From the NCBI GenBank assembly GCA_964036045.1, contig OZ038382.1, positions 151,106,961-151,170,960 of the forward strand: DNA of 64,000 nt. The letters run 5' to 3'. Origin of the DNA: Eutreptiella sp. 'Long Island Sound 2002' (taxonomy: Eukaryota; Euglenozoa; Euglenophyceae; Eutreptiales; Eutreptiaceae). Under the pieces are notes generated by a model. It searched no databases. It saw nothing but the letters and a program-made list of their open reading frames with translations, and was not told the DNA's origin. Each line of letters opens with the position of its first letter. Position 1 is the stretch's first letter. Positions 1 to 64,000 of this stretch are shown one piece after another. The position numbers were made by a program, and so were the translations under genes.

Positions 1-368
1 CGGTACGTTGCAGAAATGGTACCATGATGATCTTTTGATAGTCAGGGGACCGTTGGGCCAGCGAGAACGCTGGCATGAATTTCTATCACGCTGATGGAGG
101 TGTGGTATAGTCAAGGGGAGGGGCATCTATCTCGCTCGGCGTACCCAGCCACCACAGCAGCCCCTGACAGTAGCATACACGGCTCTGAAGCAGATGCAGC
201 AGCCTGGGATGCAACAAAGGTTCACGTGTGAGAAGAGGAGGACAAACTGTTGGGTCTGAACTTCGTTTTTGTTGATTGTCATCAGGAGGTGCTTGCAGGT
301 GGTAATCCTTTTGTCGCCTTTGTCAGGATCAATGGGTCATCGGAAATCGGCCGAATATCGAGACGCGT

Positions 369-2079
369 ATGACATTGCTTCGATACGTCCAGCATGAGCA
401 TGCACATGCAACGGACAGTGAACATGAGGAGGGCTACAAGGCAGCACTGCAGGCAGAGTATATCCGTGAAGCAATGGATGCACAGATTCCATCCCTTCTA
501 AGCCTGTTCCAGGCGACCGCAGCTCACAGCTCACAAGAGCCTGTTGATCATGAGAAGCGAACGGGGCACATGATTCATTCTTTGCGCGGGATGGAGAAGG
601 GGCTGGATCCATACCACCTTTCATGCGCTACCCAGGACCCTTTAACTAAATGTCTGTTTTACAAATGCGATGGAGAATACAAGAGTGACCGCAAGATTTC
701 TGCTATATTTCGCCGACTATCTCAGGATCACGCCGTAGAGGATTTCTCCCGTTTGGACGGAACACTGGGACACCATGGCAAGATTGTGGTGCCATCATGC
801 CTCAGGAGGAAGGTGGTGACTGCTATGCCTCAATATGTTCACCCAGGAAGGGATAACATGATGCAGCTCCTCAGGGGTAGATTCTATTTCCCTTTTCAGA
901 TGAGAGGTTCGAAGAAAATGGTCACGGAGTTAGTAAAGAGATGTCCTATTTGTCAGACATGTAAGATAGGACCTGCACGCTTTGAAAAATGTAAGTACTT
1001 TCCTGTGCTCCAATATCAATTTGCATCATTTGCCATCGACTTCGTGTCGCTGCCACAAGTGACTGAGTCAGGGCAGATGTTTGATCGGCGGATGGTCCTT
1101 GTTGACCGGCTTACCGGTTATGTAACAGCATTGGGATGTCAGGTGCTGGGTTTGGATGCCAAAAGGGTAGCAGATTCATTTGTGCAACGCGTGTTTTGTT
1201 TCACAGGCATTCCTGAGGAGATCATGAGCGATAACGCCAATGCTATCACTTGCCACTGCTTTCGGAGTCTATTGGAACGTATGGGCATTGAGACACACAA
1301 AGAGGTGGTAACTAGGCCATCCAGCAATGGACGTGCCGAAAATGCAGTCAAGTCAGTGGTAAATGTGGTTCTCTTATATTGGGAACAACGCAAAGCGTTG
1401 TGGGTGCAGGTGTTGCCACTGGCAGTGTGGGCAGCAAATGACTTGCCTGGCATTAACAGCCCATATAGCCCACATCGACTAGTTTTTGGACGCGACTCTA
1501 TAGGTTTTGGTGATTGTCCACGGGTCTAGACACTAGACTGGAATTTTTCCGACTAGAATCTTTTTCGCTGTTCGAGAAGGAAGAAAGGGGAGTGCACAAA
1601 AAGATCACTAAAGTTCACAAGGCCCAGATGGAGAAATGTTGGCAAAGATTTCCAATACTTAGCCTGGCAGATGGTGACCAGATGTGGGTCAAGAAACTGC
1701 CTGGGGAGTCAAGGTTAGATATAATCTGGGAAGGCTTATGCAAGGTGGAAAAAGTGATCACTTTGTTGAGGTGGTCGTAAACACTCCAGTGAGCGATCAG
1801 AATCCGTCCACCAGCACACTGAAACCGTACCGCCATCCGTATGGAGCACCAGTTTCTGCACACCCCTCCAATTATTGATCCAAAAGAGACGTAGCCCCCG
1901 CCTGTTCTTGGACACTGGGGGCCTAAAAACGTCTGGCCACAAGGGTATATCCTAATGGTGTCAGAAAATGCCGGGTGAAGTGGAAAGAACACGGAAAGCC
2001 TACGTGGGAGCCCGCCAGCAATTTCCTGAATGAGTTGAACAAGGACCGGCATGCCTTTAAGGAAGAGAAGGGGCTCTAG
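369..2079 (+). pseudogene. Ty3/gypsy integrase and chromodomain, decayed
   Basis: The 386-aa open frame 369-1529 is the integrase part of a Ty3/gypsy Pol. An H2C2 zinc-binding region is visible (YVHPGRDN ... CPICQTCK), followed by a catalytic core with D in FAIDFVSLP, D in IMSDNAN and E in SSNGRAENAVKS, then the usual SPHRLVFGRD after the core. Another frame (1514-1780) carries the integrase C-terminal segment (DGDQMWVKKLPG), so at least one frameshift lies near 1520. A third frame, about 1930-2079, ends with a chromodomain-like segment (VKWKEHGKPTWEPASNF), which suggests a chromovirus. RT and RNase H are not recognisable upstream, so the copy is 5' truncated by the window edge or by decay. 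Confidence 0.85.
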
Positions 2080-2394
2080 CTCACAGTGGATGATATACTA
2101 GCTATGTTGTGAGTTGCAAGTGGACAGCCGGAGCCTCCCCAGTGACATTGTATGCATGTGATAGTCGGCAAGAAGTCGCCCCCCCGTACCCCCCCCCGTA
2201 TCCCCCCCGTACACCCCCTGTACCTCCCCCCCGCACCCCTCCCCCCGTGCTCCTCCACCCCTACCTCCGTTAGGGAGCCAAAACAGGTACGGATTTGTAC
2301 CGGTGTGTCTACGAATTTTGACTAGCTAATGTCCCTCATTTACCTGTGTTTTGGCGAAGGAAAATTCAAGCAGTCAGCTTTTTGGTCCAATTAC
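2080..2394. other. Non-coding, C-rich tract
   Basis: No gene seen. Positions 2178-2250 are a C-rich low-complexity run built from CCCCCCGTAC-like units. The rest separates the integrase relic from the LTR element. Confidence 0.7.
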
Positions 2395-2427
2395 TGTTAA
2401 CCACCAAATAGTTCTACCGGGTTAACA
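2395..2427. repeat. 33-bp inverted repeat, left copy
   Basis: This 33-mer begins TGTTAACC and ends GGGTTAACA and directly abuts the 5' LTR. An inverted copy with a few mismatches is at 3990-4022, where it follows its own purine tract (GGAGGGGAG). No target duplication is evident around the pair. Confidence 0.6.
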
Positions 2428-4960
2428 TGTAAGGTTTTCGTGCAACCTATATTTTCGATTTTTTCCGTGCAAAATCCTGATATATGTACACTCACAGAAA
2501 TCCACGATATCAGCACTGTTTTGGACAGTGCAGGTATCAGTGTATCGGGAATTTCTGTAGTTTTACATTGATGGTGTTTTAACCATTTTCTGTACTATAA
2601 AACTGAGTTTGGATCGGCGACGGCCACTCCTGAGATAGCGCGACGATCAAGAAAATCTCAATTTCTGATCATTTTTAAGAGTTTTCAATCAGTTTTATGC
2701 TTTAGATTATTTGTATATCAGTTTTAAGACTAGGAGTATGTTACAGCACTATCGCGGCGCCGTTCCGTGCTATTTTTTTTGGCCCAAGTAGGCCATGATG
2801 ACGATTTTTTATAAAGTCGTAGGTAGCTCAGATCCTGAAGTTACATTCACCAAATGACAGCCTATCGGTTGGGCTTTGCATGCATATGTTGATTGGGTTT
2901 CCAAACGCGTCGGTGCACCGGCAAGGCGCTTTGGGGGAGACCCATGTTCATAATGCATTTATGCATTGTTTTGCTTATATTTCAATGTTATATGTTCCCC
3001 TTTGTTCATATCTTCCTTAGGACATGAAAGGGACAGTGTCGAAATCACTCTCGTGATTTCGTCGAATGCGTAGTATGTTTCTGTCGCCTTGTGTGGTCGC
3101 CTTTGGGGTACAAATTTGGGTTGCTTGAAAGAAAAGTTGGACAAGGTTCAAGGAAAGCAAGTTCAAGGTTACTCATTTCCAAATTTGAAAAAAGTTTCGA
3201 AACGCCCTCAACGACGACGACGACGACGATGCTGAAGACGACGACCACGACGACGCAAACATCGTCGACGAGATCTATGGAGCAATTGGTAAACCCCAAA
3301 ATCATGTTCAAGAGGGTCCTTGGTGCCAACATCATTTGAGGACCATTTGGCTATTTTGAGCCCTACTACAAGGACAATGATGACCAAGGAGACCTTCACC
3401 ATCGCGCTGGGAGTGCGTAGTGCTGGAGAACAAGTTGCAGCTCGATTATCCCAATGGTATCAGCGCGTGATAGTTTTCATTTGATTACTCCAAGTTTGGT
3501 GCCATGGACGAAGTGCCGAGGACCTTTGGATGGTGCCCAAGATTGTATCATGACCATGGTGAGTTGTCAACCTCCAGCAAGGACGACAGCGCTGCCCACA
3601 TCCTGCAAATTACGAAGTGGTCAAGTTGGAAGTCAAAAATATGAAGATTTCAGAAAAAAAAATTCATGGTATGGGCCAAGAAGATTGGTGACCATAACTG
3701 TAATCATAATAACTATGGGCCATGAGAAACGGTCCTATTGGTTTTTTCTGTATTATATTATATGATCAGTGGATGATTTTACAAACTGTGAATTTTTCTG
3801 ATTTGCTTTGTTCTGTCTTTGGTTTTAGGGTCAGGACATCACAGAAGTGCAATTTTTTTTGTTTGTCTACAATTTTTTTTTCACTATTTCGTTTTGGAGA
3901 AAAACACATATTTCTCCGGGTTCTCTTGGGAGAATCAGCCACAGACCCGCCCATTTTCTGGCTGGGTGTGTCTGAGCTTCGGAGGGGAGTGTTAACCCGG
4001 TAGAACTATGTGGTGTTTAACACCCAACCGAAGTGCTTTGCATTTTTCCCACCCAATTTTTTTGTTGCACTACACCTTCTTTGTGCTTTTCAGCCTGAGA
4101 TGTGTCAGAACTTGGGAGGGGAGTGTAAGGCTTTCGTGCAACCTATATTTTTGATTTTTTTCGGGGCAAAACCCTGGTATATGTAACCTCACAGAAACCC
4201 TCAATCTCAGCACTGTTTTGGACAGTGTTGGTTTCAGCGGATCAGGAATTCCTGTAGTTTTACATTGATGGTGTTTTAACCATTTTCTGTACTATAAAAC
4301 CGAGTTTGGATCGGCGACGGCCAGTCCTGAGATAGCGCGCCGATCAAAAAATCTCGATTTCTGACGGTTTTTAAGAGTTTTCAATCAGTTTTATTGTTTA
4401 GATTATTTGTATATCAGTTTTAAGACTAGGCGTTTGTTACGGCACTATCGCGGCGCTGTTCCGTGCTACTTTTTTTGGCCAACTAGGCCATGTTGACCAT
4501 TTTTTATAAAATCGTAGGTAGCTCAGACCGTGAAGTTACATGCACGGAATGACAGCCCATCAGTTGGGCTTTGCATGCATATGTTGATTGGGTTTCAAAA
4601 CGCGTCGGTGCACCAGCACCGCGCGTTGGGGGGAGACCCATGTTCATAGTGCATTTATGCATTGTTTTGCTTATATTTCAATGTTATATGTCCCCCTTTG
4701 TTCATATCATCCTTAGCACATCAAAGGGACCGTTTCTAAATCACTCTCGTCATTTCGTCGAATGCGTAGTATGTTTCCGTCGCCTTGTGTGGTCGCCTTT
4801 GGGGTACATTTTTGGGTTACTTGAAGGAAAACTTGGGCAAGGTTCAAGGAAAGCAAGTTCAAGGTTACTCATTTCCAAAATTGAAAAGAATTTCGAAACG
4901 CCCTTAACGACGACGACGACGACGACAACAACGTTGAAGACGACGACCACGACAACGCGA
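2428..4960 (+). mobile_element. Non-autonomous LTR retrotransposon
   Basis: Two direct copies of about 830 bp, 2428-3258 and 4126-4960, both begin TGTAAGG and run in parallel to a GAC-triplet tract. The second is immediately preceded by a purine tract (GGGAGGGGAG, 4116-4125), as expected of a polypurine tract before a 3' LTR. The 0.87-kb interior has no Gag or Pol reading frame, so the element is probably a LARD/TRIM-like passenger. The ends of the LTRs are blurred by the GAC repeats, so the 3' boundaries are approximate. Confidence 0.65.
3990..4022. repeat. 33-bp inverted repeat, right copy
   Basis: Reverse complement of the 33-mer at 2395-2427, again with TG...CA ends. It is preceded by GGAGGGGAG, a near copy of the purine tract in front of the 3' LTR 130 bp further on. 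Confidence 0.6.
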
Positions 4961-5009
4961 AATTGTTTTCATTTTTCGAAATGAGTAACCTTGAACTTGC
5001 TTTCCTGGA

Positions 5010-5145
5010 ACCTTGTCTCCTTGCAGCGCAGCACCTTGGGTGCACTCGTTAGCCACATTGTGAGTGTCTCCTTGCAGCGCAGCACGTTGAGAGCACTCGT
5101 TAGCGCCATTCTGAGTGTCTCCTTGCAGCGCAGCAGCCATACTCA
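5010..5145. repeat. About 51-bp tandem repeat, three copies
   Basis: The phrase GTCTCCTTGCAGCGCAGCA recurs three times at a spacing of about 51 bp. Read on the minus strand it gives repeated AALQGD...ANEC peptides in a 137-residue open frame. I do not recognise that frame and cannot say it is expressed. Confidence 0.6.
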
Positions 5146-5416
5146 AGGTGTCGGCAGAGTGCAGCAACGGGTCGACTTTGCTGTGTAACGCACGTTGTGA
5201 ACTGGCAATGTCCCTCAGCTTCTGCACCGCGCACGCTGCTTCAGTGCTGTGAGGCACAAAGAGCGAACGAATGAAACTCACCAACAGCCTGTGGTCAGTC
5301 AAATGACCCACAAACACTCAAATGGCAGTCACAGCACCCACGAACAATCCAAGGACACTCACAGCACGCTCCCACACTCGAGTAGTGGACACAGGACTCA
5401 CGAATACTCAATGGGC

Positions 5417-5467
<51 letters not shown>

Positions 5468-6402
5468 CGGCACGCAGCTGCTGCGGGGGGCGGCAACGGC
5501 AAACCTTCTGCTCGTCTGCGGCTCTTGACGGTTTTTATTCCTCTTCTTCTGATTTTCTCTCCTGCAGCTTCTTGCGGATCTTCTCTTTGCTCTCTTTTGT
5601 CACCTCTTTGTTCCCTCCTGTTATTTTTCTATTTCTTCTTCACGCCCAACACTGACAGAGAGAGCAGCAACGGATGTGAGAGCAGCAGGACTGCTACACC
5701 TTTGCAATTTTTTTCAGATGAAAAGGAGACAAGTGACATAACATAAAGCATACCTTTTCCCGTAAATCTTTGTTATTCAGTATCCAGCCCAGTGAACGGG
5801 ATGTGCGCGCTTTTTGACGGATGCTGCCGGGGGAATTTTGGTAGGGTCGTTCGGCAAACGCAAAACAGAATTCTAACTTCGTATGGCCTACCTCTTTCAA
5901 AGAACCTCATCACGTACAACAAACCATTGTTAACACCATTTGTATCATGGTTTGCTTTAGTATTCATTATATGATATGAAGTCCGAGGCTCAGGATCTGA
6001 CATCCCACTGTCAGAAAACAGAAAACGAGTGTCGCCATGTCGTCGAGCGTCCAAAAAAAAGGGTATCCCTTCATGAAGTCCAAGATATGTGAAACTGGTC
6101 GGTGTCATTTGCAATCATGAGACCATACTCAAGGTGTCGGCAGAGTGCAGCAACGGGTCGACTTTGCTGTGTAACGCACGTTGTGAACCGGCGATGTCCC
6201 CCAGCTTCTGCACCGCGCACGCTGCTTCAGTGCTGTGAGGCACAAAGAGCGAACGAATGAAACTCACCAACAGCCTGTGGTCAGTCAAATGACCCACAAA
6301 CACTCAAATGGCAGTCACAGCACCCACGAACAATCCAAGGACACTCACAGCACGCTCCCACACTCGAGTAGTGGACACAGGACTCACGAACACTCAATGG
6401 GC

Positions 6403-6438
<36 letters not shown>

Positions 6439-6960
6439 CGGCAAGCAGCTGCTGCGGGGGGCGGCAACGGCAAACCATCTGCTCGTCTGCGGCTCTTGGC
6501 GGTTTTCATTCCTCTTCTTCTGATTTTATCTCCTGCAGCTTCTTGCGGATCTTCTCTTTGCTCTCTTTTGTCACCTCTTCGTTCCCTCCTGTTATTTTTC
6601 TATTTCTTCTTCACACCCAACACTGACAGAGAGAGCAGCAACGGATGTGAAGGCAGCAGGACTGCTACACCTTTGCAATTTTTTTCAGATGAAAAGGAGA
6701 CAAGTGACATAACATAAAGCATACCTTTTCCCGTAAATCTTTGTTATTCAGTATCCAGCCCAGTGAACGGGATGTGCGCGCTTTTGGACGGATGCTGCCG
6801 GGGGAATTTTGGTAGGGTCGTTCGGCAAACGCAAAACAGAATTCTAACTTCGTATGGCCTACCTCTTTCAAAGAACCTTATCACGTACAACAAACCATTG
6901 TTAACACCATTTCTATCATGGTTTGCTTTAGTATTCATTATATGATATGAAGTCCGAGGC
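5138..6960. repeat. Tandem duplication of about 0.85 kb with CAG run
   Basis: Positions 5138-5989 and 6124-6960 are near-identical direct copies with an offset of about 986 bp. Each contains a CAG run (about 15 units at 5418-5463, about 10 at 6404-6434), which explains most of the length difference. The 134 bp between the copies is related to 9417-9546. Open frames in both copies would encode polyglutamine, but I see no conserved domain and do not call a gene. Confidence 0.85.
5993..6123. repeat. Dispersed 130-bp repeat
   Basis: Nearly identical to 9417-9546 in the same orientation, from the GGATCTGACAT start to CAATCATGAGACC. It sits between the two arms of the tandem duplication. Identity unknown. 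Confidence 0.8.
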
Positions 6961-7399
6961 TTCCGCATTTCTAAATACCAATGCTACTCATTGGTGAAAT
7001 GCTTTTGCCACTATGTGATTCAACAAACCTTATCGCCAAAAACAACCCTTTTGCTCAATGCTCTGCTTTACTCTTCACGATGTTGTATCAGGCCGGGGCC
7101 TTGTGCACTTTTTAACAGCTCTAGGCAATAACAACAACCATTCAAAAGCCTCTAGGAAATACAACAATGCAAATACCCCAACACAATACTGTCAAAAACA
7201 CAAGGAGTGCTGGAGGGAGCTGATTGTTGAGCCTGAAGCATCGCAGTGTGATTGATTTGGATGCCAGTTTCTCATTTTCTCGAGAAACAGGGTGTTTTTC
7301 ATGAAATGACCGATTTTTTTCTCGTTTCATATGAAATGAGCGATTATTTTTTCTGGTATCACTTTTTTCGAGATTTTTCAATCTCGTTCCCATCAACAA

Positions 7400-8046
7400 C
7401 CACACAAGGCGACGCAAACATACTACGCATTGGATGAAATCACGAGAGTGTTTTGGAAACGGTCCCTTTCATGTCCTAAGGAAGTTATGAACAAAGGGGG
7501 ACATATAACATTGAAATATAAGCAAAACAATGCATAAATGCACTATGAACATGGGTCTCCGCCAAAACGCGCGTTGCTGGTGCACTGACGCGTTTTGAAA
7601 CCCAATCAACATATGCATGCAAAGCCCAACTGATGGGCTGTCATGAGCTACCTACGATTTCATAAAAAATTGTGAACATGGCCTAGTTGGGCCAAAAAAA
7701 CTAGCACGGAACGGCGCAGCGATAGTGCCGTAACATACGCCTAGTCTCAAAACTGATATAGGAATAATCTGAATAATGAAACTGATTGAAAACTCTTAAA
7801 AATCGTCAGAAATCGAGATTTTTTGGATCGGCACGCTATCTCAGGACTGGCCGTCACCGACCCAAAATCAGTTTTATGGTACAGAAATTGTTTAAAGCAC
7901 CATCAATGTAAAACTACAGAAGTTCCTGATCCACTGATACCAACACTGTCGGAAACAGTGCTGAGATCGTGGATTTCTGTGAGTTTACAAATATCAGTAT
8001 TTTGCACTGAAAAAATCGAAAATATAGGTTGCACGAAAACCTTACA
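7400..8046 (-). mobile_element. Solo LTR, inverted copy of the 2.4-5.0 kb family
   Basis: Reverse complement of the LTR at 2428-3258. It starts TGTAAGG at 8046 on the minus strand and is recognisable down to about 7400, where the TATGTTT...GTCGCCTTGTGTGG segment ends. There is no second copy beside it, so it is a solo LTR or a truncated element. Confidence 0.7.
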
Positions 8047-8330
8047 ATTACCCCCAAAAATTGCTTGTTTTCGGCCCCAAAAATGTACGGTTGTTTAGGA
8101 AAATTATCTATATTTTTCTGGTAGAGGCCCAAAATGTGGGGTGTTTGAAGTTAGATACCGGCGGTTTCAGCGGTAGTCTGGCAACTGAATTTTGGGATCT
8201 GGCGACATCGTAAAATCCTATGTGCTACTGTCTTGCTTTCGTACCTCACAACATTTTGTCATGATATTTTTTTGCCTTTTCATGCTCACTGACTGAAGAA
8301 TGTAGGTAAATGATGCCGTTTTCAATTTGT

Positions 8331-8630
8331 ATTGCGAGGCCTCGCAATCAAAATTAAGAATGTAGGTAAATCCGTCGAAGAACCCACATTCTGAATTGGA
8401 ATACGAGGCCTCGCATTCCAAGCTGGGTAATTTGGCTATTCTACCCTGATTTTCATAATGCATATTTAGAAGTACAACTATTTACATTCATAGCTGCAAT
8501 GAACAGCAACCACATATTGGTCCTTTTACACAGGCCAATCGAGTATATTGCGAGGCCTCGCAATCCAAAATGTGGGTAAATAGCTCCATTCTGTTACAAA
8601 AACGATTTTTGGAATGCGAGGCCTCGCAAT
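8331..8630. repeat. Cluster of four GCGAGGCCTCGC palindromes
   Basis: Palindromes of the form ATTGCGAGGCCTCGCAAT lie at 8331-8348, 8400-8417, 8547-8564 and 8613-8630. The phrase GAATGTAGGTAAAT or a variant recurs between them. The core is the same as that of the palindromes spread through the transposon at 26.6-35.3 kb, but the outer bases differ (AT-TGCG rather than TTGCGCG). No gene is recognisable here. Confidence 0.85.
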
Positions 8631-9120
8631 CCCTGATGAGGAAGTGTAACCGCTGCATAGTGGTTGATCTTTCTTGTAACTGCGAAGCCTGTAGCCTTGA
8701 TGCCCCAGGGGTCGTAACGCCCGACACTGCCCCTGATATCTCCGAACCCACATGACCCTCTTCAGACCCATATCCAGCCTCTGGGAGCGACACATGCGAA
8801 GCACTTGTAAGTCCAGTGAACTCCATGGTGGAATATGAATAGTCAGCAAACCCGGTTCACAAAAATGGAGCACACATAGAATCTCAATGCGCATTCATCG
8901 CACATAATGACACAACGTGAAATCATTCGAAATAAATTGAATAAATCTGATTGGGGAATCACGAAAGACAAATGCGACTCGACACGCGCCCACAGGCGAC
9001 ATCTGGCGGCGAACGGAAAACATGAAAACTGAACGGAAGATTTACTGCACTAATGTACATCTGAGAATCATTGAAATTCTGATAACATTGATGTATAGTC
9101 TGAGTGCTGTCACTGCTGCC

Positions 9121-9136
9121 GTTACACTCCCCCTCT
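9121..9136 (-). other. Candidate polypurine tract and 3' LTR start
   Basis: On the minus strand AGAGGGGGAG is followed at once by TGTAAC, the form of a polypurine tract plus LTR start. It lies downstream of the minus-strand polyprotein at 10473-16544. No matching 5' LTR was found near 16.6 kb, so the assignment is tentative. Confidence 0.35.
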
Positions 9137-9416
9137 GAAAACATACGCCAGTATGTCAGGCTGGGTCAAGTGAAGTGAAAGAAACGGCTAAAGTGACCAA
9201 AAACCGACTAATCTATGACAAAATTGGTGAAAATGAGCTGAATTGAGCAAAATTTTGCTGAGATCTGTGCTTCGCGATGGCCATCGACTTGAATGAAACG
9301 CATAGGTACCTTAGGGCACACAGAAAAAGCTTCGTTCAAGCTTGAAAATTCGAAAATTGAAAGTCTGAGTGAAGAATGTACATGCATGATCAAGATCCAT
9401 GATCCATGATGAAATC

Positions 9417-9546
9417 AGGATCTGACATTCCACTGTCAGAAAACAGAAAACGAGTGTCGCCATGTCGTCGAGCGTCCAAAAAATAGGGTATCCCTTCATG
9501 GAGTCCAAGATATGTGAAACTGGTCGGTGTCATTTGCAATCATGAG
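9417..9546. repeat. Dispersed 130-bp repeat, second copy
   Basis: Near-identical to 5993-6123 (GGATCTGACAT...CATGAGACC). Flanks differ, so this is a dispersed repeat and not part of the tandem duplication. Confidence 0.8.
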
Positions 9547-10472
9547 ACCAGATGCCAGATTATGGTACAAAATGTGACTGAATTGAGACCAAATTCAGTG
9601 AATCGCACACAGATTGAGGGTGGCGAAGTCTGAAACAAGTCAATACAGGTCCAATTCATTGTCGATATACACTGTGTGTAGTGCTGAACGGAAATCCAGT
9701 TCTCATTCATAGCCAATCCAGGTCAAATCCTCATGATGATGATGATCTCCATGATGGAAATCCAATCATGTATAAGTAATGATAGCAAAGCAAACCCAGT
9801 GTGTGCACTACACCGTCAGTATTGTCCCCAGGGCTTCATGTTTAAGTTCAGTACGAGCCAGAAGAGGTAATTGACTCAATATAGTTCCAGAATGTAGGAG
9901 CATCTTATGCTTGGTACCAGGAATTTGCCAAAATTGAGCTGATTCTGAGGGGGATTCCAACACAATCCACAGATGAACAGCGAGTCGACACAAGTAAGAA
10001 CACCATCGTTGTCACTTGGTGTATATAAGCCCTTTGACAGTGGTCGATTGGAAAACAAACCAACAGTTTCAATGTAAGAGCTGATTGAAATCACATTCTC
10101 AGCAGATCCGTCAAACACATGAAATGGATCAGACTCAGTCATGTGTCAGAATCTCTGTAATGAGCACGAACTCGAACGAGTCCTTCCCAAGGCTAGTAGA
10201 GGGGTCCAGTCGACAGCAAAACACGAGAGTGTCGTCGTGGTTGAGGATAATGGCCTTTCGGATCTTCAGATTGGAATCATCTACAATGAGGCACATGATT
10301 CACATGATGACCATGATGAGAATGATGGATGGAATGACCAGGACGACCCCAGAATGTCCCATCATCTGTTCATCGAACCACATAGACAATGCGCCAGGAC
10401 TGTTTTGTTTCCATGCCCAGGGTATATGTAAACCGTAAACCTTCTCGAAAGTTTCGGCGATGTAAATCCTGA

Positions 10473-10838
10473 TCAGATCTTGTCTCGAATAGATTCTGCC
10501 ACGATTGGAGCTTCTTCTTGTGCTTGTAAGTCTTCCTTGGTGACACAATCTTTGATCAGCGAGAGCTCGCGGTCAATCTCAGGGTGTTTCTTCAGGAACT
10601 TGATGAAAGTGTCCGTATACCCATGGATGAAACTTGAAGCTGGCTCCCATTTGTCCTCCTCTGGACCGAATCCTTTCCATCTGCACAGAAAGTACCATTT
10701 GCCTCGAGCATTTTTCTTGTAATCAAGGATCTTTGCCAACTCGAAACTGCTGGTGACCATCTTCCTGTCGCTCGGGTACTTCGAAGTCCAATAGAGAGGC
10801 TTGAACCTTCCTTTGGGGCAGGGTACTTCGGCCTTCAA
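10473..10838 (-). CDS. Chromodomain C-terminus
   Basis: C-terminal part of the polyprotein. ILDYKKNARGKWYFLCRWKGFGPEEDKWEPASSF matches the chromodomain pattern (aromatic, WKG, WEP) in residues about 32-65. Chromodomains after integrase direct chromovirus integration into marked chromatin. It is separated from integrase by one in-frame TGA. Confidence 0.85.
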   Translation of the reverse strand: MKAEVPCPKGRFKPLYWTSKYPSDRKMVTSSFELAKILDYKKNARGKWYFLCRWKGFGPEEDKWEPASSFIHGYTDTFIKFLKKHPEIDRELSLIKDCVTKEDLQAQEEAPIVAESIRDKI

Positions 10839-10931
10839 ACGGTCTCGATGTACTTCTTGATGCCTGCCTGGCTCAATTTCAATGTTGAATGTAGTCTCAC
10901 TTAGTTGACTCTTGACTTGGGTTGCGCCATT

Positions 10932-13067
10932 TCACAAAGGTAACAATTTGTTGTCGTCCTTCAGGGTCTCGTCTGACTTACGAAGCCAAACTTGCTGGCC
11001 TGTCTCGAAGAGTTTTCCTTGCGTTCTCGACTTAGTTTTGAAATTCAACCAATCTGCTTGACTCTCCACTTTGGCTTGGATCCACTTGGAATCTAAATCC
11101 TTGATCCTTTCAAACCATTGCGAGGCGTGGTAGCACTGCCTTGGATGATACATCACTGGTCCTGGACCCATCTTCTCACGACCAAAAACAAGCTCATTCG
11201 GACTTAATCCAGTGTAATTCTTGGTACGATGGTATCTCCTCAAGACACAGTAAATTGTCTTTAACCAATTGTAGTCTTTTTCAGTCGCCAGGAATTTTCT
11301 CAGAATGTTGATAAGAATTCTTCCAGCGCGTTCAGCAGGGAGGGCTCGATGGTCGTAGACCCGGGCACGAAGATGATGAACTCTTAATAGAGCACACATG
11401 TTCTCCCACCAAGTCCCAATGAACTCCTTCGCACTGTCCGTCAGAATTTCACTGGGAACATCCGAGTTACTCATCCACTGACTTGCAGTCCACTTGGCAG
11501 CCATTTCAGAGGTGAGATGCTTCGTGTTGCAAGGGAGGACCTGGATGTAGCCACTGTGGCGGTCTTGAATCAACAAAACCCCATCGATGGGCTTCCTCGT
11601 GTGGAGGCATTCCTCTGGGATTTGCCCCAACTCGAAGACATCCGCCGTCACCTTGTCGAACAACCTCTCAGGAATTGGTAATCCCTTCAGTAATCCTTCT
11701 GCCTTTTGATTCTTGGGGATGGTCGCCTGACATTGCTTGCATCCTTTGGCAACTCGTTCACAGGCACTCTTGAGGTCCCGTGTGTACACTCTGTGTCGTA
11801 GCTCCTGCTCCAGAACACGAGAATGTGTGTGGGCTGTCACATTCCGATGCCAATGTTTGACATATTGGTCAATCAGACAATCAGGAACACAAATCGGTCC
11901 TTGCCAAAATAACTTGTCGCCTTGGATTCTGAAATCAGACGTCTCTTCAGAGTCGTAAGGCTTGTCCCCTCCCAACTTGTGGTATACAGACCCAAAGAAC
12001 CTGTCCTCATTGTACATCTTCGTCCAATCCACATAGAGGAAGGAAGTTTCCTTGTCCTCTTGTTGTGGAGGGAGCGTGGATTTCGCCTTGGATCTTGTCA
12101 CTGGAAACACATTAAGGAGTGGCAGCGCCGACTCAGAGTCAGAGTTAACTCCTGCAGTCTGATCTGCCTTGGTAATCTCCTTGCATCTGACCAATTCCAC
12201 CTTCATCCGATTTTTAATCGAACATTGAAGACAATGTTTCTTGATCAGTGCTTGTTCCTCCTTATCAAACTCAATCACTTCGGCTTTATCCGTCGCTGTC
12301 CCATGAAAACTGACTTCAGAGTAAGCCTCTGAGGCTGGGTAGGCCCAGCGACTCAGGGCGTCCGCCACTGTATTGTAGCGACCCGGAATGTAAGTCACAT
12401 GGAAGTCAAATCTGCTGAGAGTTTCATGCCAACGGCCTCTTCTCCCAGCTGGTCCACCAGGGGTATCCACATGTTCTGTCCTCCAGCTCTCCAGTGACTT
12501 GTGGTCAGTCAGTACCTCAACGCGATGGCCCAAGATCCAACCTTCGTAACGCCGTAAGGCACAAAGGATTGCGTAGGCTTCTTGTTCCCTTGGACTCCAA
12601 TTTCGCTGTCTTGTTGTAAGCTTGCGAGACCAGAAAGCCAGAGGATGATGGTGACCTTCGTCATCGACTTGTTCGATCGTAGCACCAATTGCGCAAGGAC
12701 TGGCCTCTGTACGAATATAAAAAGGTCTTCCATCCAACCACGGAGTCTTTAATGTAACCACATTCGCCAGTGCTTCCTTGATACCAGTAAAGGCCTCTTC
12801 ACATTCTGGCGTCCACTTGAGCTTGACTTGAGATCCCTTCTTTCCTTCTATTTTGCCAACCTTGAGTAACTCTGTCAATGGACCAGAGAACTTGGCGTAG
12901 AGAGGAAGGAACTCGTGGTAATGATTGCAGCAGCCTAAAAAGGCACGAAGCTGCGTGATGGTGTTAGGCCTTTCCCAGAGCTGTAGGGCAGCCATTTTTC
13001 CTGGGGCTGGTCTCCTTGTCCCATCTTCCAAGACAGAGCCACAAAATTCCACACTCTCAAGGAACAT
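10932..13067 (-). CDS. RT connection, RNase H and integrase
   Basis: This 711-residue segment starts with the end of RT (FLESVEFCGSVLEDG, LRAFLGCCNHYHEFLP). RNase H follows, with RTEASPCAIGATIEQ, SPREQEAYAILCAL, LTDHKSLESW and YNTVADALSRW. Next come the H2C2 zinc-binding region and the integrase core, with D in KVTADVFEL, D in ILTDSAKEF and a degenerate third motif (HRALPAERAGR), then SPNELVFGRE. It ends at TGA 10932-10934, in frame with the chromodomain. Confidence 0.85.
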   Translation of the reverse strand: MFLESVEFCGSVLEDGTRRPAPGKMAALQLWERPNTITQLRAFLGCCNHYHEFLPLYAKFSGPLTELLKVGKIEGKKGSQVKLKWTPECEEAFTGIKEALANVVTLKTPWLDGRPFYIRTEASPCAIGATIEQVDDEGHHHPLAFWSRKLTTRQRNWSPREQEAYAILCALRRYEGWILGHRVEVLTDHKSLESWRTEHVDTPGGPAGRRGRWHETLSRFDFHVTYIPGRYNTVADALSRWAYPASEAYSEVSFHGTATDKAEVIEFDKEEQALIKKHCLQCSIKNRMKVELVRCKEITKADQTAGVNSDSESALPLLNVFPVTRSKAKSTLPPQQEDKETSFLYVDWTKMYNEDRFFGSVYHKLGGDKPYDSEETSDFRIQGDKLFWQGPICVPDCLIDQYVKHWHRNVTAHTHSRVLEQELRHRVYTRDLKSACERVAKGCKQCQATIPKNQKAEGLLKGLPIPERLFDKVTADVFELGQIPEECLHTRKPIDGVLLIQDRHSGYIQVLPCNTKHLTSEMAAKWTASQWMSNSDVPSEILTDSAKEFIGTWWENMCALLRVHHLRARVYDHRALPAERAGRILINILRKFLATEKDYNWLKTIYCVLRRYHRTKNYTGLSPNELVFGREKMGPGPVMYHPRQCYHASQWFERIKDLDSKWIQAKVESQADWLNFKTKSRTQGKLFETGQQVWLRKSDETLKDDNKLLPL

Positions 13068-13073
13068 CTTGCC

Positions 13074-14297
13074 CTACTTGGGTCCACACACGAGCTTCTC
13101 TTGTCGAAGGACTTCAAGAACCTTTCGGACTTGTTCTTCGTGCAACTTCAGGCACTCATCAAAGTTTTTTCCCAACGGCGTGGCAATCCGAAGGTCGTCA
13201 ATGTAGATGCTGCAGAATTCTTGTAAATCCGGAGACTTGTGCTTCTGAAATAAAATAGTCTCCATCATCTTCTGAAACATCGACGGCGCATTCTTCAGAC
13301 CCATCGGCAGTACAGTCCACTGGACAGTGCCACAGGGCGTGCACATTGCGGTCAAATGCCTATCCTCCTTTCGGAGTGGCATTTGGTGAAAGCCATGGCG
13401 CAAATCCAACACAGTAAAGAGCTTACCTTTGGCCCTCGCGGCGATCTCCTTCTCGATTAAAGGAAGGGGATGCGCGTCAGGTACCGTGGCGGCATTCAAG
13501 GCTCTGTAATCCACCACTAGACGCCAAGCATCTATGCTGGATTGGTCAGCAGGTGGGGGTTTTGGCACAGTAAATGGTGCCGAACACCACTCAGAACTCA
13601 TGCAGCTCTCCAACCAACCGAACTCATAGAGATTGCGCTCAATAATTTTTCGCAGGGCATCTGCTTTGGTGCCGTGTAAATAGAATGGACGTCGTTTGTG
13701 CACCTTTGAGCCTTCGATTATGTCAATCTTGGCTTCCCCATTTTCACATAAAATTGGGGGGTTTTTCCACAACTTCCCACTCAGCACGTCATCTTGATAA
13801 TCTTCGAACACTGCGTCCCTTCTTGCAGATGTCTTGTCTCCGTCGACCTGATTCCCACATTTAATCACCGACATTATGTCCACCAATTTGCGAATTGTTG
13901 GTCGTGGTCTCATATTCTTGGCCACTTCATTCCAAACTTCTTCGTCGCATTGTTGGCGGATGCAGCTCACCTGAGCTCGCTCCTCCGTGGGATCCCACCA
14001 ATGAAGGGGGTCCACGAATGTCTTGAAGGGATGGTCGGACGAATTCAGCTGCATTCCTGTCAATTCAGGCGAGATTCTTGGAGATTTGTCATCATTCTTG
14101 CTTGAAATCTTGACATTTTTGGCTTCATTCTTGTCTGATGGGGACGAATTGTAATGGATGGAGGCGTTCTCTTGAGGGACGCCGGTTGTCCTTCCCTCCT
14201 TCCGCGACGATACGTCGGGATTCCGCTCTCGATCGTCTTCATCCACCTCAATTTCGTCGATTCTGGAGGAATTTGAGATGACCTCTTCCGTTATCAT
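13074..14297 (-). CDS. Reverse transcriptase
   Basis: Ty3/gypsy RT with canonical blocks: WRLVVDYRALN, FTVLDLRHGFHQM, VLPMGLKNAPSMFQKMM and the active site IYIDDLRIA. Residue positions run from about 235 (AWRLVVDYR) to about 380 (YIDD). The first 130 residues are acidic and low-complexity. The frame stops at TAG 13074-13076 just before the segment linking RT to RNase H, and the same frame continues at 13067. Confidence 0.9.
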   Translation of the reverse strand: MITEEVISNSSRIDEIEVDEDDRERNPDVSSRKEGRTTGVPQENASIHYNSSPSDKNEAKNVKISSKNDDKSPRISPELTGMQLNSSDHPFKTFVDPLHWWDPTEERAQVSCIRQQCDEEVWNEVAKNMRPRPTIRKLVDIMSVIKCGNQVDGDKTSARRDAVFEDYQDDVLSGKLWKNPPILCENGEAKIDIIEGSKVHKRRPFYLHGTKADALRKIIERNLYEFGWLESCMSSEWCSAPFTVPKPPPADQSSIDAWRLVVDYRALNAATVPDAHPLPLIEKEIAARAKGKLFTVLDLRHGFHQMPLRKEDRHLTAMCTPCGTVQWTVLPMGLKNAPSMFQKMMETILFQKHKSPDLQEFCSIYIDDLRIATPLGKNFDECLKLHEEQVRKVLEVLRQEKLVCGPK

Positions 14298-14315
14298 TTC
14301 ACTGTCATCTTGCCA

Positions 14316-14700
14316 TTAATCTCCCAGATTCCCGTCAACTAAGCACGCCAACGTGCTCCACGAACGCTGTGGCAAAGGCTTGTCATTGTCTTCGCAATAC
14401 AGCTTCACTCCCTTGTGAGGTAGCTCGACAATGTCGATTGAAATGTCCATAATGTCCTTGAACCACTCTTGTCTTGGCCAATTGGGGACAATTAAAATCG
14501 CCTTTGCGCCGGATTGCTTCAGCTTCTGCACCACACGAGGAAAAACGTCGAAGGGCGGATTGATCCAAAGTGGTTCAGACCAGTCCTCACTTCAGGCATC
14601 GTCGTAGAACTTGGGAAATCTTTTATTCTTCTTGTTTGCAAAGGCATCAACTTGAGGACAAAAATTGTGGTTCCTTTCGAAATAATCCACCAGAATGTCC
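14316..14700 (-). CDS. Dam-like N6-adenine methyltransferase domain, split by a stop
   Basis: Across the TGA at 14592 the frame reads VDAFANKKN ... SEDW ... LWINPPFDVFPRVVQKL ... AILIVPNW. NPPF is the (N/D)PP(F/Y) motif of N6-adenine methyltransferases, and the layout resembles phage Dam proteins (PF05869) and the Dam-like domain of DIRS retroelements. It lies between protease and RT. An SAM-binding motif is not evident, so activity is uncertain. Confidence 0.5.
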
Positions 14701-15374
14701 CGCCATTTGTCGACTACACGATAGCAAACTGACTTCCACTTCTTGCAGTTCAATGATTCCACCTTTCCTTCGCCGAATTCTCCTTGATTCCCTGTCCATT
14801 CCTGCCCATCTTGCTGAATATGCAGCTTATTTCGCTCCTTGAATTGGTGGATACTCTTGGTATATGGGTGCAGATAATACAGGTCAGACGGGTCGCTGGT
14901 CGACGGATCCTGGAGGAAGCATGTCCTGTGTCCCATGGGCGACGCACGGTGAGCGTGAAGCCAAGGTTGACCCAAGAATAAATCATACTTTATGCTGGCT
15001 TCATAGAATTTTCCAGCAAACCACTCTTCCGTGACCGTCTCTTCCACGCTCCACACAGATTGTTTCACCAATCTGACTGCCAATTCTGCCTCTCTGTCGC
15101 CACCGTCAAGGCGATGTCCGCTGACTCCCTCCAGCTGGACAGGTGTCGAGGACATCTTCGCCTCATCCTCCTGCAGAAAGCCTTTTCTTACCAGATTGAC
15201 CTGTGAACCATTGTCAATCAGACATCTGGCAAGTTTAACCTTACCATCCGTTGTCCTGACCTGGATCCAGCAGACAAACTGGCGCTGCTTGCCTCGCCGG
15301 ACAGCGCTGAGGACCCAGGCAGGGTAAAGGAGGCCGGAGGAGCGCGCCAGCCGGTCCCAGCAGCGTCCATTCAC
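14592..15374 (-). CDS. Retropepsin-like protease and start of Dam-like domain
   Basis: In frame with Gag across one TAG. The aspartic-protease active-site region reads LARCLIDNGSQVNLV, with DNG where DTG/DSG is usual, so the catalytic triad is atypical. The C-terminal part (VDAFANKKNKRFPKFYDDA) begins a Dam-like domain that continues beyond the TGA at 14592. Upstream of the protease the sequence is low in recognisable motifs. Confidence 0.6.
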   Translation of the reverse strand: MNGRCWDRLARSSGLLYPAWVLSAVRRGKQRQFVCWIQVRTTDGKVKLARCLIDNGSQVNLVRKGFLQEDEAKMSSTPVQLEGVSGHRLDGGDREAELAVRLVKQSVWSVEETVTEEWFAGKFYEASIKYDLFLGQPWLHAHRASPMGHRTCFLQDPSTSDPSDLYYLHPYTKSIHQFKERNKLHIQQDGQEWTGNQGEFGEGKVESLNCKKWKSVCYRVVDKWRDILVDYFERNHNFCPQVDAFANKKNKRFPKFYDDA

Positions 15375-15449
15375 CGCCCCAACTACCCTGATGGGCTTTG
15401 TCTCCTGCCACTCAACCCCAGTGTTGGGAATTGGTGCAAGTTGGCTTCC

Positions 15450-16544
15450 CTATTGCCATTCTTCTTCGACGTTCGTCTGCACGTCCTGTACTTGTCCTTC
15501 GTCAACCCATTCTTCTCCTGCTTCGACGGCATTGACTCCTTTTCCACGTCCACGACCACCAAATGACTTTCCACCACCACCTTTCTTACCTCCTTGGCCT
15601 TTGCTGTTGGAGGTGTTGGAATTGGGGTTGGATTCGTTGGATCTGCCCTTGCCTCGACCTCCAGTATCTTTGTTGATGCCGAAGGTCTTGTTCGCTGGCG
15701 TCTCCGTATACAGGGGGTTGCCATTCACCTTGGAATCATCTTGATTCCCGGACTTTCCTTGTCCCTTTCCACCTTTTTCACCAGATTTTCCACCAGATTT
15801 TCCACCAGCATCGGTCCATCTTGAGCCACTTGGATCTCCGCCTTGCTGCGAGTAATCTTTTGGTGTCCAGTCTCTGTTCTTTTCTTTGGACTGCCCTTTA
15901 CCCTTTCCCCTTCCATGCTGGTCAGCATCTCTTGCTCCATCCTGCTGGGGATTTTTGGGAGAATTTCCCTTTCCATCCATTTTGGACTGAATTGTCTTGA
16001 GATCTGAGGGCGCCCACCTGTGATCTGCGGTCGTGTGAGTCGCCGCTCGAACTTCCTCCCCAAGGGCAATGCACACAGAGCATCCCTTCTCACCAACGGC
16101 ACTGACCTTGCCTCCAAAGCCTTGTGCATCCTGTGACTTCTGGCGTTCTAAGTTTGCATACTTTTCAAGTTGGTCCCAGATCTGCTCGACTCCGTCCGAG
16201 AAGATCCACGGTCGTACCTTCAAAACTGTTCCCTTATACTTCACTTTGCCATCCACCATGCTACAGAAAAACTCCGACTGTTCAGAATCATGGAAACCAA
16301 CTCTCCATCTGCCCTCACGAATAGTGATGTCTTTCAATCCAGTAGCACTGATAGAGTGTAGCAACTCACGAACTGCCATTTTTCCCATAGTTTCCGGCAA
16401 TCCTCGGACTTCAACCCAGTTGTCCAGGACTTTTTGCTCCGCCTGAGAGTCCCTGATCTTCTGCTTGGTCTCTGGCGTGAGCTTGCTCAGGAGGATCTTC
16501 TTCATGTCGCCTTCAGAAGGTCCTTCTCCTGAGTTCTCCGTCAC
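15450..16544 (-). CDS. Gag-like N-terminal region, RRM-like fold plus GKG-rich tail
   Basis: This is the N-terminal 364 residues of the polyprotein. Residues about 40-115 (VEVRGLP ... VRPWI) have the spacing of a small alpha/beta RNA-binding domain resembling an RRM; that is an inference. From about residue 185 the chain is Gly/Lys/Ser-rich (GKGKGQSKEKN, SGGKSGEKGGKG, GGRGRGKG), suited to nucleic-acid binding. No CCHC knuckle is visible. The start at 16544 is the first Met after an upstream stop. The segment ends at TAG 15450-15452, and the same frame continues into the protease. Confidence 0.7.
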   Translation of the reverse strand: MTENSGEGPSEGDMKKILLSKLTPETKQKIRDSQAEQKVLDNWVEVRGLPETMGKMAVRELLHSISATGLKDITIREGRWRVGFHDSEQSEFFCSMVDGKVKYKGTVLKVRPWIFSDGVEQIWDQLEKYANLERQKSQDAQGFGGKVSAVGEKGCSVCIALGEEVRAATHTTADHRWAPSDLKTIQSKMDGKGNSPKNPQQDGARDADQHGRGKGKGQSKEKNRDWTPKDYSQQGGDPSGSRWTDAGGKSGGKSGEKGGKGQGKSGNQDDSKVNGNPLYTETPANKTFGINKDTGGRGKGRSNESNPNSNTSNSKGQGGKKGGGGKSFGGRGRGKGVNAVEAGEEWVDEGQVQDVQTNVEEEWQ

Positions 16545-16631
16545 ATGGCAGTGGCTTTTTCTTACTTAACGTCATGTTCCTAAGATGACAGATTTCACGA
16601 GGTTAACCCATCTTCATAGCGATATGCTACA

Positions 16632-17300
16632 TCAGGAACAATGTTGGGCACTTTCCCAGCCCGAAAAAACCTTGCACCTAGGGTAGCACCAACCGGCCAT
16701 GAAATAATCTGGTGTGCATGCGTTCTCAGGACTGTGTCCTGCTGAATTTGTGCCACCTGTCTGGGAAAGGTTGCGCAATGCAACCTGACCGATTCGCTCT
16801 GAGGCTTGTGTACAGGCAAAGGGTATGGAATGCACTGTCGAATACAAACGCTGACGGCTCTGCCTACACATTAAAGCGCCAGTAGTGAGTAAAAGAGCTC
16901 CAGCGAGGTCACCTGAGCCAGACGCCAGTGGATCACCCACTGCAGACAAAAGAAGGGCAGTATCCCTCTTCGATGAATCACCCACCGAATCGTTTCGAGG
17001 GGTACTATCCCCATACGGCGAATCGCCCACCGTGTCACATCCAAGGGGGGCATCCCCACACAGTGAATCACCCACCGTGTCAACTCGAGGGGACACTTCC
17101 CCACGCAGTGAATCACCCACCGCGTCAATCAGTGAAACTGAAATGCCTTGAGGATGCGGTGAATCACCCACTGCTGAAGTCTGGCTCTGACTGCACCGCG
17201 AATCACCCGCGGTGCTTCGTTGAGAGAGAAGAGAAAGTAAAACACCAATAAACTGTAAAATCGGTGTGTTTTTGTCTGAATTAGTTTCGATTTGATTTAT
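16632..17300 (-). CDS. VGDS repeat protein downstream of dUTPase
   Basis: The frame that begins with the dUTPase C-terminus continues into 5-6 imperfect repeats of AVGDSxxGDxxPRxDT (about 16900-17190 in DNA), then a non-repetitive tail to the stop at 16632. Function unknown. The DNA repeat unit is about 45 bp, each beginning near GTGAATCACCCACCG on the plus strand. The proximity of its end to the start of the chromoviral polyprotein (16544) hints that one element inserted into or replaced the pol of the other. Confidence 0.45.
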   Translation of the reverse strand: MNQIETNSDKNTPILQFIGVLLSLLSQRSTAGDSRCSQSQTSAVGDSPHPQGISVSLIDAVGDSLRGEVSPRVDTVGDSLCGDAPLGCDTVGDSPYGDSTPRNDSVGDSSKRDTALLLSAVGDPLASGSGDLAGALLLTTGALMCRQSRQRLYSTVHSIPFACTQASERIGQVALRNLSQTGGTNSAGHSPENACTPDYFMAGWCYPRCKVFSGWESAQHCS

Positions 17301-17899
17301 CACAGGTTGACCAGCAGCATCGATTAACTCATTGCGACCTGTACTACCGAAGCCCTGACCACCCCGCTCTGTGAAGGGCAGCTCAGGCACCTCCTGGATA
17401 TCGGGGGTGGAGTGGCGCTCCAGAATGGATTGTGCCACTCAATCCCCAGCAAGAAACGAATGCTGGCGGCCGCTGAGATTGGCTACAATTCTTTTCCGCT
17501 CACTGCGGTAATCGGACTCGATGACACCACGCAAAATGTGGAGACCCAGCTTAGCTAAACTACTGCGGTCAGCCAGTCGTCCAGAATGGCCCTGTGGGAC
17601 ACTGATTGCAAGTCCCAGAGGAATTTCTGTGAATATGGACCAAGATCTACAGCCATTGGGGTGTACAAGTCATACCTGGCAGCACCATCTGTGGCTCGCA
17701 CTGGATGTTTGGATGAGGGATTCATCATCTTGACCTGCAAGGCACAGGGAGCAGAACCAGAAGCCAGGGACGGCAATGTTTGGTCAGCAGTCCTGAACTG
17801 TGCCCATTCATCCAAAGCTCTGACCTGTCGAGTAATGACTGGTGACACACTGCAATGATCACATGTCTGTAACCCAATAGGCGGTGAATCTGGTGACAT
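17301..17899 (-). pseudogene. dUTPase domain, one frameshift and one stop
   Basis: The frame 17899-17555 holds dUTPase motif 1 (RATDGAARYDLYTP). After a one-base frame change near 17625 another frame reads GRLADRSSLAKLGLHI (motif 2) and GVIESDYR (motif 3). The third segment (frame of 17438) gives VAQSILERH, P-I-EVPELPFTERGG (motif 4) and GGQGFGSTGR (motif 5). A TGA interrupts the expected GDRVAQ just upstream of 17438. dUTPase converts dUTP to dUMP and limits uracil entry into cDNA. It follows a capsid/zinc-knuckle region on the same strand, so it was probably retroelement-borne, but an acquired cellular copy is possible. Confidence 0.8.
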
Positions 17900-18278
17900 T
17901 CAACACACCAGAATCCCGTAACCAGCGGCTCTTAAAATTGCACTGACGTGCGCCGTCCACCAGCACTGTCAGGCTTCAGGGAACTCAGGTAACGTGTCTG
18001 ATAGGCACCAGGGCCTCTCCTAATTTTCAGCAACTCAGTGGGTATTCAAAGGTTCTTAGTGGGCAAAGGTACCAACCTATACTGCCGGAAAAAAGGGTAT
18101 CCCAACAGGATACGATCACCCACTTCAGCAAAATGGACAAACACATTTTTGCAGATTTAAACTGAAGTTCCCTGAAGACTCAGGACTGGCAACAAATATC
18201 AGTGAAAACGCCCATATCACCACCGCTGATCAGTGACTTACGCGCCCCAACCAACCGCAACTTGTGCGGTGCCGGTAC

Positions 18279-18713
18279 CTAGCATGCTCGAGGAAACTTC
18301 CTGGACGAGCAGACTGCCATCACCTGACGGCCAATGTCAGCCAGGGCGATCAGCTGTAGTACCTCATCAGGCAAAGACGAAAACAATAAACGAACAGGAA
18401 ACAGCAACTCACTCCTAAGCTTACTCCGTTTATTGGGGGGGTCAACTGGATGGCGCATTTCAGATTTCAGGGATGTGAGGTCCACCGTTTGAACTGCCCT
18501 ATGATCAGGCCTTGAAAAATCTGCAGGACGACCATATGACCGAGGCTGGGGACAATCGTATGACAAATGGCCTCGTTCCCCACATCGAAAACATATGGCA
18601 CTGCCACTGTCCTTCCGTTTGTCCTGGGGGTTGTTCTTCGATGGGCGGCGCCCTGGGCTGCTGCCCTTCCCGTGTGGACTTCGGCTCTCACGGCACTTGT
18701 CATGGCGATCCAT
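18279..18713 (-). pseudogene. Gag nucleocapsid with CCHC zinc knuckle
   Basis: The frame includes CFRCGERGHLSYDC, a C-X2-C-X4-H-X4-C knuckle, within a Lys/Arg/Pro-rich context. It lies downstream of the SR/RD-type repeat region and capsid-like segments and upstream of the dUTPase on the same strand. This order is that of Gag followed by a protease/dUTPase region. No convincing DTG/DSG protease motif was seen between 17900 and 18279. Confidence 0.7.
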
Positions 18714-18859
18714 TGACCGGTCCCAGGAACGGCGTGGTGAATAACGGGAGTCAAGAGATCAATTATGAGAAGGAATCCTACTGCGATATCTCGGCTCCCG
18801 ATCCCGTCCCCGATCCTGACTGCCCTCTCGACGACGGTCCTGACTGCCAGTGCGTCCCC

Positions 18860-19991
18860 TGGCCTGCGTATCACTACCGAGAATCCCCCGAACCGTCCGG
18901 GCGTCGCTCTTGACTACCATCCCTACGACGGTCCCGACTGCCATCCCGAAGGCGGTCCAGACTGCTATCCTGACGACGGTCCTGACTGCCATCCCAACAA
19001 CGGTCCTGACCGCCATCCTGACGACGGTCCTGGCTGTGAGAACGTTCCCGGCCAGCACCTTTACCACCACCATAGTCGTCGCTGCCACGCCTCTCAGGCC
19101 GGCCACGGTCACGGCTATGGCTTCGTTCTCTACGCAAACCGTACCGACTTGTCGTTCGTTCATTTCCCACAGCCCCAATCACAGCACCACTGGTGTAATG
19201 CTGGACCAATCCCTTCAAAACAAACCGACCGTCGCGCCTAGCCTTAAGACGCGTCATATCAAACACATATGTCTCAAGGTATGTGAACTTCATATCACCA
19301 TTGGATGTTTGGGCACATAGCAAATCATCCCTAATTTGGACCCAGGGGTTGGAGGGATCCATTTTCTCCAAGTACACACAGATGGCCGCCAGGAATACAC
19401 TGTGAGCAACTGACATATTAACACCACCTGTGGACATACGGCCATGATTCAAAAGTTTTACCGTGAAACGGTACCATTCATCAGGCCCAACATCACCTCG
19501 CAGAGCGTGTCGGTAAGCCAATTCCCGAAACGACCGCCTTCGGCAGCTGGAAGCGGAGGCTCGCGAGCAGCAGGATACTCAGATTCCTCGAAATGACAAG
19601 AGCCTCCATCCCGCATTTGTTTTGCCGCCATCCCAGCCCATCAAAAAAGTCCAAGGTTAGGGGTTTGGTAGGCACACTAACGCCCGGTGTGCTGAACCAT
19701 GTGCGACAGTGCTGGTACGCCGTATTAGACTGCGGTCTGGAACATATGGGTTACACTCATGTCTACCATACAATTGAATGAGCCTAAACACCTCCTCAAT
19801 AGTGAGGTGCTCCCGTGCAACTTGCTCCACAAGAAAAGACTGACGGCTATGAGCATGCGGGTTTGCCAATCAAGGCTATAACGAAACCCAGTGCGCATGC
19901 ACCAATCACGATATAATATTTCCCAATCATAAATGAGTGTAGACTCATCCCAAACCGGTACTGCCAATTGTTTTCGTAGATTGTCGACCAA
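18860..19991 (-). pseudogene. Capsid-like Gag region with RD/SQDRR repeats, frameshifted
   Basis: Segments in different frames (19991-19800, 19869-19657, 19521-18874) form one plausible Gag: an aromatic helical region (WDESTLIYDWEILYRDWCM), then FLAAICVYLEKMDP, LKARRDGRFVLKGLV. It ends in an array of DGSQDRR-like units encoded by about 18-36-bp repeats at 18860-19130. At least two frame changes are needed. I recognise no specific family. Confidence 0.5.
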
Positions 19992-20228
19992 CTGTGGGTC
20001 AATCCAGCCATCATGTGTCTTACCCCATATGCCTTTACCCTGAAGGGCCTCACCAGGTGGCGGCTCAAAAAATTTTATTTTCTGATTAAAAATCCGGACC
20101 TCATGAAAGGCATAGCCGCCAGAAATGCCAGACAGCTTGCGCTGTGAAAGCTCAAAAAGAGGGGGTTCTAAAGCCTTATATGGTTTAACATATCCATCCG
20201 CATGAAAAAGGCAATGAATAGCACGTGA

Positions 20229-22844
20229 TTACAGCTCCATTGCAGGGGTTGGGACTCGAGGGTTGGAATACACCGGCCTCACTGAAGGCGCCATAGCCCT
20301 CCAAGAATGTGAATCCCGCGGTTGACCCAACGAGACGTTGTATTGACTTTGAGAGGGTGGGTATGGAGATGGAGGCGGGAGGGGTGAAGACGACGTATGC
20401 ACAGTTTGCATGGTGGAATTGGCATAAAGAGAATGCATGTAATTTGACATTGCTGCCTGGGGATTAGAACATTGTGATGCGTGGAGGTGTGATTCCCCGG
20501 TTGCTGCACTCGGCACCCTTGGGCCTTCGCGTTCCGCACTAACACTCCTGGATCGAAGGCGATCAAGTGCTGCCGACAACCCCTCACTTTTTTCAGCCAT
20601 GGAAGCATATTGACTCCCAGTGCTTTGTTGGAATCCATCCATGGTAGTAGCAAAGCGTTCTTCCATGTCTTGAAGTTTAGAACTAACATCCTCAAACCTA
20701 GGGTCTTGTACACCGCTTGCGGTGTTGATTCGTCCCTTCAAACTCTCGTAGTTCTGCTGCACTATACCAAGGATATTGGCGGTTTCCTTATGCATTCCAT
20801 CCACAGCCAAACGGTAGTCATTGAATTCATGTGACGATTCACCCATTTGACCGGCGTTCGTTTGACACCTTGTCTCCACTTGCTGGATTTGTGCATGCAC
20901 ACCTTCCAGCTTGAGTTCAACACTCACAGCATCAACCTTGTTAGCATATACACCAAACGTTTTTTTGATCTCATCAACCGTTTTTTTCATTTCTCCCAAT
21001 GGCAACATGCTTTCAACGACCTCGGATTGAACAATTTTTTTCACTTGACCGGCGTGCAACCCATCATCCACAGAGTGGGGCGTAGGCGGAGGCGGAGATG
21101 CAGTCATGTGTGACAAGTGCTCCACACGTTGCTCGGCGTGTTGCACACGTTCCAACAAATCTGTGTTTTTTCTTGTAAACACGACATGCAAATCCTCGTG
21201 CATGTTTTTGTGGTGTTCCAAAACACCGTCATTTGAGCGACTCCGGGACACGCGTAACTCCTCTTGGAATTTCATATGGCGCTCCAAAGCCTCTACATGC
21301 AAACGATGCGCATGTGTCTCGTATTGTGACGCAATTAGCGCACGCAACTCACTCGAGGATACCTGAACTGAACCTTTCCACGTAGTCATTCGTTCATGTA
21401 ATTTTTTTTCAGTTCTTGAGATTTCATCCTTCACACGCTCAATTGCTTCCAACCGATCTACAAACAATTTCAGAGATCCATGATCCCCATCAACCATTTG
21501 AAGAGCATGCGATATGGATGAAAGGCGTTGGTCGTATGACGCAACGAAGCGACGAACTTGCGAAAAATTAGTGGCCGTTTTTTCAGCATCTTGGGACACC
21601 CGGCGCTCAAGCGAAGTAACACGGCTAAGGAGAGCTTCATACCTGCGTGTTACCGCGCGGCGTTCTCCTTCTGTTCGCTCATGCACTTGCCGTTGAAACT
21701 TCGCCTCATCCGCAAGTTTGGGCACCTTAGAAACAAGAGATTGAAAGGCAGGGTGGGAATCAAATTGGTGTTGATTATGTACATCCTGCAAAAACGGAAA
21801 TAGCTCTTGCTTGTGCAATTGAAACACTTGCATACATTCATTGTATACATTCTCAATGTCACCTTTAATGACGTTCGCGAATTCTTTCATCTTGTCGAAA
21901 TTCCAATATTGTTGGTATTGCAAATACTCTCCTAAAAAATCCGGAGTGACAAATTGGGCACCACGAAGCGAGGCAATGTCGGCTTGCATATGGTATGCCG
22001 ATTCAGACGCCGCCTTCAAGCTTTCACCCATCGCATGATGCAACTCATCAACACGAATGTTCAATGTATGCACATCGTTAGCGGATGCTAAATTAGCAAA
22101 TTGGGAACGAATATTGCCCATGGACTCGTCAAATTTATGGGCACTCGCCGCTCCCTCAACGACGTGCTGGATAGTTTGACTAAGAGAATCCACAGGCTCT
22201 TGGAATTCGTCAACGACGTCACGAAGGCTCTTCACGTCAACGGCGCTGCTCTCCAAATGGTAGATTCGATCAGGATAGCGCCGTGCATCACGTGAACGCT
22301 CACATTCAATGTGTTGAAGTTGTTCAATGCGATCAACCACAAGCCTATCACGTTCCTCTATGCGAGTTGCGACCGCGTGTTTCAATCGTTTGATTTTGTT
22401 GGCCGTCTCTACCCGTTGGGAAGCTTGCAAGCCACGAAGCACGGCATCAATTTTGGTGCGTGTGATAGGCGAGTCTTGTGGTTGTGGAACATGTGGTTGG
22501 CTTTGCACGGCCGCCATTTTCTCAAATTTATCGATGGCCGAACGAACATTGGACGGTTCAACCTTATCATAGTGAATGACAGCCTCATGATCATGCTCGA
22601 AATTCACCATCTCGTCATCATCAAAGAAACCATCCGGCAATTTAGTGCGAACTTCACTCATGGGCTCATCACCAAGACCATAACCGCTACCATGTTTTAG
22701 GATTCCTCTTGTTGATTCCATGTTCTCAACCCAAAGGCACAAGATCCCTGGTGTTAAAGCCGGCGAGCAAAGACAACACCTCAGGAATGGATTTCCATGA
22801 TATGTTACGAAAGTACAAGACCCTGAGCAGGATGGATGATTCAT
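20229..22844 (-). CDS. Coiled-coil protein, probable Gag N-terminal part
   Basis: This open frame of 871 residues is rich in Glu, Lys, Arg and Gln with long heptad-like stretches (about residues 100-730), for example TSLERRVSQDAEKTATN and IERVKDEISRTEKKLHERM. The last 100 residues are Pro/Ser-rich. A second Met near residue 43 (MESTRGILKHGSG, about 22718) is a better-looking start. It lies just upstream of the capsid-like and zinc-knuckle region on the same strand, so a structural Gag role is inferred. A host coiled-coil gene is the alternative. Confidence 0.55.
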   Translation of the reverse strand: MNHPSCSGSCTFVTYHGNPFLRCCLCSPALTPGILCLWVENMESTRGILKHGSGYGLGDEPMSEVRTKLPDGFFDDDEMVNFEHDHEAVIHYDKVEPSNVRSAIDKFEKMAAVQSQPHVPQPQDSPITRTKIDAVLRGLQASQRVETANKIKRLKHAVATRIEERDRLVVDRIEQLQHIECERSRDARRYPDRIYHLESSAVDVKSLRDVVDEFQEPVDSLSQTIQHVVEGAASAHKFDESMGNIRSQFANLASANDVHTLNIRVDELHHAMGESLKAASESAYHMQADIASLRGAQFVTPDFLGEYLQYQQYWNFDKMKEFANVIKGDIENVYNECMQVFQLHKQELFPFLQDVHNQHQFDSHPAFQSLVSKVPKLADEAKFQRQVHERTEGERRAVTRRYEALLSRVTSLERRVSQDAEKTATNFSQVRRFVASYDQRLSSISHALQMVDGDHGSLKLFVDRLEAIERVKDEISRTEKKLHERMTTWKGSVQVSSSELRALIASQYETHAHRLHVEALERHMKFQEELRVSRSRSNDGVLEHHKNMHEDLHVVFTRKNTDLLERVQHAEQRVEHLSHMTASPPPPTPHSVDDGLHAGQVKKIVQSEVVESMLPLGEMKKTVDEIKKTFGVYANKVDAVSVELKLEGVHAQIQQVETRCQTNAGQMGESSHEFNDYRLAVDGMHKETANILGIVQQNYESLKGRINTASGVQDPRFEDVSSKLQDMEERFATTMDGFQQSTGSQYASMAEKSEGLSAALDRLRSRSVSAEREGPRVPSAATGESHLHASQCSNPQAAMSNYMHSLYANSTMQTVHTSSSPLPPPSPYPPSQSQYNVSLGQPRDSHSWRAMAPSVRPVYSNPRVPTPAMEL

Positions 22845-23009
22845 TGCCTATCACCCTCAGTTAACTTAAGTGACGAATACGACTATTCTTAAATGCGCTG
22901 CAAACCTTTCTATTCGTTCTGTGATTTAATTCCTTAAAGTTTGTGCGACTGATGGACTGTCCTACGATCGCGACTGCAATCTCTGTCTGTCCCTCCATTC
23001 CATTACAGT

Positions 23010-23515
23010 TGCCCGTGGCCCCTTAAATGACAAGACTCCTGCGGTGGCTACAGATCGCCTTTTGTGTGCACCACCTTGTGTGTGCACTGCCTTGTGTGTG
23101 TACCGCCTTGCTTGAGGCCCCTTATATAAGAAGGCTCCTGCGGTGGCTACAGGCCGCCTTTGTCTGCACCGCCTTGTGTGTGTGCCGCCTTTCGTGTCTA
23201 CCGCCTTGCCCGTGGCCCCTTAAATAACTAGACTCTTGCGGTGGCTACAGACCGCCTTTTGTGTGCACCGCCTGGTGTGTGCACCACGTGTCGTGTTTAC
23301 CGCCTTGCCCGTGGCCCCTCAAATAACAAGACTCCCGCGGTGGCTACAGGCTGCCCTTTGTGTGCACCGCCCTGTGTGTGTACCACCTTTCGTGTGTACT
23401 GCCTGGCCCCTCAAATAATAACACTCGTGCGGTGGCTACAGACCGCCTTTTGTATGCACCGCCTTGTGTATGCACCGCCCTGTGTGTGCACCGCCTTGTC
23501 CTTGAACCGCCAAAT
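23010..23515. repeat. Minisatellite, about 100-bp units
   Basis: About five imperfect units, each with GCGGTGGCTACAG followed by CGCCTTTTGTGTGCACCGCC and TGTGTGTACC phrases and a linker CCCCTTAAATAACAAGACTC. Ends in a C-rich run at 23523-23535. Confidence 0.85.
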
Positions 23516-24730
23516 GCCCCGTACCCCCCCCCCCCCACGTACATCTTCCCCGTACCTCCCCCCCGAGCTTGGAGTAGTACATGCACGTCTTTGTGCTCGT
23601 AAAAAATCGCTTATTAATTTGCTTAACCCGGACAATGCTTCAAACGACCCAGACAATAACCCAAGAAACAGCTTCCATGAGTTAAAAAGGTCTACCTGTC
23701 ATACTAAAATGGTGATGCCACAGCGAAAAAGATTTTCCGTCAAATAGGAAATTATGTCACCACACATTTGGTTGTGAAACGAGCATTTAACTCTCCAGCA
23801 CTGTTCTGATGAAATAGATTTCTTTGTAACAAATCCAGTCCACATTCGGACATGTTTTGTTGGACAGAACAATTGTTCTGAAAAAGGTTGTACGTCCAAT
23901 ATCATGCCTTGGGGTATGCCATACGGATACCACACTGCATTTGATCCAACAATCTCCCTTTGAAATGACTTTTCAATGTATACAACTCTAACATTTTTCC
24001 ACACACTAACCTGAGTACTGGGCACTACATTGCAGTATCCAACCTCTCTTTGACACCAATTGGTGGAAGCTCATTTTCATCTTAAAAATGCAATGAAACA
24101 CACATCCATGTGCTCAATTGTATGTAAAAATGAGGGTGTTGAAATCATACCGTATGCGTCGGATTAAAAATCCTTTCAATGTAACATACACCCTTTGTGA
24201 GTGTAGAAAGGAATGTGCTGGCCTGAAACACTCCAAACATCTTGTCCTTTGAGTGTTGATGGTTGCAGCTACCCACTCCTTGCCAGAGAGTTGGGGTACG
24301 AAAAAGGGGCCAGATCTCACGGCCCACAAAGTTCAAATGTGTCATGTGGAATGTGAGTCAGTCCAATGAGCAATCTGAAAACACCTGGGAAAGGCCAGAC
24401 CGTTCATATGAAATTGCTACACAATCTGGATGCATGATGGGCCAGCAATCGTGGCGCGCACATGCTCCCTTGAAATTTCTTGCAGATAGCAGACACCACT
24501 GTCTGGCTCCAACAGTTTTGAATTCACTGACATGTGAGCCATTGAGCTGAAAGCAGACAACGTCTGTGTGCATCCATTATGCCCGACTCCCCAAAGTTTT
24601 TGCCTGTAAAGAGTGTCTGATCTGTACACATGAGTAGCATCACCAGACTGGTGCATTCAGCGCCCGCGACCCACTTTTGAGCAATGTTTAATGCTTTCAT
24701 AATTGGTGTGCACTCTGCTGACTTGTTGCT
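23516..24730. other. Non-coding, nothing recognised
   Basis: No convincing gene, RNA or repeat in either strand. Short open frames lack motifs. Confidence 0.5.
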
Positions 24731-26240
24731 GGGGTAATCTTTTTTTTAGATGCGAAATCTTTTTTTTGGATGCGCTAAAATGTAAGAAAAGTGCTAAAAT
24801 TTAAGTCAAAACGGCTAAAAAATGAGCAAAACAGCTAAAAAAACAAGCAAAGAAGTCTCCAAAAAAAGATTCCGCATCTAAACAAAAAAGATTCCCTACC
24901 AAAAAACAGGATTGCAACAAAACCCAAAATCTAAAAAAAAAGTCAGTCGCATGTTTAAAAATGTCAAAAAAGCATAACCTTTTTTTTTAGATGGCCAGGT
25001 AAAACGTGAGACTTTGGTAAAACTAAGAGAACACACAGCCAGGGGTGGGGAGGGGAGGCAGAAAGGTAGTTCCTAGGGGCATCCCATCAGACGAATCATC
25101 CACATTCCTGAGGCAAACGGTGCAAAACAAAGCACAAAGCAAAGAACGGCAAAGAATGCCAACAAGACCAGAGCAGATGGCTGCGCACTTGCAGAATGTG
25201 CTTTGGCAGTACACACTACATTACGTGAAGATGATTCTGTTGTGCCCATCTTTGTAGGGTGTCATCAGATGCATTCCTTTGTGTTTGCTGTTGCGCTTTG
25301 CCACCATTGAAGCTTTTGGAAAATTGAGTTACCTCCCACCAATGGCTTGAAGCATGCCGCAGCATGCCACGGCACAGGAAATATTCCCTGGGGACTGTTG
25401 GTGCCTGGCGGTGTCCCTTCTCCTCCCCTGTGTATAGTGTGGACGAGTGTAGCACCCCGGTTACGGGGTGCCTCGTGGGTGGAAGGACTGGCACAGAAAT
25501 GATATGCGCTGAGGCCAGTGTGACTACCGCTTTGTGTTGAGGCTGAACAACGACCATAGGGTCGGGGTTTAGAAAGGGAGACTCCGATGATATGGAATGG
25601 CTGTTCGTGCCGGTCTGTTTCTTGGCACAGACAGCCCCGTAGCCTGCATGGCCCACTCTTTGCCCTCGTTGTTTTGTTCGGCGTGGCGAGACGTCTATCG
25701 CCCACGACCCACAAGAATCCCGGCTCGGCAGGTGGTCTCCACTATCCTGGGGCCTTCAGAGGGTGAGGGATGTGTCGGGGGGTAATCTTTTTTTTAGATG
25801 CGAAATCTTTTCTTTTAGATGCGCTAAAGTTTAAGAAAAGTGCTAAAAATTAATTCAAAACAGCTAAAAAATGAGCAAAAACAACTAAAAAATGAGCAAA
25901 AAAATAAGATAATAATAATAAGATCCCAACAAAACCCAAAATCTAAAAGAACGTCATTCGCATGTTTGAAAACGTCAAAAAAGCAGAATCTTTTTTTTTA
26001 GATGGCCTGGTAAAACGTGAGATTTTGGTAAAACTAAGAGAACGCAAAGCCAGGGCTGGGGAGGGGAGGCAGAAATGCAGTTCCTAGAGGCACCCCACCA
26101 GACAAAGCATCCACATTTCTGAGGCAAACCCTGCAAAACAAAGCACATAGCAAAAAACGGTAAAGAATGCCAACAAGACCAGAGCAGATGGCTGAGCACT
26201 TGCAGAATGTGCTTTTGCAGTACACACTACATTAGGTGAA
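24731..26240. repeat. About 1.05-kb tandem duplication carrying foldback sequences
   Basis: 24731-25240 corresponds to 25780-26240. Each unit begins with GGTAATCTTTTTTTTAGATG and a T/A-rich foldback. Then follows a 200-bp conserved part (AGAGAACRCAMAGCCAGGG ... GCAGTACACACTACATTA). The spacer 25241-25779 holds no recognised gene. Confidence 0.75.
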
Positions 26241-26617
26241 CATGATGTAGCCCACTTGATGGCGTCGGGACATGTCACTGTGCAAATGATGCACAAGACG
26301 CCTTCCTTGTGGAGAATGGCTAAAATGCTGTGAATTTTTGGAAATGCCAAACAAATACAGAGCCAGCATCCGTCCCTGTGTGCACCTTGGTCCGTCCATG
26401 TTGACCGGCATATGAAGATATTTGAAACGAGCAAAACCTGAGCATGAAATTATGGGCAAAATTGTGCACCCTCTGAGTAGTGCTTGAAAACAACCTCTAC
26501 GAGGCAATGCCACTCGGCTTTGCACACCAAATAATGCCTGTAAACAGAGTTTGAGCAAGGAATTTGAACGTTGGGTCTGACTGGGCAGACAGCAAAAGCT
26601 GCAAAAAGGAGCATATA

Positions 26618-26646
26618 CTTAGGCGGCTCAAGTTGCATGATCAAAA
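26618..26646 (+). repeat. Left terminal inverted repeat of the 8.7-kb transposon
   Basis: Perfect 29-bp match to the reverse complement of 35305-35333. Preceded by ATATA (26613-26617). Confidence 0.9.
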
Positions 26647-27507
26647 ACGAAGGAAAAGGTAGGAAAATGACAGGTTTCCAAAGGCATCAAAAAATAATTG
26701 CTTTGATGGATATTTTCAAAACCGTCGCAAACAAGTATGGCGGAATAAATATTTCTATAAGAATGACGTGTCCCATGGGCGAGACAGGGAAAAGTATAGT
26801 TTGGTGACCATTCTTTGCGCGAGGACTCGCGCAAAGACGTTCATTTGTGTCAGATTAATGTACTACAGCACGACGCATTAGGCAGGTTGTCGAAAAATGG
26901 AACCCTGTCGTATTTATACACGTAACTTAGTACCATTATCAGGATTGCGTGATAGAGATGGATCTATTAACGAATAAACTTCAACAATTGTGTACGCAAG
27001 AATCTTGAAAAGTATAAATGTTCCGGAACAAACTGCAGTTTCAAGCGCGAGGCCTCGCGCATGGAACGGCGCGTGAGAAACATTAAAATTTCGGTGATCA
27101 TTGTGCGAGGCCTCGCGCAATGGATCTCATAAGCGGTCATAGAAACCGAAAATGGAATGGATCCACCAACTACACAGCATGTGCATTCCCTTGATGCGGC
27201 GCTGCTGCATGGGCGGCCACACAGACCCCGCCGGCATCTCCAGTTTTTATACTGTGGTCATTGCTGGCTTCACTGCCAAACAGCAATGATAGCGCGCCGC
27301 ATCTGGCTACCGCAATCAGGATTAACTAGTCAAATGTGGGATCACCAGACAGTTACAGTTGACCGAAAATGGTGCATGCGACAAGCGAATCACAGAATAA
27401 TTGGTCGCGCGAAAACTGTGTGACAGGTTGATGTTTGAAATCAAGAAAGTTTTTCAAACAGCGATCTTTACATAGATACAGGTACGCAATTATTCTTCAC
27501 AGCAACA
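26647..27507 (+). other. 5' region of transposon, probable control region of gene A
   Basis: No open frame with motifs. Palindromes lie at 26813-26836 (core GAGGACTC), 27045-27060 and 27101-27120. The last two, and the first in degenerate form, sit at matching places in the relic at 53111-53802. The stretch ends at the ATG at 27508. Confidence 0.5.
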
Positions 27508-27592
27508 ATGCCCCTGCGAAAAGAGGTGGACCTTGAGAAGACAGTGGCCGCAGCATCTGGAGTTTTCCGCGATGTCTGCTCAGAGGAACCGC

Positions 27593-29300
27593 CTTAGGCG
27601 GCTCAAGTTGCATGGTCAAAATCACACCAAATGCACCCAATTTGGACCATGCAAAAAAATAGTTTTTTACAGGCTCTGTTTTTTGAAAAAAGAATATTAG
27701 TCCAAAGAAAGTATCTTTCTTACCATTTGTGCCATTTCGTGCCTTTTTTCGGACAGCTGAAAACAAAAAAAAACTATAAAAAGAATAAATAAATCTTATG
27801 ATTTCAGTGGAAAATGATGTGCTTTTAGCGGAAATTGGCCAAGAAATACATTTTGCGTTCCCCTTGTTTTTTTGGTGGAACATGGTCTGCAGAAAAAATG
27901 ATTGCAACATCATTTTCTGTTCTGCATGTTCATTGCATACCTGGAAAAATGATTTATTGATCGCATTCTATGCGCGAGGCCTCCCGCAATCAAGACCAAG
28001 GATCATTAAAACAGAAGCATGGCGGATTAAATATCAATGCAAAACATATGCAACATGTGGTTCAAGGGCTGCCCCATGCGCGAGGCCTCGCGCATAACTT
28101 ACTGCACCAAAACCCTCACCCGATTCATTTTCCTTTGGAAAGACGGCTTCAGGGTCGAGTGGTCTTAGTACCCACCCCACGGTTTGATTTTTGATTTGCA
28201 CTGCCTGAAGAAAGAGGTATAGGTTGTGACTTTCAAGTTCTGGGACTGCATTGCAGTCCTCATTGCGCGAGGCCTCGCGCAAAAAAAGGCCCAGAAAATA
28301 TATTCTTTGTACCATTGTGATGCGTTCTCATCTGATAGCGCTTGTGCACGACCTTCACTGAAGCAACGAGTACCTAAATTGTCGTTAAGTCATTGAAATT
28401 TACCAGAAGCTCGCCCCCCCCGGAGGCGGAAAAACTCTTTTTGGGCTTGGTCAGCCCCTGCGCCTCGCAGGTTGCTTCCCCCAGGGCACCTTCTTTCTCC
28501 AGGTATCGAACATCATCTTGACAATTGGTGTCGTTTGCACTACATTGCATTTTACTCTCCAAAAAATCAGATTTTTTGGCCCAAACAAACGCTCAAAAAA
28601 GTGCCACGCATGGCAAATTCATATTTTCTTTGCACATTTTACTTTGATCTATAGTCAACAACGGAAGGATCAATTTTTCTTCAGCCAAAGCTACAAGGGG
28701 GGTCCCTGTCCAGCTCAGCGTCATCTGTTGAGTGGACATGCGTCATGTGTTATCAGTGATACTCTTTTTTTTGCTTGAAACTCCCCATAAGTTCCGGCAG
28801 GTGTGCATCATGAGCAATGCTGAAGGATGCACCCTGTGCAACACCTCCAACGTATGTGCTCCTTTTGTTAGGAATGCAACAACATTTGAAATGATTTCTT
28901 GCGTCATCAATTAGATTTGCAAGGCTTGTTTAGAGCACTGAATGTCCGCCCGCGTAAACATATTGTACAATGTGATCAAGTCAAGGGTGCCTGTAATGTC
29001 ACTCCAGTGTAGGCACCTGCTTGATTCCTCAATTGTACCATCATTACCTGACTTTGGAGGGGCAATGGACTGCTCCTTGCGCGAGGCCTCGCGCAAGGAA
29101 CAGTCCATTGCCCCAAAAAATGCATTTTTTGGACCCATCAGGACCAGGAAGTGCCAAAATTCCTTACATAAGAGTTCTTTTGGTGTTCCAAAAACGGCTT
29201 GATTTTTGCAAGCCAAAGAATGTTTCTTTTGATGTTTTTTCAGGCCGTGTATTTTGGGCACTTTCTGTCGTTTTATACCATGCAACTTGAGCCGCTCAAG
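27593..29300. mobile_element. 1.7-kb non-autonomous transposon nested in gene A
   Basis: The ends 27593-27621 and 29271-29300 are inverted repeats related to those of the 8.7-kb element (CTTAGGCGGCTCAAG versus CTTGAGCGGCTCAAG). ACCGC is directly repeated at 27588-27592 and 29301-29305. The homologous gene at 53.8 kb lacks this insertion, so the empty site is visible. The interior has no transposase but carries four copies of the GAGGCCTC palindrome (27971, 28076, 28263, 29078). Confidence 0.88.
29059..29114. repeat. 56-bp near-perfect palindrome
   Basis: Two 28-bp arms without a spacer, differing at a single base pair. The centre is GCGCGAGGCCTCGCGC and the outer arms begin GGGGCAATGGACTG. 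In single-stranded form it would make a long hairpin. Confidence 0.92.
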
Positions 29301-31205
29301 ACCGCCGTACCACACGGCAGAGGAACTGTGGGAAGGGCTAAAACAGGGCGACGAGGGCGCGCGATTGTTGTTTGTTTTTTTTCTGCCTCTGCGCAAAAAT
29401 GAACGGACGCGTTGCAGCGTTGAAAAGGCGATTGCGGCAGAAGGCAAGAGATGGGTTGTGTTTTGATAGAGGAGGACTGGCGCCTTTATTTGCTGATGCG
29501 CCACCGCGCAGTTCCATACCAGGGAATACCAAAGTCAGTTGTTGCGGTAGAGGGAAGTAGGGCGCAGCGTCGCATTTTAGCAAGGTCAGGTCTGGCGCGA
29601 TACAGCGCACCTTCGCTGAAGGAGAAAGCCGCAGTCAGGTTACAGACTACATGGAATAAAATACACCAACAGTGGGTTGTGTTGTGGATGGACAACTGGT
29701 ACAACAAACAGTTTACCACAAATCCTGACAAGAACGACAAAAGCCTGAACGCAACAGCGTTGGCTGTGTTGCTACTGAAGGACGCACCGCACTACTGGCA
29801 TGGTCATCCTAGCCTGGAAGAGCTTGAACGGCGTGTTCCTGCCGTTGCACGCATGCTGGGGAACACCGAGGGAACATTTGCACGTATCCTGCGTAATCTA
29901 GGATTTGCAAGCACGCGACCTATTGTTCGAAACATTAGGGCACCGCTTGACAGTATTCGCGCTGTACCTGCCAAGAGACCACATTGGCGAGCCCTTTGTC
30001 TAAGCCAAGAAAAGGTGAGCGGCAACGTCTCGCTGCTTAATCTATTGCAATTCACTAGGGACTTGGCGCAGCACACTCGACCAGTCGTGCCTGTTTTATG
30101 TGATGAGAACATCCATTACCGCATTTGTAAGATGATGTACGGTGAAAAAACAACGGGTTGGAATGTCCGGCTTTTCTTGCGGTCACACCCTATATTGTAT
30201 GGTTTCTGGCACGCGTACAAGTTTTGCGTTACACAAACATTTCGCTCATTTTGGCCGATCATGACTTTCTTCGGTAAAGGTTTGTTGCGCAGCGGTGACA
30301 CAGTCCCCTGTTTTCCCAAGCTGATCACAATGGAGATAACTGTTGGCGCACTGTTGTTGGGTATGGGCCCCCACATACGGCGCCTTAACAGAAAATCTCA
30401 TTCCCTTGGGCTGGCACATCCTGTAAATCGGCGAGGACGCCTCGGTTACGCTGTGTGTAAGGCCATACAGGTTCTGTTAACACAATACTGTCCAATGTTA
30501 CTATACCTAGGTCACCTCGTTAGACAGTGCAATTGGGCCGGGGAGACGGCCAACACGGGTGTTTTTGCTTCTGAGGGATTGCAGATTGTTATGTGTCTGT
30601 TAGACCATTTGAACATGGGGGACACACTTTTAAAATACGAACGCACTGTTGCAACTGCGCCATTGTGCCACACTGCATGGCACACAGCCATGCCTGAGCA
30701 GGCTTTTGCCGAGGAGTTTTGTGAAAGTCTGCTTTCCAGCCTTGTGACAAAGAAGGGCCAAAACAGAGGTGCAGTAACCATTGAAGATGTTGACGATCTG
30801 TATCATCTCATCACCATCCGCAAAGAAGGTCACAGGGTGAACGTCTGCAAAATCCCCAATTCCTTTGTAAATTCCGTGCGTCAGCGGTTAACTGCTTACT
30901 TGAACGCAGAGCGTGTATATGTGCCTTGGGTTAGGTGGTGTGCCGAACCTACTTGTACAATTCAGGCGCATTGGCCGCGCAGCAGTGTACCTAACTTTCC
31001 ACCGTCTCTTCTAATTTCAAAGGGTTCTAACCACTACAAACAAGTCCTTGTGTCTGTGTTGTTGGTGCTAACGCAGCAGGGGCCGCTTAAGGCTGGTTTT
31101 AAGCGAAAACTGTTGGAGCTGATCCCCCAACGCAGTGTGTTGGAGGAACAGAGAGAGGCCGACACGCTGCGAAACGTTCGAAGAAGATTGGAGAACATGC
31201 AGTGA

Positions 31206-31291
31206 TGCGCGAGGCCTCGCGCAAGCAGCATGAAACAACAGGTTAGTACACCCCCTCTCTTGCGCGAGGCCTCGCCTAAGGTTCACAGTCA
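31206..31291 (+). repeat. Intergenic palindromes, one in a GT-AG segment
   Basis: The first palindrome (31206-31223) starts within the stop region of gene A. The second (31260-31279) lies inside a 47-nt stretch starting GTTAGTACAC and ending GGTTCACAG, which has the form of a mini-intron in the untranslated region. Confidence 0.6.
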
Positions 31292-31771
31292 AAAACAGTG
31301 CCGAGCCCCTTCAATTTTGCATTCTCAACCATATTGTACTCGTATTCGCTAAAAGCGCCTCACATACGCATTATCCACCACGATTTTAACCCTTTTCAAT
31401 GTTATGTTTCCTTCAATACAGGCTTTCTCCTTATCGCAGAATGGCAAGCCCCGCCAAAAAAAAAGCCGAGGAACGAGAAGATACCGACTATGACCCTGGG
31501 ACCTCAGGATCGGAGGCTGAAACACCAAAGAAGGGGCGTAAGAAGAAGGAAACACCAGATCCTGGCTTATCCTTGGGTACTGACATCGAGGACCACCTGA
31601 AGCCGGATGGGAGGCAGGTGGAGGTTGAGCTGGACAACGTGAGAATCGACTAGGAGAAGACAAAGGGGCAGATTAGACGGAAAGGTACGAAGTTACTGCA
31701 GAAGCGTATTGAGTCACTCAAAGCAGCACCGCCAACAAGCCCATTACACGTCGTTCTCTGGGAAGATAATA

Positions 31772-31844
31772 GTATGTTGCCAACCGACTGTTCGCTCTTC
31801 TCGTTGCGCCAGCCCTTGCGCATAGACGTGTCTCATATTTGCAG
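31772..31844 (+). other. Gene B intron 1, 73 nt, decayed palindrome
   Basis: GTATGT ... TTGCAG. The centre TTGCGCCAGCCCTTGCGCAT (31804-31823) is recognisably a mutated version of the palindrome TTGCGCGAGGCCTCGCGCAT. The flanking exons join in frame into ...WEDN-NGDYWC. Confidence 0.7.
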
Positions 31845-32206
31845 ATGGCGATTATTGGTGTGTATCTGGACAGCACAGTGTGGAAGCAATTGCGAAGATT
31901 CGGGAGAAGCGACGCACAGCGTGTCCGGATCTGCAGCAGTGGCATACTACATGCATCGCCGATATTCTGAAACCTACAACGCCGTGGGCCTTCCGTGCAA
32001 AGCTAGCGGGACAAGCACAAGGAAGCGCACAAGACGTTGAGCCAATACCGCTGTATGAGGCCGCACATAACCTCATTCGATGTGTTGAAGATCAGCGGCG
32101 GCGAGGCCTGGCTGACACGTACAGCAATCTCAAGATCGCCATTGTGGATGCTGTGCAGATGAGTGCCCTGGTTCCAACCGCTGAACTGAAGCAGCTTGGT
32201 CAATTC

Positions 32207-32277
32207 GTATGTTCATTAATCGTTGTTTCGATGCTGTTCGTTGCGCGAGGCCTCGCGCATAACGTTGTCACTTTCAG
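32207..32277 (+). other. Gene B intron 2, 71 nt, carries palindrome
   Basis: GTATGTTCATT ... CACTTTCAG with TTGCGCGAGGCCTCGCGCAT at 32241-32260. The exons join in phase 0 (LKQLGQF-DKTYKLW). Confidence 0.8.
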
Positions 32278-32322
32278 GACAAAACGTATAAATTGTGGAA
32301 AGATTTTATGACGTTTGCCTAC

Positions 32323-32908
32323 GTACGTTTTTCATGAAAAATCGCAAAAAAAATGACCGTTTTCCGGTCAAAAATTGAGTTCTTTTGGCCTCAGACAAGC
32401 AGTTGAAGACCCCCCGATCCATTTGGAGGGTGCTGGATACGAAAAAGCAGGTTGTAGAGGCATATATATCACGAAAACACAATTTACAGCATGCGTATGC
32501 ACCAAAATTTGCCATTTTTCATGAAAAAAACGGCCAAAAATGGTTGTTTTTTGGCCAAAAATTGAGTTTTTTTAGCTTAAGATAAGCAGTTGAAGACCCC
32601 CTCTGCCTATTTTGAGGGTGCTGGATGCTAACAAGCAGGTTCTAGGGGCACACAGATCACAAAAACGCAATTTACAGCATGCGTATGCACCAAAATTTGC
32701 CATTTTTCATGGAAAAAAACGGCAAAAAATGGCCGCTTTTTGGTGAAAAATTGTGTTTTTTGGCCTCAGCCAAGCAGTTGAAGACCTCCCCACCCCTATT
32801 TTGAGGGTGCTAGATGCAAAAAAGCATGTTGTATGGGGACACAGATCGCCCAAACACAATTTACAGCATGCTAACTACTTGAATGGGTGTTTTTTTTTTA
32901 TGTTGCAG
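32323..32908 (+). other. Gene B intron 3, 586 nt, with tandem repeats
   Basis: GTACGT ... TGTTGCAG. It holds about three copies of a roughly 185-bp unit starting near 32331, 32513 and 32701. Each has a CATTTTTCATG(A/G)AAAAA start, a GCAGTTGAAGACC phrase and an ACAGCATGCGTATGCACC end. The reading frame after this intron needs one more frame change, so the acceptor is less certain. Confidence 0.6.
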
Positions 32909-33198
32909 GTTTTGGGATTTTTGGACGTCATAAAATCATATGTGCTATGCTGGTCCGGAAGCTGGGAAAGGTCTGCAGAAGTTCCACGACAAAGGGGAGA
33001 AAGTCACGAAGAACGCGGTGAAGAAACTGGACGGGATCCTGTTGCGGGAGTTCTACAAGAAAGTGGCAGAAGTGATGCAGGAAGAAAAAATCACCCTTAA
33101 ATCCTTGCCGAATTCGATTGACGACATCATCCTTGACCAGTGGGTCTCAATGCATCTGGACCACCCGCACAACGGCCAGTACATTCGACCTGATAAAG

Positions 33199-33272
33199 GT
33201 GTGTACCATAGACGCGACGTGGGTTCCGTTTCTGCATTGGTGCGCCGCACTTTCTCCATTTCTATTCTGTAG
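33199..33272 (+). other. Gene B intron 4, 74 nt
   Basis: GTGTGTACC ... TTCTGTAG. Exons join in frame (RPDK-AKDMRTRKEV). A short degenerate inverted sequence GTGCGCCGCAC lies at 33239-33249, possibly an eroded palindrome. Confidence 0.65.
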
Positions 33273-33972
33273 CCAAAGACATGCGGACCCGCAAAGAGGT
33301 TGCTTCACTTGGAAGGCCTGCCCTGAAGGTGACTCTTGGTACATGGGGCTATTGGCGGGAACCTAAAGGCAAAAGTCGCGGTCCATGGCCGGCATGGAAA
33401 TCCATGATTCGTGCACCACTGTGGCAGGTGGCAGAGAAAGGCAAACCCGCCTTCTGAAAATCCTCAACGTCCAAAAACTCATGGGTCAAGAGCCTACCAA
33501 GAGCCGTGTGGTCCCCCAAGCTGCTGGCGTTACTGGTGACTTCAAGACAGTGGAACAGCAGGATCCATTACTGTCAAGTCAAACTATCACAATTAAGGCG
33601 ACGCAAATTGCAACGTTGGCCCACGATCCCCCGAGGCGGTTTATTGAGATTGACAAGAACCTGAGTGTCATCAACGGCGACATATTTGAACATCTTGCTC
33701 CTGAGATGATGTGCCCAGCCTGGCTGTATGAGAAGATGGCGCGTGCCGATACCCTTATCTGCGGCTCTCAAACTGTTGTTGACAACATGTTCAACGTGCT
33801 GGAGACGGAAACAGATAGGCGTCTCAACGATGATTTCAACGCGCCGCGCATGGCTAACATGTTGCGTGTTCCCATCTTCAGTTGGCCAGTCAAACCGAAG
33901 CCTGCAGGGGATCCTACAACGTTTGACGTTCGCTGGTTGCTGATTTCGTCACCGGATAGCTGGTCGAGAAAG

Positions 33973-34039
33973 GTATAATTCCCTCATTAGGTCCGCTCTT
34001 TGCGCGAGGCCTCGCGCAATAACTTCTTCCTCATTGCAG
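33973..34039 (+). other. Gene B intron 5, 67 nt, carries palindrome
   Basis: GTATAATTCC ... TCATTGCAG with the full 20-bp palindrome TTGCGCGAGGCCTCGCGCAA at 34000-34019. Exons join in phase 0 (SPDSWSRK-IPNYLTFG). Confidence 0.85.
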
Positions 34040-34840
34040 ATTCCGAATTATTTGACGTTTGGACCTACTCAAGTAGAGGGGATGGATCCTGTTGAATTTG
34101 GCGGTCACCTTGCGATAACGACGGTTATGTGGTATTTCGACACTCACCTCTTTTACCTGAAGCAGGATAAGAGCTTCAAGCCTGCGTTTGTGTTCATTGA
34201 TCATCAGCCGGATCTGGTGTGCAAGATCGCGTCCATCGAGCCGGATTCTCGCATGTACCTTGTTGGTGTTACCTCCGACAATCTCTCCAATTGGGTCAAC
34301 AGAGTGCAGACTCAATTGAACCACGTCTTGACACAAGGGTCGAAACTGGACGCGTCTGGTGATTGGGACCAGCAGGCCAACTGGTCAAACCGTGGTATTC
34401 CCCTTTGGGTTCGCGATGACAAGGTGGGTTCTGATGCGTTGTCGCTGAAGGAGGAAGAGACTGTCCAGAAAGGTCAAGCTGCAAAAGCACTGGCCCCTGC
34501 AAAGCGGAAGTCTACTGGTGGGGAACCAGCCCCCAAGAAGAAGAAGACTGCCTCCAAGCCTCAGGCAGCGAAGTCGGTTACCGGTGCAGAATCCGACGAG
34601 AGCGATGGGGATGAAGAGGAGGAGTGCGAGGAAGAAGAGGAGGAGGAAGCGCAGGTCTCCCAATGCAAGGAAGTGGCAGCGAAGCCGAGGTCCGAGGAAA
34701 CCGGGGCCCGAGCTCCATTCAAGCAGCCAGCCCGTCAGTCCCAACCAAGAAGCGAGACCGCAAAGCCACCGCCTAAGGGTAAGACGTCCGTTGCTAAGGC
34801 ATTGGGTTCTAAGATGCAAACTGTTCGGAAGAAAAAGTAA

Positions 34841-35304
34841 TTTCCCCGCTTGTTCTGATATATTATGCGCGAGGGCTCGCGCTATGCATTCCTCTTCGAC
34901 GACCTTTATGCTATCACCTCACATTTTTCTCTGTGATGCATTTTATTGCGCTGTTGTGTTGGTGTTTGCGCGAGGCCTCGCGCAAAGAAGGGGTGCCAAA
35001 AAATGCTTCTTGTCGTGCAGCGTGCAACATGGTTTTCGAAAACTGGTTTTCCCAAAAGATTGAAAGCTCATGGGTGTTTTTATTGCAAAGCATAAGTGGT
35101 ATAGGAAACAAAAAGTCGTGGTTTTCCCAAAAAAGGACTTCGTTTTTGTGGAAATAAATCATTTTCTGGGCAGTCGGTTTTGTTGAAAATAAAGGAAAAT
35201 GGGCCAGTTAATTGCTTTTCACAGGATTTTTGGTTCTTGTGTTTTAGGTCCCCCCTAAAAGGACTATTTTTTCGCAGTGCCGTGGAGAGGCAGTTTTGGG
35301 CACA
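34841..35304. other. 3' region of transposon
   Basis: No gene. Palindromes at 34865-34882 (one mismatch in the core) and 34965-34986 (22 bp perfect). Confidence 0.6.
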
Positions 35305-35333
35305 TTTTGATCATGCAACTTGAGCCGCCTAAG
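35305..35333 (-). repeat. Right terminal inverted repeat of the 8.7-kb transposon
   Basis: Perfect 29-bp inverted partner of 26618-26646. Followed by ATATA (35334-35338), the second copy of the target duplication. Confidence 0.9.
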
Positions 35334-35390
35334 ATATAATGCAAGAAGGGATGTGTTGAATGCAGGGTTCTCAGGAGTTGATCACTATGG

Positions 35391-36773
35391 CTAGCAGACA
35401 CTGCAGCACAAGCACATGGGTGGCACAATGCACTGCAGAAGAAATGCGCAACAAAAACCGTGACGACACCTCCCCAGTGAACAAAATCTCAGCAAGGAAT
35501 CTGGAACTTGCGACTTATTGGAGACTACCAAAGCTCCACGAATTGAGCATACAATGCAGGAACGGATGTGTTGGGAGGCAAATGTCCAAGGAATTGATGA
35601 CGATGGCTGCCACACTCTGCAGTAATGTACAGCAAGGTGGGTGGCACTTTGCATTGCAGAAGAAACGAGCAGAAAAAACCTGGCTGGATCACTCTGTGTG
35701 TGTCGTGTGTCGTGGTCGGAGTCTGGATACAAAGGGGCCTCTGATGCATTATCACGACTTGGAATGCTATGAAAAGCAGCCCATGCAGCTGCCTCCGTAA
35801 GAAACACATCTGCAATTGAATCAGAATGGGACATGTACTCCTCGGAGGCTTTGGGATCCCATGCAAACGCAATAAAGCCCGCCTCCCGAACCTTACGGCC
35901 GTCAAAAGCAGCCACAAACCAATGAACGCCCTGCTGCCGACCACTCTCTACGTCATGGGCCTCCGAATTCACCAACATGAAGTGGCGCCGCTGCAACCAA
36001 TTTGACTTCCTCCCATTGGCCTCCATCATTTTGCGGTGCCGCATAATGGCCCGCACAAGGTAGTTCCATGCCAACGGCTCGTCCACAACATTGAGGTACG
36101 CCTGCTCCGCCAAGAAGGTGATCACATGCCTATCCTGCAACCACTCGTTGTCTTGCGAGTAGGACACGGGCGCGCTTGCCGCCACAACGGATCGTTTTTG
36201 TTCTAGCTTTTGGTCACGTTGAGGCCGTCCTGTGTCATGCACCGAAAAGGATGGGGCTTGCAAGCTGTTGGCATACCAAGAATTCTTGCCTTGTAGTCTG
36301 ATGCGTGCCATAGGTCCCGCAGTCCAAATTTCTGCACCTATCCGCCCTTGTTGGCATACTAGGAAGTTTTGCTTTTTCGTCTGATGCTTGCCATAGGTCC
36401 CGGGGTCCCGATTTCTGCACCTATCCGGCCCTGCCGGCATACAAGGAATTATTCTTAGTCTGATGCTTGCCATCCATCCTAGGGTTTCAAATACTGGCAC
36501 AGACAACACAAACCTAGTGTGGGTCGCATCTCCGTCGATGGGACTGTGGCCTCTTCCTCTGCGGGTGTGGCCTTTTGTGGCTTCCGTAGCTTGCGGGGTG
36601 GATGTTGCTGGTATCCCATTCGGCGGGCTTAACGGATCGGTACGATGTCCCACTCCCCTTGTTGACATTGTTCTTGTGCCCAAAAGACATGCCAACATGA
36701 AGCATACTGCCAAAACTGCGGGCAAAAGCAATGCATTGCGTTGAACCGCCTGTACTGCTGCAACAATTTGCAA
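35391..36773 (-). pseudogene. Ulp1/C48-like peptidase segment of the MULE
   Basis: The frame overlaps the end of the transposase frame by 145 bp in another phase, so a frame change near 36650 links them. Residues about 205-320 (WLQDRHVITFLAEQAYLN ... GVHWFVAAFD ... IAFAWDPKAS) resemble the W-L, H-W and Asp parts of Ulp1-type SUMO peptidases, which some MULEs carry. The catalytic Cys block is not recognisable. The middle contains an 83-bp tandem repeat (36268-36480). Confidence 0.45.
36268..36480. repeat. 83-bp tandem repeat, about 2.6 units
   Basis: Units start GGCATAC and contain TCTGATGC(G/T)TGCCATAGGTCCC and TTTCTGCACCTATCC. A single related unit in the opposite orientation is at about 44650-44732 (GGACCTATGGCAAACATCA). 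Confidence 0.8.
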
Positions 36774-37816
36774 GCAGCCGCATCAATTGGGCCTGCATCA
36801 AACGCCGCCTGCAAAGCGGTCGTCTCCTCCGCAGTAATGGTCAGCGGGACTCCATCCACCGACGCGTTTGCGAACCAGTAACCACCCGCAAACTGCATGT
36901 GTGCAGTTTTAGCCAAGCGCATGCGTTTCAGCTGCAGAGCGTTGGGGTACAAGCCAGCCATAGGCGTGGTGCGGTCTTTCGACCACTTGTGGAGCATGCA
37001 CTTGACCCATTTCAACAAAAAAATGAAGCGCCGGCGTTCATGCCGAGTCCAAATGCGCTTCACGGCAGAGTTTATGCCCTCTTGATGATTGTTTGTGGTT
37101 GGGTAGCAGGCGGGGAATGTGGCAATGCACCATGATGTGCCCAAATACTCCTTCCGGAAAACCTCGGTGAACTTTTCGGCAACGCTTTGGGAAACCCACT
37201 CTGTAATAACCTCTCCCTTCTTGTCGTGGTGCATTTCTGGGGACGGCAAATTGGCCAATTCCCGTACCGTTCCCATGACGGCAGGGTAAAAAGATCCCAA
37301 AAAAGGTGCCTTATCGCGAACAACCTTCGCAACATGGAAATAGCAGTCGGCCACCATCATCCCACGGAACTCTGCGGCGAGCACATCCCGAAAGGCACCA
37401 GCATGATCCGCCATCCCCTTTGTTGGGCACCAAGGGGACCCATCCTTTTGCACCTCCTCGTGCACCGCCTTCAAACACGGTGCGGTGACTGCTTTCCGCT
37501 CTGATGTTGCTACGCAAACAGCGATGGGCAACAAATGGTGTGCGACGTCACACGTGCCCAGGACTTGCATGGTGAAGCCCTCTACCGTGATGGAGAATTG
37601 CTCGTCGATGGACAAAGAATCCTCCCCACAGCCCCTGCGGGCGTTTCGAGTCAGGTTCGGCGTCGACAAGCAAGTCAAGAAAGTGGATCCGTCATCTGCA
37701 ATGGATTCCTTGAAGCAATACGGCGAATCGTCATCAATTCGCTCCTCTTCCAGCTCGTTGATCCATTTCTCAAGCTCTGCCTTGGTACTAGGGGGCGGGG
37801 GGGGGCCGCCGTGCAT
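36629..37816 (-). CDS. MULE-type transposase with SWIM zinc finger
   Basis: This 395-aa frame resembles Mutator-like transposases. A DDE-type region reads FTMQVLGTCDVAHH ... GMADHAGAFRDVLAAEF-GMMVADCYFHVAK, with the C-X2-H and the preceding Asp. The later Glu lies in TTNNHQEGINSAVKRIW. Near the C-terminus CFCPQFWQYASCWHVFW has the C-X-C-Xn-C-X-H layout of a SWIM finger. The start at 37816 is the first Met; the N-terminal third of the family is missing or degenerate. TIRs were not found, so element limits are unknown. Confidence 0.8.
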   Translation of the reverse strand: MHGGPPPPPSTKAELEKWINELEEERIDDDSPYCFKESIADDGSTFLTCLSTPNLTRNARRGCGEDSLSIDEQFSITVEGFTMQVLGTCDVAHHLLPIAVCVATSERKAVTAPCLKAVHEEVQKDGSPWCPTKGMADHAGAFRDVLAAEFRGMMVADCYFHVAKVVRDKAPFLGSFYPAVMGTVRELANLPSPEMHHDKKGEVITEWVSQSVAEKFTEVFRKEYLGTSWCIATFPACYPTTNNHQEGINSAVKRIWTRHERRRFIFLLKWVKCMLHKWSKDRTTPMAGLYPNALQLKRMRLAKTAHMQFAGGYWFANASVDGVPLTITAEETTALQAAFDAGPIDAAACKLLQQYRRFNAMHCFCPQFWQYASCWHVFWAQEQCQQGEWDIVPIR

Positions 37817-38570
37817 TCCAATTGGCGATCCACTTTGCCGACATTTTGCCTACCACAGGGTCACCAGGGAATGCTTCACGCATCAAAGCTAGAGCCCGTT
37901 GTGGACAGGCATGGGTTGTAAACACTGGAGTGAAAAAGGGGCAATCAGTGCAGCAAATTGTCAAGCATGGGTGTGAAAAGCAACAAGGAAAAGGAGGCAT
38001 GGGGGTAGGAGTGAGACATTTGTTCCAGCTACCAGCATGTAGTCCCTTCCTCGATCTTGAGACGTCGGTTCCACTGAGACTTGAAATTGTGCCCCTGGGC
38101 TCTGGCCAACATGGTTGAGTGCCCTACTTCACAAAATCCAGGCATTACCTATGATCCGTTCAAATGACCTCTCTGCATAGGTCCCCCAGCGAAGGGAAAC
38201 CCCTGTTCTCTGAGCAGATGAAATTGTGCACATGGGCTCTGGCCAAGGTGGCTGAGTACCCTACTTTACAACATTCAGACATTACCTGTGATCCTCTCCG
38301 ATGAACTCTCTGCATAGGCCCCCCAGCTCCAAAGGGAAACCCCTGTTGTGAAACACAAGTTCTGCGTAATGCACCCAAAACTTTCCACATTCATGACATC
38401 CCTACATAGGGTACCTCCTCACCGCATGCAGCAGGCAACAAAGAAAAAGGGCCACTGGGAAACCCAGGTTCCCCTGCTGTATGAAGTTGTGAACATGGGC
38501 AGGGGTTGGCTTGATGCAGTGGCACTCCTTGTAACCCCCCCCCGTGCAACTTTTTGAGACATACATGATG
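37817..38570. repeat. Non-coding; about 125-bp tandem repeat
   Basis: No gene. Between about 38077 and 38350 there are 2-3 imperfect units: GAAATTGTGC(C/A)C-TGGGCTCTGGCCAA, then TGAGT(G/A)CCCTACTT, then CTCTCTGCATAGG(T/C)CCCCCAG. Confidence 0.6.
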
Positions 38571-38574
38571 ATCA

Positions 38575-38770
38575 TGTAAAAATATTTTTTTTAGCGCGGA
38601 ATCTTTTTTTTTAGCACGGAAAAAAATTTTTTTAGCGCGGAATCTTTTTTTTTAGTGCGGAATCTTTTTTTTTAGTGCGGAATCTTTCTTTTTAGCGCGA
38701 AATCTTTTTTTTTTATGCTAAAAAATAAGATAAGTGCTAAAAAACAAGATTTCGCATCTAAAGAAAAGGC
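38575..38770. repeat. T-rich foldback array
   Basis: The phrase GGAATCTTTTTTTTTAG(C/T)GC is repeated about five times, followed by AAAAAACAAGATTTCGCATCT, a reverse-complement-like partner. Related to the foldbacks at 24731-24900 and 25780-25990. Confidence 0.75.
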
Positions 38771-39780
38771 TTGGACCCTTGTTGCTTACCTGCTATTCCA
38801 TGTGTTACAACACATTCTGAGTCTCCATGACGACATCATCACCATGAACGACACCATCACTTGGGTTCACCCCTGATACATTTGGGTAAGGGGTGCTCCA
38901 GCACTAAATGCAAATAAAAAAGAAATAGGATGCATCCTCACCACAAACCTGCTTGAACCTAAAATCACAAACACCTCAGGTGAAAATGTGCCACATTATG
39001 CGGTTCATTACCTTTGCACAACAATAGCAGCATTTTGCTGCAAAACAACACTACAGAGAAGCATGATGCGGCGAAGCACACAAAAGATTCTTTGGAAATG
39101 ATTCACGGGTGAAGAGAAACTATCCCAACACACAATGGCAAACAAATACCCAGATAAAACAATCAGAAAATTAACAGGTCAGGACACATTACTCAGGACG
39201 CAAAATGTGCAAGGGGTCAATCACCTTCTTATCATACATGAGAATCGCCACACGCGTCCCCAGATGCGCATGCCCTGTACATATATTGCACATGCAACAA
39301 ACATGGAAGGGGCCCAGACCCCGGCGCACATGCATACAATCATCTGGCATTTCATACACCAAACTGAGACATGGCATCTTGAACCTGTGGCTTCACTATT
39401 TGGATGGCGCATGGTGCTGTGGATAATAGGGCTGAAAATACTACCACTGTTGTCAAATACCTTTGGCAAACACATCATCATCAGCTACCATCAGCTCTCG
39501 TTGCCACATGCAAGCAGCCACCAACATGCACACAGCAGAACAGACTCCAAAACACTTCAGAGTTGAAAAAAATATGGGACAAATATCGGCGCATGGGTTG
39601 GAGCTGGTGCTCCAACCCCAACCCCAACCCCAAAGGTCTGGGGACTTGCAGTGCAATGGTTGCAGCGCAGTAACACGCAACCTGATAAGACAAGCATGCA
39701 CCACGCACGTGCACATGCCCTTGAGCACAGGGGCGCATTGTAGAGTGCTGTGGGGTTTCGATCATATGGCCCCGTGCAAC
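38771..39780. other. Non-coding, nothing recognised
   Basis: Short open frames without motifs, on the 3' side of the TPI gene. A CCCCAACCCCAACCCC run lies at about 39615-39635. Confidence 0.5.
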
Positions 39781-43252
<3,472 letters not shown>

Positions 43253-44386
43253 GTTAGGAGGTGCTCTCAAACACAACACATGTGGCATTAGACGCAATGG
43301 TCGGAAGATTGTGCTTTATGCGTCCCATGCTGGCCCCATGCAATTCATCTCAAATTCGGACTTTGGCACCATTACTTGCGATTGCACATGGAAGCAATGG
43401 GTGCCCTCAAAAGTGTTCCTAAGCAACCGATGCTTTTTGCACCTAGAGGTGCCACCAAAAGCCTCCCCCCACTCTTTTGAGCGGGGGGGGGGGGGGTTGA
43501 AGGGGCAGGGAGGAGGGGGGGTTGCCACGGGTCTTTGTGCACCAAACGTCTAGAAAACAATTCATGCAAGAAAAAAAACAACCAAATGTCATGGATGATG
43601 CGCATTCCCCGAGGTCCGGGATGGATGCTGTTAATTCCTGGCGCAAAGTATCAAGAAACCAAAACGCACAAGGAAGGAGCACACATCACAATAAAAATAG
43701 GCTTCAAGGACCCCATATGCAAAGGTACACAAATTGCAAATGGTTTGTTTGTTCGTAGAGATGCATGTCCAAGAATCACTTTGAAGGTGAGAATCCGAAT
43801 CAGAGCTAGAGGCAGATCTAGAGCCATGCCCTCTTTGAACAAGTCATCCAAAGGGGAGGGCCCAAATCTTTCCATGCACCGTTTTTAAAGCGGGGAAGAC
43901 ATGGTAGTGCTAGCAATGAGTAAGAAACAAAGACACCAACCAACACATTGGCTAAAAGTAGACGCTGCCATCGTTCCTTATTTTGTGCCCTTGTACCTCA
44001 TTGGTAAATGTGAAAAGACTTGCGGCATGAAGAAGAAAAAAGACCGGATCCAACAAAGGACATGTTGGTATTTTGTCTCCATTCCAAAAAATTGCACTGA
44101 TTCACGCATTCACATCAATGAGTGAAGTGTGTATCATTGATACATGTGCAGGGTGAAATCAACACAGGAAGTGATTTCGAAGTATAAAATGGTGGGGGGT
44201 GGTGTACACGGATATCCGATAATGTTACAACAGACGAACGGTGCTCTGGACTCGCTGCAACTTGGGTTCACCAGGTGTGACGTCTCACTGCCATCGCTGA
44301 CTTCTGTGAGGGGCACCAAGGGTCCATTCGTCGTAGACCATCTAGGGGTACCACTCACAAAAACAGCAAAAAATGATCCCACATAT

Positions 44387-44436
<50 letters not shown>

Positions 44437-45193
44437 AACACACACTAGGCTACCTTGACCTTGTCACTTATGAGCCAAAAACCTTGTAATCCAACCCACA
44501 ACTTTGTACCTTCGAGAAGACACACCGGCGCGCGCAAACCTTCATGGAGGGCATTTTCGCGCAGTGCGCGCACAGCGCCAACCATTACGCTGCTTATCCG
44601 GGGAACACCCCTGAAAACCATCCACCTATAGAAGCATGCGTGATCAATTCAAACCAGCGTGGGGTGTAGAATTCAGGACCCTAGGACCTATGGCAAACAT
44701 CAAACTAAAAGAAAAAAATTACGGGTGTACCAACTGGGGCTGTAGTGTACAGAACTCGTGGCTACCGGTGGTGGAAAATTGCCGACTTTTCGCACAGCGC
44801 GCGCACAGCCCACAGTGTGCCCCAATACAACAGAACTGATATGGCCCAGAACTATGGGACTCGCAAACCTCCTCAAAATTTCCCAAGTGTTTTGCTTCGT
44901 GGTTGTACACAAAGAAATGCAAGAAAGCATAGGCTCAACAATTCGTTGATGACCATAACAAAAGTGTTCTAGATTGGTTTTCGCCTGCGCTTTTAACTTG
45001 ATTCTAACCAGGGATATCTTGAGTTGCAATTTGCCCATTTGTTGCAAACTAGTACCCCCCCCCCCCGCCTTGGGGGGATATACAACTCTTGAAAACGGGG
45101 TGAAGATAAGGAAAACAATACTGTTGTGTTGCTCTACACCATATGGGGATAAAGTAGGTGGTGCAAGACCAAGGGCATGACGAAGCAGAATAC
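43253..45193. other. Intergenic, CA microsatellite
   Basis: A CA run at about 44390-44430. One copy of the 83-bp repeat at about 44650-44732. A C-run at 45055-45066. A plus-strand open frame (43535-43888) has no motif I know. Confidence 0.6.
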
Positions 45194-45497
45194 CCCCTTT
45201 TTCTTTGCCAACCAATCCATGAAATACTGAATGACGTCCTCTGGACGATCCTTAACCATGTCCAACAAGAGTTCATCGATTAGGTGGGGAATGCGGTAAC
45301 GAATGAGATACTCCTCGTCCTGCATTTTGGGAAGGAAGCGATCTGAAAGTGATGATGAAAAGGGCTCGCCATATTCCTCCCTCAAACTCAAGATACACAC
45401 GGACTGCGAGTAGAGCGATGGAAGAGAACTCACCAACCCGCAAACTACGTGCGGTTTGCAAAGCACAAGCAACAACCTGATTTACGACAATAGCCAC
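45194..45497 (-). CDS. RIIa (DPY-30-like) docking-domain protein, partial
   Basis: Two exons are readable: about 45497-45434 and 45341-45194, with a GT-AG intron of 92 nt (GTGAGT ... TTTCAG). Joined, they read ...LRVDRFLPKMQDEEY. They contain YLIRYRIPHLIDELLLDMVK followed by RPEDVIQYFMDWL, the typical RIIa dimerisation/docking helix pair. Such domains occur in PKA regulatory subunits, DPY-30 and many flagellar radial-spoke or adenylate-kinase-like proteins. The donor after KKKG (GTATTC) suggests a further exon that I could not place. The 5' end is also open. Confidence 0.65.
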
Positions 45498-47149
45498 GTT
45501 CTTTTCTTAAGGTGGAATGCAAGTGCAAGGGGGGGTTCAACACTTATCTGAGCCGGACAATAAACGAGAACAATGTTCAACAACATCACACTTTGCCGCT
45601 CGGAAAACTGCCAATTGTTCCCAGCATTAGCGCACCGATAGCGTCCAACTATTGAAGTTGAGGAGGGTGAAAATTTGCCGAGAAGTTGTTTCAACGTGAA
45701 AGTGGGCTGGTGGGTTACTTTTCACATGCTTATGACTACCCAGGCTCACCTATCACATTCATCTGTGTTGGGCATATTTTGGGTGGTGTTGCCATGACAC
45801 CACGTAACTCGCTCTCGCCTGTTCATTTGTTGTGGGTTATGTTCAGTTGAGGGCGTTTGGGTCATGACACCACACCTGTCTCTCTCATCTGGTTCGCATC
45901 TGGTGTTTGGCTTCGGAAAGCTGCTATGACAAGTATGACGTCGTCACATTATGACCATTGCCGTTAAACTGTTCCGTTGCGCCGTGTTCGTGTGTGTTGT
46001 ATTTTATGTTGCGTCGTGTCGCAATGTGTTTTATTCGACGTTGCATTCCCTCCCAACCAAGCACAGCGTTGTGTCGCAATGTGCTTTATCCCACCTTGCA
46101 TTCCCTCCCAACCGAGCTAAGGTGCTCCGCTTGAAGCCGCCAGTGGCCCCGACATCTCAGGATCCTTTCGAGCTTTACAATCAGTCCCAAACGGGGTCGC
46201 AAACATCGCCACAAAAACGCCATGGGACACTGTAGGTTTTACCCATCCAAGGTCTCGCTGAACGTGAACACAGATTCTGTGAAGACTTGTTTCATGTGCG
46301 AATTAACGAAGCAAGCAAGGTTGAAAAAACAAACAGCCCAGAAACGAGCTGTCAGCTCTGTGTCTTATGAAATCTCATGTTTCGTACGCGAGTAATAGCG
46401 GGGCTCGAAGGATTTTCAAAACTGGTTTGGCTGCGCTTGGGCGTCTGCCCCCTCCTGAGGCCCCAGGGTAAGTCGCCAAATGCCACAACGGTCCAAAAGG
46501 TCTTTGAAGCAATTGTCACAGTACTAATTCCACCAAAAACCACCAGTGTGTGCATACTCCTCGAGCCTTACTCCCCCTGATCGCCCACATTGATGGGCAA
46601 AGTAAGCGCTAGTTCCCATGGGCAGACTCGGACGAAGGCGAGGACCCCAGTGAGTCAGCTGTCTTGTTGCCGGCAACACTTGTTCAAAACTGAAATCTCT
46701 GACTCGTTCTTACCCTATGCTTTTCCGTTGCCGGCAGCTGGCGGTTAAGGGAAAACCTCGGCAAATGAGACTCGCGCGCGAGTTCCGGAGTTTTGGAAAT
46801 TTCTCGAAATTTTTGCCAGATTGGAGGCCGAAGAGCTGGTACAATATTTTTTGACTGTTGTTTTACCCGGTGCAGTATTCATATTTTCGTCGAATCGACT
46901 GTAGGTACTCGATTTTTCGTCGAATTTTGGGTCCTTTACTAGGGCGGCTCAAGGGGAAGGGCGAAATTGAGATATCAGAGTTGCAAGCGAAACAATATTT
47001 GGATGCATGAAACTGGATTAAAACATGGACGATTGACTCCTCTCTATCTTTGCGCCATCCAGAATCCTGATTTTTAGTGCAGACAGGTTTTTTTCAATAC
47101 ATAATATTCTATTGAGACCACAACATACGTTGGATGCCAGGTTACTTTG
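45498..47149. other. Intergenic, nothing recognised
   Basis: No supported gene or RNA. At about 46941 the phrase TAGGGCGGCTCAAGG resembles the inner part of the 8.7-kb transposon's TIR, but without a partner. Confidence 0.5.
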
Positions 47150-47220
47150 GCGGTTATACAGTCGACCTACAATTTTTAAGTCCTGGGTTTGAACCCGGTT
47201 GGGGGAATATTTTTCCGACC
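47150..47220 (+). repeat. tRNA-like (SINE head) sequence
   Basis: Reads GGCGGTTATACAGTCGACC ... AAGTCCTGGGTTTGAACCCGG, with a B-box-like GGGTTTGAACCC. Similar to the minus strand of 47385-47460. Stem pairing is imperfect, so a functional tRNA is unlikely. Confidence 0.4.
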
Positions 47221-47384
47221 AACCGGTGGGCCACAAAAGTGGCATTTTGGTTACATTTTAACCCACGACAAATATCGGAACAATAGGTATAGATTGATCC
47301 GAGCACCCCCCTGAACCTCCGTGTTGAGATTATAAAAAGGGTTTCGTGTTGAGGTGATAGTTTGGAGGCGGCGCAGAAAACTGC

Positions 47385-47460
47385 CCAGTGGGGTTTGAAC
47401 CGGGGACCTAAAAATTTGTTGCGGAGTGTCATACCGATAGAGTAAAACAGGATTTTTGCC
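47385..47460 (-). repeat. tRNA-like (SINE head) sequence, inverted mate
   Basis: On the minus strand: CTATCGGTATGACACTCCGC ... AGGTCCCCGGTTCAAACCCC. The B-box GGTTCAAACCC is clear. It aligns with 47150-47220 over about 70 nt in the opposite orientation. Confidence 0.4.
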
Positions 47461-47496
47461 ACTCGCCGCGCCCATTTGTATATACTACATCTAAAA

Positions 47497-47623
47497 TCCC
47501 ATAACTCGCCAGCGGACAGGGCATCCATAAATGTGAAGATTGGAATCTACGTTGTTTTATATTCTAAAGAGATGCCTAAAAAGAAATTTTTGGATATGCT
47601 GTCCGCTCGGGAGTTATGGGCCA
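47497..47623. repeat. Inverted repeat, foldback
   Basis: ATAACTCGCCAGCGGACAGG near 47503 is the imperfect reverse complement of CTGTCCGCTCGGGAGTTAT near 47600, separated by about 70 bp. Confidence 0.7.
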
Positions 47624-48527
47624 CATCGGTGCCAAAGCTGGGCAAAATCTGGGATTTGTAGCGGCAGCGGCAGTCCCATTAGGTAAACCAGCCACTGATT
47701 AGTAGATTTGGCCATATAAACAGTTTTTAAACCTTTCCGTACCTCTAGAAAATCATTTGGGTGGACCGAGAAATTTACCGCGCGGAAGCGCAGCCGTATC
47801 TGAATTCCGCGGCGCCCCTTGAGCCCCCCTATCTTTACGAGTGGTGTCTTCGGTGTTTTTTTCAGCAAATGGGACTAAGTGTTTTTGCCACGGACAGTAT
47901 TGCAGGAGTACCATGTTTTCGTTTTAGGCGGTTTCTTTTGCAGTTGAGGCTCAAAGCCTATTCGCATCTACTGCAAAAGCGTCGAGGTGTGTCATGTTGC
48001 TTTGTACTTGTTTAGTGAAGTTGAGGGGTTGGTGCACTTGAGAACTCACCATTCCTTGTTTGCATTCATGGTTAGGTACCCAATTTAGGGCCATGTTGTG
48101 TATCTGGGTCAGATGTAGCCGAATCAAGCTTGTAGGCTCCCTTAGTGATGTGTTGGGCACCAGGTGGAGGCCCTGATAGGTACTCATGAGTGGTTAGTTG
48201 GTGTATCTCACAGTTCTCAGCTTAGGTCTTCACTTTGTGTTTGGTCAAACCGGTGCTGCAAGTGTGATTTGCGAGGGACATTGGGCATCATGTCCAAAAT
48301 TGGAATTGTGGACCAAATGGTCGGACCAAGGTTGCCAATATACGTAGACTAGGTGACGACAGGTCCCATTTGCAAACATTTACGTTGTAGATCTCGGTTT
48401 TGTAGTGAATCTTGCAGATCTCGGTTTTGTAGTCAATCGTGCTTTCAAAATCGTGATTTTGTCATTTGTCATTTTACAATGCCATTATGGGGGTCTTCTT
48501 GCTCTTTGTTGCTTTGCTTCTTCTCAG
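47624..48527. other. Non-coding, upstream of pogo-like pseudogene
   Basis: A short direct repeat (AGATCTCGGTTTTGTAGT) lies at about 48391 and 48416. TTCTCAG just before the ATG at 48528 could be a splice acceptor. Confidence 0.4.
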
Positions 48528-50158
48528 ATGGCTCATTTGGAGTTGAATCCCACCAAGAGCAAGAAGACCCCAAATTTGGCAATATGCAAGGCTACACACC
48601 CAAATTGGCTGCTCTTCCCAAGCCAAAGGGCGGAGCCTTGGCGCAAGGCCGTTGCCGCTACATTGAAGCACGACCTTGGGCTCCGTGGTGGGGTTCCTTC
48701 CGATGAGGCATTCCTTAGGTAGAGCGTTCCAAAGGCCACATTTTATAGAAAATTGCAACAATTCCGCATCGGCACCTACGAGAAATGGGAAAAACGTGAG
48801 TCCCAAATGACACTGACTCCCAAGGCCGAGGAAAAGATTGTTGAATGGGCAATCCAACATTGGCGGAAGAACGATGCCCAAGCAGCCTGGTAGCTAAGGC
48901 AATTCGCTGCTTTGGTGGCCGGGGCTCAAGGTGTCACGTTTGACACTAAGGACGGCCTCCCCTCCAATGGATGGTACTTCCGCTTCTTGGAACGCCACCC
49001 CAACGTGACGGAACGGACCATCCAACAAACCGAGTCCTCAAGGTTGAAAGCATAAGATCCAGACATAATTTGTGCTTTCTTCAAGGAGTTGGAGGCCTTT
49101 GTGGCTACCACCTTCCCCAACGGGATACCTAGTGGGCGGGTGGGCATGTTGGATGCATTTGGGGATTTCATTAGTTACTCTCCAAAGAAAACCAAGGGTG
49201 TAGCCCCTAAGGGTGCCGGGCAAGTGCGGTCGCCTTTTTTCTTGGATAGGAGTTGGGTCACCGTGGTTGGGTGGGGAATGGCAGATGGTGTTTGTGGTCC
49301 TCCCACCTTTGTCCTCCCTAATTCGGTCTCATGGCCTGGCGACCTCACAACTCAAAAAGTTGGGGACCCGAGGTTTGTGGGAACCGAGAATGGGTGGGTC
49401 GACAAGGAAACCTTCTTCCTTTGGTTGAAGCAAGTTTTCCAAACTACTACCAAATGTTGCCATGAAAACTTTTTTCTTCTTTTTACGGATGGCCACAGCA
49501 CGCTATATACCACCGAAACCATCGTGCTAGCCAAACAATTGTGATGCCACATAATTGTGATTCTCCCTCATGCCACCCACTTCATGGGTGTACCGGACAA
49601 GACTTGCCGTGGCCCTTACCATGTAAGGTACAGTAGGTATAAAAAACTCCATCTAAAGGATGACATTTGTATTGCCTGGGCCAACTATGTGGGCATGGCA
49701 ACTCGGTCTTACTATGAGTTGTTCACCCCCATTAATATAATAACTGGCTTCTGCGGCACAGGCTTGTGGCCCATCAATGCCGCCGAGCCCTTGGAGGCCA
49801 TGAAAAATGTGGAGCCCACCGAAAAGAAAAAAAAGAGTCTCAAAGGGAAATCCGGTCCATGAAGGGGAAGCTGGAGCTCGCCCTCTTTGAGCTTCCCTCG
49901 GAGCTCAAAGAGAACAAGCAAAAGTTGGGGCCGGTGGCAAGGGTCAACGTTTTTGGGTGCTGCCTCACTAGCAATGAGGTAGAAAAGGCACAAACTACTG
50001 CAAGGTATGAGTCACCCCAAAGAGCCTTGGCCAAGCAATTGGCTGTGGCTATGGGCAAAGATGTCGCCGAACTCCATAAGGAGTATGGCGGCAAGGTGAA
50101 ACCACTGGCCCAAGCCTTGTCAAAGGCCATTGCTGCATCAAAGCCTCGTTCCCCTTGA
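48528..50158 (+). pseudogene. pogo/Tigger-like (Tc1/mariner) transposase, decayed
   Basis: The main frame runs from 48528 to 49862 with stops at 48720, 48891, 49053, 49542 and 49860, then continues in another frame to 50158. Order: Psq-type HTH (SVPKATFYRKLQQF), CENP-B/Tc5-type HTH (GWYFRFLERHPNVTERT), and a DDE_1 domain. The three Asp are in GMLDAFGDF, LLFTDGHSTLY and GVPDKTCRGPYH. The first motif has DAFG where DETG is usual. A C-terminal Lys/Glu-rich helix follows. No TIRs identified. Confidence 0.8.
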
Positions 50159-50763
50159 AGGGGTGCAGCTCCCCTCGCCCCACTTCTGTTGTGCCCACGG
50201 CTCCTTCATTGGGCTTGGATCTTAATGCATCTTTGGGCACTTTAGCCACACATCCTTCTCTCTCTGCCATGGACCTGTTTTGTTTTTCTTTGCTTCCGCC
50301 TTTGGACACTTTCTTTGCTTCCGCCTTTTGCCCATGCAAGTACCTCTGCAAATGCCCTACCAAGTGCCCATGTTGGATGCTATGCCCAGTTTGCAACCAG
50401 CCGTGAACACCTATGGGTATGACATCTTCTCTCCCACTTTCCCATTGAATCCAAGCCTTCCAATGGGACAATTTTGAGACTTCATGTCACCATTTGGGTG
50501 CCAATTGCCCCTATGGGTATCCTTACATACGAAGTTTTGGTGATAAAACTAGCAGCCTGAGTGCTGCTTGGTATGAAATTTTGGTGCTGAAACGGAGAAA
50601 AATGGCGAGTGCCTGAGTTTCTAGCGTATGGAATTGTTGCTCCCCCTACAATGTTAGAAGGTGTGTGCCCTTGTGGTGCATTGTGGGCGAAGTCACTCTT
50701 CATGTTCCATTGTTCCCTCCAAGCTCTCTCCTCTTTGTCTAGGTGGTGTTTCCACCTGTATGG
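50159..50763. other. Non-coding
   Basis: Nothing recognised apart from the end of the transposase relic. Confidence 0.4.
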
Positions 50764-50788
50764 TTAGGTTTAGGGTTAGGGTTAGGGT
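50764..50788 (+). repeat. Short interstitial telomere-like repeat
   Basis: TTAGGTTTAGGGTTAGGGTT continuing to AGGGT: one TTTAGGG unit and two TTAGGG units in a row. Too short to mark a chromosome end. Confidence 0.7.
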
Positions 50789-50969
50789 CAAATTGACAAG
50801 TTTTCTTAAAAAATCAGACTCTGGGGGCAACCGAGGTACTCAAAAGCCTCCACGAAGCGAAAATCGAAACTCGGATGCACCGAATGCATTCCGCCCTCGT
50901 GCTTTCTTTAAAAATTTTCGTTTGGGGTGGGGGCAAATCCGTATGCACTAATTCTGCAGTAGCAGACAG

Positions 50970-51055
50970 GCGGCAGTGGCACAATTGGCTAGCGCAGAGG
51001 TCCCCAAATGCGTTGCCGGCGCCAGATCGGCAGTTCAAGCCCCCGATCGTCTCTT
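50970..51055 (+). repeat. tRNA-like sequence, possible SINE head
   Basis: GTGGCACAATTGGCTAGCGC resembles an A-box/D-arm and GATCGGCAGTTCAAGCCCCC a T-arm with B-box, about 45 nt apart, followed by a T-run. The acceptor stem does not pair, so not a functional tRNA. Confidence 0.45.
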
Positions 51056-51150
51056 TTTGCACTTGGGGGGGAGCTAGCGCGGCCAAATCGCGAAGTGACA
51101 CGCCCAATGGGCACTCTCCTGAAAATTGTTGTTGTGTGTCCTTTCTATGC

Positions 51151-51770
51151 TGACGCAGAATCAGACCCTTGGTCTGTCCTGCCTCGATGGCTACTCGAAG
51201 AGCCGCCCTGACAGCGTCGAAGAACACGCGCGCACAGCAGAATACAGGCGCACGATCCAGCGCTTGCGTGTCGTGATAAGGACCCTGAATCGAAATGGTA
51301 CGAAGTATTGCGTGAAATATAGCGTGCATTATGCATTATTGTTATTATGCATTATTGTTTTGTATGCACACAGCTCAGATTGTGTCATGGAGCAGCAGGA
51401 CTTGGCAAAAGTCCTAGAACTTTTCGTAGCTGGCACTACGAGTTCAGCACGATGACAGTCTGATGGAGCAGTATGGTACAACGTGTTCTGTAGCTACTGC
51501 CGTGTGCTCTGTCGATGTGCTTTTCTGCTGATGCATCCCCCAGGCAGGATTAAGCGAATCTCTGGCAGCGTAACTCGAGATCAACATCGGCTTCAAAAAT
51601 CATGAACAGCAAGACTTTCGGGTTTTTCCAGTGGTGAAACTGAGGTTCTTTTGCGGCGGCGGTACTTTTAGGGTGTTTGGAAAACCCACAGGTGGAAACC
51701 AAGGACCCGGGAGAAAATTACTTCCATAAGTATCCGTAGACGCAATCCCCGGTACCCTGGACCTGCTTCA
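51151..51770 (+). repeat. 5' LTR, 620 bp
   Basis: TG...CA ends, partner of 52491-53110. Preceded by target duplication ATGC. Confidence 0.92.
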
Positions 51771-52490
51771 GAAAAGTTCTAGTATATTGCCATTTCCGCG
51801 CTCAACTGACTGAAGATCGTCCGGAACAGCACCCTTGGACGCCAGAAGATCGCCGTTGGGTCCATCATGGTGCGCCGACAACTTCAACTGCGACGCCGGT
51901 TGGCGCTGAGAGGACTTTTGGCGGCACAGTGTGACCAGCGTGAAGGTTCGTGGATTTTCGCCTGGAGCAAGGTTCAGCGCGTGAAGTAGGACTGGACCAA
52001 GGCAATGGCGCCCGCCGTGGAGCCAGCCGGGCCTGGTTGACGAAGCCCGCAAACCGATGGGTCCTGGATGCAACCGCACGCGGACATCGACCCTGAAGCC
52101 ACCAGCATCGCCCAGAACCACCAGGAGCTGTCACCGACGTTGCCGACGCATCCTCTTGGCTAAACCTATGTCTGGGATTTTAATTATCAACTTTGGTCTG
52201 CAGCGCGTGCGGACTAGAGTTCAGCCTGTTCGATGATCCAAGTTTTTTTATTGTACTATGTATTGCGCTTCTGTTCATCTGTCGCAATATACATTATGTG
52301 TGTAGCCTCCCACGGCTGACATTCCGCAATGACCACACACCACGCCGCAAGGTAACCGACAGCCTTGAGGAGCGAGAGCGGCACCATGGTCGGTGCTGTG
52401 AGGTGTATACTATGGCAGGTGGGTGTCGGGTCGGCCGGTAGGGAGTTCGGAGCGACCTGCGGACCCTGCAGTTCGTTCCTGAGAGGGGGG

Positions 52491-53110
52491 TGACGCAGAA
52501 TCAGACCCTTGGTCTGTCCTGCCTCGATGGCTACTCGAAGAGCCGCCCTGACAGCGTCGAAGAACACGCGCGCACAGCAGAATACAGGCGCACGCTCCAG
52601 CGCTTGCGTGTCGTGATCAGGACCCTGAATCAAAATTGTACGAAGTATTGCGTGAAATATAGCGTGCATTATGCATTATTGTTATTATGCATTATTGTTT
52701 TGTATGCACACAGCTCAGATTGTGTCATGGAGCAGCAGGACTTGGCAAAAGTCCTAGAACTTTTCGGAGCTGGCACTACGAGTTCAGCACGATGACAGGC
52801 TGATGGAGCAGTATGGTACAACGTGTTCTGTAGCTACTGCCGTGTGCTCTGTCGATGTGCTTTTCTGCTGATGCGTCCCCCAAGCAGGATTAAGCGAAAC
52901 TCTGGCAGCGTAACTCGAGATCAACATCGGCTTCAAAAATCATGAACAGCAGGACTTTCGGGTTTTTGCAGTGGTGAAACTGAGGTTCTTTTGCGGCGGC
53001 GGTACTTTTAGGGTGTTCCGAAAACCCACAGGTGGAAACCAAGGACCCGGGAGAAAATTACTTCCATAAGTATCCGTAGACGCAATCCCCGGTACCCTGG
53101 ACCTGCTTCA
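52491..53110 (+). repeat. 3' LTR, 620 bp
   Basis: Preceded by the polypurine tract at 52481-52490 and followed by ATGC. Confidence 0.92.
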
Positions 53111-54950
53111 ATGCGCGACGCCTCGCACAAAGGCGAACATTTGTGTTAGATTAATGTATCACGACGCACGGCATGAGGCAAGTTGTGAGAAATGAGAAAC
53201 ATTAAGGCTGTATACACGTAACTTTGTATCATGATCAGAATGGAGTGGTAGAAATGGATACATTCATAAATAAATTTTCATTTTACTTCACTTGGTAATC
53301 TGTAAATGTCCAATTGTCATTGAAGAAACTGTAGTTTCATGCGCGAGGCCTCGCGCATGGAATGGCGCGTTAAGAGCAATAAATTTTCAGCGATGTATGC
53401 GCGAGGCCTCGCGCAATGGAGGTCATGAACACCCATAGAAACAAAAAATGAGTAGATCCAGCAGCTACACAGCATGTACATTCCTTTTGATGCGGGGCGG
53501 CTGCATGGACGGCCCTACAGGTCGCGCCGGCGTCTTCAGTTTTCATGCTGTGGTCACCGCTGACTTCACTGCGCAACAGCGATGGTAGTGCGCCGCAACT
53601 GGCTACTAAACGCAACATTAACTAGAGAAATGTGGGAGTACCTGACAGTTACATGAAACAGAAAATGGTGCATGCGACCATGAAATAGGTGAAAAACTGG
53701 TCGCGCAAAAATTGTGTGACAGGTTGATGATTGAACAAGAAAACTTTTTCCAACGGCTATATGTAGGAAGATACATTTACGCAAGTTGATCTCACGGTGA
53801 CAATGCCTCTGCGCAAGGTGTCGGGCCTCGAGAAAGCAGTAGCAGCGGCATCTCGAGTATTCCGCGATGTTTGCTCAGAGGACCCGCTGTATCACACGGC
53901 AGACTAATTGTGGGAAGGGCTAAAACAAAGGGTCGAGGGCGCGCGATGGCTGTTTATTTTTTTTGCGTCCGCGCAGAAATGATAGGACGCATTGCAGCGT
54001 TGAAAAAGCAATCGCGTCCGAGGGCAAGAGACGGGTTGGTGTTCTGATAGAGGAGGGCTGGCGCCTTTATTTGTTGATGCGCCACCGCGCATTTCCGTTT
54101 CCGGGAAAACCAAAGTCTGCTGTTGCGATAGAGGGGAGTACGGCACAACGACGCATTTTAGCGAGGTTAGGTCTAGCGCGATACAACACACCGTCAGTGA
54201 AGGAGTGGGCTGCAGTCAGGTTGCAAACAACGTGGGACAAAATATACCAGCAGTGGGTTGTGTTGTGCATGGACAACTGGTACAACAAACTATTTACCAC
54301 AGAACCCGACAAGAACGACAAGAGCCTTAACGCAACAATGCTAGCTGTCTTGCTCACGCCAGAGGCACCTCGCTACCGGCATGGTCATGCTAACCTCGAG
54401 GAACTTAAACGGCGTGTCCCTATTGTTGCACGCATGCTAGGTAAAACTGAAGGAACCTTTGTCTGCTTCCTGCCTGACGTAGGAATTGCAAGCACGCGGC
54501 CTGTTGTGCGAAACATCAGGGCACCGCTTGATAGCATTCGTGAGGTGTCTGCCAAGAGACCGCATAGGCGGCCTCTTTGCCTAAGCAAAGAAAACGTAAG
54601 CAGCAACGTTTCGCTGCTTAATCTACAGCAGTTCTCTAGGGAGTTGGCCCATCACACCCGGCCAGTTGTGCCTGTTTTATGTGACGACAACATGCATTAC
54701 CGCATTTGTAAAATGATGTATGGTGAAAAAACAACGGACTCGAATGTCCGCCTATTTTTGCGGTCTCATCCTATATTATATAGCTTCTGGCACGCATACA
54801 AATTTTGTGTTACACAATTACTCGCTCGCTCTGGCCAATTGTGACATTTTCTCGTCAAAGGTTGTTACGCAGCATTGAAACTCTCACCTGTTTTCCAAAG
54901 CTCATCACCATGGAGATATCCATTGGCGCACTACTGTTTGGCAAGTAAGA
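53111..54950 (+). pseudogene. Truncated relative of the 8.7-kb transposon with gene A relic
   Basis: 53111-53802 parallels 26815-27507, including palindromes at 53112 (degenerate), 53339-53358 and 53398-53415. Gene A starts at 53803 (MPLRKVSGLEKAVAAAS). It has an early TAA after HTAD, a two-base frame change near 53960, then stays open 53963-54844 (matching about half of gene A, including VPVLCDDNMHYRICKMMYG). Similarity ends near 54945 (IGALLFGK), where unrelated DNA begins. Unlike copy 1, it has no 1.7-kb insertion, so it shows the empty site. Confidence 0.85.
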
Positions 54951-55207
54951 AAAAGTGTATTTCCCTGCCAAAAGATAAGCTTTACTTGTTTTAGAGATGC
55001 CTAAAGGCATACTACATTTTTATCTTAGTATTGGCCTATCCAAAAAGGGGTGACAAAGCATTTTGACCTATAAAACCAAGCATTGAACTTTGGATGTTGT
55101 GTGGACCCCTGGCCCCCAACTGATTGGACTTAAGCACCATTTTCTGGACTGACTCAGGCGCTGACATTGATCCAGAGCCTATACATTTTTCTATATTTAC
55201 TCATGAA
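54951..55207. other. Non-coding
   Basis: Nothing recognised between the transposon relic and the tRNA-like sequence. Confidence 0.4.
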
Positions 55208-55737
55208 TGCTTAGCTATCCTAGTGGTCTGCACCCTAGGGGGCTAAGGTTCGGAATTGGTTTCATGCAAAAATAACCGATTGTTTTCAATTATTTCTATA
55301 AAAATAACCAATTATTCCGATTATATGACATAAAAATAACTGGTTATTTTCGATTGTTGTCTCTACAAAATGCAATTATTGCCGAAAAGCGGTGAACTTA
55401 TACCTAAGGGATAGTAAACAGGAAAATAGAAAGACATGCTAAACCTTTGACTTTTATCCCAAATTGCCTATGATTTTGCAAAATCCTCTGGTTTTTGATA
55501 CGAAACATTTCATGGTGTATCAACGAAATATTTCTTTTTCATACATAACTTGTCCGATTAATTGGTTTGTACCAGTTTTCAAAATAATCAGTTTTACCGA
55601 TTATTTGTCACATTCGACCCAATTAATCCAATGAATCCGATTATCTGATTAATTGGTAAAACCGATTCCGAACCTTATAGCGGGCTGGGGCACCTCTTTT
55701 TGAGAGGTCCTGGGTTCAATTCCTAGTCAGCCTAGCT
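55208..55737 (+). repeat. tRNA-like sequence (SINE head) split by a MITE
   Basis: Outside the inserted MITE the two halves read TTAGCTATCCTAGTGGTCTG (A-box-like), then GCACCTCTTTTTGAGAGGTC (a hairpin like a long variable arm), then TGGGTTCAATTCC (B-box). Together this resembles a tRNA with a long variable arm or a SINE head derived from one. No acceptor stem was established. Confidence 0.5.
55246..55675. mobile_element. MITE with TA duplication
   Basis: Ends AGGTTCGGAATTGGTTT and AAACCGATTCCGAACCT are inverted repeats with one mismatch; TA lies outside both ends. The interior is AT-rich with repeats of AAAAATAACCGATTA type and no open frame. TA targets suggest Tc1/mariner-type mobilisation. 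Confidence 0.75.
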
Positions 55738-55843
55738 AAGCAGGAAGATCCCATGTGACATGGCAGTGACCTCAGCGCCACAAGCCATGCCACCTCAGCA
55801 CCTATGGGACCCAAAACAAAGACTGCACATCTGTAGATGGCAC

Positions 55844-55850
55844 TATAAAA
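55844..55850 (+). promoter_or_regulatory. TATA box in the 5' LTR of the last chromovirus
   Basis: TATAAAA about 315 bp upstream of the primer-binding site, in the position expected of an LTR promoter. Confidence 0.5.
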
Positions 55851-56159
55851 GAGAGAGTGCCCATGTGGACCGTTTTCACATGATTGTAGGATATTTTCTA
55901 ACTATCTTTTCATAAATCTGTAGTCATTGTGAGTTCCTTTGATTATACACTATCTCCTTTGACTGCAGCCCTTCATGTTGTGGATTTGATCCTGTGGTTC
56001 CTTGCTTGCACTGTGGGTACTTGGAGTTCTGGTGGATTTCCTCAAAACATTTTTATTCAGAAAGCCTGACCTACACCAAGAAGCAGCAGGAGTGAGCAGA
56101 GGCACAAACAAAAACAACATCAACAAAGAAATCAACAGTGAAAGCCTGTTCTAACTTTC

Positions 56160-56170
56160 TGGTAGCAGAG
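56160..56170 (+). other. Primer-binding site candidate
   Basis: TGGTAGCAGAG resembles the TGGTATCAGAGC site complementary to initiator tRNA-Met used by many Ty3/gypsy and copia elements. Just upstream of the Gag frame at 56182. Confidence 0.5.
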
Positions 56171-56181
56171 ATTTTCGGTCT

Positions 56182-58503
56182 TTGCGTACCTGCAATGCCA
56201 TGCAGTACAACCAGTACGTCGAGACTGAGTACGCTTCTCAAGGGCGGAAGAAATACAACATGGACACCAAGGACACCGACGAGAAGACAGCGCAGTCAGG
56301 CGCACCAGCCAAGCCAGCGCCAGCGCCCAAACCTGCTCGTGAACCTGAACCTCAGGAGCCTGTACCTTCAGTGCCCTTAAGTGGGCTTGGGGACGGTTCC
56401 CTGGAGGGCTTGGGAGCGGCCTTCAGTGGACTTTCCGTTGGAGGACCTGAAGGCTAAAAGGAGGAGAAGGAGAAGGAAGCAGTGGATATGGGAATCCAAA
56501 AGGACGACCCTGGAGATGGACACCAACCATTGGATGAGGTGCCCTTCGATGACAGACCTGTCGAGAGCGCGCCAAGCGCCTCTGATCATCCTGCAGTACC
56601 TCCTCCAACAACCACTACACTCCCAGCCACACATCGAGCGACATCCTCATCCACAACCACTCCACCTATGGCTGAGGGTCTAGGCTTTACTGGTATGCCT
56701 TACCCCACCTATGGTGTGACTCCAGCCGCGACTGCGCCGCCTATGGCGACTGCAGTCAGCGAACCATTGGCATCCAGCTCCACCTACACCGGTATTCCTG
56801 AGTCTATGCCTATCACAGACGCGCGGCTGGTGCGTACATGACTGGTATACCTGGCTATGCAGCGCCCGAGACTGGCTATACCATGCCAGCCCCTGGCTAC
56901 AGCTCTCTGAGTGGAGTACGTGGCCCTGAGTTATGTGGGGGAAGGAGTAAAGGATCAGAAAGATCCTCAAACAAGTCCCTGACGCGGTCGGAGATACGAG
57001 AAGCTCTTCGAGGAGCCACTGCAGACCTAGTGGGCGATCTAAATCAAGCAATTTGGGCTAAGTTGGAGCCCCTGATTCCTCCCCAAGGGTTACCTACGAC
57101 CATGGGAGCTTCACCACATTGTCTACAAGCCAATCATCCGGTGGCGGGACTGACGAACACCCTGGGAGGCTTGAGGAGCCGACCTATGCCGACCCCTGCT
57201 GCGATACCAAGGAGTCCCTTCGTACCAAGAACGGCCCAGCCGCCCTACAGTCAGGTGGGGAACTCCACGCGAGCCGGGCTGGACCAGTTGGGACTGACAG
57301 CCCTAAGGGCTATGGTCGATGGTGAGCCCTACGGCTGTAGTGAGTTGGGCGGTGATCCTTCTGATGATGAGCCGCCATCTTTGACGTCTGCTTCACCCTC
57401 TGAGAACGATGACCCTGAGGACCCCAAGAACCCGAGCGGCAAGAAGAAGAAGAAAAAGAGGAAGTCCAAGCGCCCGGAGACACGCAGATCTCAGGAGGCT
57501 AAGGCTATTGCCTCCTCCAAGATTGTGGTGAGCTTGCCGGAGTTCACGGGGAAGGGTCTCAGCGAGTTTGCTGAGAACTTCGGCCGGTTCCTGAGGATGA
57601 CCAGCCAAACTCCTGCTAGTGGGCGCGTGAAGTGCGATCTGCTCCTGCAGTGCTGCAAGACCAAGTACCTTGAGAAGCAGGTCAAGCAGATCATGACGAA
57701 GTCCGCCACCTTCGCCGACGTGTTGGTTGCCTTAGAGAGGCAGTACCCTTCCTACGAGACCGACCTCTCCATCGGGCCCCAGATCCAGAACCTGACAGCG
57801 TTGCCCAACAACCCCAAGCCGGCCAGGATTTCCGAGCTGCTGGCCGACTTGGACCGCTGGGTAGGGCGACTGACGCCCGGTTCCTATGGCAGCAACGAGC
57901 TGCTATTCTGGTTGATGGCCAAGCTCCCAGGAGAAGTGTGGGATGAATGTCGGGCAACGGCGGAGCGCAAGGCAAGGGCCCTCACCTATGAGGACTTGTC
58001 AGTGCTTCTCTTGGAGCTAGCGCTGGAAAAACAAAGCGACCAGCACCTGAACGCCTACCGTCCTGGAGGAGGCGGCTCTCGGAGCCATGGCCGGGGGTAC
58101 CAAGGACCCCGACCTGGACAGGGGACTACCCCCAAAAATGCTCGCATCATGAGCAGTGTCCAGGACCTCTTCTGGTGTGATGCCAGAGATGAGTAGGGTT
58201 GTGTGCTTCGAGCCCCTCACTGCGACCAGCGGAGTTGTTTTGGTGGGTCAGGCTAAGAAGCAGGAGACCAATACCGGCGGCAAAGCCAAGATGCCGGACC
58301 ACTACAGGTGCACAATCACCTGTGCGTTCTGTGGTAAGAGGAAGCACTATGAGGAGGAGTGCTACCACAAGCAACGCCTCTCGGCGAAGCTCAAGACCGA
58401 GAACGGCAGTGGCAAGGGCAGTGGCAAGGGGAACGCCGACCAGGGCAGTGGCAAGGGCAAGTCCAAGGGTCATGGCAAAGGCCAAAAGAAGGGCAAAGGT
58501 GGA
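56182..58503 (+). pseudogene. Gag with CCHC knuckle and GKG tail
   Basis: The first part (56182-56841) is Pro/Ala/Thr-rich with a TAA at 56455. From 56838 another frame runs to 58196. It has a charged Lys-rich linker (KKKKKRKSKRPE) and a helical capsid-like region (SKIVVSLPEFTGKGLSEFAE ... LLADLDRWVGRL). A third frame (to 58506) has CAFCGKRKHYEEEC, a C-X2-C-X4-H-X4-C knuckle, then GSGKGSGKGN repeats. Confidence 0.75.
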
Positions 58504-58811
58504 TGAGGAGGCTATGACCGCAAGCCGGACAAGGACAAAACCCCGACCAGTCCGGAGGGAACCCCAATCCTACATCAGGGGGGAACTCCTAGCCCTCTGG
58601 TGGGCAGCCAAACATGGGGCCTACGACCCGTTCGCAGACGCAAGCCCAACAAAAACAAGGGACTAAGCGTGCCAACCAAAATGGGGACCAGTCAAACTCC
58701 CGCAAACGTTCCCGTTTCATGCGCATGGCCAGGAAACTGCAGACGAAGGGGTTTGAAGTGACCTGCTCCGCAGAGTTCTGACAGGGACGCTGCGGGGGAC
58801 CTACGGATCTG

Positions 58812-59234
58812 GTGTTCTGGGTACGTATCCGTCTTGGGGGACGAGAATACCTAGGGGTACTGGATATTGGGGCCACTGTATCTATTGCGGCGAAGATAAT
58901 TCTACCTCCCGGGGACCTGAAGAACATCATGCCTACCGCAGCCATCCGCATGGGAGATGGGCATGTGGTGCAAAGCTTTGGGGACTGTGAGGTGGACGTG
59001 CCTATGGGATCAAGGAGCATTGCCCTTCCGTTCTATGTGATGGACACCGAAGCCTTCGACTTCTTACTGAGGACCGACTTCTTCGTCGAGCACTCCCAGA
59101 TTCTATCCCTCACGCTGCAAGCACCCTACGTCCTCCAAGTGGACCATGGTGACGGGGGGGAATCTGTACCACTGGAGCAGTCTGAACACACGTCTAGCTA
59201 CCGAGGGTTTGCAAGAAGGAGCCCTCTACCATGA
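58812..59234 (+). pseudogene. Retropepsin-like protease with altered active site
   Basis: FWVRIRLGGREYLGVLDIGATVSIAAK matches the retropepsin start, but the catalytic triplet reads DIG instead of DTG/DSG. A single ACT-to-ATT-type change would explain it. The downstream part (FLLRTDFFVEHS) fits the conserved second half. Confidence 0.7.
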
Positions 59235-59605
59235 TGGTCGCCTCCAAAACTGAGGACTATAAGCTCCTTGGGGATGTCTTGGACCAAGGTCTGAAGGAGT
59301 TGCGATATTCCGGGGAAGACCTGAACGTGGAGCTATTCGCCAGCAACAAGCAACATGTCTTGGACCTCTACTGCAGCAAAGGGAAAAATTGCTGCTACAA
59401 ATTTTACTGGCCCTCTTTCGGGATGGCCTACGGGAACCCCAGGTTCAGAGAACTGGGTAAGGTCCTCACCAAGGTGGCCCTGGAACGTTCCCGTATGGTC
59501 CTGTGTTCCCCCGATTGGGGAGCGCATGGGGGAAATGAGTACTGGCATACTCTATTGGAGAGGCTGACGCTCACCTCCATCCAGCTGCCGGACGACGCCA
59601 TCTAG
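59231..59605 (+). pseudogene. Dam-like domain, degenerate motif
   Basis: VELFASNKQHVLDLYCSKGKN ... YGNPRFRELGKVLTKVALER ... MVLCSPDW aligns in layout with the Dam-like domain of the 10.5-16.5 kb element (VDAFANKKN ... INPPF ... LIVPNW). The motif is NPRF where NPPF would be expected. Same position, between protease and RT. Confidence 0.5.
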
Positions 59606-60356
59606 ATGCCTCTGGGTCGCAAGACACCCATCGGGAAACCCGGATGGGGGAGCATGCTAAGCGTGGTGGACAGGGGCCTAGCCCCAGTACCCTGGGAAGA
59701 TCTGGACCCTGCTATGGTCCAGGAAATTCAACGTTAGAGCAGCGGCTACACCCTGGATGTCCTGAAGGATCATCTACGGCCCCGAGACACCGTAGAAACT
59801 ACTCCTGGGGAAGACGAGTAGGTCGTGTCTGAGACTATTGCCCCAAACTCCCCCTGCCGTGTACCTTATCCTGATGTAGTCTCAGAGTGTGGGCTATCCG
59901 AGCTACCCAGCTCAATACACTCTGATGACGAAGCTGAGCATGACGCCTTCTTTGTTTCAGACGTGCGTGGAGGAAGTGGAGAACGCCGAGTACGCTGCCC
60001 CACAGGAACCCCTACTCTCCATGAGGGGAGAGGTGCCCTTGGACGAGGAGTTGGACCCTTGATCCAGGCTGAGAGAGTACGTGGACTCCAAGAGGAGATT
60101 GGTGGCGAAAAAGCTATGCCACGCTAGGCCTACGCGCCGCTCATGGCCGTTGAAGCAAGGGTCTATGGCAGATATCTCCCAACTGAAGGAGGACGTTGAA
60201 CAGAAGATTACCACCTGGCAACGAGAGGTGGATCTAAAGCTCATGAAGAGCGTGTGGGGTTCCCGTTTGAGGACCCCAGAGAAGGATGAACTCTCAGAGG
60301 AATGCGCATGTGAACCCCCTCGAGCGTGCCTATGTTGTCACTGACCACCTGAGACT

Positions 60357-61493
60357 GTGGAACGGGACCTTCTATACGCCTACCAAGGGCTGAAGGATAC
60401 TACCAAGGATGCTGAACCGGTTGAGGACCATCTCCCTGCTTGTATACACGAAGGAGCAAGCAATCTACACTCTGATGAGGACATGGAGGACAAGATCAAG
60501 CTCTTGGACCCTGGAGTACCGAAGCTGATCAGGATCTACCTGGAGGTATTCGGAGAACTACCCCCTCCAGCTTCCTGTGACAAGCTAGTACAGATGGACC
60601 TCAAGCTGAAGCCCGAGTTTGTGGGTCACAAGATACGTAGTTGACCCTACCCGGCTCCTAAAGAGCAGGCCGCTGAGATTGAGCGACAGATACAAGAATG
60701 TATCGACGCTGGCCTGGTCCTGGAGTACAAGGATGGGGACTACCCCCAACATTGCAGCTCTTGTTTCCTGATGGCTAAGCCTGGGTCTACAGCCAAACGG
60801 CTGGTAGTGGACTATGGAGAGCTGAAGAAGAAGACGCTGAACCACTCAGGGTCCATTTCCAACATGAAGTCAACCCTCGAGAAGATAGCCTCCTGTCGCT
60901 ACAAGACTAAGATGGACAAGCGGAGTGGATTCTGGCAAGTGGACCTGACGCCCAATGCTCCGGAGCTCCTAGCCTTCTTCACCCCTCACGGGAGGGTGTT
61001 CAAGTAGAAGGTCATGCCCTTTGGCGTGGCCAACGCACCCGCGCTTTTTCAAGAGCTGATGAACAAGATCCTGTCCATCCTACGTCGGAGACCTGTGGTG
61101 CAAGAACTCATATCCCGAGGCGCCCAGATGGAAGCACACATCGACGACATATGCCTGGGTACGAATACTCAGGAGGACCACCTAATCCTCTTGGGTGAGT
61201 TCTTCGCCGTCTGCCACGAGAACCACACCAGACTCAAGCTGGAGAAGTGTGAGCTCATGCGGGACACTATGCAGTACCTGGGGTTCGACATTGGCTATGG
61301 GTGGTGGACCCCTGCGGCCATTAAGGCCAAACCCCTGATGGATGCAAAGGTAGGACGTGAAGACTCCAAGAAAGGACTACATGTACGCAGTTTCATTGGG
61401 GCCTGCAACTTCTACCGCCGCCACATCAAGAATTTCACCTACACCAGCGCCATCCTGACAGACCTCATCAAGAAGAGTACTACCTGGCGCTAG
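60357..61493 (+). pseudogene. Reverse transcriptase
   Basis: Recognisable blocks: KRLVVDYGELKKKTLNH, KMDKRSGFWQVDLTP, KVMPFGVANAPALFQELMN and the active site HIDDICLG (IDD for the usual YIDD/FVDD). The C-terminal thumb reads LGFDIGYGWW and FIGACNFYRRHIKNF. Stops at 60642 and 61005 split it. Confidence 0.85.
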
Positions 61494-61967
61494 GCCCCTC
61501 AAGAACAACAAGCGTTCGACGAGCTGAAGGACAAAGTAGCTATCGCTAAATGCCTCGGCGTGCCTAGGGCACAAGGAGAAATTATCCTGGTGACTGACGC
61601 CAGCAATGTGGGCGGCGGCGGAACGTTGTTCCAGTGGCAAGCACTAGAGAAGGAGGAGTTCGACTCGGCCTTTTCCCAATGGGGGACTGATGGACTGAAG
61701 CGAGACGGTACCCTCCAGCACAGCTACCCTGACGACAAACGGGTCCTGGTTCCCCTCGGTCATTGGAACTGGAAATGGAAGCAGGCCCTGGGTAACTACT
61801 CCACCTATGAGCAGGAACTGCTTGCGGGTCTGCTTGTGCTATCCACTCAGTCCAGATTGTTGGGGAGCAACCCAGTGGTTTGGCTGTGTGACCAAGAACC
61901 GGTCCGCACCTTCCAGAAGGGACCCCCACCTGAGAAGGCTAAGCTCAGACGCGGTGGACCTACCTGA
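61494..61967 (+). pseudogene. RNase H
   Basis: ILVTDASNVGGGGTLFQW, YSTYEQELLAG and VVWLCDQEPVRTF are the Ty3-type RNase H blocks. It ends in a frame change near 61950. Confidence 0.75.
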
Positions 61968-62385
61968 GCCAGCTACGGCTCTCAGTTCACCATACCCAGG
62001 GCGTCAAGAACAAGTGTGCGGACTACATCAGCCACAACAACTTTGACGACATGATTTGTGCCAAGTCTGAGGAGCTAGCCAAGGAGGCGTTCAGCCGTAT
62101 GGATGTACACCTGGACCTCAACATGACCATGATCAGACCCCTAGATGGACTCAAATCAAACAAGTCGAGTACGTGAAGGAGTTCGGGGACATCTACTAAC
62201 GCTTGGAGAAGCGTCTGGAACCCGTCCCGGTCAGCCAGGAACAATGGAAGAGGGACAAGACCTACCTCTGGTATGAGGACCGGATAGTCGTGCCTAGCGA
62301 CTGTATCCCGGCACTCCTCAAGTGAATCCATGAGTCTAGTGGTCACGTTGGAACGGACCGTACCCTAAGGCTGTTCAAGCAGTGG

Positions 62386-63327
62386 TTGCACTCCACGTGG
62401 AGTGACGATCAGCTGCGGAAAGCCCTCCAGCCCATCGTGGACAAGTGCCCGTGTCAGTTCCGCAAACCTGGGGATATCAGGGACAGAGGTCTATATTGGA
62501 CCCTTCCTATCCCCCAGTGTGCCAACAGTGCTCTCCACGTGGACTACACGGAGATGCCTAAGTTTGGAAGCTATGATTTCGCCCTAGAGGTAACCTGTGG
62601 GCTGACCAGGTTTACCAGGGTGTTCCCATGCACTAAACACATCACCAGCGAGGAGACCATCAAGATACTCCTGGAAGAGTGGTTCTGTGTCTATGGGGCA
62701 CCAAAAGAAATTAACTCAGACAAAGATGTCCGAGTTTGCTCCGACACAGGCTGGTACAAGAGCGTCTTGAGATCCCTCAATGTCCAGGTGTCAACGGGGA
62801 TTCCCTACAGTCATACCAGTAACCCCCTATGTGAGCAACAGATTCGAGCTCTCAAAGAGAACGTGAGGATATGGTGCAAGACTGAGCGCACCTAAGACTG
62901 GTCGAGACTACTCCCCGTCATATCCCTGATGATGAACTCCCAAGAGAGTTCGGCTACTGGCTTTTCGCCCCATGAGCTGTTCATGGGACGCCCGGCGTGG
63001 TTCCTACACGCTCTCTATCCTGAAGATTGGTACTCCACTGTGGGTAGGTGGGTGAAAGACCAGCAAGACAAGGTGGACAAGGCCAAGGCTATGCTCCAGA
63101 GAGGGGGAGAGCGCCAGTGGAACAAGAAGAACAAGCACCGGGTGCCTGCCTCCTATCAAGAAGGAGACTGGGTACTGGTGCACCACAGTCGGCTTCCGGC
63201 CTGGCCTCGCTCTACCAGCGATGACCCCAACTTTGGGCCCTACAAGATCCTGTTTGTGGATGGTCACCGCATCACAGTGCGGTGTTCTCCCCGACTAGGG
63301 GGGACCCTGGTGTGCGCTGCTCAATAG
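62386..63327 (+). pseudogene. Integrase
   Basis: The H2C2 region starts just upstream (HESSGHVGTDRTL, then C-P-C). The core has D in LHVDYTEM, D in INSDKDVRV and E in NPLCEQQIRALKE. Then SPHELFMGRPAWF and EGDWVLVHH. Stops at 62893 and 63325 break the frame. Confidence 0.85.
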
Positions 63328-63426
63328 CTCAAGCGCTACTATGACCCAGAGGACGTCTGTGGGGAGGAATGGGAACTAAACGACGAGGAGATCGCCGCTC
63401 TGGACCTACAGGGCGCTGCAACACCT

Positions 63427-63714
63427 ATGGATGTTGAAGGACAACTCCCCGACATGAATGCCGAGGAGATGGCTAAGGTAGGCTTCTACATGGTGAAGTC
63501 GGTTATCCGACACCGCTACCGCCAAGGGTGGCGTTTACTCACCCTCTGGGAAGGGTTTGGAGTTGAAGAAGCTACTTGGGATCCCTTTTCTGCCTTCGTG
63601 CTTTGTGAGGGACGCCTGAATTCTGTTCCGGTAGACTACTTGTCCCAAAACAACCTAGGAGAGTTGCTGAGGCTTGCTGAAACGCTTGCCGCACCGAAAA
63701 AGCCTAGGGACTGA
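63427..63714 (+). CDS. Chromodomain C-terminus
   Basis: YMVKSVIRHRYRQGWRLLTL followed by WEGFGVEEATWDPFSAFVL fits a chromodomain (TWDP for TWEP). The natural end of the polyprotein is the TGA at 63712-63714. Confidence 0.8.
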   Translation: MDVEGQLPDMNAEEMAKVGFYMVKSVIRHRYRQGWRLLTLWEGFGVEEATWDPFSAFVLCEGRLNSVPVDYLSQNNLGELLRLAETLAAPKKPRD

Positions 63715-64000
63715 ACCCTTCCTATACCTGCCTATGTTTGTGTGAGTGTGCTGAGCCTGAGGACCTATGAGCAAGCTGCAGAAATGGTATCCTAATTATA
63801 CCCAAGTCTGCATTGTTGCTAAACCCGGCCGATGTCTTTACACGGTGCCATGGGGTACGCCCCAGGTCTCTCCGCCCCTAGGTGCTTAATTTCTGTGCTG
63901 GCACTAGACTTCCTTGGAGGAACACCCAGCGCTAACGCCAAGGTATTGGTTTACGTGCCTACCTCCCTACTACAGGGGAGGGGTGGCCAAAAGCTACGAG
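63715..64000. other. 3' untranslated part of the chromovirus
   Basis: No copy of the 5' LTR sequence (for example its TATAAAAG region) appears before the window ends. Confidence 0.5.

Follow-up and report, generated by a model that had tools for sequence, protein, structure and literature searches.

The locus analysed here raises the question of why the same 18-bp site is found at fixed noncoding places of a mobile element, introns included, despite changing proteins and ends. The window, i.e., the whole 64-kb stretch of DNA under analysis, contains an element of 8716 bp (Table 1), whose length is the sum of 6378 bp (as in copy L165), 1713 bp and 625 bp; the family unit is usually about 6.3-6.4 kb long. 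The initial annotation had reported perfect 29-bp inverted ends flanked by ATATA on both sides, and both statements were confirmed, as the ends at 26618 and 35333 are complementary in all 29 positions and the duplication is exact on the left and on the right. Four end sites occur in the 64-kb window, compared to none in 100 shuffles. For the outer element, the joined flanks align through the junction to a tandem unit at 35474-35680 with 71% identity, which provides a paralogous empty site.

Table 1. Coordinates of the element, its genes and palindromes, and of the related copy in the window
Feature	Position	Strand	Remarks
Whole element	26618..35333	+	8716 bp; ~6.38-kb unit, nested element and 625-bp insertion
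Left target-site duplication ATATA	26613..26617	.	
Right target-site duplication ATATA	35334..35338	.	
Left terminal inverted repeat	26618..26646	+	29 bp
Right terminal inverted repeat	35305..35333	-	29 bp, 29/29 complementary
Palindrome site	26817..26832	.	1 mismatch
Palindrome site	27045..27060	.	exact
Palindrome site	27103..27118	.	1 mismatch
Gene A, 5' coding part before nested insertion	27507..27592	+	MPLRKEV...
ACCGC duplication of nested element	27588..27592; 29301-29305	.	left copy; second copy
Nested non-autonomous element	27593..29300	+	1708 bp; 4 palindromes; multi-copy family in genome
Palindrome site in nested element	27972..27987	.	1 mismatch
Further palindrome sites in nested element	28078, 28265, 29079		exact
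Gene A after nested insertion	29306..31205	+	open frame 29451-31205 (584 aa)
Palindrome site directly 3' of gene A stop	31207..31222	.	exact
Palindrome site between genes A and B	31262..31277	.	2 mismatches
Gene B exon 1	31441..31771	+	in-frame stop in window copy
Palindrome site, gene B intron 1 (31772-31844)	31806..31821	.	3 mismatches
Gene B exon 2	31845..32206	+	with exon 1 encodes ParB-like stretch, SGQHS motif
Palindrome site, gene B intron 2 (32207-32277)	32243..32258	.	exact
Gene B exon 3, first part	32278..32322	+	
625-bp insertion	32323..32947	.	three ~188-bp repeats; missing in 6/6 other copies; edges accurate to within a few bases
Gene B exon 3, second part	32948..33198	+	
Gene B exon 4	33273..33972	+	one frame break in window copy
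Palindrome site, last gene B intron, intron 4 (33973-34039)	34002..34017	.	exact
Gene B exon 5	34040..34840	+	acidic, lysine-rich tail
Palindrome site 3' of gene B	34867..34882	.	1 mismatch
Palindrome site 3' of gene B	34968..34983	.	exact
Second, truncated family copy (5' region and first half of gene A)	53112..54941	+	76-81% identical

The smaller 1.7-kb element, described earlier as having the same ends and its own 5-bp duplication, was found as proposed (ACCGC on both sides; two mismatches in the outermost 20 bp of the right end). It is inserted into the 5' coding part of gene A, and the homologous copy at 53112-54941 reads across this site uninterrupted. The nested element has no match to gene A or gene B; what it has in common with the full element is the ends and the palindromes, and no longer stretch.

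A search of the host assembly, 2.28 Gb in size, identified the 20-bp end in 2,665 exact copies. The 5-bp duplication was exact in 17 of the 20 end pairs fetched (the exceptions are L168, L170, and L179), or in 16 of 19 separate insertions, as L176 and L177 represent one insertion in a duplicated segment. Three of the four copies chosen for an open gene A also had it (L182 did not). The left end was at the predicted place in all ten gene A matches and the right end in five, all with a 5-bp duplication; the other right ends are perhaps misplaced due to internal insertions or deletions. These counts support the initial suggestion that the duplication length is a property of the family. Moreover, genes A and B were not routinely found outside such ends: end pairs of 5.9-6.4 kb contained both genes in the same order in 6/6 cases, and the two genes occurred together inside the ends in 4/4 copies with open gene A and in 2/2 copies of a sister family. 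Gene A lacks internal stops in 51 of the 75 scored genome matches (the window's own included), and a fully open copy in the genome encodes A of 661 aa and B of 832 aa, the latter in five exons. The family is large and apparently recently active. Within one genome, the end is present in thousands of copies, open and nearly identical copies of the element exist, and two families that have diverged occur together.

Elements of the TIR order have inverted ends, a target duplication of the same length across many copies, and an empty site, and all three were observed here. The original interpretation of the locus as a transposon is supported by the duplications at shared ends and by the position of both genes inside them. 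In our reading, the element is probably a cut-and-paste DNA transposon whose lineage is characterised by ends of its own kind and by 5-bp target duplications; A would be the transposase and B a palindrome-binding partner.

Both genes are on one strand, as annotated, namely the plus strand. However, gene A had been described as a single long exon from the first ATG of the open reading frame (29451), and its start is near 27507, the same start being present in four of seven other copies (pattern search); in the window copy the frame is broken near 29450. Gene B, annotated with six exons, has five, since the supposed intron 32323-32947 is the 625-bp insertion. Overall, the initial description stood for the ends, the flanks and the nested element, and was revised for the start of gene A and the exon count of gene B. 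A 38-bp similarity of the former "exon 4" to 8190-8228 was considered as a trace of a second gene B and rejected, since this stretch is the terminal portion of the 625-bp insertion and not a part of gene B. The window copy of the element is broken. Selection against amino-acid change is clear for A (dN/dS of 0.17 against the copy 53112-54941 over 256 codons, and of 0.18 for L185 vs L164) and weaker for B (0.41 for L185 vs L164; 0.92 for L185 vs L165, i.e., weak selection in that comparison).

Protein A would be the transposase, probably of the DDE type. Its candidate catalytic residues are D158, D295, and E442 (661-aa numbering), identical in both families, among 25 identical acidic residues; as two hydrophobic stretches end in the conserved Asp residues D158 and D295, and Glu E442 is conserved, A would fit a DDE/RNase H core. 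Searches of PDB sequences yielded RNase H chains at E-values of 0.91 and 0.5, which is the chance level, and nothing in a third search; an AlphaFold2 model from a two-sequence alignment had pLDDT of 34, too low for use. Five Pfam scans (E ≤1 in one and ≤10 in four), with the sister family included, found no transposase family in A. A likeness to DUF6589 proteins was also considered, but was unsupported by Pfam, and a literature search for it yielded nothing. That the element belongs, as a diverged member, to one of the known superfamilies with a 5-bp duplication is improbable. Transib elements have such duplications and CAC-type ends, and hAT ends are CAG or TAG, whereas the ends of both families here begin with CTTAG, in agreement with the earlier remark that groups such as Transib have other termini; neither a hAT domain nor any other transposase family was matched in A by the Pfam scans up to E of 10. 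What does fit is the duplication length, common to Transib and, according to PMC12730594, to hAT5.

The palindrome, TGCGCGAGGCCTCGCGCA, was overlooked in the initial annotation; a variant has the sequence ATTGCGAGGCCTCGCAAT. Of the 17 sites in the window (0.12 expected), 14 belong to the element and 3 to the copy 53112-54941; in the genome, 10,135 exact copies are present, compared to zero for the reversed control. All 14 sites of the element are noncoding (P = 3e-5 when the ten outside the nested element are considered). Among six copies, identity is 95.9% in palindromes, 97.7% in the ends, 92.1% in gene A, 90.8% in gene B, and 85.3-88.7% in other noncoding sequence, the recognition of sites in the reference copy somewhat favoring the palindromes in these figures. 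The occurrences in bacteria (one site per locus in the 80 matches listed of at least 118 loci) and in one viral contig are read as chance.

The sites in gene B introns 1, 2, and 4 and beside the gene ends could point to action in RNA, with hairpins aiding the splicing of short introns or the formation of transcript ends. We regard this as very improbable, as sites also precede gene A and occur in the nested element, which lacks any gene match, and as a core of 16-18 bp that is perfectly symmetric and has no loop would be better suited to DNA binding by a protein dimer than to hairpin formation in RNA. No palindrome was detected by the scoring matrix in intron 3 (33199-33272). The derivation of the short introns from one another was considered as well and is weak: only introns 1 and 2, one pair of the three, are alike outside the palindrome (P = 0.0015, uncorrected).

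The sister family is represented by L206 and L207. Its A is mostly 45-48% identical (about 45%) and its B 29.5-43.5%, and the ends, which form two diverged TIR variants, agree in 14 of 20 bases; all 18 bases of the palindrome are the same, at matching places (8 and 7 sites, respectively). Two families with diverged proteins and ends may still share one code of sites. As 18/18 bases of the palindrome are kept vs 14/20 of the end, the proteins binding the ends and the palindromes probably differ; B is the likelier palindrome-binder, and the set of palindromes suggests that the element carries its own DNA-binding system.

A different assignment, with the palindromes bound by A or by A and B together so as to join the ends, and B being a TnpA-like protein unrelated to ParB, is a reading we take seriously but do not favor. 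En/Spm elements encode TnpD and TnpA, have short inverted ends and non-autonomous derivatives, and TnpA is associated with a 12-bp subterminal motif; the combination of two transposon proteins and a repeated motif in the interior is a known plan, and the fact that the 1.7-kb non-autonomous element and the full element share just ends and palindromes agrees with it. However, the sites here span the whole element, introns included, and the ends diverge between the families with the palindrome core unchanged.

For B as the palindrome-binder, a ParB-like N-domain may be relevant. As the ParB fold was picked after the motif had been seen, the following values are to be read accordingly: 2/3000 shuffles score as high as the ParB-like register in B, 19/3000 for the segment of the sister family alone, and 1/200 column shuffles for the two-family profile against ParB (HHalign probability 3.9%); in the first tests, one method gave 7/2000 shuffles with a higher score, and the other gave 10/100 shuffles and 4/146 unrelated window frames. 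Pfam showed no ParB match in B, and the AlphaFold2 model of exon 2 (pLDDT 49) was too low for use. In the proposed mechanism, B would bind the palindromes as a dimer with this domain and load onto the element DNA along its whole length, and the loaded B would either assist in the pairing of ends that are 6 kb distant from each other or maintain an open, active state of the element. The stronger version, a eukaryotic transposon superfamily with its own ParB/parS-like system, in which B loads at the palindromes, spreads along the element, and pairs the ends over several kilobases and/or blocks silencing, is tentative and seems to us rather unlikely. If B does bind the palindrome, this would be a ParB-like system of a transposon in the nucleus, with a possible escape from silencing.

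The palindromes may also be an epigenetic tag, B or a host protein shielding their CpGs from methylation and mutation so that the element escapes silencing; we hold this to be possible, somewhat short of an even chance. CpGs are indeed kept better in palindromes than in other noncoding sequence (149/160 vs 274/373 in six full copies), and the same is seen in 11 copies of the non-autonomous family without A or B match (167/176 vs 253/318 outside the palindromes). Selection on the source copies would give the same pattern, and no methyltransferase domain was found by Pfam in A or B. The joining of a ParB-like domain to a DNA methyltransferase in a brown-algal Sola1 transposon, reported in PMC12477816, is in line with such a tag. 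The preferred reading remains a transposase A and a palindrome-binding partner B.

Among eukaryotic DNA transposons, the element seems to represent a lineage that is as yet unassigned. A and B have no family in Pfam, NCBIfam, and PHROGs, against which the "unassigned" type of the initial annotation holds. No relatives were found in viral contigs (queried with protein A, with part of B, and with A in the form of two alignments) or in prokaryotic genome contigs; phages yielded none for A and only two matches for B (E of 4 or worse), plasmids only three matches for B (E of 2 or worse), and a pattern search outside the host genome with the 20-bp end gave zero matches. In the open-access literature, mostly titles and abstracts, nothing was found on these ends, the palindrome or such an element.

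Among known systems, bacterial ParABS is similar in having a palindromic site, parS being a 16-bp palindrome, along with the weak register of B with the ParB N-domain; ParB proteins bind a specific palindrome and spread from it with the use of CTP. However, the palindrome sequence differs from parS, and neither gene of the element was recognised as a ParA, both lacking any Pfam match. With En/Spm (CACTA) the element shares two proteins, short inverted ends, a repeated internal motif, and non-autonomous derivatives. It differs in the 5-bp duplication and CTTAG ends, compared to 3 bp and CAC in EnSpm (PMC12730594), in a motif that is an 18-bp palindrome running through introns and flanks, and in the lack of a Pfam match. 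The duplications given in the same source for KDZ (Kyakuja-Dileera-Zisupton; 7-8 bp), Plavaka (2-3 bp), and IS3EU (6 bp) also differ from the 5 bp observed here, where no Pfam transposase was matched. Finally, Sola1-1_Ec32 of a brown alga, a transposon of 21.5 kb, has its ParB-like domain linked with a DNA methyltransferase, and the passages of PMC12477816 covered here mention no site array, whereas our element has a palindrome array, no methyltransferase was found, and the partner gene was not recognised as a known transposase. What the two have in common is a ParB-like protein, a weak match in the case of B, on a eukaryotic DNA transposon, and similar ParB-like proteins are reported there in transposons of green and red algae.

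The element is a transposon with terminal inverted repeats (TIRs) and 5-bp duplications, carrying two co-inherited genes under selection and represented in the genome by near-identical copies and non-autonomous derivatives. Its perfect 29-bp ends flanked by ATATA, and the nested 1.7-kb element with the same ends and its own 5-bp duplication, agree with the initial annotation. Four matches to the 20-bp end, at no more than three mismatches, lie in the window, versus none in 100 shuffles. The window also provides an empty-site counterpart for both insertions: in the second, truncated copy of the family (copy 2), the nested element is absent and the sequence is continuous across its insertion site, and the outer flanks, joined with a single ATATA, give a 71% alignment through the junction to an adjacent tandem unit.

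Positions, relative to the window, of the element and of other features found in the window
Feature	Position	Remarks
Left inverted end	26618-26646	complementary to right end, 29/29
Right inverted end	35305-35333	
ATATA duplication		on both sides of element ends
Nested element	27593-29300	ACCGC on both sides
Gene B intron 1	31772-31844	
Gene B intron 2	32207-32277	
Insertion in gene B	32323-32947	625 bp; three ~188-bp repeats
Adjacent tandem unit	35474-35680	
Copy 2	53112-54941	
LTR-like element inserted into copy 2	51151-53110	pair of 620-bp repeats with 97.9% identity; TG..CA; flanked by ATGC on each side
Cluster of shorter palindromes	8331-8628	four copies in 300 bp
Retrotransposon coding region, minus strand	10932-14297	reverse transcriptase, RNase H, integrase; presumably Ty3-like
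Short interstitial telomere-like run	about 50760-50790	TTAGGG/TTTAGGG

In each of four open copies that were read, gene A is a single 661-codon exon whose product starts with MPLRK; the window copy, initially annotated as a single long exon, is interrupted by the nested element and has its frame also broken near 29450. Gene B contains five exons, with four GT-AG introns of 67-74 nt, instead of the six first annotated, the sixth having arisen from a 625-bp insertion absent from all six other copies. The last 38 bp of this insertion match window positions 8190-8228 at 31/38, suggesting that it probably belongs to another repeat family of this genome. Introns 1 and 2 of gene B are alike also outside the palindrome described below (P 0.0015, uncorrected). 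Among 10 full copies checked, only that at locus L185 has a gene B, spliced as modelled, free of internal stops and frame breaks; this copy is open for both genes, and its protein B has 832 aa. Gene A of copy 2 differs from that of the window copy at 31, 22 and 83 first, second and third codon positions, respectively (dN/dS 0.17, 256 codons). Comparing L185 with L164, the most divergent of the copies, gives a dN/dS of 0.18 in A and 0.41 in B; seven other pairs range within 0.22-0.59 and 0.45-0.92, the closest pairs resting on few differences.

In the assembly (2,280,300,865 bases, 2205 contigs), 1352 + 1313 occurrences of the exact 20-bp end were found, and none of the reversed control. Twenty facing end pairs were taken from the first ~100 places listed, all on contig 1, one further 1.7-kb pair being left out; an exact 5-bp duplication is present in 17 of them. 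As L176 and L177 are a single insertion that an inverted duplicate shows twice (193 and 195 of 195 flanking bases identical), this corresponds to 16 of 19 separate insertions. No duplication is seen in L179, nor in L168 and L170, which are mirror-image structures with reverse-complementary flanks. The latter two (8447 and 4938 bp) are mirror-image pairs of the element, and the L176 and L177 copies lie ~9 kb apart in inverted orientation; these loci represent either inverted duplications or an assembly artefact. The 8.2-kb pair L169 is a 1.7-kb non-autonomous element with ~6.4 kb of other DNA inside and the outer 5-bp duplication intact.

All six end pairs of 5.9-6.4 kb (L162-L167) enclose both genes, always in the same arrangement. 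A genome search with protein A yielded 8077 loose candidates; the best 75, which were scored, are 92-100% identical, and 51 of these, including the window copy, have no internal stop in gene A. Four copies chosen for an open gene A all have both ends, three of them with the duplication. For 10 further gene A matches spread down the list, end positions were predicted and only those stretches taken: the left end was at the predicted place in all 10 (no more than one mismatch in 22) and the right end in five, and an exact 5-bp duplication accompanies each of these five complete pairs. The duplication is a property of the family, as had been proposed, and the two genes were not seen routinely outside such ends. 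Small dS between L183 and L185 (0.015 in A, 0.011 in B) suggests that the family probably moved recently.

A 16-bp palindrome, GCGCGAGGCCTCGCGC, is present 14 times in the element and three times in copy 2 at no more than three mismatches, and nowhere else in the window (0.12 expected). The aligned sites share an 18-bp core, TGCGCGAGGCCTCGCGCA, which A/T borders on each side (17/17), and a weaker TC..GA further out. None of the 14 overlaps coding sequence (with the nested element excluded, 10 sites remain; P 3e-5 given 64% coding), and three sit in gene B introns. Genome-wide, the exact 18-mer has 10,135 occurrences and its reversed control none. Across six full copies, identity is 95.9% in the palindromes (nine sites), 97.7% in the ends, 92.1% in gene A, 90.8% in gene B and 85.3-88.7% in other noncoding sequence; in 11 non-autonomous sequences (that of the window and 10 others; L180, a plain internal deletion, was dropped as a different type) it is 97.3% in palindromes, 97.9% in ends and 93.9% in the rest, all figures being somewhat biased in favour of the palindromes, as a single reference copy served to identify them. 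CpG is retained in 149/160 palindrome cells versus 274/373 noncoding cells of the full copies, and in 167/176 versus 253/318 cells of the non-autonomous ones. Since the latter contain no match to genes A and B, retention there reflects either selection acting on the copies they derive from or a protein that binds the sites and shields them; the pattern favours occupancy, without separating it from selection. A shorter relative of the palindrome, ATTGCGAGGCCTCGCAAT with variants, has one CG fewer per arm and is possibly the site of a third family; no TIR with a duplication was found flanking its cluster.

Two loci found through palindrome clusters without an exact first-family end, L206 and L207, represent a sister family. 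Their protein A is 45% (L206) and 48% (L207, with a C-terminal stretch at 34%) and protein B 29.5-43.5% identical to the first family, with no nucleotide match above 60 bp. Both have the same ends, CTTAGCCCACGCAAACTGCACCC on both sides, spanning 6856 and 6851 bp, with duplications GTTGA and ACTTA, which are not independent evidence, as the end search required a 5-bp match. The identical 18-bp palindrome occurs eight times in L206, where its distribution over compartments matches that of the first family: three sites precede A, two sit between the genes, intron 2 and the last intron hold one each, and one follows B. The seven sites of L207 are spread over these five compartments as two, two, none, one and two. 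In the sister family the palindrome's flanks are mostly AG..CT (some TG..CT) versus A/T..A/T in the first family. Between the families 14/20 bases of the ends agree, compared with 18/18 of the palindrome, and this stricter conservation is an argument, though no proof, for recognition of the palindrome by a conserved protein distinct from the one that binds the ends.

The initial label of unassigned type stands: neither protein was recognised by Pfam, NCBIfam or PHROGs, weak matches having E 0.06 or worse and lying below the curated cut-off where given. Protein A has two hydrophobic stretches ending in Asp (VLWMDNWY, VPVLCDENIH) and later NWxGE with Glu; D158, D295 and E442, three of the 25 acidic residues that are identical between the two families, are consistent with a putative DDE core. 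RNase H chains top two PDB sequence searches with protein A at E 0.91 and 0.5 only; a third gave no match. A stretch of protein B (...GPLHVVLWEDNNGDYWCVSGQHSVEAVAKI...) aligns with the ParB N-domain, in which a helix, two strands, a GxxR-like turn and a helix follow each other. In comparisons with a profile built from 12 phage ParB-type proteins plus one further sequence, 7/2000 shuffles scored higher than B by one method, and 10/100 shuffles and 4/146 window frames by another; 2/3000 shuffles were as high as B of the open copy, and 19/3000 as the sister B segment alone. A two-family B profile compared with ParB gave 1/200 column shuffles, HHalign assigning the match a probability of just 3.9%. 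The stretch is likely, though not proved, to be a ParB-like N-domain. Protein A would cut and join, and protein B would bind the palindromes; an internal palindrome array read by a protein that spreads or bridges could bring together ends separated by 6 kb or, alternatively, keep the element accessible.

No relatives were found outside this genome in a search that covered viral, prokaryotic, phage and plasmid sequences, and the element may therefore already be described elsewhere, such as in Repbase. Transposase profiles of hAT5, Transib, KDZ, Plavaka and IS3EU have no match in the element, which differs from each in duplication or terminal bases; the end bases of hAT5 and Transib, as anticipated for groups with 5-bp duplications, are other than those found here. 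In its plan the element resembles En/Spm, which also combines two proteins with a repeated motif. The duplication length is shared with Transib (5 bp). It is shared with hAT5 as well (5 bp; PMC12730594). By its putative ParB-like accessory protein the element resembles algal transposons, in which ParB-like genes are reported (PMC12477816).
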